Shown piece after piece: positions 1 to 64,000 of a DNA stretch of 64,000 nt (position 1 is its first letter; each line of letters starts with the position of its first letter). The stretch comes from Galaxea fascicularis (lineage: Eukaryota > Cnidaria > Anthozoa > Scleractinia > Euphylliidae), in assembly GCA_948470475.1 (NCBI GenBank), contig OX419338.1:13750572-13814571 (forward strand), read 5' to 3'. Under the pieces are notes generated by a model that was given only the letters and a program-made list of their open reading frames with translations, ran no database searches and was not told where the DNA came from. Made by a program: the position numbers and the translations under genes.

Positions 1-1020
1 CAGAGGTGTTAGACCAGACTGAAGAGCAAGCACATTTATGATGATCACTAATCGGTCAGAGTTAAATGCATGCTTTGCCCGACTGATCTGAGGTAATTTG
101 CTCGTGCAAGATGAAACTGTCAGTAAGACGTGTTTGTTAAATGACAAATTAGGGTCAAACGTTACCCCAATGTCCTTGATGGACTCTGACTGCATGAGTT
201 GCGTTCCGAGCAACGAAAGCTTAAAATCAGGTAATCTATGATTCATCATGTGGCTACCAAAGAGCATGAGCTTTGTGTTTTCAGGGTTGAGCAGAAGACA
301 CTTATCAAAACACCCATTTCAGATTAGATGTAAATCATTATGGATAATGTCCTTTGCTTTGTCAGCATCCTCAATCCTGAAAGACAAAAGAAGTTTAGTA
401 TCATGAACATAGCAGTTGGGTGAGCATGTCTGACTGACTGCAGGTAAGTCATTTACATAGATACCAAACAACAAAGCTGCGAGTACGCTGCCTTGAGTGT
501 TTGACAGCGCTGAGTTTATGCAAACTACCTGAGATCTCTGGGATAGGTAGCTAGAGAAGCATGTTAACGCGGATGAGGAGAGACCGATGTTCTTGAATTT
601 ATTTAATAGGATTTCATGTTTGATACTGTCAAAGGCCTTGCTCATATACAAATACACTACTGCAGTAACTTTGGTCTTATCAAGCGCTCATAAGATGACA
701 TCTGTAGAGGACACCAATGAAGTTTCAGTTGAATGCCACGTTTTATTTCCACTTTGATTGAATGCAAGTTTTTGCTTTTCTGTCAAGTATGATGTGAGTT
801 GGTCGAGGGCAACTTTTTCACACACCTTTGACAGAATGTGCAATAGGGAAATTGGTCTGTTATTACTCACTTCTTCATGATCGCCCTCTTTTGGAATTGG
901 ACACACCTCAGCTATTTTCCAGACACCTGGAAAAACACCACTATTAAATGAGCAATCAAAGACACCTCCCAAAGCAGACGATCTTTCCTCTTGCAGATCC
1001 GAGATAGCAAAGGCAGGCAA
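1..1020 (-). pseudogene. Non-LTR retrotransposon (CR1/Jockey-like LINE) reverse transcriptase fragment
   Basis: Reading the minus strand from 1020 down to 1 gives successive blocks of a LINE reverse transcriptase in at least three frame segments. 1020-688 carries the fingers region with RPISLL and KVCEK blocks. 657-319 carries the palm, with KAFDSIKHEILLNKF and the GSVLAALLFGIYVNDL block. 318-1 continues into the thumb, with a NPENTKLMLFGS-like stretch. The catalytic YVDD box reads YVHD, and the usual QGVPQGS motif is shortened to QGS after a small deletion, so the enzyme is dead. No endonuclease domain is seen, as expected of a partial or 5'-truncated insertion, and the copy may run past the left edge of the window. 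Family assignment comes from recognising the motifs, not from a search. Confidence 0.85.
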
Positions 1021-1263
1021 TCCAATTTACTGCTCTTAACCTCCAAATGCCATAGGCAGCAAATATTGTTTACAGGATAAAGATCTGATGAAATTCCTGG
1101 TGATCCTGGCAAAAAATGAAGCCTTGTTCTGGCCTGGCTTGAAGCTGCGATCCAATTGAAAACCAGTACCTGGTTGGCAGGCAACTTCAAAAAAACAGCT
1201 GACCTTGATCAGCTCATAACTTGAGCCCACAACATGGTCATGTGACACTGGTCAGCAGATTTG

Positions 1264-1295
<32 letters not shown>

Positions 1296-1329
1296 GGATG
1301 TCCAGTATCAAAGATGGTTGCCATGTTGA

Positions 1330-1365
<36 letters not shown>

Positions 1366-1418
1366 TGAGGTCGTTGTCCTCGTTGCTTGCACCCACTGGC
1401 AATACTGCTAGCCAAGAT

Positions 1419-1450
<32 letters not shown>

Positions 1451-1964
1451 AACTATGGGTCTCCACTTGGCTGCCCTTTGGGCTGTGAGAGCTCCGCCTA
1501 TAATGTTTTCATCCCAGGTGCACCTTTTTAGTTTTCATTTTTTTCTGGTTTTGCATTGTGAGAGGATGAGATGTGTTGAGTACGCTTTGGGATAGGGTCT
1601 GATTTTTTGCCTTTCTTTTGTGCCAAAAACGCTTTAAGAAGACTTCTTTTCTTGCTACTAGTGTCCTCTTCAGCTGATTTAGTAGAGGCAGTGCAAAAAC
1701 CCCTGAGACTCAATCTGTCATTCATACAGTCATCATCAGCATTTAAAATTGCAGAAACATCTATGTGAAAATCGGAGTTGAAAGATTAAATTTCATCATT
1801 ATAATCCCATAGGTGGTTTGCAGCCAATCTCTAGAGACAGATAATGGTGAAACGAACAATTGCCGGTGGACAAACAAAATGAGTGAATGAGGGATCTAAT
1901 GTTTATGTCCACCAACATGGCAATAATGACTTTAGGAGATACATATTTTCTCAAGAAACTATTA
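1021..1964. other. Intergenic; one weak minus-strand ORF
   Basis: No recognisable gene was found. A 65-codon minus-strand open frame at 1725-1528 encodes a lysine- and serine-rich peptide (SSKKRSLLKAFLAQKKGKK region). It has no family I recognise, and no flanking exons could be joined to it. It could be an exon or chance. Confidence 0.3.
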
Positions 1965-3120
1965 GGAGCGTCTGTCTGTAAAAATCAGACAAATTCCAAA
2001 TTTTGCGGCAAGGGTGAAAGATTCGATTTCTTCCATATTTTAATGTTCGATAGGCTAGGGTATGACTAAAATCACTGTATAGTTTTTTCGGTGAAATATC
2101 TTTTCATTTTAAAGAAATATGTAAATAACGAAATTCCTTTAAAATTGTCATTTAAGGCGCTTAATTATTACTCAGCTTTGAGAGCCTCGCGCGCAAAAAC
2201 AAATCACTCTACCGTCATTAGAACACTTAAATCTTGTTTTGCAATCTCTAAATATCTGTTGGAATGATTTTACGGAATGCTGCGTTGATCTTTGCATACG
2301 AAATAATTGAATTTCGAAGGCATAAAATTCAATGCTGTAAAAGTATTTCATGAATAAAATTAATTTTCACCATGTGCGAAATCTTCAAATCGATTAAGCT
2401 TCTGGTTGTAGAATGTTAGAAGGATGGTCTATAGATTCCGGTGAAAATTTCTTTGGGCAAATGATTAAGAGCGACGCGAGAGCATTTCAAAGTACGTAAA
2501 AAAAATGCAAATATTTGACCTTCGGCGGTAAACTTTGAAGTTGCGAGACTTTAATTTTAGTTCGTGCCCATGTCTTACTTAACGGATATAAGGTCAAAAA
2601 ATAAACACACAAACATTTCTAAATGTTCTAACCTCATAACATGTTGTAAAAGACAGGTCCAAAAGCCATTTAATCGACATTTAAGCACGATTCTGTGGTT
2701 GTTCGTCGCATAAGTATGAGCTCGGTTTGTAACGTCCGATGTACATCGCGCAAAGACCGTTAACTGCCAAAGTTATTCCACTATCCAAAACCAATCTTTG
2801 ATCAACATCACGACTGCATCTTTTTCGACGGCTTAGTCATTTGCTAAGTATTGCTTGGTTTGTAGGGCACGAAAATATTACATCAGCCGTTAGTTTGTCA
2901 CGCAATGCAATGTCATGGACATTTTAGCGGGGTTGAGGAGGGTGGAAATGCGAAAATGCTTGATTGAACAAGTACATACTCAAGGCAACACCAACAACAG
3001 CAGCAGGAATTAAAATAGTGATAGTTTAAGTGCGTTCTTTTTCCATTGCTAAACTCCAAATAATAATTATTCGCGAATTCAATTGTGCACGTGGGGTGGG
3101 TTGTTAGGAGCGTTGGCAGT

Positions 3121-3155
3121 AGTGGTGGTGGTGGGGGTGGGGGGGTGGGGGAGTG
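3121..3155 (+). repeat. G-rich tract with quadruplex potential
   Basis: A run of GGT and G5-G7 blocks on the plus strand provides more than four G-runs of three or longer within about 35 bases. It lies in the spacer of the inverted repeat. Quadruplex formation is an inference from composition only. Confidence 0.6.
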
Positions 3156-3627
3156 CTATATTTTACAAAACTTATTGATGAAGATCACCTCATCTTTTAC
3201 ATAGTGTTATCCATTTTTTTATCTAGTGTTATCCTTTTTTTTAAATACAATAAATCCTAGTTTGAAACCACAAACGATGAGAAATGACATATCTAGTTTT
3301 ATTTTACTTTATTTCATTTATTCATTTATTTATTCCTTTGAACGCATATGACCCGCATTTCCGATTTAAATGGTTGATAGATAGCAAGAAAACAACGCCC
3401 CCCTACGAAAAATATTGCCTTTCTTTTGCTTCCTGAGGGAGCGTAATCCTAAGAGAACACTGGATCACCCAGGAGCCTACCTTAAGTCTGGGTGACCTGT
3501 GGTTTCGGGTGGTTATTCATCTGCGTGTTACAAAGTACTTTTTTGGGGTGCAGTTTTTTAGATACCATCAAATTTATGATTACTAAAATTAAACAATAAC
3601 TAATTTAAAGTTCTTACTTCCCATTAC

Positions 3628-3825
3628 GTGTCTGGATGGTACCGGAAGGAAAAGATGGTGTTACCTGCCGCGCGTGGGCCACAACATCCTTCTCGAGAGT
3701 ACCCCTCCTGTCAGAGGCCCCATCAGGGAAAGAATTTTTTTAACAGAAACACCAGTTATTATTTATCAACTGAAAGAGATTATGGGGGAAGGGGAGGCTA
3801 CCGGGGGAGGGGGGGCAGGAGATAG
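3628..3825 (+). other. Open frame ending in an RGG-type tail, possible exon remnant
   Basis: A 65-codon open frame ends in a GGRGGYRGRGGRR tail, which resembles the arginine-glycine tails of RNA-binding proteins. The frame opens at a GTG, not an ATG, and no clear splice acceptor with a polypyrimidine tract precedes it. I cannot name a parent gene. A processed-pseudogene fragment or a chance frame in G-rich sequence are both possible. Confidence 0.2.
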
Positions 3826-4835
3826 TGTGCTTATTTGTTTTCAAAATTAGATAAATCATAGGGGTGCGTAAAAAAATTTGATGCTGAAACCAATTGTTTC
3901 TAGTATGTGGTATGATGATTGGTTTATTTATTAATTATTTTTTAACACAGTTTTATTTACAAGACAAACACTTACACTACTTACAGCACTTATCCTTACT
4001 TTACGTATATACTTACACTATGCTTACATTACTTTTTCTTTTGCTACTTACAACACAATAACGCTAATTAAATAACAGTCAGTGTACTTGTAATGCTCTT
4101 TCTATGATGATTGGTTTATGAGTTAGGCAAGAAAGGTACGGGCTGGTTTCTGACACCAATCTCCTCCCACGTGCGTCCCCACCCCACTCATTCCCCGGTC
4201 CATAAATAGTAACATTTTACCAGTGCCTAACGTGTCACCAGTCATGTTGGAAACAGAGTACTCTTTCACATTTCAGACTGCATTCATTAGTTAACAGGAG
4301 CTGATTCTGCTCCTCCCTTTAGTTACGTCTGTATGAACAGAGCACCATATCCTGTTATAAGTCCCATCCATCCGTCAAGAACAGCACTTTTACTTGCAGT
4401 GATAAGTTATGACCAGTTGATTAACCTACGACTGACGTGTTGTTATAATCAGGTATAACTTTTTTCGAGTTTTTGTAGACAGGTTCGCATAGATAACACT
4501 AATTAAGAAAAATAAAGACTCAAAAAGCTGTTGTAACTAAGGGAGCGTTTAATTGACCCTATTCTTTTCGGAAATAGAACTGATACACACAGTGAAGAGA
4601 AGAAATCCCTCCTGAGAGCTCGAGGCTTTTGGAGTTTCTGGAGTCGAAAAAAAGGCTTTTAAATTATTATGTGTCAGCGAAAATTTGTAGAAATGTCTTC
4701 CCAAATTTACTTAAAAAGAAGACTGTTCACTTATTCTCAGATGCTGGAGTACGGTCAGTCGAATGCAACCTAAGAATAGGGCGAGCCTTTAACCAATGGT
4801 AAATGCATACTATAGCGTTTAGCAAAGATGAAGAT

Positions 4836-5284
4836 TTTAGGCCATCCCCCTTTTGTTTTGTTTATTGTCGAATGCGTTTTCTGATTTTGGATCGGTCGGT
4901 CTAAAAAGAAAAAAAATAAAATAAAATTGGAAAAGGAGTCTGGAGCTAGGAGGCCCGGTACCTCAGCATAATATCCATGGAGCCTGGCAAAAACAAGATG
5001 TGGTTACAAAGTCAACATGGCGGCAATTGACGAAGGAAAAGTCAATGTCGTTGTTAAAATGAAACGTGAACAGGGAAAAAAGGATGAACCACCAAAACTG
5101 CAGTTGAAGTATCAAGTAAAAACTAAAAATCTGTCAGGCAAAAAACTGCTTATGTTTCAGATTAAAGTGACAATTGTTTGAAATTGCCTTCAATGCCTTT
5201 TGCGCAACTTTTCGTTGTTTTGAAAACGCGAAAATCTGGGTCGGTCGACAACACTAAACGGAGAAAAAAAAGGGGATGGCCTTA
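4836..5284. repeat. Nested snapback repeat of about 450 bp with a 54-codon ORF
   Basis: The left end (near 4836, TTTTAGGCCATCCCCC then a GGATCGGTCGGTC block) is repeated inverted at the right end (near 5240-5284, GGTCGGTCGAC then GGGGATGGCCTTA). This defines a short MITE-like unit inside the larger inverted repeat. Between the ends a 54-codon frame starts at an ATG at 5017 (context AACATGGCGG) and stops at 5181. Its product is lysine-rich with no recognised domain. The right end of the snapback coincides with the inner end of the right 1 kb arm. Confidence 0.5.
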
Positions 5285-6312
5285 GTATGTACTCTTTCAA
5301 GCATCTTAGCCCTAGCGGTAGCCCTCCCCTCTAAAATGCCCGTGACAGTATTGCATGACGAACAAACGGCTGCCTGTAATGCAGTATAGACTGTTAACGC
5401 CGACATTTTTGCCATTCTAGCAGCGATCAGATGTATTATTTTCGTGTACTATAAACTACGCAATAAGGAAGATGCAGTTGTGATAAAATGCGCCTAAAAT
5501 TGATCAAAGGTTGGTATTCCACCATTGAATACGTTGACATGTTGCGCGGTGTACATCGGCCGTTACCAACAGCGGGCAGCAGGGATCAAAGAAAGAGCGA
5601 CAAACGACCAAAGAATCGTGCTTCAGTGGCCCTTGGACCAGTCTCTTACAGAATATTATAAGGTTAGAACATTTTGAAATATTTTCTCAGTGCCTATTTT
5701 AACCTAATATGGACACGGACCAAAATTTATGTTTGACCAGCAACTTCAAAGTTCACCCCCGAAGGTCAAATATTTGCATTTTTTTACGAACTTTGAAACG
5801 CTCTCGCGTCGCTCTTAATCATTTGCCCAAATAAATTTTCACCGGAATCTATAGATCATCCTTCTAAAATTCAACCACCAGAAGCTTAGTCGATTTGAAG
5901 GTTTCGCACATGGTGAAAATTAATTTTATCCACAAAGTACTTTTACTGTAGTGAATTGTATGCCTTTGAAATTAAATTATTTCGTATGCAAAGAACAACG
6001 CCACATTCCCTAAAATCATTCCAACAGATATTTAGAGATTTTAAAAAAGGATTTGAGTGTTTTAAAGGCGGTAGAATGATTTCTTTTTGCACGCTAGGCT
6101 CTCAAACTCGTGCAATAATTTAGAGCTTCAAATGACGATTTTAACGAATTTTCGTTATTTGCATTTTTTTTTTAAACTAAAGGATATTTCACCGAAAAAA
6201 CTATACAGTGACTTTAGTTGTATCCTAGCCTATCGAACATTAAAATATGAAAGAAATCGAATTTTACACCCTTCCCGCGATATGTTTGATTTTTACGGAC
6301 AGGCACTCTTAA

Positions 6313-7851
6313 CTTATGCTACATGTATTTTGGACAGATCACATCTCAATTGAACTGTAAGCTGCTACAAAATTATGGCCTTTGCATTGAATTGAGATTG
6401 AAAGAGAGTTAAGGCCAAAAAACATTGCAACTCTACATGCCATGACTGAGGACCTTGGAACATTTCCAAGGTCTTTGGCAATCTGAAATTTTATAAAATG
6501 AAAGAATTAATGGTTGCATAGAAACTTATAGTGGAGCATTATGTAGAGAAACAAGGTAGAGAGCTGAGTTAAGAGCTTTTTAATTGTAACATCCAATTTG
6601 AGAGAGGATAAGTAAGCAAAGAATCAGCACTCGTTATTTAATCACCTCATGTTTACTATTGGAAACACATGACAATTAACTTTTCATGTTGAAATTTTGC
6701 AATTACTTCATCTGAAAGTCTTGTAGCTCTCAAGAAGTTACAAACCTGCAAATTTGGGTAAGTTTTAGAACTTGAGCTTACTAAACTGACTTATTAACAG
6801 CTTCATAAATGTAGTGCATCACTTATGGTGAGTAACCTGTGGCATAACAGACAAAACAAAGAGAGCATGATCACTCATGCACTCAATCAATTAAATACTT
6901 TGTTTGACCATCCAACTGGTCTTTATTATCATTACAACACTACTTAGTGTTACACAATATTTATACAGATTATAAAAACAATATGTATTTGTTGTGATTA
7001 GATAGAAATTACTCAGAATGTTGAATTTTCACTTGAAATATTCAAGTCTATTCATCATATAAAGATGTACCTATCTCTGTAATATAAAATATATGTCTAC
7101 TGTAGTAGTAACCTGCCAAAATTAAAGGCAAATTTCCTTGAAAATTTTTGTGGATGTTAACATAATCTCTCCTTCAGTGTCAACAATAGGAGATTATACA
7201 CATTTTAACATTTCCATTATGGATGAAAAGGTGAGGTATATTTTTGCTGTTAATCAAAAGAATATTTCATGAAGGGGTAAAGTTTGAGTGAACATAAGGG
7301 AAATGCCTTTATTCATTGCAAAATTATAACAAAACACTGAACAGCAAAGAACAGAAGTTTTATTAACAGACATTGGGTGAAATAATAGAACTAGTGATCA
7401 CAGTTCCAGAAAGTGGCATGCAACCACAGTAATTTGTACATGTAGGGCGCCCTACTAGCCAAATAAACCAAAAGCTGTAGAAAGGCATTTTTACTAAAAG
7501 AATTTCATCTTTTTGGATTCCCTACAACTGTAGCTGAAATTTTGTGGCCGAAAATGTTTAGGAACAAAATCTTCCTGGGAGAAAATACTGGCTCAAATAA
7601 ACTGTCCACAAACGTTCTTAGGAACTATTTTCTTTCCAAAAAATCTTAGCTGATGTTTTTGACTACCAAAAACAACAATTACGACTTTTCCAAAGAGATA
7701 AGGAACTAATCTGACAGAACCTGAGAAGATTACAACCATTTCACACTGCTCCTGGTAGCATGCACCCCTCATTTCCAGCAGTTTCCAACCATCCTTTCAA
7801 AAAGGTGGATTTTAAACTGCATGTATGGTTAAGTAAGATTGAATGGTCGAC
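6313..7851. other. Intergenic, no gene seen
   Basis: AT-rich sequence with no long open frame, no recognisable repeat and no RNA gene. It forms the left flank of the first TTAA element. Confidence 0.6.
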
Positions 7852-8553
7852 TTAAGGTATTCCTGGAGGCTATTTTACGCATCTTTGTTTGAAATTGTTT
7901 GGAGCAATTTTCTAAGATATATTAAGCCAAAGTCTGTCATATTAACACCACTTAACAATCATTTCAAGTACTTTCTGTCAAAAATATTTTTTCTCAGAAA
8001 GAATTTAATGTATTTCTAGAATTTGACGCGTACGTGGGCGTGGTCGTAACCATGTCACATCACCCTTTCTTTAAAATCTTGAGTAAAATTTATCCATTGG
8101 GCATAACCTTTGGCCAAATGGTTCACATCAATATTCTCTACATGGCTTTGGCAGTGCGTCAGAATTAAGAAAAAACAGGATGTTTTAAGCTGCACAAACT
8201 GATTTCTTTCGTCCGTGAATTTCGTGGAGCCACCACCTGTCGTATATTTATGAAGAACTGACGCGCTGCCAAAGAACTATTCGTATATATGTTTACTTGA
8301 TATCCTCCAAGTTTGAAGTCTTTCTGTTAAAACCACACAAAGAAGTTACAACTAGTACAACTCTCCTCAAAATCTGTAGGCCATTTACGTCCGAAAATCA
8401 TCCGCAAATTGAAAAGAAATCAATTGAGAGACCAAATACTGAGCTGTGTTTGATGGCAGCCATCTTGTTTGAGTCTTCAATAATCATTTGCAGCGGTAAA
8501 TCGTACAATAGAGCTCTAAATATGGCATTTATGCCCTTTACGTGACCCCTATT

Positions 8554-8574
8554 TTTCCCGCGAAACCAATCAGA
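8554..8574 (+). promoter_or_regulatory. E2F-like site with adjoining CCAAT box upstream of the transposase
   Basis: TTTCCCGCGAAA at 8554-8565 matches the E2F consensus (TTTSSCGC). It runs directly into CCAATCA, about 145 bp upstream of the transposase ATG. The same pair, inverted, occurs upstream of the homologous gene in copy 2. Function is inferred from the consensus and its conservation. Confidence 0.55.
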
Positions 8575-8710
8575 TACGGCGATGGTAAACATTGACACCG
8601 TACCGTAGCAACGGCACCTCGAATGTCAGTGTTGACAGCTCGAAACCACATGTGGCGAGTGCGAAGAACATATCGGGTAAAGGAGGACAAAATACTGTGA
8701 ATATACTGAA

Positions 8711-11700
8711 ATGCCTAAAACGAAAGCGTCTAAAAGCAGGAAAAAAGCATCAGAAAAGGCTCACGAAGCCCGAGGTTATGGCTCGAAAGCGAGAATCCGT
8801 TTAGATTTTGAGAAGTTGAGAAACGAAGGATGGACAATTGAAGAACGGCAATCGACATCTGGCTCAGCAGTTCACTTCACCTACCGAAACCCCGATGGTA
8901 AAACTATGAAAAGTGCTAGAGAAGTTGAGCGTCAGTTAGAAGCTGAAGGAACTCTCCCCAGTTTCATTGTGGATGAAAGTAAAGGCAAAACGATGGAGAC
9001 TCCTCGACAAGCAGATGACTCGTTATCATCCGAGGACTCCGATTATGAGCCTCCTGAAAAACAAGCGCTAAAAGAAATGAGGGCCAGTAAATGGTAAGAT
9101 ATTACATGTATAAGTTCAATGTATAAAGTTGTAAGATAAGATCGGTAGCAAATGTTTAGCCCTTTATCAAGATTTCACATGTTGGGATCTGTGTGAGAGT
9201 AAACGTGACAAAATATTGAACGAAGACAAGATTTGTGCGTTCATGCGGTAAACATTGTGGAATCCTTGAGCAATAGGATTCAGTGTAGAAATTGGTCGTA
9301 TTTTTATGTCAGTTTCACTGACGATCTTTAACTTTGCTTTGTCTTCTTGCAGTTTTATTTATAATCAGTAACGCATGTTGCATATTACAACCGAAAAAAA
9401 ACTAAAACTGAATTCTTTGTGTGGAATTTACATGGAATACACTCAAGCTAGTGTGAAGAAAATATTCTTGAAGTAACATCCTGCTTTGATAATTTTTTAC
9501 AGTGTCAGTGTTCCAGAAGGGTTATTTGTTGCAACCACCTCTAGCATCGTCAATTTCGTCGATGAGATAAACAATTATTTCAAGTGTTCCTCAAACAATG
9601 GAAAATGTAGAGGTGAGATATAATCTGGAATTTAGTATGATGACAAAAGCAAGTTACATTTTGTAATTGTCGCAGTGATTATTATTATAAAGCCAAAGAC
9701 ATAGCCTTTTTCAATGGCTTTTTTTATTCTATTTTTCCACTTGATCAAGTGATAGACAAATTTTATGTACTATGTAGTGAGTCAGGCCTTTATAATGTAC
9801 CCTAATTGATGGGAGGGAATTGATGCCTGAAAAATATAACCAAAAGCCAATGAGTACCTGTCTGTAAAGTTGTGACCTTGCATTTTTATTTTGTTCATCT
9901 GTAAAAAAAATGGTCAATCAGGGATTGGCTTACAAAAGTAAAAAAGATTAGACTTGACTTGCATGAAAACCTTGTCCTTTTCACTGGTTTGCCAGAAATG
10001 TTGGTTTTTTTCTAGTTGAAAACCTTGTGGGATTTCACTCAGAATCCCTTCTTTTTATATTAATTTTTCTGCTTATACCTTTGAAACTCTTGTGCGGTGG
10101 TGTAATGCGTACATCTTTGGTTATTGTCCATGGTTGCTGGGGACCATGCCAAGAGAATATTGGCTGGTGGTCTTCCATGGTAAGACCAGAAATCTTTGTT
10201 GGGCCAGTATGTGTAACCTCGTTTTTTGCTAAATTTGTGTTACAGGCAAACTTGTACTCGCAGAGTATAGCAAGAAGGGTTGTGGAGGTGCAATGATGTT
10301 CACATTCAAGTGCCATGGTTGCTGGACTGTCACAATTGATTATAAGAGTAGCCATCTTGCCCAAGAATCTAGACGGCAACTTGTGTCCTTGGCCCTTTCC
10401 CTAGCCTTTTTTATTAGTGGGCATGGGTATGCCGGGTTTAGGAAGACCTTGGGAAGAGGGTTGGGGTTGGGAATAGTTTCAGAAAAGCCATATCTCGAAG
10501 TTGTAGATCTAGCCCTCCCCCACATTAAATTAATGCTGGACGAGATGTGCGATGAAGCAAAGGAGCACATGAAAGAAATTGCACCTGATCAAATAGGCAG
10601 CTGGTCAAGAGCAGTGACGTGCTGTGATGGGTGTTGGCTGATTAGAGGGCACTTTAGTCAAAATTGTACATTTGTGATTAAGAATTATATTACAGGTGCC
10701 CTTCTCTACTATGGTCATCTGTGTATGAGAGGAGCAGAAACTATCTGTGACGAGGAGCTGTGGCAAGGGACAGCTAAGGCAGCTGAGGGCCACCTCAGTC
10801 AAGTTCTTTGGGCCAAAGCTAAGGAGGAGGGGCTAAATGTTGAGGTCAATTGGCAGGATGCTGACTCATCCTCAGCCAAGGGGTTTCGCCAGTCTTACTC
10901 TAATGAGCAAGAGAGTAAAGTTATGTTGTGTGGAGGTTATGTTGGGAGGGCTCATGGTAAGAAGCTGGAGGAACTCAAGACTAAGTCTTCTTTTTCCTCT
11001 GCATTTATTGCCTTGCACAAGGAACAGTTTCCCAGCATTGTCTCAGCAAAATGTTGTTGTGCTGGGAAAAATCACACCTTTGTGGCAACCCGAAACAAAC
11101 CCGTTTGTGGATGTATTGGACCAGGGTTTATACAAAATGCAAAACGCAACCATTACTGTGCCCTTGTCCATGCGGGGAATAGCCCTGATAAGTATGGTGA
11201 AACTATGTTGACCCTGGGAAGATATCACAGTAAAGATATTCATGAATGGGAAGGGGGTTCCTGTACCTTTCACCCATTGCTTAAGTGTAGCTGCAAGAAT
11301 TGTGAAGCTGATGTTGATGGGTTTTACTCAGAGTTGAAATGTTCTGGTGAGGACTATCACTCGGCTCATGTCCTGACATGCGAATTTCATGCTCTTGCCT
11401 ACGAGATAGAGTGTACTCATAGGGCAAAGGATGCTGAGAAAGTCATTGACCCAGAGTTGGGAAAAGGTCATTCTAATCTCCCTGAGTCCACATTTAGTGT
11501 TCTCACCAAATTTCGGGCCAAGGACACAAATTTGCACATGAAGCACTACCATGCTGCAACAAATCTGGGGTTACTTCAGGCTAACATGACTTGGTGCCAC
11601 AAAACTAAAGGACCAGAGTACCACTGGATCCCAGAGCTGTACTCCCGAATGGGTCTACCTGTCCTTGATGGGATTCAGGAAATGGTATGTATTTTCTTAA

Positions 11701-12484
11701 TATGTAGTTTGTTGAATGGCTTTCTGTAATGAGGTATCTAAGGCAAGTTACACTCACCTTTCTTGGCAAGCTTATATGGGTTTTTGATGTCACCTGATCA
11801 TTACAATGAATGATTATATTAATTTATTACATTATAGTTGTCATTAATGATACAATTATTTTACTATTACAGTGTACAATCAATCATGTTACTGCATTAT
11901 AACTATTGGTATTGCTGTTGTTGTTGTTGTTCATTGGTTGATACAAGTCTATACTGAAAAAACTAATAGGGAAAAATAATTAATTATTAACACTAATATT
12001 TTTCATTTTATTGCCTTAACATTACAGTGTCAACATGACAACGAAACAAGGTACAAGAGGCTACAGCGCTACAAAACAGTAGATGCAAAGAGAAAAAGAG
12101 TTCAGAGGAAGGTCAACCGTGCTGAGGAGCAGAAGCTAAGGTAAGTTAAATTCAAGTTCACAAAGTCTTTATCAAGAAATATCAATAGCTTACAATGTTT
12201 ATCTCTGTTTTCTACTTAGGAAGAGATATGTCAAAAATTGCCGGATCCAGCATACATACGGAGAGGATGTTGAGGATGATCTGGTTGAAGAAGAAGCAGT
12301 ACTTCTTACTGAGTCTGCAATAAATGATGGAACTGCAACTGGTCTTGTCATACCTGACACAATTACACCAGCCCCTAATGGAGCAGTTGTTGAAGTTGGA
12401 GGGAAGAAGTGTAAATGGTGTGGAAGCAGTACCCACTCCCGTAAGAGCCACAAAGACTGCCCTTACAATAATTCGAGAGTTTAA
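8711..12484 (+). CDS. MBD-domain / Mutator-like (Kolobok-type) transposase, five exons, intact
   Basis: Exons 8711-9093, 9503-9612, 10246-11684, 12028-12140 and 12220-12484 join in phase with GT-AG introns to give 769 aa. Residues of about 28-80 form an MBD-like domain (GWTIEERQ, then YRNPDGK, then SAREVERQLEAEG). Residues of about 180-640 form a transposase of the Mutator-like type: CCDGCWLIRGHF (D292), NWQDADSSSAKGF (D371), VMLCGGYVGRAHGKKLEELK, and NLPESTF (E577). I infer these as the DDE triad by analogy with VDGTW, GDGDS and NES motifs of the family. A Cys-rich block near residue 430 and a C-terminal knuckle (CKWCGSSTHSRKSHKDC) are probable zinc sites. The protein should cut and join the GGTATTCC ends. 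MBD residues needed for methyl-CpG reading are only partly kept (R present, the usual FRS replaced by MKS). Exon structure and splice phases match copy 2. Confidence 0.9.
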
Positions 12485-13351
12485 GTTTTTCCCCCAGACT
12501 TGGGGATCTTTCGTTGTCATAAAACTAAAGGGATAAAACCCTTGTTATTGAAATAAGTGTATTTCACTGTTACATCACTTTTATCTGTTCTCATTGCACC
12601 AAAGGTCTTGAGATGCATAGGGCCTGAACATCCCTTTCAACAAGTTTATTTTTTTTTATAAATGAAGAGTTTTGTATTTGATGTATACTATAGTAGAATG
12701 AAATGCCTTAGCCACATATATCCATTTAAGGGCACATTTTCTTGATAGGATATTTTTACTTATCGTTTCAATTCTTGCCTTGCAAAAATCACTTTCTTTG
12801 AAAGACCATCAGTGATATTCAGAGTCAAGCATCAACATAGGTTGTATACATTTTCAGTCGTCTCTACGCTTGAGACAGTTTACATTGATAGCTTGTAATA
12901 TTTACATTTGACATGTTCTGATTGGTATTGTGATTAGTTGGGATAGGTTCCATGACATTCTATCAAAAATGTTCTACACTGGAATCCAATATTTTAACCT
13001 CCAAGGGAAACGAAAACTGGTTCCAAAAATTGGAAGGGTACAATTGCAGTGTTTGACTGAGACTGGGAGAGATTGGATTCCAATGTATTGTGATAAAATA
13101 AGAGTAGAGTAGACGTGTTTACACTTTGAAACATATTTATTTGAGTCAACTTTGAAAAATAAATAATATAAATAATATCCACCATTATATTTTGATGTCT
13201 CTGTTTATACAATTACAAATTTTCATATAAAGTAAAAATGATGAATTGTTACACTCATTCCTATATGCTCTTCAAAACATAAAAAAATAAATAAATACAC
13301 ATTTATTGTAACTGTAACATATGAAGGTTGCATTCTATTACTTGAATGAAC

Positions 13352-14559
13352 TTATTTGTCTCCTGGCCATTTGGCTTCATGTAAGTCTGACAGTGTGACT
13401 TTGTAGACCTGAAAATCAAAATAGATTCCACAAGATTATATAATACAGACCAGAAGAAGTGGTAGTAATAGGTTTTAGGATTCAAGGATGGGCTTCCAAA
13501 CACTCTTATAATGTGATATCAAACAATGGGAAAGGATATAAATATAAAGAACCAGTGACTTGGGTGTCTTTAGAAAACCAATAATCATAAGTTTTATGAC
13601 TACTTGAAACATGAATGGATGCAAAAAATTATTGAAAAGGAATCGTCTCTTGGGAAAAATGAGGCAGGGGCTTGGACTATTCAGATTGCGAAAAAATTCT
13701 TACCGATACAGTTTCAGGATTGGGATAATCCCGTACATCCCCATTTAGTATTTCCCTGATTGCCGCCTTGAGACAATCGGGGTACACATAGGTGGGAAGT
13801 GTCTTCCCTCGGAACTGACCAGCCCCAACTTTGTTTCCATACTGTTAAAAAGAAGTAAAAAGAAATATCAAAATAGACCTTTCCACGGTTTCTGACGCCA
13901 TGTTCACTGGGGGGCAAACACGATCAAAATTACAGGAAATGTATGGGACTTTGACAGACTTTGTACCGCCGTAATGCCGTCACCGAAAGTGGCGGATTTC
14001 CACAATAAAAATACTGCGATTATTTTCATGAAGTATAAGGAACAGATTCAGGCTACAACGGCCGTAAACGAAAGGGCTTTACATTGGGTACATCAGAATT
14101 TTCTGCACAGCAAAGGAAAGAAAATAATCGAAACGAACGAAAGCTATTTGCCAGGACTACGTGGTATGTTATGAGCGTATTCCACGTGGAAGAGCAGAAA
14201 ATAGCACAAGCAATATACGGTCTCAACAGTGGAAGGAAAACAAAGAAATATTTATCGAGAGACTGACAGGTAAAGTCTAAATCACTGATAAATTGAACTC
14301 TCTAATAGAACTTACCCATAAAATGCCAAAAATGCGGCGAAAAAATCGCCTTCTAGCCTGTTCATCGCTTTCCCCATTCTGCTGCTTGAAACCGCGAACA
14401 AGCCGCGCAAGTCCTGAAGGACTTCCCTGAAAACTAATTACCAAACATATTTAGTTAACCAAACCAGGTAAAAGGAAATCACAGAAAACCAATCAAATAT
14501 ATTTACCCGTTCTCCCTGAAAGCGACATTTAGCTCTTGCACTGCACGTTCTGCCGCCAT
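13352..14559 (-). CDS. Small accessory protein of the TTAA element, four exons, 121 aa
   Basis: On the minus strand, exons 14559-14507, 14433-14316, 13841-13704 and 13408-13352 join in phase with GT-AG introns into 121 codons plus stop. The product begins MAAERAVQELNVAF, has an arginine-rich middle (ARRRFFRRIFGILW), a FRGKTLPTYVYPDC block and ends HEAKWPGDK. It has no membrane segment or signal peptide, and I do not recognise a domain. The homologous gene in copy 2 has the same lengths for exons 2-4 (118, 138 and 57 bases) and diverged but colinear residues, which shows that the model is real and under some constraint. It converges on the transposase gene. A DNA-binding or regulatory partner of the transposase is a guess based on its basic centre. 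Confidence 0.85.
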
Positions 14560-14681
14560 GATCAAAGAGGATGTTGCGTGTCGGATGGCAAGGTTTTATT
14601 GCAACGAGCTGTCAACAAGACCATCCTTAGGGAGTTCCAAATCAAGATAATGATGTTTTGGACGCTGCATGGTGTCTTATT

Positions 14682-14693
14682 TTTCCCGCGAAA
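14682..14693 (-). promoter_or_regulatory. E2F-like site upstream of the accessory gene, copy 1
   Basis: TTTCCCGCGAAA lies about 122 bp upstream of the accessory gene ATG at 14559. It is identical to the twelve-base core upstream of the transposase at the other end of the same element. Confidence 0.5.
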
Positions 14694-14849
14694 TCAGCCC
14701 TAGAAGCAAAAGTTTCCTCGCCTATATCTTAGCGACTTTTTCTCCTCTCGACCCGAAAATGCGTGCGAGGTCCTGTCGACATTACCTTTTGAGCTGTGAA
14801 AAATTATGACAATCCAAAATAGTCACTCTAGCCTCCAGGAATACCTTAA

Positions 14850-16200
14850 TATTGCCTCTTTCATTTCACAAGTTCGAGGAGAATGAAATTGGCCAAACAA
14901 TCTCTGGAATGTGAGGACTTTCGGGTGGATTGTACAGTTTTTTCTTTAAGGTGGGATCAAAAAGTTTGTAAGCCTTACCACAGCATGGAAGGTTCAGATA
15001 AATTAATGTCAAAGGATAGTCACTTCCCTTTTGCAAAAGTGCTTCTGCAATAGGCTTGAGGATACCTTCATAAAAATTATACTACAGTGTCTTGTCCCTC
15101 TCTCAACTCTTTTCCATAGAAGATGTTAGTTCGGCCAAGATTACCAATGACCTGCTTAGGACTCAACATGCACAGTGTTTGGACATTTTGGAAAAGACAC
15201 CAAGTCTCCCATAACCAGGCCTGAAATCTGGTCCCCTGTAACACATTAATTTGAAACATATATTTTTGTAGATGCTACTCCCCTTTGGAATCAAGCTCTG
15301 AACTTTGTTGCAGGAGGTTGTGTGTCCAAATCTCAGCTTGACTAACACTCGGGGTCTTAAAACAGATATTTGGACAAGAAAGTGTTAAAAAAATGGTTAG
15401 ACCTTCTAGTTTTCTCGGATAAGAATGATAAACTGTAGGTCTTGTCTAAAGAACCCACACCTTGTTTTTTTGCAAGAAGGGAATGCAATTCCCATTTTAT
15501 GGTCTATTTGTGGCAGTAGTATGTGGTTGGCCTGGCTGGATTAGCTTGAAAAGCATGTGCGCAAATGAGATCCCAGCTGTGTAAAACAGTCACGAGGTTG
15601 TAGACTCTTTACTTAAATAGCAAAGGAGTATGTGTTAATCAGTGAATCAAAATTATTGTCATTTAATGAAAGGAAGATCTAATAAAAAACTTTTAGAGTA
15701 TAGACTGATAATTTGAAGCAGTACTGATGTTTATATCAAGATTGCACTGAACATTCATGATCTTATTAAGGGTTGAAGGGAAATCAATAGATATAGTTTA
15801 TTCTGATCAAAATCACAGCTAAAGGCTTAATTAGATTAATCGGTACAATAATAAAATCTGATAAAAAAGTAAGAGAAATGTAAGAAAATATACCCATATA
15901 CTTATATACACCTATACATATAGTTCAAAATTTAATCACAATTACTATATGTGAATGTGTTCATAAGTATCTTCGTCTAAGCCAGAGAGACATTAAAATT
16001 TCTCTTTCGTCTTAAATTGAATCCACAAATGTTATGAAGGGTTTGTATGGAATTTTGTAAGCATAACTGGGCTACGATCTCAGAGACAGTTTGTCCCCAA
16101 ATGCTCATTTTTGGCAAGCAGGCCTCTTGGACATTGTTCTTTCAGAATATCCTGACAAATCCCATAATTTCAGAAATTTCATATTTATGATGTCATCACT
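14850..16200. other. Intergenic, no gene seen
   Basis: AT-rich sequence between the first TTAA element and a LINE fragment. Short open frames at 15077-15348 have no coding character that I can support. Confidence 0.55.
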
Positions 16201-16785
16201 TTAGTACTCTATTGTTTTGGAGATGAGATCTGCATTTTCCTTTAGCAACCATGCTGTAATACCGTTGGGTCTGGACGCTTTCCTAGGGTTAAGCGAAGCT
16301 AGCTGAAGGTAAACAACATGCGTGGTAATGGCAAATGGCTGGGCAGTGGAATGGTCTTGTGGCTGCTGGAAAGTTTCAGCAGATAATGGTGTAAAGTCTT
16401 GCACTGGGGAGAGAAAAGTCATTGATCGGATTGGCCAAATCTGAGGCACTGAGTGACTCCTCGCTTATGTGCTGTAATGATCTCATTAGCTCGTCTGAGT
16501 CCCTGACGGCTGATGACATGTCGCTCAGTTTCTTAACTTCATTCCACCAAGCAGACAGTTTGCCACTCCTTAAGCTGGCTAACTTTGGAGTCGTAGTACC
16601 GTTTCCTGCAAATCTTATGCTCACCATTCACTCGGTTCAGCAGGAAACGAAACATTGGCTGATTATTTTCCGCGAGTGCCCTTTGCCGCTGTCTGATTAC
16701 ATCTTTCAAGGCTGAGTCTCTAGAGTGGATCGTTTTAGATCGCAGGGGCAGTACACTGTCCAGACCATATCGGATTATAGACTGA
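16201..16785 (-). pseudogene. LINE fragment: region between endonuclease and reverse transcriptase
   Basis: The minus strand carries, in three frames, the linker region of a CR1/Jockey-like ORF2 (CRKRYYDSKVSQLKEW, then SAWWNEVKKLSDMSSAV) followed by the start of the reverse transcriptase (LNPRKASRPNGITAWLLKENA, where intact relatives read KASGPDG). Frameshifts near 16540 and 16380 and a 3' end at 16201 show that it is a dead fragment. Its 5' side abuts the Harbinger terminus near 16786. It is a different segment from the reverse transcriptase at 1-1020. Confidence 0.75.
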
Positions 16786-16961
16786 GGCCCAGTTCAAACG
16801 TCGAACTTTTCATGAGCCAAACTTAATACCTGTTTGGGTCAACCAAAATGATTACCGGTAGGTTCGACGGGTGCTTCAGACGTGGAACTTAATTAGTCAT
16901 ACTTAATTTACGAGCTCTAGAATAGCCAGCGGTCAGTCAGCGGTTAAATACCCAAACAAAC

Positions 16962-17194
16962 ATGGCGGAGGTTCCAGAAGGTTGTGATTTGCGAGGTGAT
17001 TTGCGAAGAGCTTTTATTTTTCGTGCCATCCGGGAGGGAAGGAAACGGTGAAAAATGCTACAAAGTTTCTTGCATGCTGTCATCACAAGAAGCCAATTTA
17101 TGATAAATATGTGTTATTGGTCTGCTGTTAAGTGTGCCACGAAAAAGTGCAACACCAGTCTACAATCGTTCGTGTAGGAGGTTCCCGAGAAATA
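16962..17194 (+). pseudogene. 5' fragment of the Harbinger transposase gene
   Basis: An ATG at 16962 (AACATGGCGGAGG) opens a 29-codon frame ending at a TGA at 17049. From about 17115 another frame reads LLLSVPRKSATPVYNRSCRRFPRN, the segment that normally lies just before the Harbinger catalytic region in cnidarian copies I recall. An in-frame TAA near 17103 separates them, so either an intron is present or the gene is broken. The frame is cut at 17195 by the 11 kb insertion and continues at 28284. Confidence 0.5.
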
Positions 17195-17215
17195 TGTGAC
17201 CTCTCACGCAAAAAC

Positions 17216-17560
17216 GTTCCTTACGGTATCCGTTCGAACAGCTGAACGCACGGCAAGTGAACGGATAAGAAACGGGTCTACAAACCGTTCAAAACGGATA
17301 CATGGAACGGCTGAACGGCTCAAGAAAATTTTTGAATGGATGAGGTCAAATGGCTGAACGGATAAGGTCGAACGACTGAACGGATGATGAAAAATTTTGA
17401 ACGGATGAGGTCGAACGGCTGAACGGCTGAGGAAAATTTTTGAACGGATGAGGTCCAACATCTGAACGGATGATGAAACATTTTGAACGGATGAGGAAAA
17501 TTTGTGAACGGCCAAGGTCGAATGGCTGAACGGCTTTAGTTTGTTTTCGAACGGCTGAAT
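17216..17560. repeat. Left subterminal GAACGG array
   Basis: More than fifteen copies of a core GAACGG, mostly as GGCTGAACGG or GAACGGATGA and separated by GTC or AAAATTTT spacers. They are direct and irregular. The same core dominates the right end of the element in inverted context. Confidence 0.85.
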
Positions 17561-17639
17561 AACAGCATACGATATTTTAATTAGTTAACAATGAATAACA
17601 GCAAGGTCAAGTTATGGTTATTATCTGAGAACTGATTGA
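17561..17639. other. Short spacer
   Basis: AT-rich link between the subterminal array and the 349 bp duplication; no gene. Confidence 0.4.
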
Positions 17640-18338
17640 ATCAAAAACCTCGAATTAAACTAATACTGTGTTGAATGTCTAAGCTTTTTTAAGAGAAAAG
17701 CAAATTCGTTTTCGCCGGACAAAAATCAAAATCCGCGTTTACTCGCAAAATAAAGTTATGCAAACATCTTGACAATGCGTATTTACATTTAGCGTAACGC
17801 AATGACTCCCGGAATGACTTGATAAACTCGCTCGTCTAAACACCACAAAGCGCCAATAATTCTCAATGCCTTGATTTTGAGCAAAATATTTTTTTTCATT
17901 TGAGTAAACAAAGAAGCGGGCGCTTAGTTGTCGACCGCGTTGATTTTGCTACAACGCACATAAAGTTAAATGAACCCAGGACTGAAACATCAAAAACCTC
18001 GAATTAAACTAATACTGTGTTGAATGTCTAAGCTTTTTAAGAGAAAAGCAAATTCGTTTTCGCCGGACAAAAACCAAAATCCGCGTTTACTCGCAAAATA
18101 AAGTTATGCAAACATCTTGACAATGCATATTTACATTTAGCGTAACGCAATGACTCCCGGAATGACTTGATAAACTCGCTCGTCTAAACACCACAAAGCG
18201 CCAATAATTCTCGATGCCTTGATTTTGAGCAAAATATTTTTTTTCATTTGAGTAAACAAAGAAGCGGGCGCTTAGTTGACGACCGCGTTGATTTTGCTAC
18301 AACGCACATAAAGTTAAATGAACCCAGGACTGAAACAT
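17640..18338 (+). repeat. Tandem duplication, two copies of a 349 bp unit
   Basis: The block starting AAAACCTCGAATTAAAC at 17644 recurs at 17993 with only a few substitutions (for example TTGTCGACC against TTGACGACC near the end). The near identity indicates a recent local duplication. No open frame crosses it meaningfully. Confidence 0.9.
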
Positions 18339-18391
18339 CAAAATATTCAGCCACTGAAGGGACAGTTTCACCCATTCCTGGTGTTACTTTA

Positions 18392-19594
18392 CAGTATTGT
18401 GCAAAAGTAATGCAAGCGAAATGCGCGAAATTCGTTCTTTGTTCCCGCGACTTTTCGACGAAAGTTCGAGTGAAATTTCACGGTGTATCGAGCGATAATT
18501 CGCTTAAACAAAAGACGATTTTTCTTCGAAGTTTCGTTAAGCTAAAGAAAATTCGTGAGCAAAAACGATAATTCGCAGGCAGTTCACGAAATTTCGCACC
18601 GCATTGAATGGCAGTTCCGGAGCGTTCAAGCAATTTTCTTTCAGCAGCTGATATGAACAAACTGTCTTGCAACTCACAAGAGATAAATTTGCAAATAGGT
18701 GCCGAGTTGTGTTTACGGTGAAATTCACAACTCGGATTTCTACTGTCAAAATCCGAGTTGTGAATTTGGCGGTAAACACAACTCCGATTTTTGGCGTAGA
18801 AATCCGAGTTGTAAATTTGGCAGTGAACACAACTCGCATATTTTGACAGTAGAAATCCGAGTTGCAAATTTCAGGGTAAACACAACTCGGATTTTGATGC
18901 AGAAATCCGAGTTGTACGTTTTGCTATTACAATATATGTAATGACGTCCTATATGAGCCACGGTAGATTCATTCATAAAAAGAAAGCACGAACTCGTCTT
19001 TTTGTATATTTTATGTCTGAATGAAACATAGGGGGCCCAGACATTGAATACGATGTGACATTAGGCTGTTGGCGATTGTGCTTCAATTTTAGCCGTACAG
19101 TTAAGACAATGTTTGGGAATGCTTTGAAAATTGTTCTAAATGCCACGTGTAGAAAATAATTTAAATAAAAGTACAACCAGGTGAGTTTCATAGCTAACAT
19201 TTCATCGAGCTGTGATGCTATTTCGGCAGATTAATGGCTTCTTTCATGCTCAATAATTGGAAAGGTTATTTATATATTTCACTCGGTGAACTTTGTTTCG
19301 AAAACGCTCTTGGCCTATCGATTAACAATAGATCGAATTTTCGGGAGGAGCGAATTATCCTTCGAAAAATCGCAGCGACTTTTCGGCAGGAGCGAATTAT
19401 CACTCGAAAATTTGCTGTGATTTATCGCGCAAACCGAATTATCGTTTGAAAAATCGCGCGGATCAAAACAATAGGTGTCACGAAAATGCGGGGAAATTTC
19501 GTTGAAATATCGTATCGAGCGAAATTTCTTCGAAAAGCCCCGAAAAGCCAGGAATTTCGTCGAAATTCGTTTGCATTACTTTTGCACAATACTG
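18392..19594. mobile_element. Tc1/mariner-type MITE, 1.2 kb
   Basis: The left end CAGTATTGTGCAAAAGTAAT and the inverted right end agree over about 29 bases with one mismatch. TA flanks both sides (18390-18391 and 19595-19596). CAGT termini with a TA duplication are the hallmark of Tc1/mariner elements. No transposase frame is present, so it is non-autonomous. It lies 170 bp upstream of the DUF7869-like gene start. The interior holds repeated GCGAATTATC-type motifs near 19340-19450 and the inverted array at 18700-18925. Confidence 0.85.
18700..18925. repeat. Alternating inverted minisatellite (CCGAGTTGTG core)
   Basis: Within the MITE, the motif AAATCCGAGTTGTGAATTT alternates with its inverted form AAACACAACTCGGATTT about every 55-60 bases, for roughly four rounds. 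The single strand could fold into a chain of hairpins. Confidence 0.85.
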
Positions 19595-19766
19595 TAGCAC
19601 TGAATTCAGGCTACACGGCATAAAGCAACCCTCCGAAAAGAGCCGTAAATGCATGTGATAATCCACACCATTCCGGTTGACTGATTCTGAAATGCATTGC
19701 CTTGGTTACTACTAGACAACTACTGTCATAATCTCATCAAATATTCTAAAATCACACAATCACAAA

Positions 19767-21520
19767 ATGGAGGAATCAACGAGAGACGAAATCGATCTTA
19801 ATCAAACTGAAAATAAGGAAAGTATCATCGCTAAAGTACAAAAGTTTATGCAAGATGGGTGCGGATGTCGTCGAGGATTAAAAAGTGGTCAGTGTTCTGA
19901 TCAATTCACGGAGGAAACCATTCTAAATAATGTAGACAACTGCTTGGAACTGACTCATGCTGAACTGGACCTGGTTATTTTAGCGAACATTCAAGCTTTT
20001 ACAGTGATTGAAGTTACCGGAGAAAAAAGAAAAAGAAGTCCACCTTACAGCTTTCTTCATCAGTCTCAGCCAATCTGTAAGGAGATGTTTCTCAACCTCT
20101 ACGGAATCAGCAAATCACGGTTTCAGCGGCTTGTAGAACATTACCAAAGTCACGGTATTTCTCTGCGGATACACGGGAACAGCAAGAGACTACCGCATAA
20201 CGTGCTACCACTTGCCGTTAACGAAGATGTCAAAAACTTTCTGAGCAACTATGCAGATGAAAATGCTGTACTGCTTCCAGGAAGGATCCCTGGCTTTAAA
20301 AACGAGGACATTCAGCTACTCTCATCGAGTGACAGTAAAACGCACGTGTGGAAGTCGTTTAACAAAGTCTGCAAAGAATCAAACAAGCAAGCTGTAAGTT
20401 ACACGAAATTTACCGACTTGTGGAAGCGATTTCATCCAAACGTCGTCGTGGCCAAGCCGATGACAGACTTATGCTTCACGTGTCAGCAAAACACCTCAAA
20501 GTTACTTCGGGCAGCCAATCTTCCAGAGTCAGAAAAGTCTGAATGCGTTCAAGCACAACAACAGCATTTAAATTCAGTGCAGACAGAAAGAGAACTTTAC
20601 AGAAAGGTTTGCGAAGAGGCTAAACGCAGCTTTGAAGCAGTGGAAGACCAAATAGACCTTGATAAGTGTCACAAATCGTGCTCGCTGACAACTACAATGC
20701 ACTACTCATTTGACTTTGCTCAGCAAGTACATATCCCAAGCAACCCCATGCAACCCGGGCCAATTTACTTCAAAACTCCATGCAAATGTGCTATTTTTGG
20801 AGTTATGTGCGAGGCGATCCCTCGCCAGGTGAACTACCTGATCGATGAAGCCAGTGATGTCGGCAAAGGGGCAAACACAACTATAAGTTATATCCACCAT
20901 TATTTCGAACATCACGGACTTGGTGAAACTTCTGTTCATCTTCATGCCGATAATTGTCGGGTCAAAACAAAAACAATTATTTTATATGGTACTTGGCCTG
21001 GAGGACAATACTTCAACTTCATCATTCTATTAAATATTCATTTCTCATTGCTGGACACACGAAGTTTGGACCGGATCGATGTTTTGGTATCATCAAGAGA
21101 TCCTTCAAACTGAACTACATATCGTCAATATATGAATTTGCTAATATGGTGGAGTCGTCAAGCACTGGAGTTAACAAAGCACAGCTTGTTGGCACACACG
21201 ATGGAACAGTTATCGTCCCGGTCTACGAATGGTCTTCATTTCTTGAACAATTCTTCAAAAGAGTACCAAATATCAAGAACTATCACCACTTTAGATTTTC
21301 AAAGGATGAGCCAGGTATAGTTTATTTTAAAGAGAGTGGCTCGTCTCAAGAACAGTCCATGATGCTGTTAAAACATCGCGGAATCCTTCCCCCAACCGCA
21401 CGACTTCCAGCCAAACTGAATCCAGCAGGGTTGAGCCAAGAACGACAGCAGTACCTCTACCGTGAGATACGACAGTTTTGTAAGCCTGGGACAGAACATC
21501 TGGTTGCACCAGGTCCATGA
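19767..21520 (+). pseudogene. DUF7869-like transposase candidate, one frameshift
   Basis: The frame opens at an ATG at 19767 (CACAAAATGGAGG) and runs to about 20957. There it reads HADNC and shifts, because one base appears missing in the TGT-CGG stretch. The continuation SGQNKNNYFIWYLAWRT is in the next frame and stops at 21520. The combined length is about 585 aa. Features are a Cys-rich N terminus (GCGCRRGLKSGQC), a CFTCQQN pair with a coiled-coil-like segment, SFDFAQQVHIPSNPMQPGPIYF, NYLIDEASDVGKGAN, HLHADNC, and AGHTKFGPDRCFG. This motif order matches what I recall as the DUF7869 family, widespread in cnidarians and insects. Acidic residues in SFDF and HADN are plausible catalytic positions of a DDE-type fold (inference). 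A sequencing error could explain the single missing base. Confidence 0.75.
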
Positions 21521-21782
21521 ATGCTCTCTTAGTACTCTTGCCTATAAGCAGTTTATTTTTAGAAACCTCAATTTTTCATCTTTTTACTTAGTTGTGACAG
21601 TTTTGTTCTTCCAGTTGTATTACAATGATTAATTATGAAAGCGACGCATCTATACCAAAGATAAAAGATGTAAATAAACTAGACAGTTAGCTCTCAGTTG
21701 AATTTGAAGTCTTTTGTTGTTTACCACGGTGAATTCGCCCTGATTTGGATGTCTTTTACCCCAAAAAAATACTTGTCATCGC

Positions 21783-23050
21783 ACTAACTGTCCCACATTG
21801 CGAGATCATTTCAAAGTCAACAAACTCGGTCTGATTTTATTTCGATCTTTTTTCGATTTTATGCTTTCAGTGTGCGTGACACGAGATAAAGCAAAGGAAA
21901 GGCCGTCATTGTTACTAAATGTCCCACATATTTACAAAATCATTTCAAAGTCAACGCACTCGTTCAGTTTTTTTTTTCGTTTAAATGCTTTCAGTGCGCG
22001 CGACAAAATAAAGCAAAGGAAAGGCCTCCATTGTTACTAACTGTCCCACAATTGCGAGATCATTTCAAAGTCAACGCACTCGGTCAATTTTATGCTTACA
22101 GTGCGCGTGACACGAGGTAAAGCAAAGGAAACGCTGCCAATGTTACTAAGTGTCCTGAATTGCGAAATAATTTCAAAGTCAATGCACTCGTTCAAACTTT
22201 TTTTTTTTATTGCTTTCGCTTTAATGCTGTCAGTGTGCGCGGCACAAAATTAAGCAAAGGAAAGGCCTCCATTGTTACTAACTGTCCCACAATTGCGAGA
22301 TCATTTCAAAGTCAACGCACTCGGTCAATTTTATGCTTACAGTGCGCGTGACACGAGGTAAAGCAAAGGAAACGCTGCCAATGTTACTAAGTGTCCCGAA
22401 TTGCGAAATAATTTCAAAGTCAATGCACTCGTTCAAACTTTTTTTTTATTGCTTTCGCTTTAATGCTGTCAGTGTGCGCGGCACAAAATTAAGCAAAGGA
22501 AAAGCCGCCAAAATCATATCAAAGTCAACGCACTCTGTTAGTTTTTTTTTTGCGATTTTTTTTGCTGTTATGCTCACAGTGCGCGCGACACAAAATTAGC
22601 GAAGGAAAGGCCGCCATTGTTACTAAATGTGCTGTTATGCTTTCAGCGCGCGCAACACAAAATGAAGCAAAGGAAAGGCCACCATTGTTATTAACTGTCC
22701 CACATATTTACGAAATCATTTCAAAGTCAATGCACTCGTTCAGTTTTTTTTTTTCACTTAAATGCTTTCAGTGCGCGCGACACAAAATTAAAAAAAGGAA
22801 AGGCCACCATTGTTACTAACTGTCCCACATTGCGAGATCATTTCAAAGTTAACGCACTCGGTAAGAATTTATTTCGATCTTTTTCGCTTTCGTGCTTTTA
22901 GTGCGCGCGACACGAAGTTAAGCAAAGGAAAGGCCGCCATTGTTACTAACTGTCCAACATTGCAAAATCATATCAAAGTCAACGCACTCGATCAGACTCT
23001 TTTCCTTCTTTTTCGTTTTTCAGCTTTTAAAGTGCGTGCGACACAAAATC
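21783..23050 (+). repeat. Satellite-like array of about ten degenerate 115-130 bp units
   Basis: Each unit contains CATTTCAAAGTCAACGCACT, a T-rich run, a CAGTGCGCGCGACAC block, AAGCAAAGGAAAGGC and TTGTTACTAACTGTCCCACA. Units vary in length because of T-runs and internal deletions. It follows the 3' end of the DUF7869-like gene. Short open frames in it are by-products of the repeat. Confidence 0.9.
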
Positions 23051-23239
23051 TTTCCAGGTCATTACAAGTTAGTCTTTTATATTTGATTACGGCGTATTTA
23101 TTTCTTCCCCTAATTACATCATTTGACATTATGAAACTAAGTCTTGTACTGCAACGAACCCTAACTGAAACTAGAATACAATAACAACTAGACACTAAGA
23201 AGCAATATTCTTCGAGCTTAAACGTATACATGAAATTGA

Positions 23240-26200
23240 TTACAATGAACGTGGGGGAGGTAAGTCTGACATTAAAATTTTACGAGTAGCACGACATTGG
23301 GAATTTATTTTCCCCTTGATAAACCTCCAGGCTTTGTCCTTCTCTTCGCTGTTGCTTATTGGAAATTTAGTGAAAACTAATATTTTTAGTGAATTTAATT
23401 TAGTACTGTCGAGGCATTTTTTATCATGACTGCCATCAGTGTTACTTTCTGCAAGTTCCTCCCTACTGAAAAAATGTGGCAGAAGCTTCAAGGCACACAA
23501 GTGTCGTTGCGTTTCTGGCTTTGATAGGGCGTGTTGAATGGTCTTCACTCTGGTCGGTGTAACACACGTGCCTATCAACTCCTCGCCGACTTCCTGGGTA
23601 GCGCCTCCTTGTTTCGTAACAGATTGCACCTCTGTAGACTGGCTCTCCTCGCGAAGTCCATCCAGGGTATCATAATTTATGGTGGTTAGGTGTTGACGGT
23701 TCTGTTTTGATGGTTCATTGTTGTCGTCTACAGGGGTTTCATCATCATAATCGGGAATGACTGTGGCATTAAGCTGGTAAAAAAAGAGAAAACAATTTGT
23801 TAAAGCCCTAGTATTGTGATGGTGGCTGTCTGTGACTATATACATCGTAAAGTTAGTGTGAATTCGATTTTCGATTTTCACACCAGTCAAACTCAATAAA
23901 TGGAGCTCAGCAACCAAACTCCGACAATCGAACATAGGTCAATGGATTCCTTTACATGGTGTTTGGTGAATAAATTCGCATTAAGAAGCCTAGAAAAACT
24001 TGTTATTGATTTTCAACACCAGTTGTATGGTTGAAACTCCAGCCTCTAATTCGAAAGTCCAAACTCATCTGTTTACTGCATAACCAGTGAGCGTTAAAAG
24101 CAATTGACTTCTTTAGGTTAAACTGAGAATACATTTCTAGGGCGTCCGAAGGAACAACCTATCAAAATAACAATGAACTTCTTACCAAGTTACACTGATC
24201 ATGATTTTCAGCGGCCTTTCCCTCAAGTGCGTCAAGGCGCCTTTCAAGGTTGGAAACTGCTGAAATTGTGGCCATGCTCTCTCTAATTCCTGACACAGAG
24301 TCTTGTATTCGCTCCAGCAGCTGCAACAGTAATGCAAGTGTGAATTAGAGAAAATATATTTCACCCCAGTATACTTGTGCGTGTGTTTTTTCAACTAGAT
24401 GGAAGTTGCCAACAAAGAAATGTTTTCCGCTTTACTGTTCGCTTTTTGGGTGTCAAACCAATGATAAAGGAAATGAGTAAGCATTGTTAAGTAATCGTTT
24501 AGTGAAGTGAGCACGCGATCTATGAGCGAACACTTTATGAATTGTTAAGTAATATGACCGTAAGAAACATTACCTTAACAAAGTTTTCCTGCATTTCCAT
24601 CTGGTTCCTCAGAATTCGAGCATTCGCGGCTTCGATACTCTCTAATTTGTTTCTCAGTTCACGGCACTCGTCTGCTTTAGTGGCAAGCTGCTGGCGCAGA
24701 AGAGTGACGGGATCCTCTGGACGACGGTCACGGTCAGCACTGCTGGCATCATTCTGCTTTACTGCTGGCGTAACTGACTTTACCTTGGCCCTCTTTGCTT
24801 CTCGTTCAGACTTCCACTCCGAATTCCGCTTCTTCTGTTCAGCTAAAAATTTCTCGTAGGGATCTGAGGGACGTTCGGCTTCAGCGGGCTGAGACAAAGA
24901 ACACAATGTCATTAAAACATAAAACACTCTTTCTCTAAATATGGACTATTTCAGCGTTTGAATCATCCAATTGTGCCAAATAGAGCCAGAGATATCGAAT
25001 ACTTTTCGAAGCTCGCCGGCATGCCGTGAAATTTCAAAGACCTTTCTCAATTGTCTTGCCAGCGCGTGCCGAGAGCAAGCTTTTCCCTGTCAAAAATTAA
25101 ATGAATGTTAACGCCGCAACGTAAGAACTTCAATAAAACACTCTTTCTCTAAATCTGGACCATTTCGGCATTTGAATCATTCAATTGTGCCAAATAGAGC
25201 CAGAGATATCGAATACTTTTCGAAGCTCGCCGGCATGCCGTGAAATTTGAAAGACCTTTCTCAATTGTCTTGCGAGCGCGCACCGAGAGGAAACTTTTCC
25301 CTGTCAAAAATTAAAATGAATGTTAACGGCGCATCGTAAGCATTTTGATGAAACACTCTTTCTCTAAATATGGACTATTTCAGCATTTGAATCATCCAAT
25401 TGTGCCAAATAGAGCCAGAGATATCGAATACTTTTCGAAGCTCGCCGGCATGCCGTGAAATTTCAAAGACCTTTCTCAATTGTCTTGCCAGCGCGTGCCG
25501 AGAGCAAGCTTTTCCCTGTCAAAAATTAAATGAATGTTAACGGCACAACGTAAGAACTTCAATAAAACACTCTTTCTCTAAATCTGGACTATTTCAGCGT
25601 TTGAATCATCCAATTCTGCCAAATAGAACCAGAGATATCGAATACTTTTTTTTTAGTATTCGCGAATCCATATTCGTAATTTGCCGTGCGGAACTTATCT
25701 TTTGTTCGCAAAAGATTTGCAACGATATGATCTACGCACAAGTGTTTTCAAGTGTTTAATTTGCTTCAACACAAAACAAAGGCGACCTTCGCGAGAATAA
25801 GTGCTGCAGATAAAAACAAAATCATAGTCATACTTTTTCAGCAGACATTTTTAAACGTCTCTTGGATTTCGTGCTCGAATTACCTCACCAATCCCCGCTC
25901 GATTCTCAACGAAAGAGACAACTTGTTCGTTTCAACATTTTTATGGCCTCAGGACTAGTCACGTTTTCACAGCATCCACCTTTCCGAGTAAACTTCAGTT
26001 GTCTTTTCAAATTATATTGACAAGTGAAAGGATGAGATTTTTTGGCAAGACGGTAATCTCCTTTTACTTACTTCCTCTAATTCTGGGCGAAACCATTCTC
26101 GTTATGGACGAAACTCTCTATTCTGAACAGCAGCTTATAGGCGTGTGTATTCCTTCCAAGTTTAAATACAGTCCCGAAGAAAATTGAAGCCATAGGTAGG

Positions 26201-26757
26201 TACGGCTGGATTCATTTTGAAACAGCTTAGTTTCGTAAAGTTTTAGTTTCTCAAGTAGCAAACTCGAACAAAGTACTAGATTTGGATTTGTGGAATGCTA
26301 TGATCACACAACGGAATGACTTGACTTAAGGCGATCTGGCCATGAAACGAAATGAACGTTCAAGCAATATCCTCTATGAAGCACTATTTTGTAAATTTGT
26401 GTCGAGACAGTATAGAATGTTAACACTTGCTTACATTTTTGGCGCGTGGCACTTTTTTTGGAGGCTCGATGGCAGGCTCAGCAACTGTAGCCACTTCTTC
26501 AGTGTTCTCCGACTCTGGGACCATAGCAGCAGGTAAATGTTGTTTTGACCACTCTAAATCTTTAGCGTTAAGAACGTTCACATTATCTACAAGGAAAACG
26601 TGTATGTCCTTTAGTGATGGTAATAAGTGAATCGAAACTGAAGAATAGTGCGAATAAATACAACATAAATTTAAAAATTGACCAATCCAGACTTACCATC
26701 GAGAGCTAGGATCTCCGCTGCAACTATTTCTCCATCCCAGTTGACAGTTACCACCAT
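23240..26757 (-). CDS. BEN-domain protein, five exons, 398 aa
   Basis: Minus-strand exons 26757-26697, 26586-26435, 24888-24574, 24320-24186 and 23773-23240 join in phase with GT-AG introns and no internal stop. The protein begins MVVTVNWDGEIVAAEILALD. Residues 72-221 are charged and coiled-coil-like (EKFLAEQKKRNSEWKSEREA, and LRNKLESIEAANARI). Residues of about 311-387 form a BEN domain (LLPHFFSREELAESN, LDSTKLNSL, FTKFP, AWRFIKGKINSQCRATRK). BEN domains bind DNA or mediate protein contacts in chromatin factors. The gene lies within the 11 kb element and converges on the transposase candidate. It may therefore be an accessory factor of the element or a captured host gene. The start was chosen because the ATG gives a clean first exon with a consensus donor. 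Confidence 0.85.
24925..25652 (+). repeat. Tandem repeat, about 3.4 copies of a 214 bp unit
   Basis: CACTCTTTCTCTAAAT recurs at 24925, 25139, 25354 and 25568, giving spacings of 214, 215 and 214. The last copy is truncated near 25652. It lies inside the long second intron of the BEN-domain gene and is nearly identical between copies. Confidence 0.9.
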
Positions 26758-27918
26758 TTTCAGCGATTATACGAGTTGGTGCGATTCCGGTTTTTAACTC
26801 TTGCACGAAGTAAAACAATGCATTTGATGGACGCTTGCTCTGTTTACACAACTGTCTGATAGACATGATCTCTGATGGCAAGCAATGGCAAGTGATAAAG
26901 AGCGACGGTACGACTAGTGTGCAAATTGTTCGCTACTTTGAGCCATTTTATACAGTTTAATAGCATTGGGCGGATCGAAATTCCACAGTTTTAATTGGAC
27001 AAATGTTTTCAAATTAGCATATGAATTGTTCACACGACTTTGTGTTTGCATCTGTAATGAGTGGATATAAAAGAGAAAATAATTTTCTTCGTTGAGCTTT
27101 TTCAAATTGTATAAAGATTAGCGGTTGTTCAAAGTTGGCTGTGTTAATAGTGGATCGTGAACACTTAAAAAACAACAACTAAAGTGCTGGTTATCACGAG
27201 ACCAACAACAAAGCATTTTTGCGATATTTTGTAAATTGAGTTTTTTCACGCAGTTCATTCACGTGTGCGCAAGTTAGTGATAATGTAATGAATGCGCTTG
27301 TCCTTTTTCCACATGATCAATTATGATATCGACAGACTTTGAACTTGTGAGCTTTTTTCGGCACGACTCAAATCACGCTTAAATCAGTGCATAATTAAAG
27401 ACAAACACCGCCTTACAATAACATAACTTGTGAGTGCCAAAGCGGATGTGCGAAACACACAACTTTGTTAAGCCGCCGTGAGGTTCGATTTCAAATCTCT
27501 GCCGTGTCAAAACAATTTTTTCCCGGGAAAAGAGAAACGGTGAATGAAGATGATGGCCGTAAAGACCTCTTCTGCACAGCCGGAAAAATGTCTGCGTTCG
27601 CACTGTATTTTTTCACATGCAGGCTACGAGCAAGCCGACAGCCTTTTCCCACGGGAGATTGTTTATTTAAACAGACGCCTTGAATACTGTGAGCGAGATC
27701 AGAACATGTACGGGAAACTTGTTGAAAAGGCTACTGTGCATCGATAATCGAATATTACAAAAGCAAAGATGAATATAAGCTAAGGAGCAGGGAAATAACC
27801 GTCACTATTCATGAGATGGTGAATGTAAACACCAAGTAATGCTTACAAACTCCGTGATGTTTAGCAAGTTGCTCGTTAGAACTGGACCAATTTTGTTGAC
27901 AGATGACATTTTGTTATT
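26758..27918. other. Non-coding right part of the 11 kb element
   Basis: This is the presumed 5' region of the BEN-domain gene followed by AT-rich sequence. An open frame of 67 codons at 27544-27747 has no recognised domain. No RNA gene was seen. Confidence 0.45.
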
Positions 27919-28262
27919 CTAAACGGATAGCTCGAGCCGTTCAAACGGATGAATAAAAAAATTAAAGGTAACCTTTGTCGTCTGCCGTAAACGTCATGCT
28001 TTAACTCTCTATAAATGTTTTTTGAACGGATAGCTCGAGCCGTTCGAACGGATGACAATATTTTCTGAACGGATAGATCAAGCCGTTCAAACGGATGACA
28101 ATATTTTTTGAACGGATAGCTCGGGCCGTTCGAACGGATGACAATATTTTCTGAACAGATAGCTCGAGCCGTTCGAACGGATGACAAAATTTTTTGAATG
28201 GATGGCTCGAGCCGTTCAAACGGTATCTCAGCCCGTTCGAACGGCTAATCGTTAGGAACGTT
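27919..28262. repeat. Right subterminal GAACGG / CCGTTC array
   Basis: Units reading GAACGGATAGCTCGAGCCG followed by TTCGAACGGATGACAATATT repeat about six times. They contain the palindrome CCGTTCGAACGG, so the core is present on both strands, unlike the mostly direct left array. Confidence 0.9.
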
Positions 28263-28304
28263 TTCGAGTGAGAGGTCACATATGGGATCGTTTAACCTAG
28301 TTCC

Positions 28305-29369
28305 GATGAAAGATTCAAGAAAACGTTTAGGATCTCACGTACAACATTCCAGTTTATACTGCAACGAATCAGACATGTTCTAGATAGAGATACTGTGACC
28401 GAAGAGCCAATATCCCCAGAATTCAGGTTGGCCATTGCTCTGTATCGTTCATCAAGGGGAGATTACTATCATACGATAGCAGAAATGACGGGACTGGGGG
28501 TGTCAACTGTGTGTACAATTGTCAATGAAGTCACACATGCAATTGTGGACAACATGTGGGATGAATGTGTTGGCCAGCAACTGCCAAAGAGTGAGGAACA
28601 ATTTAAGGAGAAGATAGTTTATATGGAGGAACAGTGGCAATTTTGTTGTTGTTGGGCTGCAGTTGATGGATGCCATTTACCTATCAAATGCCCGCCTGGG
28701 AATTTTTCTTGTAAGGAATACCACAAGTTCAAAAACTTCTATTCAATAGTGTTAATGGCAATGGTGGACTCCAACTACAGATTTGTTTGGGGAACCTGTG
28801 GTTTTCCAGGCAATTCTCATGATGCTGTAATATTTCAATCATCAAAGCTGTACTCTGATACAAGAGAAGGCACCTTTATTCCTGAGATAAGTAAGGATGT
28901 CAAAGGAGTACAAGTACCTCCAGTTTTACTTGAAGATTCTGCTTTTCCTTTATCTTCTTGGCTTATGAAGCCATACACAAATGCAGTCCCAACACCAAAA
29001 CAGTACAACTTTAATTGCAGACTGAGTCGGGCAAGGATGGTCACTGAAGAGGCCTTTGGGCAACTCAAAGGTAGATGGCGCATACTGCTGAGGAAATGTG
29101 AAAGTAGCACAAGTGAACTGAAAATAGCAGCCCTTGCATGTTTAGTACTTCACAACATTTGTATTGATCTTGGAGATACATTGCCAAGTAAATTGGACTT
29201 GACAATTGACCTGGTCACCAATCAGAGATGCAGTAGGGCGAAGGTAAGGGAACTGCTTCAAATGAGGGAATGTGAGAAGATCAGAGACACTTGCTATCAA
29301 GGTTTACTTGTTCGAGATCCTCTTGCTGAGAAATTTTGGTTAGAGAAAGAAACTGGTATCATCAAGTAA
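28305..29369 (+). pseudogene. Harbinger (HARBI1-like, DDE_Tnp_4) transposase, catalytic part open
   Basis: An open frame from the GAT codon at 28305 to a TAA at 29369 covers the helical lead-in (ERFKKTFRISRTTFQF, TVTEEPISPEFRLAIAL) and the full catalytic region. AAVDGCHLPIKCP gives the first D, LLEDSAFPL the second D, and TEEAFGQLKGRWR the E. This is the DDE triad of PIF/Harbinger nucleases. Upstream, the last residues of the split 5' part (GSFNLVP) are in another frame, with about ten bases apparently deleted. The gene is therefore broken by that indel and by the 11 kb insertion, although the 355-codon 3' part has no stop. The partner Myb/SANT-like gene of Harbinger elements is not seen nearby. 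Confidence 0.85.
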
Positions 29370-29789
29370 ACAGACCTAAACTGGGTTTTAAGTTTATTCA
29401 TCTATCATACAGTACTTATACAGTACTTCTACCAAAGTAGATGTAACAGTGATTACACTTCATGAAAGAAGTGTGTTGAGTTATGACATGTAGGAATCAC
29501 AGAGGATGTAAGATGAGGCACAAGGATTGTCAAAAAATTTGTTTTATTATGTGTAAGGCATTAATTTTGATAGGTAGGAAGACTTGTTATCATGTGAAAT
29601 GATATGGATGAAGAACTGGGTGGCAATCAAATTTCACTCCTAGCTGTCTAAACAACTGGTTGTAAGAAATAGTTCTTGAAAACTCCTCCTGTATCACAAC
29701 CTTCATTTTTACCTTCTCAAACTCATTAATTATTCATGCACTGATGACCCAATCAGATAATAATAATAATAATAACAATATGGCAAGTC
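29370..29789. other. Intergenic, no gene seen
   Basis: AT-rich sequence with a short TAA/AAT microsatellite near 29759-29776. No Harbinger right terminal repeat was recognised here. Confidence 0.5.
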
Positions 29790-30001
29790 AATTTTTTTGG
29801 TTCATATGTTCCCGTGAAAGATATGTAAGTGAATGATACATATGAAAGAAATCATATGTGAACTGCGGATATGAAATAAAGTAAAGAATGATCGTCGCAG
29901 TTGTGATGGCAATTTTTACAATTGAGTAAAGAAGCTTGAAAAAAATTCAGGACTTCAACGGGACTTTAACCGGTGACCTTGCGATTCCGGTGCGATGCTC
30001 T

Positions 30002-30036
<35 letters not shown>

Positions 30037-30240
30037 AGGTCAATTTTTTTGGTTCAGATGTTCCCATGAATGATGCATATGAAGGAAATCATATGTGAAC
30101 TGCGGTTATGAAATCAAGTAAAGAATGATCGTTGCAGTTGTGATAGGCGTCGAATGATCGTTGCGAGGTCACAGGTTCAAGTCCTGTTGAAGTCCTGAAT
30201 TTTTTTCAGGCTTCTTTACTCAATTGTAAAAATTGCAATC
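29790..30240. repeat. tRNA-derived SINE, rearranged double copy
   Basis: The minus strand from about 30022 reads GGCTTCATAGCTCAGTTGG followed by TAGAGCA, a pol III A box in tRNA context. A degenerate B box (GGTTAAAGTCC) follows, then a tail with GAATTTTTTTCA. The body TTTTTTTGGTTCA to GATCGT-CGCAGTTGTGAT occurs twice in direct orientation (about 29795-29920 and 30041-30145). The second copy ends in an inverted tail on the plus strand with a better B box (GGTTCAAGTCC). This resembles tRNA-like SINEs common in corals. It is not a functional tRNA gene, because the acceptor stems do not pair and the sequence runs on into the SINE body. Confidence 0.75.
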
Positions 30241-30791
30241 ACAAATTGGGTGGGGGTGAGTAGCACGCTTCCCAAAACCCTTACCCTATTTATGACAAAA
30301 GTCTGCGATTTCCCTACTCTCTTTATGATCTGACAAAAAAATTGGATCCCCAATTTATGACCATTGCTACTGGGACAGTTGAAGGGCTTTTGTTAATGGT
30401 CTTATCGATGGATCGATGGAGATGTAAAAGGAACTTTTTCGAAAAGAAAATACCCAGTTGAAAATCGATACCCTATTTATGATCAAAACTGCTGAAAAAC
30501 CATACTCTTTGGGGCCGCACATGCCTATATAGGCCATATAAGGGAGTTATCTCCCAGTTCCAGGTATATGACAGGCTTTGTATCAACAGAATCACAGGGT
30601 AACGTCAGGGCTATGTTAATATCCGTTACCAGTCCACTCCAACCCCCTTTCCCCTCTTTTGGAATATCCTTCATTTTACTTTTTATTTTAGCTCTTCACA
30701 TTTTCAAAGTAATAAGTTAAATTGCATCGTACAAACATCTATTTAACGAAATCAATAAACGTTCAAAAACACTACTCACCAACTTGTGGCC
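30241..30791. other. Intergenic with repeated CCCTATTTATGA motif
   Basis: The motif CCCTATTTATGA occurs near 30283 and 30472, with related CTCTTTATGA and CCAATTTATGA copies between them. This suggests an old MITE or degraded repeat. No gene was seen. Confidence 0.4.
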
Positions 30792-31150
30792 TCACGTTTG
30801 TCCTCTCCGTCGTTGTCCATTTTGTCTCCTCGTCCACTGCTTGTTTTCTCTCTTTGCCCACTGCTTCTTGTCTCTACTAGTCCACTTTTTGTTTTCATTC
30901 CTTGTCCGCTGTTTTGCTATCTCCTCTTGTCCGTTGTATGTACTGCCTCCTTCTTCCTTCTCACAAGAGATGCAATATCCCACTGCCTTTCCGGATACCC
31001 AGCCAGGGGTTCCCTCATTGTCTTTAAACACAGAGCAACGGTTACAAACAGAGTGACCACATTTTATGCAGGAATATTTTGTTGTGGCAAAACACAATAA
31101 CACTTGTCTTCATCCGGCACGACCGTAAACTTTTTCCGCCAAGCCGCCAT
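30792..31150 (-). pseudogene. Small Cys-rich zinc-binding-like protein, frame broken near the N terminus
   Basis: The minus strand from 31103 to 30792 is open and encodes a compact cysteine motif: CIKCGHSVCNRC followed after about 20 residues by GYCISC, then a very basic tail (KKWTSRDKKQWAKRENKQW). Such C-x2-C, C-x2-C, C-x2-C spacing suggests a zinc fold. An ATG in good context at 31150 (AAGATGGCGGC) starts MAAWRKKFTVVPDEDKCYC in a neighbouring frame, which would enter the Cys domain after a one-base shift near 31095. The gene is therefore either frameshifted or spliced in a way I cannot resolve. I do not recognise the family with certainty. Confidence 0.45.
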
Positions 31151-31973
31151 CTTTTTTCACCTTTGTTGCCTCTGATGCGCATGCTTCATGCAACAGAAGG
31201 GGGTTCTGGGATCAAAAAATGCATTATAATAATTTATGCATTAGGTTCGGTGCATGAAAAATTCGACATTTGAATCAGAGTCGCTGCGTAGTCGAACTGA
31301 CTGACTGGCCATGTTTATTTTATGAGCCATTTAATTCATCACGATTTTGAGTATTTCTCTTTATGGTCATTTGTTGTTCCTGGCACCTGGGTCACACTAA
31401 CAATCACTGTCATCACTAGCGACATGAGGTCGGACAAGACAGCAAATCGAATCAAATGTGTTTCTCAGAAGTAATCGATTTGGTTTACACACTTGAATGC
31501 CCTACAATGGAAGAGTAAACTCACATGTACTGTATAATGATCACTAAACTTTGTTAAGTCGTAACTTGAGGATTTCTTGACCTTTCGTGAAAAAGTACAG
31601 AGAAGATCAAAGATGTCAAGAACCGGGATCGAAGGTCATCGAAGAGCACGTGCGCTGTTACCTGCTATGATCTATGCTTTCGGTGATGTGACATGGCAGC
31701 CCGTGTGTGGGTTTCAAGGTCGTTGAATAAATAACACATTACGTCACCTTTTGTCGGTATATGACGGTGACAGACAACGTTTTTAATTTGTTTTCGAATC
31801 AATATCAAAGACAATTGACAGACATATGAGTCATATGAGAACATTGCCATCTGGAAATTTTAGAAATTTTTGTGCTGACGTGTATCCGCATTTGTGTGCC
31901 CGTGCACTGAAGAAAAAGAGGTGCATAAACAACCGGAAATTATTTCATGCATCACGTTTAATTCAGCTCTTCG
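31151..31973. other. Intergenic, no gene seen
   Basis: No open frame or repeat that I can support. Confidence 0.5.
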
Positions 31974-32234
31974 TTCACGGCTCACATTGAAGTCAAAAAT
32001 TGCGTTCACGCGCACGGGTTTAGGTTCCATAAAAACGACCTTCCTATTCTGGCAGAGGTTTTAGAGATCGCTGACCAGTTCATCTTGGAACAAAGAAGCG
32101 TTGTGTTTAAATTCAACCCTTCCGATCTTTGCAAGTTGAATGAAATAATCATAAACATTGGAACAATTCTTGTGGTAAAACCTCATGAACAAAGAGCTTT
32201 CTTCGAGGCATTTAGAAAGTACAATGTAGTTTAA
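31974..32234 (+). other. Possible terminal exon ending at the TTAA insertion site
   Basis: After a possible acceptor (CGTTTAATTCAG), a frame of about 86 codons runs without a stop (HGFRFHKNDLPILAEVLEIA, later LNEIIINIGTILVVKPHEQR) to a TAA that overlaps the TTAA flanking the second element. Amino-acid composition looks protein-like, and the RFHKNDLP stretch vaguely recalls the start of some Harbinger-type proteins. I could not find upstream exons. Because the TTAA is duplicated from the target, the stop existed before the insertion. Confidence 0.35.
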
Positions 32235-32389
32235 GGTATTCCTGGAGGATGCGGTGACCTTTTGCAGTCGTGCTGTAATTCCCATATCTTAAAGATTATA
32301 ACTAGAGAAATCTCCCTGCCAAGTTTTATGAATGAAGGACTTTCCGTTTGGAAGATAAAAGCAAGAGAAGTTTGGTTTCCAAGGAACAA

Positions 32390-32402
32390 TTTCGCGGCAA
32401 AA
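32390..32402 (+). promoter_or_regulatory. E2F-like site upstream of the accessory gene, copy 2
   Basis: TTTCGCGGCAAAA lies about 121 bp upstream of the ATG at 32523. That is nearly the same distance as the TTTCCCGCGAAA site in copy 1 (122 bp). It is one core base away from the copy 1 version. Confidence 0.45.
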
Positions 32403-32522
32403 TCGAGGCATGATACCGCATTTAGAGGTGTTTGTGGCTGGTGTAGAGATTGTCACACCTACCTTGTTGACAGATCCATCAAGCAAAATCTCTGGACAGA
32501 GCAACATGAAACCATCTTCTCC

Positions 32523-33752
32523 ATGGACTCTCGCCGTGAAAGTGTGCTTGATGTGCTCGACTCTGCTTTCGAAGAACACGGGTAAATAAGTATTTTTTCA
32601 GCTGAGTTCTCTTTTACATCACATTGAAAGGATAGCCGTACACAACTGATGCTGTTTTGCCTTGTAGTTTCCACTGTACGCCTCCCGGACTGAAAAGCCT
32701 GCTTCAGCAATTTGGGAAAAATCCGGGAGAAAGTGCGGAAAGGGCTCAAAAGCGCTTCTACAGACGTTTATTTGGAATCCTGTGGGTAAGAATCTGCCTT
32801 TGGTTGTTTGTTTTGATAGATAAACTTCAGTGCTGTCCTTTTATTCATTGTTCCAGCCCATCCCAATTGCGTTTGTGAGATTCCCCACTACCATGCGGTA
32901 TGAAGTTTAGAAAAGGTGGCACAAGGCCGATAGTCTATTTCTATTGTTGCTTTCTCAAAAATGCACTGCAGAATAGTGGAGTTTCATCGAAATGATGGAA
33001 GAAAAAGAAACTTTTGTGACATAATTGAAACGTCAAATGATATCTGGAAAAAAATTGAGTTTTCCATCACCAATTTGAACTCATGGTGTCAATTTGTCTA
33101 TTTTTTCTCAACAGTTTGGAAACCACGTGGGAAGGGGCAGGTTTCGGGGGAAAAGTCTCCCCACTTACGTCTACCCTGAGTGTGTGAAAACCGTAATCCA
33201 GGAGATTCTCGAAGATAACGTGAGGGATTACCAGGATCCGCATGGGCAAATGGTAGGTGTGACCTATCACGTAACTAGTTGAGTTACAATCACAGGGGCC
33301 AGTTATTCCGGTTCAAATTCAAATCCCTAGTTTAAAATGTTATCCCCACCACTCCATTTGATAGTTATAAAGAGGAAGAATATACAGTTATCCAAAGTGG
33401 ACTCACAGTAATAACTAGACGATATATGTTAGTGCAATTTTTGGGCAGTGATTCCAACCACTCAGAGGAAACAAGCGAGTCTTACTTGTGGCCAGATATA
33501 CACATTGCAACTTGATAAATATCTGCCCTGTGCTTCAGTCTGGAGGGATAGACTTCTAAAAGGGATGAAACTATAGTGAGAATGTGTTTTGTGACATCAT
33601 GCAAATGTGGGTGTACATTTTTCATTTCAAAGCTGACATCACTTTGCACTTGCAAAGCAATCATTTTTTGATTATGCTTATTTCTTTCTCCCAAGGTTTA
33701 TCAAGTGACAGTCAGAGACCTTGCTGAAGCAAAGTGGCCAGCCACGCATTGA
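32523..33752 (+). CDS. Small accessory protein of the TTAA element, four exons, 123 aa, intact
   Basis: Exons 32523-32581, 32668-32785, 33115-33252 and 33696-33752 join in phase with GT-AG introns. The product begins MDSRRESVLDVLDSAFEEHG, continues AQKRFYRRLFGILW and FRGKSLPTYVYPEC, and ends LAEAKWPATH. Exons 2-4 have exactly the lengths seen in copy 1 (118, 138 and 57), and every residue block aligns without gaps apart from two extra residues at the N terminus. The gene is open although the transposase in the same element is dead. This could mean recent decay, mobilisation in trans, or a role of its own. The function is unknown. Confidence 0.85.
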
Positions 33753-34399
33753 AAGTTTAATTTCTTGTTAGTGAGTGAGAGAATGTTGTGATAGCCAAAC
33801 AAATAATTAAAATAATGCCTGTCATTTCAATCAAAAACTCCCTTGTGCAAAGTAGAAAAGAGTAATATTTAATTAAACAAACACATAAAAGTCCAGGTGT
33901 CATTTTTAGTTCGATGACTGGAAACAATTACCTATATATTTATATCTCTTACTATATAACAATGAGGTGTAATAATTCAGCCAGTTCTAGTAATGCAAGA
34001 TGTAAGTAATAAATTATATAAGAAATAAATTGACTTTGAAGTGTAAACATGACTATTTTCTTGTTTTTGAATTTTAGTTGCATTGCTACAACTTGTATGG
34101 AAATAGTTTCAATATTTTGAGAAAAGGCTATTTCTCTACCGGACTGTTACTGTCAGAAATCTAGTAAGCTACTGTTTGCAGTAACTAAAAAACAGTACAG
34201 TTTAACACATAACCTGCCATTTTCTGTGTCACAAATATTTACAGATCCAAAATACCCCAAGCTAGGAATCTTGCAAAAACCAAGACATGCAATATCAAAA
34301 TGACCAAGCACAGCATCCATAACATCTTGCTTCAGAAAAGCCAAACAAATTACAATATTATTGCCAAAACTGTTCTGACATGACTGGCATAAAAATATT

Positions 34400-37300
34400 T
34401 TATGTGGAAGTGGTGACATTCCTTGGATTGTGGGGGCAGTCTTTGTGCGTTTTGCGGCTATGTGTGGAACTACCACACCATTTACATTTCTTGCCCCCTA
34501 GAGTCACAACAGCACTTTCTGGTGCACTGACAACATCACATGAAGAAGCTTCAGGTACATTGTTACTGGCCACTCCTTCGCAAACAGCATTGTTTGCCAC
34601 TAAGACTGCCTCTTCTTCCAAAAGGTTTGAGTCGTCCTCTTCATCTCCATATGTGTGCCTTATCTGACAATTCCTTACATATTTCTTTCTAAGAGACAAA
34701 GAAATGTGTGTAACTATATTGTAATGGGTCATTTTCAAGTTCATGTCTGCCTCTTCTTCAAAAAGTTGTTCTTAAAGTTCTGAAGTTGTTGTTATGAAAT
34801 TTAGTTTTCATTGATATGTACAGAACTGTAAAACAGACCTAAAATTTTCACACACTCGCTTTAATAAAGGTTGAAGTGAAATTGGAAAACCATCAATACA
34901 AGCATACATGTAAAAGATAAAGATGGACGTTGTCAGAGTAAAGATGAACCATGAAGAACTATGCAGAGGTCTTAGTCTCTCACAGCATTGTCTTACTTCT
35001 GTACCAAAAACCACTACACCTTATGGTTATTTACCTTAATTCTTGCTCCTCAGCTCGGTTTATTTTTCTCTGAACTCGCTTCCTTTTTCCTACATCGGTC
35101 TTGTAACGCTCCTGTCGTTTCATCCTTTCCTCATTGTCATGTTGGCACTAGATTTAAAAAAAAAAACAACAAATACATCCAACTATAGACCATCTCCATT
35201 TGTACAATGCTATTCTAGCCCTTTCCTTTGAAACGTGTAAGTCTTCCTTCTTTCCTTTTACACTAACAAATGTACATGTAATTCTACATAGTAAAGCGCA
35301 AAAAATAAGTAAAATTTATGAACACAGAAACAACTGATGACATTTGTCTTGTATTTTCCTGTATTTTTTCATGGTGTTGGAATGTTTTCAATGGCTGACA
35401 CCAATTTCATATACATACCACCTGTCCAAAACAACCAAATACCTTTCTCTTATAAATTGACAAAAATTTTTTTTACATACGATCTCCTGAATTCCACTCA
35501 ATACTGGAAGGCCCATCCTTGAATACAGGTCAATGATCCAGTGGTACTCTGGTCCTCGTACTTTAAATAGCCATGTCATATTTGCCTGAATGAGCCCCAG
35601 ATTGGTAGAGGCTTGGTAATGCTTTTGATGCAGGTTTGTATCCTTGGCCCTGAATTTTGTTAGAACACTAAAGGTGGACTCTGGCAAATTGGAGTGCTCC
35701 TTACCCATTTCTGGGTCAATCACACTCTCTGCATTTTTTGCCCTCTCAGCACACTCTATCTCATAAGCAAGCCCATGAAGCTCACATTTCAAGGGGTGAG
35801 CAGAGTGATATGGCTGTCCCTGGCACTTCATGTCTGGGTAAAACCCATTTTCATTGGCATCACACTCCTTGCATGAACACTTTTGCAGGGGATGAAAAGA
35901 ACAGCAGCCTCCTTCCCATTCATGAATGTCCCTGCTGTGGTATTTGCCCAGTGTCAGCATAGTCTCTCTGTACTTATAAGGACTATTGCCAGCCTGAACT
36001 AGTGCACAATAGTGGTTCCGCTTGGCATTTTGGATAAATCCAGGCCCAATACAACCACATACAGGTTTGTTCCTTGTAGCAACAAAAGTATGCTTTTTGC
36101 CAGCACAACAGCATTTCACTGATTCAATAGCAGGAAATTTTGACTTGTGCAAGGAAATAAATGCTGATGTAAATGATGACATTCCCTTTAACTCCTCTAG
36201 CTTTTTCCCATGTGCCCTTCTTACATGCCCCCCACACAGCATAACCTTAGATTCCTGTTCATTGGAAAATGAATATCTAAACCCTTTAGCTGATGAAGAG
36301 TCTGCACCCTGCCAATTGATTGCAACATTTAGGCCTTCTTCTTTGCCTGAGCCCAAACCTTTTGACTAAGATGGCCTTCAGCTGACTTAGCAGTACCTTG
36401 CCATAAATCTTCATCGCAAATCCTGTCTGCACCTCGCTTTGACAGGTGCCCATAATAGAGAAGGGCACTTGTAATATAATTTTTAATAACAAAGGTGCAA
36501 TTTTGACTAAAATGTCCCCTTATTAGCCAGCAACCATCACAGCATGTTACAGCTCTGGATCAGCTACCTATTTGATCAGACGAGAGCTGTTTCATTTGAT
36601 TCTTGGCATCATCACACATTTCATCTAGCAGATCTTTGATGTGTGAAAGAGCAAGGTCAATCACTTCCAAGAAGGGTTTTTCTGAGGTAATGCCTAAGTC
36701 CAACCCCCTTCCCAGGGTTTTCCAATAACCTGCATAGCCATGCCCACTTGTAAAAAAAAGCAAGGGAAAAGGCCAAGGACACTATTTGCCTCCTTGAGTT
36801 TAGGGCAAGATCACTGCTTTTGTAATCAATCTCTGTTGTCCAACAGCCACAGCACTTAAAATTGAATTTCATGGCCCCTCCGTATCCCTTCTTTTCACAC
36901 GCAGCAAGGACCAGCTTTCCTATAACGTAACAGTAACAATAAGAAGAGTACAATGACAGGGTTGAGGTGCATGAGGATTATTACTAGTCCCAATGAGATT
37001 TTTGATTTATGGAAAATTCACCATTACCAAAAAAAAAAGTTTCTTCCATTGGTTACAATTTTCAAGTATTTTTCATATTTTCACAGCATTCTCTCATGGT
37101 TATACGTGATGCATAGCTGTAGTATTGTCATTTATGAGCTTTGTAGCCATACCTTGAGTAGTTTCACTCATCTAGAAACATGCGTGGTCAAGTGTTCAAC
37201 ATGGAGTGAAAATATTACAATAACACCCACCAAAATTTAGTGAAAAATACTCATTTAAATCTGAATTACCTTTACATTTTCCACTATTTGAAGGACATTT

Positions 37301-38200
37301 GAAAAATCCATTGCAATCTTGCACAAACTGCACAGTGGGGGAGGTAGTTCCAACAAATAACCCTTCCAAAATGCTGATACTAAAGACCAGAAAACAATGA
37401 AAAACTGTGAACCTATGATTGAAAAATGGAGTCCATCAACAGCGATAAACTAGATACATACACAAACCAGAAGATGCACACTACTCTGAGTACAATATAG
37501 ATAAAATAATACTAGAATGAACATAATAATGTGCATTTTGTATTTGTAAATGTCCAGTTTTGCATTGTCTTTGACAATGAGACGCTTCTGAGAGCAGACA
37601 CAAACTTAGAAAAAGACGAACTGTATATCTTGGAAGCACATGAAAAAACTTCAAAACTCAAAGGTGTCTGAACTACATAACTTATTCAGTTTGATGACAC
37701 CTTCCCAAAATCACCGACATGAGAAGCTAACAACTTTTTAACGTGTGAGCCTCAAAGAAAAGTATTTCAAGATAAGACTTACCCGGCCGATACAAATATA
37801 ACCAACAAAGTTTTAGAAAGACAGCATTCACTGCAATATTATCCACTCACCCAGATTTGCGAAGATCCTCGCAAGCTTTTTGCTTCATCGGTGGTTCGTA
37901 CTCCTCATCAGATTCCTTCCCGGCTGAGCATTTGCCACTTTCAACCAATTCAACATTGTCTTTACATTCTTTGAGAAAGTGGCACAAAGTTCCCTCAGCC
38001 TCTAGCCTTTGCTCTACATCTTTCGCACTGTTGAATTTCTGGCCCTCAGGCTCGATGAAGGAGAGATGGACTCTGTCACCAGATTTACGTGAAACGATCG
38101 TCCATCCAGCCCCCTCGAGTTTAGAAATATCCACCCTCATTCGCGAACCACTGCCAGAGCCTCGAGTTTCGTGAAGACTGTTTGACCAGCTGGCCGCCAT
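34400..38200 (-). pseudogene. MBD / Mutator-like transposase of copy 2, disrupted
   Basis: Minus-strand exons 38200-37851, 37270-37379 (read downward), 36919-35481, 35147-35035 and 34688-34400 match the five exons of the copy 1 gene. Lengths of 110, 1439 and 113 are identical for exons 2-4. The first exon carries the MBD-like domain (GWTIVSRKSGDRVHLSF, EPEGQKFNSAKDVEQRL). The last exon carries the CKWCGSSTHSRKTHKDC knuckle. Exon 3 has an extra base in a run of eight T (forward 36749-36756), a stop where copy 1 has a tryptophan (GSW, tgg to tga, at 36562-36560), and a one-base loss near 36345. Homopolymer error could explain one of these lesions but not all three. The rest is open through NLPESTF and GIQEI. 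Confidence 0.88.
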
Positions 38201-38423
38201 AAATAAACCTCTCTCTTTTCAATAGATATAAATTTCTCTCTATTCAATAAATAAATACATCTTTCTCTTTGATAAATAAATCTCTCTGAATCTTTTTCGC
38301 TCTTACCACAATGTTCAACCACAGTATTTGCGCAACAGGCGTCGGATGTCGAGCGCCTGTCAACATACGCCGATAATGGGCAAGCGAGGTGTCGTTGCTA
38401 AGTGAGGCGTTAGCTTGCCTAAT

Positions 38424-38441
38424 GATTGGTTTCGCGGGAAA
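38424..38441 (-). promoter_or_regulatory. E2F-like site with CCAAT box upstream of the transposase, copy 2
   Basis: The forward strand reads GATTGGTTTCGCGGGAAA. On the coding strand this is TTTCCCGCGAAACCAATC, the same E2F-plus-CCAAT arrangement as at 8554 in copy 1, about 230 bp upstream of the ATG at 38200. Surrounding bases differ, so the block stands out as conserved. Confidence 0.5.
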
Positions 38442-39140
38442 AATAGGACATACAAATATGGTCAATTTAGCCATATTGGGAGGAATATTTTGCGTTTAAC
38501 CGCTGATTTTGACTATTGTGGATACAGGAAATATGGCTGCCATCGAACTTCGATAACATTATGTTGTATGAGCAGATTTCTGATATTTATGGCCGATTTA
38601 CAGACCAAAATAGCTAATAAAGTCCAAGATGGGGGCACATTTACGAATATTATTCTGTGGAGATTCATCGTTAACAATTGAAACTTGGCAGGGCTCAACT
38701 GCATGGGAAGACAAAACTTTGCACCGCAGTCCCCACTACAGAGTGGAATAGCTTGCAATTTGGGGGAAGTCAAACTTTTGAAGGTAAAATTTGTTACTTT
38801 TTGCCATTACAGAATAAGAAACCAAAACAGGAATTGGGACTGCAGTGAAAAGTTAGTTTTTTTCCATTTTAACTGTGTTCCAAATGTCAGAGCTAAGTTA
38901 TAACTGTTTATTTAGTTATAATTTTTTTTTGTAAAATTGCTTGTAAATGAGCACACCCTAGAATTTTTCTAATTTTTTACATTCCTTAAATATTTCCAAA
39001 AGGATTTTATTTTTACCAGATTCCTTGAGAGTCATTTAATAAGTGGTGTTAAAATGAGTTCAGTATCTTAAATGTATCTTTAAAAAAAACCCTCCAATAC
39101 AGCCCAAAAATGACCAAATTAGCCTCCAGGAATACCTTAA

Positions 39141-40189
39141 ATAAAGAGTGTTAGCATTCAATATCAAACAGGAATCGAAAAGAAAAGCAAAACTACATGT
39201 ATGTAAACCAATTTACTTCTGACGCTTTTCGAGGAACGGCATCTCTCATCGATACCTGTGGAAAAACGAAAACAGCGCACACATTTTACAGCAATTCTTA
39301 AGCAAACTGGCCTAAACGTATGATTTAAGGTTGGAAGAAGTTACTTTTCTCGATTTGAAGGCAAAAAATTGATTGAAATGTTTAAAAGACACTCACCAAA
39401 AACTCCTGTAGTCGGTACTACGTCAAAATACTCTGTTTGCCAAACTAGAGAAGCCCGCTACGGTGGCAACCCAACGAAGGCGACACTTGTGCATGTGCAA
39501 AAGTGTTTGACTTCATTTCCGGTTTCCGTAGCCGTCCACAAAACCGTTGGTGCTAAAAGTCCCTAATTGTTTCTGAGAAGACAGGCACAGTGAGAGTTGT
39601 CAATGAGTATTATTATTTACATACATGTCACTTATTCTATTGTTTCAAGTGCCTGACACATCAAAGTATAATAATCAAAGTATAATACTTGTGATGGTAT
39701 TTAGAGCGTGAAAAGTAATCATCTGGTCCATTTGCATGTACACCTGTACTTACCGAGAACGTTAATAAAAAGTGAATGACTGTTAGAGTTAAATGCACGA
39801 GCAAAAGTATGCCTGTTTAGAAAAAACATAACTTAACAAATAACAGACCAAAATTACTGTAATCTACATGTAAAGCCAGACTTGAACAATCAATAATCCA
39901 AGTAGAGGCAGGAAAAAGTTGTTACCTTCACTTGTAGGGGCACTATTACTTGGTAGTAGCGGGGCTTGAGAAGAGTAATGTTCTGTAAGTGTAGACTACA
40001 CATTATCAGCAGAAGCACTGTGGATGGCAGGCCTCATAGGCCTTTCTTGTGTTATAGTTTCCAGGTACTGTGCTATAGTTTCAGATTCCTCCTCTAAATT
40101 ACAGTCAGTCTAAAACAGACAACATGTCCAAACTTTGTAAACAAAAGAAAGATGATCAGGAAAAACAATGCAGCCACATGTTTCATCAC
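39141..40189. other. Intergenic; left flank of the tandem array
   Basis: No supported gene. From about 40105 the sequence (CAGTCTAAAACAGACAACATG onward) matches the flank found at 59205 and 62205, so the start of the array is joined to sequence belonging to the 3,000 bp unit type. Confidence 0.5.
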
Positions 40190-40907
40190 CCTGTGATGTG
40201 ACAAGCCAAGCAAGAGAGACAGCCACTGATTTTTTCTTACACCCACCTCAGTAAACTCCCTGACATCCAGTTTGTTCATAAAGGCACAGACAGGACAGTT
40301 GGTATTCAGACATGCTGAAAGCGCGGTGTGAACCTCCCCTCCCTCCTCTGCAATCAAGTTATACGGCCAGTTTTAATCGTGTTGGCTGCCTTCACTACTG
40401 CCTCTTGTGGTGGGTTGGCCTAAACAAACACAGTTCTTTTTGCAAACTTCCCACAGCCATTGCATCTGCTCTTTTACACACGTCTGGCGGGCAGCTTCTT
40501 GTGCAGCCTGGTATACAAGACGGTCGTGCTGCTGGTGGTCTACTGCTTTGCGGCATTGCTGCCAAAAAAAAAAAAATTGAATATCTAACCATCAGAAAAC
40601 CAATGTACCTCAGTCTGTAAAACTAACTAACCTGGAATAATTAACGTTCAGAATCAAAGTGGGGTGAGTAATCATTGTAACCCAAATTTCATTTTGAACT
40701 ACAACATGCAAGTATCACGTACAAACTGGATTTGAAAGTAGATTAAAACTGCTTTTTCCTGTGACAGGACCAATACACTTAAGGTATATCAGAGAGACCG
40801 ATGCTACCATTTCAATGGAACAGAATTCACTTGATATCAATTTAGCTAAGACAGCTAGTCACTTACCTAAGAAGGGAGGACAGGTTCGTTTTCAGCCTTA
40901 TATTCCG

Positions 40908-41653
40908 TCAGTCTAGCCAGGGACTCAGGACTGGGAATTCGAGCAGGAACAATTCTGGGTAACGCCAGTAACAGTTGCTGTCAGAATCACCGCTTTCTAG
41001 ACTCAAAATGTTGTCACGGAGCTGAGAGGTGGTCTCTTGTAGTGATTGCAATTGATCAGATGACAGAGGGGTGAAATACAAGAAATCTATGCCAAAACGG
41101 AACATCAACTTGACTAGTCGTGCGGGCTTCTCAGACTTGCCAGCATACCTTAGTGCAGTGGATCTAGCCAGCATGAGTTCAGATGTTGTAAGGCCAAGAC
41201 CGCAAATCATCTCTTTGGAGAGGATGGCTTGGTTAGTTGTTCTTGCAGCTACGGTTAAATTCCCTTCCACCATGCCTCCATGAGAATCTGAGACCAGACG
41301 TCAGGGATAGCCGTGTGTATACTGAAGGCTGATGTCACTCCAGGATGGTGCAAAAAGTGCCATGACGTTCCCAAATTGATCTAGTCTGAGTTGCTGGAGA
41401 TTTTTGTCAAAGGCTAGAAGGCTGGTGGTCATTTTTTTGCAAAGATGGTGGATTGTTCAAACTGAGGTCTTCTATCTGCCTGGCTTTCATCGGTGGCGGG
41501 TGGTTGATTCCCCTCGGCATGCCAGACAAAACGTTCGCAATATGTGTGGCAGGAAGCCAGGTCATCAAATTCAACAGGCCCCGTGTTGTCATGGTGAAAA
41601 AGCCCCTTTGGCAAGCAGAGCGTGTCAAAAAGGCACAGGCCTGAATTTAACAC
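40908..41653 (-). pseudogene. Unrecognised gene piece, unit copy 1 (two frames)
   Basis: On the minus strand a likely acceptor (TTTCTTCCCTATAG) precedes TREDQPTVLNSGLCLFDTL and a soluble, histidine-containing sequence. The frame stops at FAKK, where about 22 bases present in the 3,000 bp unit are missing. After the lesion the protein resumes with an in-frame TGA (41299-41297) and then MVEGNLTVAARTTNQAIL to SPWLD, 121 codons (41273-40908). An overlapping frame near its end (LARLTEYKAENEPVLPS) also looks coding, so the true exon end is uncertain. No domain was recognised. Confidence 0.55.
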
Positions 41654-43607
41654 TGTGGGCTGGTCTTCACGAGTCCTATAGGGAAGAAAGGTTGAATTGT
41701 TTCATCAGGTATTTCAATCTTTGCTTTTCTTTCAAAGAGAAAACTGCCAGCCAAGGCTTTTAATTGAGTTAACTCCTTTCTCCCTTTTTGTTGTTTTTAC
41801 GCTGCTTAGCGGAGAGGCAAATTCAAAATCAAGTCATGCTGAAGGTATCCATCCACTGCGTGCAATTTTTGTTCAGTTAAGTATGGGGATCCTATTATCA
41901 TTTTCTAGCAGATGTTCATGTATATATCAGGGGCTCTCCATGTGGTTAGCCGTCAAATGGCCAAACATTTAACCTTCGACCGTCAAAATGGCTTGTTTTT
42001 AAACGTCAAAGCAACCCCCTGTTGAGACCCTCATGTCAGTTTGTGTAAAACAAATGTAATGGACAAACAAAAAATAGATACATCAATATTTACAATTTAT
42101 TCTCTAGCAGGCTTTCAACCGCTCAATTTTCTCTTAAAAAGAAATAATATAAAAAAGGAGTTTTCAAAATGGACTGAACCAGAGGTTGAAGGCGTGAAAG
42201 TCAACTCGCAACATTTATATCCTACGGCATTCCATTCACCACACCCAGCAAATTACTGCAAATACCTTTAATGCACCGTATCACTTCACTGAGTATCACT
42301 GTATATAACTATGTATTAACGTATATCACTGCTCTTATGTTCTCAGAAAAATCAACTGATTTGCTTGCCAGAAAAATACCGAAAACTAGATCCACAACTG
42401 TTTTCTAAAGAAATTGCCCCTTGAAAACAACTAGTCAACAATGTTTCGTCAAGGCGATTTAACACGGCTATTATTTTTTCTACACAGTCAAAAACTCTTC
42501 TGCCATAAATTTTACTGTACCAGATTTTCTGAAAATGTATTGAATAGGCACCCCAGGGGAGACCTATCCAAACAGATCGATATGAATGTGACGAGAAAAA
42601 CCGGAAAAACTGAGGAGGCTCGATGTGTCTCCTGAAACTCCCGTTTTATTCTGCAAATAATTAAAATTACTCGAATTACGCGAGCCGCTAGATAGGCGGT
42701 AAAAGAACCGAAAATAACAACAATGTAACTTATGAAGGCACAAATATTTGACAACATCGCTTACCAAGTATCGACGGTCAGTAAAAGGTCCAATACGGAC
42801 AAAACAGGAGGAAATAGCTCCAAAAATACGAGTTCACTAACAAGGCACAGGATCGTCAGAAAACGTGTTGTTGTTTTTTGGCATTGAGAGATTGCCCGGA
42901 TGTATGCACGATGAAACTGCTGACCTATACCTGGTGTTGAGAGCGAGCCTCAACATGTATTTTCAGTCCAACTCCAATTCAGTCACATGTTCAGGACTGC
43001 AGTTTCACTGTCAGAAACCGACACACTTTTATGTTCTCAAATAGTATGGCTAATATCCTGGCTTAGCTAGTCATTTGTTGCATTGTTTACCTCGGTCCCC
43101 AATTCTTTTTCACAGATTGTTCAGTTAAATCTCCCAGCCTGCAACAGACACATTTTGCTGTTCTAACCTACTGTCCATGACCTAAATGTTTTTGCTGTAC
43201 AAACGGAGATTTATGTGGACAGCCAAAATTTAGCCGCACCAGCTGCGTTACACTTAAAACTCGAGTTCTTTCTTGATGTTAATAATTACATCCTTACTCA
43301 GAAGGACAGGAAAATATCCACATGAAATTCAGAATCTAGACAGCACATCTCAAAAATCAGGCGCGCTTGTAATTTCAAAGAAATTGGGCACGCGTGCAGG
43401 GTGTTCATTAGGCATCTGAGATCGGAGAATTTTCCGGTTAAATTTCCATGGCCTGTGGTAGCCTTGAAGGTAATTTTTTTCTATGAGTGGTCAGATTCTC
43501 CTGTTACTTTATACTATCCTCCTGCTACTTCAGTTCTTAATGAAAACCCTGCACGTGAACATAGCTAACAGACGTGAAAACAGACGACAGCTTGTAATCA
43601 ATGTTCA

Positions 43608-44366
43608 TTAAATTTCAGACTGCTCAACATTTTCACCTGCATCCCTTGTCAGTCCAAAGCAGCCAGGAAATACTGTGCGTAGGACAGTTTCCTCTTCTGT
43701 GGTGTCTTCAGTCTCCAAGTAATGATCCCAGTTGCTGTTGGGTGCACTGGATAAGCAAGTGTGGCACAGATACAAAAGAACGGCTAACTGGTTTTGTTCG
43801 CTGATCTGGTATCCGACTGCTATGCCAAATTTTGAGATGTTGTTCCAGAAATTACCCCAGCCCTTGATGAGCTGCAGGTGATGCAAGTTGGGGCAATGCT
43901 GTGTCAGATATCCAATGTTAGCAATGTTACGCAGAGGTGAGCTGCCACAACTTAGCAGTAAAGACAGGGCAGTGTGTACGGTTTTGCGTTCCTCCTCGGA
44001 TGGGTCGGTTGCCCAATACTGAACAGCAATGTGATGTGACAAGCCAAGCAAGAGAGACAGCCACTGATTTTTTCTAACGCCCACCTCAGTAAACTCCCTG
44101 ACATCCAGTTTGTTCATAAAGGCACAGACAGGACAGTTGGTATTCAGACATGCTGAACGCACGGTGTGAACCTCCCCTCCCTCCTCTGCAATCAAGTTAT
44201 ACGACCAGTTTTCATCGTGTTGGCTGCCCTAAACAAACACAGTTCTTTTTGCAAACTTCCCACAGCCATTGCATCTGCTCTTTTACACACGTCTGGCGGG
44301 CAGCTTCTTGTGCAGCCTGGTATACAAGACGGTCGTGCTGCTGGTGGTCTACTGCTTTGCGGCATT
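43608..44366 (-). pseudogene. Unrecognised gene, C-terminal exon, unit copy 2
   Basis: After an acceptor (TTTTTTTTTTTTGGCAG) the minus strand reads QCRKAVDHQQHDRLVYQAAQ and KEQMQWLWEVCKKNC. A 28-base deletion then shifts the frame. From 44195 an open 195-codon frame continues to 43608 (GGEVHTVRSACLNTNCPVC, REFTEVGVRKNQWLSLLLGL, CPNLHHLQLIKGWGNFW, ending GENVEQSEI). The NCPVC motif and hydrophobic segments suggest a folded domain, but I cannot name a family. The sequence is repeated unchanged in the next three units. It is the 3' exon of the same gene as the 121-codon block upstream. Confidence 0.55.
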
Positions 44367-44733
44367 GCTGCCAAAAAAAAAAAAATTGAATATCTAACCA
44401 TCAGAAAACCAATGTACCTCAGTCTGTAAAACTAACTAACCTGGAATAATTAACGTTGGGATACAAAGCAAGCTGAGAATCAAAGTGGGGTGAGTAATCA
44501 TTGTAACCCAAATTTCATTTTGAACTACAACATGCAAGTATCACGTACAAACTGGATTTGAAAGTAGATTAAAACTGCTTTTTCCTGTGACAGGACCAAT
44601 ACACTTAAGGTATATCAGAGAGACCGATGCTACCATTTCAATGGAACAGAATTCACTTGATATCAATTTAGCTAAGACAGCTAGTCACTTACCTAAGAAG
44701 GGAGGACAGGTTCGTTTTCAGCCTTATATTCCG

Positions 44734-45479
44734 TCAGTCTAGCCAGGGACTCAGGACTGGGAATTCGAGCAGGAACAATTCTGGGTAACGCCAGTAACAG
44801 TTGCTGTCAGAATCACCGCTTTCTAGACTCAAAATGTTGTCACGGAGCTGAGAGGTGGTCTCTTGTAGTGATTGCAATTGATCAGATGACAGAGGGGTGA
44901 AATACAAGAAATCTATGCCAAAACGGAACATCAACTTGACTAGTCGTGCGGGCTTCTCAGACTTGCCAGCATACCTTAGTGCAGTGGATCTAGCCAGCAT
45001 GAGTTCAGATGTTGTAAGGCCAAGACCGCAAATCATCTCTTTGGAGAGGATGGCTTGGTTAGTTGTTCTTGCAGCTACGGTTAAATTCCCTTCCACCATG
45101 CCTCCATGAGAATCTGAGACCAGACGTCAGGGATAGCCGTGTGTATACTGAAGGCTGATGTCACTCCAGGATGGTGCAAAAAGTGCCATGACGTTCCCAA
45201 ATTGATCTAGTCTGAGTTGCTGGAGATTTTTGTCAAAGGCTAGAAGGCTGGTGGTCATTTTTTTGCAAAGATGGTGGATTGTTCAAACTGAGGTCTTCTA
45301 TCTGCCTGGCTTTCATCGGTGGCGGGTGGTTGATTCCCCTCGGCATGCCAGACAAAACGTTCGCAATATGTGTGGCAGGAAGCCAGGTCATCAAATTCAA
45401 CAGGCCCCGTGTTGTCATGGTGAAAAAGCCCCTTTGGCAAGCAGAGCGTGTCAAAAAGGCACAGGCCTGAATTTAACAC
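44734..45479 (-). pseudogene. Unrecognised gene piece, unit copy 2
   Basis: Exact repeat, 3,826 bases on, of the piece described at 40908-41653, with the same deletion and the same in-frame TGA. Confidence 0.5.
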
Positions 45480-47433
45480 TGTGGGCTGGTCTTCACGAGT
45501 CCTATAGGGAAGAAAGGTTGAATTGTTTCATCAGGTATTTCAATCTTTGCTTTTCTTTCAAAGAGAAAACTGCCAGCCAAGGCTTTTAATTGAGTTAACT
45601 CCTTTCTCCCTTTTTGTTGTTTTTACGCTGCTTAGCGGAGAGGCAAATTCAAAATCAAGTCATGCTGAAGGTATCCATCCACTGCGTGCAATTTTTGTTC
45701 AGTTAAGTATGGGGATCCTATTATCATTTTCTAGCAGATGTTCATGTATATATCAGGGGCTCTCCATGTGGTTAGCCGTCAAATGGCCAAACATTTAACC
45801 TTCGACCGTCAAAATGGCTTGTTTTTAAACGTCAAAGCAACCCCCTGTTGAGACCCTCATGTCAGTTTGTGTAAAACAAATGTAATGGACAAACAAAAAA
45901 TAGATACATCAATATTTACAATTTATTCTCTAGCAGGCTTTCAACCGCTCAATTTTCTCTTAAAAAGAAATAATATAAAAAAGGAGTTTTCAAAATGGAC
46001 TGAACCAGAGGTTGAAGGCGTGAAAGTCAACTCGCAACATTTATATCCTACGGCATTCCATTCACCACACCCAGCAAATTACTGCAAATACCTTTAATGC
46101 ACCGTATCACTTCACTGAGTATCACTGTATATAACTATGTATTAACGTATATCACTGCTCTTATGTTCTCAGAAAAATCAACTGATTTGCTTGCCAGAAA
46201 AATACCGAAAACTAGATCCACAACTGTTTTCTAAAGAAATTGCCCCTTGAAAACAACTAGTCAACAATGTTTCGTCAAGGCGATTTAACACGGCTATTAT
46301 TTTTTCTACACAGTCAAAAACTCTTCTGCCATAAATTTTACTGTACCAGATTTTCTGAAAATGTATTGAATAGGCACCCCAGGGGAGACCTATCCAAACA
46401 GATCGATATGAATGTGACGAGAAAAACCGGAAAAACTGAGGAGGCTCGATGTGTCTCCTGAAACTCCCGTTTTATTCTGCAAATAATTAAAATTACTCGA
46501 ATTACGCGAGCCGCTAGATAGGCGGTAAAAGAACCGAAAATAACAACAATGTAACTTATGAAGGCACAAATATTTGACAACATCGCTTACCAAGTATCGA
46601 CGGTCAGTAAAAGGTCCAATACGGACAAAACAGGAGGAAATAGCTCCAAAAATACGAGTTCACTAACAAGGCACAGGATCGTCAGAAAACGTGTTGTTGT
46701 TTTTTGGCATTGAGAGATTGCCCGGATGTATGCACGATGAAACTGCTGACCTATACCTGGTGTTGAGAGCGAGCCTCAACATGTATTTTCAGTCCAACTC
46801 CAATTCAGTCACATGTTCAGGACTGCAGTTTCACTGTCAGAAACCGACACACTTTTATGTTCTCAAATAGTATGGCTAATATCCTGGCTTAGCTAGTCAT
46901 TTGTTGCATTGTTTACCTCGGTCCCCAATTCTTTTTCACAGATTGTTCAGTTAAATCTCCCAGCCTGCAACAGACACATTTTGCTGTTCTAACCTACTGT
47001 CCATGACCTAAATGTTTTTGCTGTACAAACGGAGATTTATGTGGACAGCCAAAATTTAGCCGCACCAGCTGCGTTACACTTAAAACTCGAGTTCTTTCTT
47101 GATGTTAATAATTACATCCTTACTCAGAAGGACAGGAAAATATCCACATGAAATTCAGAATCTAGACAGCACATCTCAAAAATCAGGCGCGCTTGTAATT
47201 TCAAAGAAATTGGGCACGCGTGCAGGGTGTTCATTAGGCATCTGAGATCGGAGAATTTTCCGGTTAAATTTCCATGGCCTGTGGTAGCCTTGAAGGTAAT
47301 TTTTTTCTATGAGTGGTCAGATTCTCCTGTTACTTTATACTATCCTCCTGCTACTTCAGTTCTTAATGAAAACCCTGCACGTGAACATAGCTAACAGACG
47401 TGAAAACAGACGACAGCTTGTAATCAATGTTCA

Positions 47434-48192
47434 TTAAATTTCAGACTGCTCAACATTTTCACCTGCATCCCTTGTCAGTCCAAAGCAGCCAGGAAATACT
47501 GTGCGTAGGACAGTTTCCTCTTCTGTGGTGTCTTCAGTCTCCAAGTAATGATCCCAGTTGCTGTTGGGTGCACTGGATAAGCAAGTGTGGCACAGATACA
47601 AAAGAACGGCTAACTGGTTTTGTTCGCTGATCTGGTATCCGACTGCTATGCCAAATTTTGAGATGTTGTTCCAGAAATTACCCCAGCCCTTGATGAGCTG
47701 CAGGTGATGCAAGTTGGGGCAATGCTGTGTCAGATATCCAATGTTAGCAATGTTACGCAGAGGTGAGCTGCCACAACTTAGCAGTAAAGACAGGGCAGTG
47801 TGTACGGTTTTGCGTTCCTCCTCGGATGGGTCGGTTGCCCAATACTGAACAGCAATGTGATGTGACAAGCCAAGCAAGAGAGACAGCCACTGATTTTTTC
47901 TAACGCCCACCTCAGTAAACTCCCTGACATCCAGTTTGTTCATAAAGGCACAGACAGGACAGTTGGTATTCAGACATGCTGAACGCACGGTGTGAACCTC
48001 CCCTCCCTCCTCTGCAATCAAGTTATACGACCAGTTTTCATCGTGTTGGCTGCCCTAAACAAACACAGTTCTTTTTGCAAACTTCCCACAGCCATTGCAT
48101 CTGCTCTTTTACACACGTCTGGCGGGCAGCTTCTTGTGCAGCCTGGTATACAAGACGGTCGTGCTGCTGGTGGTCTACTGCTTTGCGGCATT
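47434..48192 (-). pseudogene. Unrecognised gene, C-terminal exon, unit copy 3
   Basis: Repeat of 43608-44366; the 195-codon frame is unchanged. Confidence 0.5.
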
Positions 48193-48559
48193 GCTGCCAA
48201 AAAAAAAAAAATTGAATATCTAACCATCAGAAAACCAATGTACCTCAGTCTGTAAAACTAACTAACCTGGAATAATTAACGTTGGGATACAAAGCAAGCT
48301 GAGAATCAAAGTGGGGTGAGTAATCATTGTAACCCAAATTTCATTTTGAACTACAACATGCAAGTATCACGTACAAACTGGATTTGAAAGTAGATTAAAA
48401 CTGCTTTTTCCTGTGACAGGACCAATACACTTAAGGTATATCAGAGAGACCGATGCTACCATTTCAATGGAACAGAATTCACTTGATATCAATTTAGCTA
48501 AGACAGCTAGTCACTTACCTAAGAAGGGAGGACAGGTTCGTTTTCAGCCTTATATTCCG

Positions 48560-49305
48560 TCAGTCTAGCCAGGGACTCAGGACTGGGAATTCGAGCAGGA
48601 ACAATTCTGGGTAACGCCAGTAACAGTTGCTGTCAGAATCACCGCTTTCTAGACTCAAAATGTTGTCACGGAGCTGAGAGGTGGTCTCTTGTAGTGATTG
48701 CAATTGATCAGATGACAGAGGGGTGAAATACAAGAAATCTATGCCAAAACGGAACATCAACTTGACTAGTCGTGCGGGCTTCTCAGACTTGCCAGCATAC
48801 CTTAGTGCAGTGGATCTAGCCAGCATGAGTTCAGATGTTGTAAGGCCAAGACCGCAAATCATCTCTTTGGAGAGGATGGCTTGGTTAGTTGTTCTTGCAG
48901 CTACGGTTAAATTCCCTTCCACCATGCCTCCATGAGAATCTGAGACCAGACGTCAGGGATAGCCGTGTGTATACTGAAGGCTGATGTCACTCCAGGATGG
49001 TGCAAAAAGTGCCATGACGTTCCCAAATTGATCTAGTCTGAGTTGCTGGAGATTTTTGTCAAAGGCTAGAAGGCTGGTGGTCATTTTTTTGCAAAGATGG
49101 TGGATTGTTCAAACTGAGGTCTTCTATCTGCCTGGCTTTCATCGGTGGCGGGTGGTTGATTCCCCTCGGCATGCCAGACAAAACGTTCGCAATATGTGTG
49201 GCAGGAAGCCAGGTCATCAAATTCAACAGGCCCCGTGTTGTCATGGTGAAAAAGCCCCTTTGGCAAGCAGAGCGTGTCAAAAAGGCACAGGCCTGAATTT
49301 AACAC
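48560..49305 (-). pseudogene. Unrecognised gene piece, unit copy 3
   Basis: Repeat of 40908-41653 with the same lesions. Confidence 0.5.
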
Positions 49306-51259
49306 TGTGGGCTGGTCTTCACGAGTCCTATAGGGAAGAAAGGTTGAATTGTTTCATCAGGTATTTCAATCTTTGCTTTTCTTTCAAAGAGAAAACTGCC
49401 AGCCAAGGCTTTTAATTGAGTTAACTCCTTTCTCCCTTTTTGTTGTTTTTACGCTGCTTAGCGGAGAGGCAAATTCAAAATCAAGTCATGCTGAAGGTAT
49501 CCATCCACTGCGTGCAATTTTTGTTCAGTTAAGTATGGGGATCCTATTATCATTTTCTAGCAGATGTTCATGTATATATCAGGGGCTCTCCATGTGGTTA
49601 GCCGTCAAATGGCCAAACATTTAACCTTCGACCGTCAAAATGGCTTGTTTTTAAACGTCAAAGCAACCCCCTGTTGAGACCCTCATGTCAGTTTGTGTAA
49701 AACAAATGTAATGGACAAACAAAAAATAGATACATCAATATTTACAATTTATTCTCTAGCAGGCTTTCAACCGCTCAATTTTCTCTTAAAAAGAAATAAT
49801 ATAAAAAAGGAGTTTTCAAAATGGACTGAACCAGAGGTTGAAGGCGTGAAAGTCAACTCGCAACATTTATATCCTACGGCATTCCATTCACCACACCCAG
49901 CAAATTACTGCAAATACCTTTAATGCACCGTATCACTTCACTGAGTATCACTGTATATAACTATGTATTAACGTATATCACTGCTCTTATGTTCTCAGAA
50001 AAATCAACTGATTTGCTTGCCAGAAAAATACCGAAAACTAGATCCACAACTGTTTTCTAAAGAAATTGCCCCTTGAAAACAACTAGTCAACAATGTTTCG
50101 TCAAGGCGATTTAACACGGCTATTATTTTTTCTACACAGTCAAAAACTCTTCTGCCATAAATTTTACTGTACCAGATTTTCTGAAAATGTATTGAATAGG
50201 CACCCCAGGGGAGACCTATCCAAACAGATCGATATGAATGTGACGAGAAAAACCGGAAAAACTGAGGAGGCTCGATGTGTCTCCTGAAACTCCCGTTTTA
50301 TTCTGCAAATAATTAAAATTACTCGAATTACGCGAGCCGCTAGATAGGCGGTAAAAGAACCGAAAATAACAACAATGTAACTTATGAAGGCACAAATATT
50401 TGACAACATCGCTTACCAAGTATCGACGGTCAGTAAAAGGTCCAATACGGACAAAACAGGAGGAAATAGCTCCAAAAATACGAGTTCACTAACAAGGCAC
50501 AGGATCGTCAGAAAACGTGTTGTTGTTTTTTGGCATTGAGAGATTGCCCGGATGTATGCACGATGAAACTGCTGACCTATACCTGGTGTTGAGAGCGAGC
50601 CTCAACATGTATTTTCAGTCCAACTCCAATTCAGTCACATGTTCAGGACTGCAGTTTCACTGTCAGAAACCGACACACTTTTATGTTCTCAAATAGTATG
50701 GCTAATATCCTGGCTTAGCTAGTCATTTGTTGCATTGTTTACCTCGGTCCCCAATTCTTTTTCACAGATTGTTCAGTTAAATCTCCCAGCCTGCAACAGA
50801 CACATTTTGCTGTTCTAACCTACTGTCCATGACCTAAATGTTTTTGCTGTACAAACGGAGATTTATGTGGACAGCCAAAATTTAGCCGCACCAGCTGCGT
50901 TACACTTAAAACTCGAGTTCTTTCTTGATGTTAATAATTACATCCTTACTCAGAAGGACAGGAAAATATCCACATGAAATTCAGAATCTAGACAGCACAT
51001 CTCAAAAATCAGGCGCGCTTGTAATTTCAAAGAAATTGGGCACGCGTGCAGGGTGTTCATTAGGCATCTGAGATCGGAGAATTTTCCGGTTAAATTTCCA
51101 TGGCCTGTGGTAGCCTTGAAGGTAATTTTTTTCTATGAGTGGTCAGATTCTCCTGTTACTTTATACTATCCTCCTGCTACTTCAGTTCTTAATGAAAACC
51201 CTGCACGTGAACATAGCTAACAGACGTGAAAACAGACGACAGCTTGTAATCAATGTTCA

Positions 51260-52018
51260 TTAAATTTCAGACTGCTCAACATTTTCACCTGCATCCCTTG
51301 TCAGTCCAAAGCAGCCAGGAAATACTGTGCGTAGGACAGTTTCCTCTTCTGTGGTGTCTTCAGTCTCCAAGTAATGATCCCAGTTGCTGTTGGGTGCACT
51401 GGATAAGCAAGTGTGGCACAGATACAAAAGAACGGCTAACTGGTTTTGTTCGCTGATCTGGTATCCGACTGCTATGCCAAATTTTGAGATGTTGTTCCAG
51501 AAATTACCCCAGCCCTTGATGAGCTGCAGGTGATGCAAGTTGGGGCAATGCTGTGTCAGATATCCAATGTTAGCAATGTTACGCAGAGGTGAGCTGCCAC
51601 AACTTAGCAGTAAAGACAGGGCAGTGTGTACGGTTTTGCGTTCCTCCTCGGATGGGTCGGTTGCCCAATACTGAACAGCAATGTGATGTGACAAGCCAAG
51701 CAAGAGAGACAGCCACTGATTTTTTCTAACGCCCACCTCAGTAAACTCCCTGACATCCAGTTTGTTCATAAAGGCACAGACAGGACAGTTGGTATTCAGA
51801 CATGCTGAACGCACGGTGTGAACCTCCCCTCCCTCCTCTGCAATCAAGTTATACGACCAGTTTTCATCGTGTTGGCTGCCCTAAACAAACACAGTTCTTT
51901 TTGCAAACTTCCCACAGCCATTGCATCTGCTCTTTTACACACGTCTGGCGGGCAGCTTCTTGTGCAGCCTGGTATACAAGACGGTCGTGCTGCTGGTGGT
52001 CTACTGCTTTGCGGCATT
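51260..52018 (-). pseudogene. Unrecognised gene, C-terminal exon, unit copy 4
   Basis: Repeat of 43608-44366; the 195-codon frame is unchanged. Confidence 0.5.
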
Positions 52019-52385
52019 GCTGCCAAAAAAAAAAAAATTGAATATCTAACCATCAGAAAACCAATGTACCTCAGTCTGTAAAACTAACTAACCTGGAATA
52101 ATTAACGTTGGGATACAAAGCAAGCTGAGAATCAAAGTGGGGTGAGTAATCATTGTAACCCAAATTTCATTTTGAACTACAACATGCAAGTATCACGTAC
52201 AAACTGGATTTGAAAGTAGATTAAAACTGCTTTTTCCTGTGACAGGACCAATACACTTAAGGTATATCAGAGAGACCGATGCTACCATTTCAATGGAACA
52301 GAATTCACTTGATATCAATTTAGCTAAGACAGCTAGTCACTTACCTAAGAAGGGAGGACAGGTTCGTTTTCAGCCTTATATTCCG

Positions 52386-53131
52386 TCAGTCTAGCCAGGG
52401 ACTCAGGACTGGGAATTCGAGCAGGAACAATTCTGGGTAACGCCAGTAACAGTTGCTGTCAGAATCACCGCTTTCTAGACTCAAAATGTTGTCACGGAGC
52501 TGAGAGGTGGTCTCTTGTAGTGATTGCAATTGATCAGATGACAGAGGGGTGAAATACAAGAAATCTATGCCAAAACGGAACATCAACTTGACTAGTCGTG
52601 CGGGCTTCTCAGACTTGCCAGCATACCTTAGTGCAGTGGATCTAGCCAGCATGAGTTCAGATGTTGTAAGGCCAAGACCGCAAATCATCTCTTTGGAGAG
52701 GATGGCTTGGTTAGTTGTTCTTGCAGCTACGGTTAAATTCCCTTCCACCATGCCTCCATGAGAATCTGAGACCAGACGTCAGGGATAGCCGTGTGTATAC
52801 TGAAGGCTGATGTCACTCCAGGATGGTGCAAAAAGTGCCATGACGTTCCCAAATTGATCTAGTCTGAGTTGCTGGAGATTTTTGTCAAAGGCTAGAAGGC
52901 TGGTGGTCATTTTTTTGCAAAGATGGTGGATTGTTCAAACTGAGGTCTTCTATCTGCCTGGCTTTCATCGGTGGCGGGTGGTTGATTCCCCTCGGCATGC
53001 CAGACAAAACGTTCGCAATATGTGTGGCAGGAAGCCAGGTCATCAAATTCAACAGGCCCCGTGTTGTCATGGTGAAAAAGCCCCTTTGGCAAGCAGAGCG
53101 TGTCAAAAAGGCACAGGCCTGAATTTAACAC
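52386..53131 (-). pseudogene. Unrecognised gene piece, unit copy 4
   Basis: Repeat of 40908-41653 with the same lesions. Confidence 0.5.
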
Positions 53132-55085
53132 TGTGGGCTGGTCTTCACGAGTCCTATAGGGAAGAAAGGTTGAATTGTTTCATCAGGTATTTCAATCTTT
53201 GCTTTTCTTTCAAAGAGAAAACTGCCAGCCAAGGCTTTTAATTGAGTTAACTCCTTTCTCCCTTTTTGTTGTTTTTACGCTGCTTAGCGGAGAGGCAAAT
53301 TCAAAATCAAGTCATGCTGAAGGTATCCATCCACTGCGTGCAATTTTTGTTCAGTTAAGTATGGGGATCCTATTATCATTTTCTAGCAGATGTTCATGTA
53401 TATATCAGGGGCTCTCCATGTGGTTAGCCGTCAAATGGCCAAACATTTAACCTTCGACCGTCAAAATGGCTTGTTTTTAAACGTCAAAGCAACCCCCTGT
53501 TGAGACCCTCATGTCAGTTTGTGTAAAACAAATGTAATGGACAAACAAAAAATAGATACATCAATATTTACAATTTATTCTCTAGCAGGCTTTCAACCGC
53601 TCAATTTTCTCTTAAAAAGAAATAATATAAAAAAGGAGTTTTCAAAATGGACTGAACCAGAGGTTGAAGGCGTGAAAGTCAACTCGCAACATTTATATCC
53701 TACGGCATTCCATTCACCACACCCAGCAAATTACTGCAAATACCTTTAATGCACCGTATCACTTCACTGAGTATCACTGTATATAACTATGTATTAACGT
53801 ATATCACTGCTCTTATGTTCTCAGAAAAATCAACTGATTTGCTTGCCAGAAAAATACCGAAAACTAGATCCACAACTGTTTTCTAAAGAAATTGCCCCTT
53901 GAAAACAACTAGTCAACAATGTTTCGTCAAGGCGATTTAACACGGCTATTATTTTTTCTACACAGTCAAAAACTCTTCTGCCATAAATTTTACTGTACCA
54001 GATTTTCTGAAAATGTATTGAATAGGCACCCCAGGGGAGACCTATCCAAACAGATCGATATGAATGTGACGAGAAAAACCGGAAAAACTGAGGAGGCTCG
54101 ATGTGTCTCCTGAAACTCCCGTTTTATTCTGCAAATAATTAAAATTACTCGAATTACGCGAGCCGCTAGATAGGCGGTAAAAGAACCGAAAATAACAACA
54201 ATGTAACTTATGAAGGCACAAATATTTGACAACATCGCTTACCAAGTATCGACGGTCAGTAAAAGGTCCAATACGGACAAAACAGGAGGAAATAGCTCCA
54301 AAAATACGAGTTCACTAACAAGGCACAGGATCGTCAGAAAACGTGTTGTTGTTTTTTGGCATTGAGAGATTGCCCGGATGTATGCACGATGAAACTGCTG
54401 ACCTATACCTGGTGTTGAGAGCGAGCCTCAACATGTATTTTCAGTCCAACTCCAATTCAGTCACATGTTCAGGACTGCAGTTTCACTGTCAGAAACCGAC
54501 ACACTTTTATGTTCTCAAATAGTATGGCTAATATCCTGGCTTAGCTAGTCATTTGTTGCATTGTTTACCTCGGTCCCCAATTCTTTTTCACAGATTGTTC
54601 AGTTAAATCTCCCAGCCTGCAACAGACACATTTTGCTGTTCTAACCTACTGTCCATGACCTAAATGTTTTTGCTGTACAAACGGAGATTTATGTGGACAG
54701 CCAAAATTTAGCCGCACCAGCTGCGTTACACTTAAAACTCGAGTTCTTTCTTGATGTTAATAATTACATCCTTACTCAGAAGGACAGGAAAATATCCACA
54801 TGAAATTCAGAATCTAGACAGCACATCTCAAAAATCAGGCGCGCTTGTAATTTCAAAGAAATTGGGCACGCGTGCAGGGTGTTCATTAGGCATCTGAGAT
54901 CGGAGAATTTTCCGGTTAAATTTCCATGGCCTGTGGTAGCCTTGAAGGTAATTTTTTTCTATGAGTGGTCAGATTCTCCTGTTACTTTATACTATCCTCC
55001 TGCTACTTCAGTTCTTAATGAAAACCCTGCACGTGAACATAGCTAACAGACGTGAAAACAGACGACAGCTTGTAATCAATGTTCA

Positions 55086-55844
55086 TTAAATTTCAGACTG
55101 CTCAACATTTTCACCTGCATCCCTTGTCAGTCCAAAGCAGCCAGGAAATACTGTGCGTAGGACAGTTTCCTCTTCTGTGGTGTCTTCAGTCTCCAAGTAA
55201 TGATCCCAGTTGCTGTTGGGTGCACTGGATAAGCAAGTGTGGCACAGATACAAAAGAACGGCTAACTGGTTTTGTTCGCTGATCTGGTATCCGACTGCTA
55301 TGCCAAATTTTGAGATGTTGTTCCAGAAATTACCCCAGCCCTTGATGAGCTGCAGGTGATGCAAGTTGGGGCAATGCTGTGTCAGATATCCAATGTTAGC
55401 AATGTTACGCAGAGGTGAGCTGCCACAACTTAGCAGTAAAGACAGGGCAGTGTGTACGGTTTTGCGTTCCTCCTCGGATGGGTCGGTTGCCCAATACTGA
55501 ACAGCAATGTGATGTGACAAGCCAAGCAAGAGAGACAGCCACTGATTTTTTCTAACGCCCACCTCAGTAAACTCCCTGACATCCAGTTTGTTCATAAAGG
55601 CACAGACAGGACAGTTGGTATTCAGACATGCTGAACGCACGGTGTGAACCTCCCCTCCCTCCTCTGCAATCAAGTTATACGACCAGTTTTCATCGTGTTG
55701 GCTGCCCTAAACAAACACAGTTCTTTTTGCAAACTTCCCACAGCCATTGCATCTGCTCTTTTACACACGTCTGGCGGGCAGCTTCTTGTGCAGCCTGGTA
55801 TACAAGACGGTCGTGCTGCTGGTGGTCTACTGCTTTGCGGCATT
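55086..55844 (-). pseudogene. Unrecognised gene, C-terminal exon, unit copy 5
   Basis: Repeat of 43608-44366; the 195-codon frame is unchanged. Confidence 0.5.
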
Positions 55845-56211
55845 GCTGCCAAAAAAAAAAAAATTGAATATCTAACCATCAGAAAACCAATGTACCTCAG
55901 TCTGTAAAACTAACTAACCTGGAATAATTAACGTTGGGATACAAAGCAAGCTGAGAATCAAAGTGGGGTGAGTAATCATTGTAACCCAAATTTCATTTTG
56001 AACTACAACATGCAAGTATCACGTACAAACTGGATTTGAAAGTAGATTAAAACTGCTTTTTCCTGTGACAGGACCAATACACTTAAGGTATATCAGAGAG
56101 ACCGATGCTACCATTTCAATGGAACAGAATTCACTTGATATCAATTTAGCTAAGACAGCTAGTCACTTACCTAAGAAGGGAGGACAGGTTCGTTTTCAGC
56201 CTTATATTCCG

Positions 56212-56957
56212 TCAGTCTAGCCAGGGACTCAGGACTGGGAATTCGAGCAGGAACAATTCTGGGTAACGCCAGTAACAGTTGCTGTCAGAATCACCGCTTT
56301 CTAGACTCAAAATGTTGTCACGGAGCTGAGAGGTGGTCTCTTGTAGTGATTGCAATTGATCAGATGACAGAGGGGTGAAATACAAGAAATCTATGCCAAA
56401 ACGGAACATCAACTTGACTAGTCGTGCGGGCTTCTCAGACTTGCCAGCATACCTTAGTGCAGTGGATCTAGCCAGCATGAGTTCAGATGTTGTAAGGCCA
56501 AGACCGCAAATCATCTCTTTGGAGAGGATGGCTTGGTTAGTTGTTCTTGCAGCTACGGTTAAATTCCCTTCCACCATGCCTCCATGAGAATCTGAGACCA
56601 GACGTCAGGGATAGCCGTGTGTATACTGAAGGCTGATGTCACTCCAGGATGGTGCAAAAAGTGCCATGACGTTCCCAAATTGATCTAGTCTGAGTTGCTG
56701 GAGATTTTTGTCAAAGGCTAGAAGGCTGGTGGTCATTTTTTTGCAAAGATGGTGGATTGTTCAAACTGAGGTCTTCTATCTGCCTGGCTTTCATCGGTGG
56801 CGGGTGGTTGATTCCCCTCGGCATGCCAGACAAAACGTTCGCAATATGTGTGGCAGGAAGCCAGGTCATCAAATTCAACAGGCCCCGTGTTGTCATGGTG
56901 AAAAAGCCCCTTTGGCAAGCAGAGCGTGTCAAAAAGGCACAGGCCTGAATTTAACAC
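56212..56957 (-). pseudogene. Unrecognised gene piece, unit copy 5
   Basis: Repeat of 40908-41653 with the same lesions. The unit then runs on to the assembly gap at 58654. Confidence 0.5.
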
Positions 56958-58653
56958 TGTGGGCTGGTCTTCACGAGTCCTATAGGGAAGAAAGGTTGAA
57001 TTGTTTCATCAGGTATTTCAATCTTTGCTTTTCTTTCAAAGAGAAAACTGCCAGCCAAGGCTTTTAATTGAGTTAACTCCTTTCTCCCTTTTTGTTGTTT
57101 TTACGCTGCTTAGCGGAGAGGCAAATTCAAAATCAAGTCATGCTGAAGGTATCCATCCACTGCGTGCAATTTTTGTTCAGTTAAGTATGGGGATCCTATT
57201 ATCATTTTCTAGCAGATGTTCATGTATATATCAGGGGCTCTCCATGTGGTTAGCCGTCAAATGGCCAAACATTTAACCTTCGACCGTCAAAATGGCTTGT
57301 TTTTAAACGTCAAAGCAACCCCCTGTTGAGACCCTCATGTCAGTTTGTGTAAAACAAATGTAATGGACAAACAAAAAATAGATACATCAATATTTACAAT
57401 TTATTCTCTAGCAGGCTTTCAACCGCTCAATTTTCTCTTAAAAAGAAATAATATAAAAAAGGAGTTTTCAAAATGGACTGAACCAGAGGTTGAAGGCGTG
57501 AAAGTCAACTCGCAACATTTATATCCTACGGCATTCCATTCACCACACCCAGCAAATTACTGCAAATACCTTTAATGCACCGTATCACTTCACTGAGTAT
57601 CACTGTATATAACTATGTATTAACGTATATCACTGCTCTTATGTTCTCAGAAAAATCAACTGATTTGCTTGCCAGAAAAATACCGAAAACTAGATCCACA
57701 ACTGTTTTCTAAAGAAATTGCCCCTTGAAAACAACTAGTCAACAATGTTTCGTCAAGGCGATTTAACACGGCTATTATTTTTTCTACACAGTCAAAAACT
57801 CTTCTGCCATAAATTTTACTGTACCAGATTTTCTGAAAATGTATTGAATAGGCACCCCAGGGGAGACCTATCCAAACAGATCGATATGAATGTGACGAGA
57901 AAAACCGGAAAAACTGAGGAGGCTCGATGTGTCTCCTGAAACTCCCGTTTTATTCTGCAAATAATTAAAATTACTCGAATTACGCGAGCCGCTAGATAGG
58001 CGGTAAAAGAACCGAAAATAACAACAATGTAACTTATGAAGGCACAAATATTTGACAACATCGCTTACCAAGTATCGACGGTCAGTAAAAGGTCCAATAC
58101 GGACAAAACAGGAGGAAATAGCTCCAAAAATACGAGTTCACTAACAAGGCACAGGATCGTCAGAAAACGTGTTGTTGTTTTTTGGCATTGAGAGATTGCC
58201 CGGATGTATGCACGATGAAACTGCTGACCTATACCTGGTGTTGAGAGCGAGCCTCAACATGTATTTTCAGTCCAACTCCAATTCAGTCACATGTTCAGGA
58301 CTGCAGTTTCACTGTCAGAAACCGACACACTTTTATGTTCTCAAATAGTATGGCTAATATCCTGGCTTAGCTAGTCATTTGTTGCATTGTTTACCTCGGT
58401 CCCCAATTCTTTTTCACAGATTGTTCAGTTAAATCTCCCAGCCTGCAACAGACACATTTTGCTGTTCTAACCTACTGTCCATGACCTAAATGTTTTTGCT
58501 GTACAAACGGAGATTTATGTGGACAGCCAAAATTTAGCCGCACCAGCTGCGTTACACTTAAAACTCGAGTTCTTTCTTGATGTTAATAATTACATCCTTA
58601 CTCAGAAGGACAGGAAAATATCCACATGAAATTCAGAATCTAGACAGCACATC

Positions 58654-58853
58654 NNNNNNNNNNNNNNNNNNNNNNNNNNNNNNNNNNNNNNNNNNNNNNN
58701 NNNNNNNNNNNNNNNNNNNNNNNNNNNNNNNNNNNNNNNNNNNNNNNNNNNNNNNNNNNNNNNNNNNNNNNNNNNNNNNNNNNNNNNNNNNNNNNNNNNN
58801 NNNNNNNNNNNNNNNNNNNNNNNNNNNNNNNNNNNNNNNNNNNNNNNNNNNNN
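58654..58853. other. Assembly gap, 200 N
   Basis: A run of exactly 200 unknown bases, a common placeholder length. It separates two different tandem arrays of related sequence. Confidence 0.99.
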
Positions 58854-58990
58854 TTCAGAATGACAAGAATCGACTTACATATGTAAGGTTAAGTAATTTT
58901 TGATCATAGATATCGAAATATAATGTAATCTTAAGGAATATTTCATTGAGAGTGTATTTAGTTTAAGAAACAACAAAAACATTTTTTTTT

Positions 58991-59135
58991 ATGTGGCAAT
59001 TTTTATTTGCCACATAAAAGCTAACACATCAGCTTTTCAGCAAATGTATTTGTCACATAAAAATTGGCCAATTTCCCTCGTCTACACGAGCAAATAAAAA
59101 TTGTCAGATAAAAATTGCTCGTATCGTGGTATATA
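58991..59135. repeat. Hairpin-rich block (ATGTGGCAA / TTGCCACAT palindromes)
   Basis: ATGTGGCAA at 58991 pairs with TTGCCACAT ending at 59015. GAGCAAATAAAAATT near 59088 pairs loosely with AAAAATTGCTC near 59121. It is probably a small MITE, and it recurs at 61991-62135. Confidence 0.6.
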
Positions 59136-59209
59136 TGTCCATAAATAACACATGCTTCTTTGTTTGAAATAACATAAGGATTAAAGCTTAAAGCTGAATT
59201 ACATTCAGT

Positions 59210-59659
59210 CTAAAAAAGACAACATGTCCAAACTTTGTAAACAAAAGAAAGATGATCAGGAAAAACAATGCAGCCACATGTTTCATCACCCTGTGATGTG
59301 ACAAGCCAAGCAAGAGAGACAGCCACTGAGTTTTTTCTTACACCCACCTCAGTAAACTCCCTGACATCCAGTTTGTTCATAAAGGCACAGACAGGACAGT
59401 TGGTATTCAGACATGCTGAACGCGCGGTGTGAACCTCCCCTCCCTCCTCTGCAATCAAGTTATACGGCCAGTTTTCGTCGTGTTGGCTGCCTTGACTACT
59501 GCCTCTTGTGGTGGGTTGGCCTAAACAAACACAGTTCTTTTTGCAAACTTCCCACAGCCGTTGCATCTGCTCTTTTACACACGTCTGGCGGGCAGCTTCT
59601 TGTGCAGCCTGGTACACAAGACGGTCGTGCTGCTGGTGGTCTACTGCGTTGCGGCGTTG
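59210..59659 (-). pseudogene. Unrecognised gene, penultimate exon, 3,000 bp unit copy 1
   Basis: After an acceptor (TTTTTTTGGGTAG) the frame reads QRRNAVDHQQHDRLVYQAAQ, CLGQPTTRGSSQGSQHDENW, GGEVHTARSACLNTNCPVC and TEVGVRKN without a stop. This is the version lacking the 28-base deletion of the 3,826 bp units. One extra A after RKN shifts the frame. Downstream, the sequence departs from the 3,826 bp units at the point where they continue with IAVQYWATD. Confidence 0.55.
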
Positions 59660-60021
59660 CTACCCAAAAAAAATTGAATATCTAACCATCAGAAAACCAA
59701 TGTACCTCAGTCTGTAAAACTAACTAACCTGGAATAATTAACGTTGGGATACAAAGCAAGCTGAGAATCAAACTGGGGTGAGTAATCATTGTAACCCAAA
59801 TTTCATTTTGAACTACAACATGCAAGTATCACGTACAAACTGGATTTGAAAGTAGATTAAAACTGCTTTTTCCTGTGACAGGACCAATACACTTAAGGTA
59901 TATCAGAGAGACCGATGCTACCCTTTCAATGGAACAGAATTCACTTGATATCAATTTAGCTAAGACAGCTAGTCACTTACCTAAGAAGGGAGGACAGGTT
60001 CGTTTTCAGCCTTATATTCCG

Positions 60022-60840
60022 TCAGTCTAGCCAGGGACTCAGGACTGGGAATTCGAGCAGGAACAATTCTGGGTAACGCCAGTAACAGTTGCTGTCAGAA
60101 TCACCGCTTTCTAGACTCAAAATGTTGTCACGGAGCTGAGAGGTGGTCTCTTGTAGTGATTGCAATTGATCAGTTGACAGAGGGGTGAAATACAAGAAAT
60201 CTATACCAAAACGGAACATCAACTTGACTAGTCGTGCGGGCTTCTCAGACTTGCCAGCATACCCTAGTGCAGTGGATCTAGCCAGCATGAGTTCAGATGT
60301 TGTAAGGCCAAGACCGCAAATCATCTCTTTGGAGAGGATGGCTTGGTTAGTTGTTCTTGCAGCTACGGTTAAATTCCCTTGCACCATGCCTCCATGAGAA
60401 TCTGAGACCAGACGTCAGGGATAGCCGTGTGTATACTGAAGGCTGATGTCACTCCAGGATGGTGCAAAAAGTGCCATGACGTTCCCAAATTGATCTAGTC
60501 TGAGTTGCTGGAGATTTGTGTCAAAGGCTAGAAGGCTGGTGGTCATTTTGTTGCCCAATGCTGTCCCCGTCTCGGCAAAGATGGTGGATTGTTCAAACTG
60601 AGGTCTTCTATCTGCCTGGCTTTCATCGGTGGCGGGTGGTTGATTCCCCTCGGCATGCCAGACAAAACGTTCGCAATATGTGTGGCAGGAAGCCAGGTCG
60701 TCAAATTCAACAGGCCCCGTGTTGTCATGGTGAAAAAGCCCCTTTGGCAAGCGGAGCGTGTCAAAAAGGCACAGGCCTAAATTTAACACTGTGGGCTGGT
60801 CTTCGCGAGTCCGATAGGGAAGAAAGGTTGAATTGTTTCA
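60022..60840 (-). pseudogene. Unrecognised gene piece with one in-frame TGA, 3,000 bp unit copy 1
   Basis: From about 60836 the minus strand reads STFLPYRTREDQPTVLNLGL through FAETGTALGNKMTTSLLAFD and DISLQYTHGYP. It meets a single TGA at 60417-60415, then continues in the same frame with RLVSDSHGGMVQGNLTVAAR to SPWLD at 60022. Here the 22-base deletion of the other units is absent, so this TGA is the only interruption in about 270 codons. The expected acceptor reads CTATCG instead of CTATAG, so splicing into this exon may be lost. No family was recognised. Confidence 0.55.
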
Positions 60841-61178
60841 TCAGGATTTGCAACTGCATTTGACCTGGCAGGCTCTGATCTTACTTGTTTCTGTTCCCCT
60901 TCTTGGCATGTTTGATCAGGAGTTAGAACTGCAGAGGACGTCCCAGGCTGTGAACGACGCTGCCCATCTCTCCACCGACGCTGTGCGTTTCTCCACATCT
61001 CGTCGTCGTCTTTTTGTTGTTCCTGTTCATGTGAGACGTTGTCAAGTGGCATATGGTCAGCCTCTGTGTGCTGAGACTGGTTCTCATCGGTCATGAAATC
61101 CCTAATACCAATAAGCCAAGGCAGAATTTTCAGTCCTAACAATTTTTCTAATAAGACTTCTATGGGAGCATTTTGCAC
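60783..61178 (-). CDS. Hydrophilic exon, probably downstream of the MADF exon
   Basis: An open minus-strand frame of 131 codons. A likely acceptor (TATTGGTATTAG) near 61101 precedes MTDENQSQHTEADHMPLDNV and a very charged, glutamine-rich stretch (HEQEQQKDDDEMWRNAQRRW) ending at TSPQC. Its composition suits the disordered linker of a MADF or Myb/SANT-like protein. The last 60 bases overlap, in another frame, the beginning of the gene piece 60840-60022. Splicing between them is unresolved. Confidence 0.4.
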   Translation of the reverse strand: MQNAPIEVLLEKLLGLKILPWLIGIRDFMTDENQSQHTEADHMPLDNVSHEQEQQKDDDEMWRNAQRRWRDGQRRSQPGTSSAVLTPDQTCQEGEQKQVRSEPARSNAVANPDETIQPFFPIGLAKTSPQC

Positions 61179-61599
61179 AATTTAATCCGAGAAGAAATCA
61201 AATTAATCGGATCTTGACATACTAATAATTTCCGTTTTCCTCAAATGGTTTCTGCTGTTGTCCATGCTTCATCACAAAGTGAAATCATATCTTTTGAAAA
61301 TTGTGACCTGGCTCATGTGGTTCTTATAATGAAACTACAAAACAATGTATATGACATATGGAATTTGATAGACCGATGGTGCCATTTCAGTGGAACAGAA
61401 TTCACTTGATTTCAATTTAGCTTACTCAATCAGGCCTGCACTTTTCAATATATATAGCTAGTTCAATTTTGTAATGATTTGTGTCAAATAAATCACTTTT
61501 GTTGATATTTCACTTAGTTTATTGATCCAATGACAATTGGAAATAGTTGACACAACTTTCAAACAACTTACAAAAGGGATTGGGTGGGGGAGGGGTGGC

Positions 61600-61795
61600 A
61601 GTATCCAGATTATCTTCCACAACGTGATAATCTTGTCAGTCTTATGTTTAGCGGATATAACATCCAAAAAACTGCGTTCTTCAAAAAATTTCCACTTTGA
61701 AGCATAGACATCTTTTACACCAGAGCCAGTTCCCTCACTCTTCTTGATTTTACGCACCTCCTCACAGTAGAATGTTCGTAAGCGTTGTATTTTTG
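61600..61795 (-). CDS. MADF-domain exon
   Basis: After the acceptor TTATTTTTATAG the minus strand reads KIQRLRTFYCEEVRKIKKS, then GTGSGVKDVYASKWKFFEE and RSFLDV. This is the core of a MADF (Myb/SANT-like DNA-binding) domain: the LR-T-Y-x-EV-RKIKKS block, the SG-x-G-x-x-DVY turn and the W-x-F-F-x-x-x-x-FL end. The 3' end of the exon is uncertain, since the frame stays open to 61458. MADF proteins in animals are often transposon-derived transcription regulators. In this window the exon occurs once, because the second unit is cut by the window end. Confidence 0.65.
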
Positions 61796-62209
61796 CTATA
61801 AAAATAAATAGGAGTAGACTTAAGTTGAGACTTGACAGTTATAAATATTGCTCTTCAGAATGACAAGAATCGACTTACATATGTAAGGTTAAGTAATTTT
61901 TGATCATAGATATCGAAATATAATGTAATCTTAAGGAATATTTCATTGAGAGTGTATTTAGTTTAAGAAACAACAAAAACATTTTTTTTTATGTGGCAAT
62001 TTTTATTTGCCACATAAAAGCTAACACATCAGCTTTTCAGCAAATGTATTTGTCACATAAAAATTGGCCAATTTCCCTCGTCTACACGAGCAAATAAAAA
62101 TTGTCAGATAAAAATTGCTCGTATCGTGGTATATATGTCCATAAATAACACATGCTTCTTTGTTTGAAATAACATAAGGATTAAAGCTTAAAGCTGAATT
62201 ACATTCAGT

Positions 62210-62659
62210 CTAAAAAAGACAACATGTCCAAACTTTGTAAACAAAAGAAAGATGATCAGGAAAAACAATGCAGCCACATGTTTCATCACCCTGTGATGTG
62301 ACAAGCCAAGCAAGAGAGACAGCCACTGAGTTTTTTCTTACACCCACCTCAGTAAACTCCCTGACATCCAGTTTGTTCATAAAGGCACAGACAGGACAGT
62401 TGGTATTCAGACATGCTGAACGCGCGGTGTGAACCTCCCCTCCCTCCTCTGCAATCAAGTTATACGGCCAGTTTTCGTCGTGTTGGCTGCCTTGACTACT
62501 GCCTCTTGTGGTGGGTTGGCCTAAACAAACACAGTTCTTTTTGCAAACTTCCCACAGCCGTTGCATCTGCTCTTTTACACACGTCTGGCGGGCAGCTTCT
62601 TGTGCAGCCTGGTACACAAGACGGTCGTGCTGCTGGTGGTCTACTGCGTTGCGGCGTTG
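62210..62659 (-). pseudogene. Unrecognised gene, penultimate exon, 3,000 bp unit copy 2
   Basis: Repeat of 59210-59659. Confidence 0.5.
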
Positions 62660-63021
62660 CTACCCAAAAAAAATTGAATATCTAACCATCAGAAAACCAA
62701 TGTACCTCAGTCTGTAAAACTAACTAACCTGGAATAATTAACGTTGGGATACAAAGCAAGCTGAGAATCAAACTGGGGTGAGTAATCATTGTAACCCAAA
62801 TTTCATTTTGAACTACAACATGCAAGTATCACGTACAAACTGGATTTGAAAGTAGATTAAAACTGCTTTTTCCTGTGACAGGACCAATACACTTAAGGTA
62901 TATCAGAGAGACCGATGCTACCCTTTCAATGGAACAGAATTCACTTGATATCAATTTAGCTAAGACAGCTAGTCACTTACCTAAGAAGGGAGGACAGGTT
63001 CGTTTTCAGCCTTATATTCCG

Positions 63022-63840
63022 TCAGTCTAGCCAGGGACTCAGGACTGGGAATTCGAGCAGGAACAATTCTGGGTAACGCCAGTAACAGTTGCTGTCAGAA
63101 TCACCGCTTTCTAGACTCAAAATGTTGTCACGGAGCTGAGAGGTGGTCTCTTGTAGTGATTGCAATTGATCAGTTGACAGAGGGGTGAAATACAAGAAAT
63201 CTATACCAAAACGGAACATCAACTTGACTAGTCGTGCGGGCTTCTCAGACTTGCCAGCATACCCTAGTGCAGTGGATCTAGCCAGCATGAGTTCAGATGT
63301 TGTAAGGCCAAGACCGCAAATCATCTCTTTGGAGAGGATGGCTTGGTTAGTTGTTCTTGCAGCTACGGTTAAATTCCCTTGCACCATGCCTCCATGAGAA
63401 TCTGAGACCAGACGTCAGGGATAGCCGTGTGTATACTGAAGGCTGATGTCACTCCAGGATGGTGCAAAAAGTGCCATGACGTTCCCAAATTGATCTAGTC
63501 TGAGTTGCTGGAGATTTGTGTCAAAGGCTAGAAGGCTGGTGGTCATTTTGTTGCCCAATGCTGTCCCCGTCTCGGCAAAGATGGTGGATTGTTCAAACTG
63601 AGGTCTTCTATCTGCCTGGCTTTCATCGGTGGCGGGTGGTTGATTCCCCTCGGCATGCCAGACAAAACGTTCGCAATATGTGTGGCAGGAAGCCAGGTCG
63701 TCAAATTCAACAGGCCCCGTGTTGTCATGGTGAAAAAGCCCCTTTGGCAAGCGGAGCGTGTCAAAAAGGCACAGGCCTAAATTTAACACTGTGGGCTGGT
63801 CTTCGCGAGTCCGATAGGGAAGAAAGGTTGAATTGTTTCA
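63022..63840 (-). pseudogene. Unrecognised gene piece with in-frame TGA, 3,000 bp unit copy 2
   Basis: Repeat of 60022-60840, including the single TGA. Confidence 0.5.
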
Positions 63841-64000
63841 TCAGGATTTGCAACTGCATTTGACCTGGCAGGCTCTGATCTTACTTGTTTCTGTTCCCCT
63901 TCTTGGCATGTTTGATCAGGAGTTAGAACTGCAGAGGACGTCCCAGGCTGTGAACGACGCTGCCCATCTCTCCACCGACGCTGTGCGTTTCTCCACATCT
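63783..64000 (-). CDS. Hydrophilic exon, 3,000 bp unit copy 2, cut by the window end
   Basis: Repeat of the first part of 60783-61178; the 5' side lies beyond the window. Confidence 0.4.
   Translation of the reverse strand, partial: MWRNAQRRWRDGQRRSQPGTSSAVLTPDQTCQEGEQKQVRSEPARSNAVANPDETIQPFFPIGLAKTSPQC

What the first reader, a model, noticed from the sequence alone, without database searches (positions are those of the whole stretch)
7852..14849. Complete two-gene TTAA transposon with an MBD-transposase
Seen: TTAA duplications, matching GGTATTCCTGGAGGCTA ends, and two fully open spliced genes. Known: Kolobok elements use TTAA targets and a Mutator-like DDE transposase, but the ones I know carry THAP-type fingers, not an MBD. 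Inference: this is a lineage whose transposase may be steered by or to methylated or CpG-containing chromatin. It could still be active.
Basis: partly seen in the sequence, partly recalled or inferred. Interest (0 to 1): 0.88.

Follow-up and report, generated by a model that had tools for sequence, protein, structure and literature searches.

The report
TTAA jumping gene with MBD-like domain
This is a complete, recently mobile animal jumping gene whose cutting enzyme appears to carry an MBD-shaped DNA-binding piece, but most of the residues that would let that piece read DNA methylation are missing.

Summary
Window 7852-14849 is a complete TTAA-flanked element with perfect 17-bp inverted ends and two spliced genes facing each other: a 769-aa transposase (five exons) and a 121-aa second protein (four exons). 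A diverged sister (copy B, 32231-39140) shares the terminal 14 bases, exon layout and both genes; synonymous sites are near saturation while both proteins are conserved. The window's own genome holds another full-length copy, 99.8% identical, at another TTAA site with both genes open: recent movement. The N-terminus looks like an MBD domain (Pfam near its cut-off in both copies; a rough model's leading fold matches are MBD or TAM domains). Of four MeCP2 methyl-CpG contacts (recalled), three are replaced in both copies and the fourth is lost in A, ambiguous in B; the ends hold no CpG. Methylation targeting is therefore not supported; binding to the element's own ends is likelier. TTAA and GG...CC ends fit the Kolobok superfamily, but catalytic homology could not be tested, and the second protein matched nothing convincing. 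Copy A has Tyr where B and the 99.8% copy have the putative signature His. New variant of a known kind.

The parts
7852..7855 (.). Left TTAA target-site duplication of copy A
7856..7872 (+). Left 17-bp terminal inverted repeat, copy A
8448..8572 (+). The only non-coding block, apart from the terminal 36 bases, that blastn aligns with copy B; holds TTTCCCGCGAAACCAATCA (E2F-like site and CCAAT box; names recalled), likely transposase promoter
   Evidence: 71% identity over 128 columns, alignment, positions
8711..9093 (+). Transposase exon 1, with the MBD-like domain (about aa 28-82)
9503..9612 (+). Transposase exon 2
10246..11684 (+). Transposase exon 3, putative catalytic exon; candidate residues in CCDGCW, DADSSS and NLPEST, signature CGGY (CGGH in B and in the 99.8% copy); Cys/His-rich insert
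   Evidence: catalytic assignment is by recalled motif, not by a database match
12028..12140 (+). Transposase exon 4
12220..12484 (+). Transposase exon 5, ends in a Cys/His cluster CKWCGSSTHSRKSHKDC
13352..13408 (-). ORF2 exon 4
13704..13841 (-). ORF2 exon 3
14316..14433 (-). ORF2 exon 2
14507..14559 (-). ORF2 exon 1 (121-aa second protein)
14682..14693 (+). TTTCCCGCGAAA near the right end, upstream of ORF2; copy B has TTTGCCGCGAAA at nearly the same distance from its end
14829..14845 (-). Right 17-bp terminal inverted repeat, copy A
14846..14849 (.). Right TTAA target-site duplication of copy A
32231..39140 (-). Copy B: diverged sister element, opposite orientation, TTAA on both sides, first 14 bases of both ends identical to copy A's
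37851..38200 (-). Copy B transposase exon 1 with MBD-like domain
37270..37379 (-). Copy B transposase exon 2
35481..36919 (-). Copy B transposase exon 3: same length as in A, but with a stop codon and a stretch out of frame; broken
35035..35147 (-). Copy B transposase exon 4
34412..34688 (-). Copy B transposase exon 5 (3' end approximate)
32523..33752 (+). Copy B ORF2, four exons 32523-32581, 32668-32785, 33115-33252, 33696-33752; open, 123 aa, 54% identical to A's

Best explanation
An autonomous cut-and-paste DNA transposon of a Kolobok-like, TTAA-targeting lineage. The 769-aa transposase most likely recognises the element's ends through its N-terminal MBD-fold domain (the Xenopus Kolobok transposases use THAP for DNA binding) and perhaps its C-terminal Cys/His cluster, cuts and joins with a DDE core in exon 3, and inserts into TTAA. 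The 121-aa protein from the facing gene is a conserved accessory factor. Shown: complete element, TTAA duplication, shared ends, conserved gene structure, selection on both proteins, and a 99.8% identical full-length copy at another TTAA site. Inferred: DDE chemistry, end binding by the MBD fold, accessory role, membership in Kolobok.
For: TTAA and 17-bp inverted ends. Copy B: same 14 terminal bases, same exon lengths for 6 of the 6 inner exons compared (transposase 2-4, ORF2 2-4) and same phases. Selection: pS 0.75-1.03 in seven of eight compared blocks (0.59 in exon 2), against pN 0.13 in exon 3, 0.42 in exon 1 as a whole, 0.34 in the MBD domain, 0.29 in ORF2; bootstrap pN/pS 0.13-0.20, 0.42-0.71, 0.30-0.65, 0.25-0.47. 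Recent movement: L005 holds a 7000-bp copy with 12 substitutions and one 2-nt indel against A, TTAA both sides, other flanks in the 40 or so bases printed, both genes open, ORF2 identical. MBD fold: Pfam MBD in both copies; the first 26 of the 50 Foldseek rows shown (635 matches at E 10 or better) and the first 33 of the 50 VIA-align rows shown are MBD or TAM domains. TTAA and RR...YY ends are Kolobok's as stated in PMC9587614 (Background section read).
Confidence: 0.7

Rival explanations
1. The MBD-like domain reads methylated or CpG-rich chromatin and steers insertion or excision.
For: MBD-like fold. CpG-normal ends and CpG-poor body in A suggest that the body is or was methylated. A CpG-containing 12-mer (one-mismatch form at one of four sites) lies 153-156 bases from the ORF2-side end and 696-699 from the transposase-side end in copies A and B, in the same orientation.
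Against: Three of four mCpG contact residues (roles recalled) differ in both copies, the fourth is lost in A and ambiguous in B; the loop after SG is 3 residues shorter than in MeCP2 in this alignment. The 17-bp ends hold no CpG. B's transposase-side end is itself CpG-poor (0.22 in its first 500 bases).
Confidence: 0.1
2. It belongs to the Kol0 lineage of Kolobok, and the second gene is a diverged KolX protein.
For: Kol0 elements encode a transposase and KolX, and occur in vertebrates, annelids, cnidarians and sponges (PMC9587614, sections 3, 12, 16 read). By eye, FFRRIFG...YPDCLKAAIREIL in ORF2 recalls the end of P2X7's ballast; [quoted passage not shown]
Against: Profile comparison of ORF2 (2 sequences) with P2X7 ballasts (3 sequences) found nothing (probability 0.1%); no P2X7 match in the PDB and Pfam searches with ORF2; ORF2 of A has one Cys, not the seven of the ballast.
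Confidence: 0.15
3. A distinct TTAA superfamily outside Kolobok that converged on TTAA and GG ends.
For: No Pfam or NCBIfam DDE model matches exon 3; MBD-like N-terminus; unrecognised second protein.
Against: CGGH in B and the 99.8% copy fits the C/DxxH signature that PMC9587614 gives for Kolobok, hAT, P, MuDR and Dada (placement by eye); TTAA and RR...YY ends fit Kolobok.
Confidence: 0.2
4. The TTTCCCGCGAAA sites are subterminal binding sites of the transposase rather than promoter sites.
For: One near each end in copies A and B, nearly same distance and orientation.
Against: On the transposase side it continues into a CCAAT box, and each of the four sites lies 120-230 bases upstream of a start codon, which fits an E2F-type promoter (motif names recalled). 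One of the four has a mismatch, two other one-mismatch places exist in the window (27519, 33142), and the visible 1580 bases of L007 hold no CCCGCG at all.
Confidence: 0.2

Closest known systems
Kolobok superfamily (Kol0 lineage in particular)
   Same: TTAA duplication, RR...YY ends, a transposase plus a second gene, C/DxxH-like motif, Cys/His clusters
   Different: MBD-like N-terminus and no THAP found; second protein not recognisable as KolX; catalytic homology not tested
KolobokP / KolobokD / KolobokE / KolobokH
   Same: Kolobok lineages marked by an accessory protein, in KolobokP on the complementary strand
   Different: No nuclease or helicase domain in the Pfam scans; no long terminal direct repeats in the blastn of A against the window
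piggyBac
   Same: TTAA duplication
   Different: Ends GGTA, not CC[C/T]T (as given in PMC2872659, passages); no piggyBac domain in the Pfam scans
MBD / TAM domain proteins (MBD1-4, MeCP2, BAZ2A/B, SETDB2)
   Same: Predicted fold, and scaffold residues W104, S113, G114, P127, G129, S134 of MeCP2
   Different: Methyl-CpG contacts mostly not kept; shorter loop

Membership tests
Kolobok superfamily | TTAA target-site duplication | tested here: met
   Copies A, B and the 99.8% copy
Kolobok superfamily | 5'-RR ... YY-3' ends | tested here: met
   GG ... CC in A, B and the 99.8% copy
Kolobok superfamily | Homologous DDE catalytic core | tested here: inconclusive
   No relevant Pfam, NCBIfam or PDB match; model failed; Repbase not available
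Kolobok superfamily | C/DxxH signature | tested here: inconclusive
   CGGH in B and the 99.8% copy, CGGY in A; placement by eye
Kolobok superfamily | Zinc finger between C/DxxH and E | tested here: inconclusive
   Cys/His clusters conserved in A and B, no finger model matched
Xenopus-type Kolobok transposase | THAP domain | tested here: not met
   No THAP in the Pfam scan of the whole protein at E up to 1; MBD-like domain at the N-terminus
Kol0 lineage | KolX accessory protein (P2X7-ballast fold) | tested here: inconclusive
   No match, all with shallow profiles or single sequences
piggyBac | CC[C/T]T ends | tested here: not met
   GGTA ends
Methyl-CpG-reading MBD | MBD fold | tested here: inconclusive
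   Pfam around its cut-off, rough model matching MBDs first at weak scores
Methyl-CpG-reading MBD | Two arginine fingers, Asp and Tyr contacts (recalled from MeCP2) | tested here: not met
   A: S, H, T, K; B: gap (or R by another alignment), H, S, N

The most novel reading that the evidence does not exclude
A separate TTAA transposon lineage that uses an MBD fold that does not read methylation to recognise its own ends, with a previously undescribed conserved partner protein and cell-cycle-type promoters. Transposons would then be one possible route by which MBD/TAM-type DNA-binding domains enter or leave host genomes.
Probability: 0.38. Interest if true: 0.65.

Novelty: new variant of a known kind. 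Interest (0 to 1): 0.5.

Why it matters
An MBD fold as the DNA-binding part of a recently mobile transposase would widen the known set of transposase targeting domains. Two long-diverged copies that keep both proteins point to a second protein worth testing, and a 99.8% identical full-length pair makes the family a good candidate for an activity test.

Tried and rejected
Rejected: methyl-CpG steering as the default reading (contact residues and CpG-free ends). Not accepted for lack of evidence: KolX identity of ORF2. Led nowhere: viral contigs with the exon 3 protein (1 stretch matched a pattern, 0 confirmed), with copy B's piece (0 of 7 confirmed) and with the 18-mer (0 matches); genome contigs (0 of 19 confirmed); NCBIfam and PDB with exon 3; the fold of exon 3 (pLDDT 33; no fold search was made with it). 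No MBD was listed in the PDB profile search. Absences from the VIA-align list are not used. L003, L006 and L007 are partly withheld (5000 of 7901 bases of L006, 5950 of 7901 of L007) and were read only where visible.

Paper searches: Kolobok with TTAA (5 papers), MBD/transposase/Kolobok (30 of 148 listed), cnidarian Kolobok, domesticated transposase with methyl-CpG-binding domain, KolX/P2X7 (15 of 43), KolobokE/coral and others (20 of 75), MBD domain/TAM/transposase (15 of 268), Kolobok with Nematostella, Kolobok with THAP. No title or abstract start listed there describes an MBD-bearing Kolobok; the unlisted papers and all supplements were not seen. 'mbd' occurs 0 times in the main texts of PMC9587614 and PMC6004289. 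Seen of papers: PMC9587614 outline, abstract, sections 3, 9, 10, 12, 16 and passages; PMC6004289, PMC2872659, PMC7016195 and PMC8616336 passages only; all others, listings only. Repbase is not held, so 'undescribed' is not claimed outside the section on the most novel reading.

Full report
Observation. The element spans 7852-14849 with TTAA on both sides and 17-bp perfect inverted ends GGTATTCCTGGAGGCTA. The 18-mer TTAAGGTATTCCTGGAGG has four matches in the 64-kb window at up to 4 mismatches, all exact and at element ends. The transposase model joins five exons into 769 aa. The second gene, on the minus strand, joins four exons into 121 aa; earlier splice models for it were wrong.

Copy B. The other two ends belong to a second element at 32231-39140, inverted relative to A. 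blastn aligns it with A at 74% over 1458 columns of the catalytic exon and in five shorter blocks. Transposase exons 2-4 and ORF2 exons 2-4 have the same lengths as in A. Transposase identity is 0.46 in exon 1, 0.58 in exon 2, 0.73-0.80 in three pieces of exon 3, 0.76 and 0.59 in exons 4 and 5; ORF2 is 0.56 (54% over the whole alignment). Synonymous differences are at or near saturation while replacement differences are fewer, so both genes stayed under selection over a long divergence; exon 1 is the least constrained (pN/pS 0.42-0.71; its MBD-like part 0.30-0.65). B's transposase is broken by a stop codon and a stretch out of frame; its ORF2 is open.

Recent movement. The left 101 bases of A found 4 places in the 416.6-Mb genome, A included: the others at 100%, 98% and 89% (counts there are lower bounds). 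The 100% place (L005) is a full 7000-bp copy with 12 substitutions and one 2-nt indel against A, TTAA on both sides and different flanks in the bases printed. Both its genes are open; the transposases differ at 5 of 769 residues and ORF2 at none. One difference is residue 396: Tyr in A, His in the other copy, as in B, at the putative C/DxxH signature. Another, residue 756, is Arg in A and Cys in the other copy and lies in the C-terminal Cys/His cluster, so neither copy can be called the functional form. L006 and L007 are mostly withheld; the visible 1580 bases of L007 encode a relative of the MBD exon that lacks five residues including the GW, a decayed copy. Later genome searches did not complete.

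Composition and promoters. CpG observed/expected is 0.2-0.5 through the body of A and 0.8-1.2 in its first 1500 and last 990 bases; in B it is 0.22 in the first 500 bases, 0.7-1.1 in the next 1000, 0.04-0.5 in the body and 0.63-0.66 in the last 900. TTTCCCGCGAAA lies 699 bases from A's left end and 153 from its right end; B has it at 696 and a one-mismatch form at 156, all in the same orientation relative to the transposase. Three exact matches stand against 0.006 expected; two more one-mismatch places lie at 27519 and 33142, and L007's visible part has none. On the transposase side the site runs into CCAATCA in A and B. E2F-like and CCAAT are recalled names; the promoter reading is inference.

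Classification. TTAA and RR...YY ends fit Kolobok as defined in PMC9587614 (Background read), and not piggyBac's CC[C/T]T (PMC2872659, passages). Kolobok transposases usually carry DDE, THAP and H2CH motifs according to PMC6004289 (passages); no THAP was found here. The catalytic exon matched no relevant Pfam, NCBIfam or PDB family, so membership in Kolobok is likely but untested. The second protein matched nothing convincing.

Noticed in passing
40192-58653: Tandem array with a period of about 3826 bp, about five copies, alignments at 98.3-99.6% identity. A 206-aa frame recurs four times and a 130-aa frame five times in it; one of each was scanned and matches no Pfam family.
   Followed up: partly
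58854-64000: A second array with a 3000-bp period, 100% identical over the 2147 bases compared, related to the first at about 95%; it runs to the window end.
   Followed up: no
28296-29369: Open frame of 357 aa with a DDE_Tnp_4 transposase domain, Pfam E 6.8e-27; Harbinger-type is recalled.
   Followed up: partly
23240-23938: Open frame with a BEN domain, Pfam E 3.4e-7.
   Followed up: no
19716-21113: 465-aa open frame that looks transposon-like by eye but matches no Pfam family at E 0.01.
   Followed up: no
8554, 14682, 32390, 38430: CpG-containing E2F-like 12-mer (one mismatch at 32390) at nearly the same distances from both ends of copies A and B; absent from the visible part of L007.
   Followed up: partly
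8146-8162 and 8258-8274: 17-nt inverted repeat, 94% complementary, in the non-coding part upstream of the transposase of copy A.
   Followed up: no
17312-28223: Eleven rows of tandem repeats with periods of 43-348 bp, some describing the same array.
   Followed up: no
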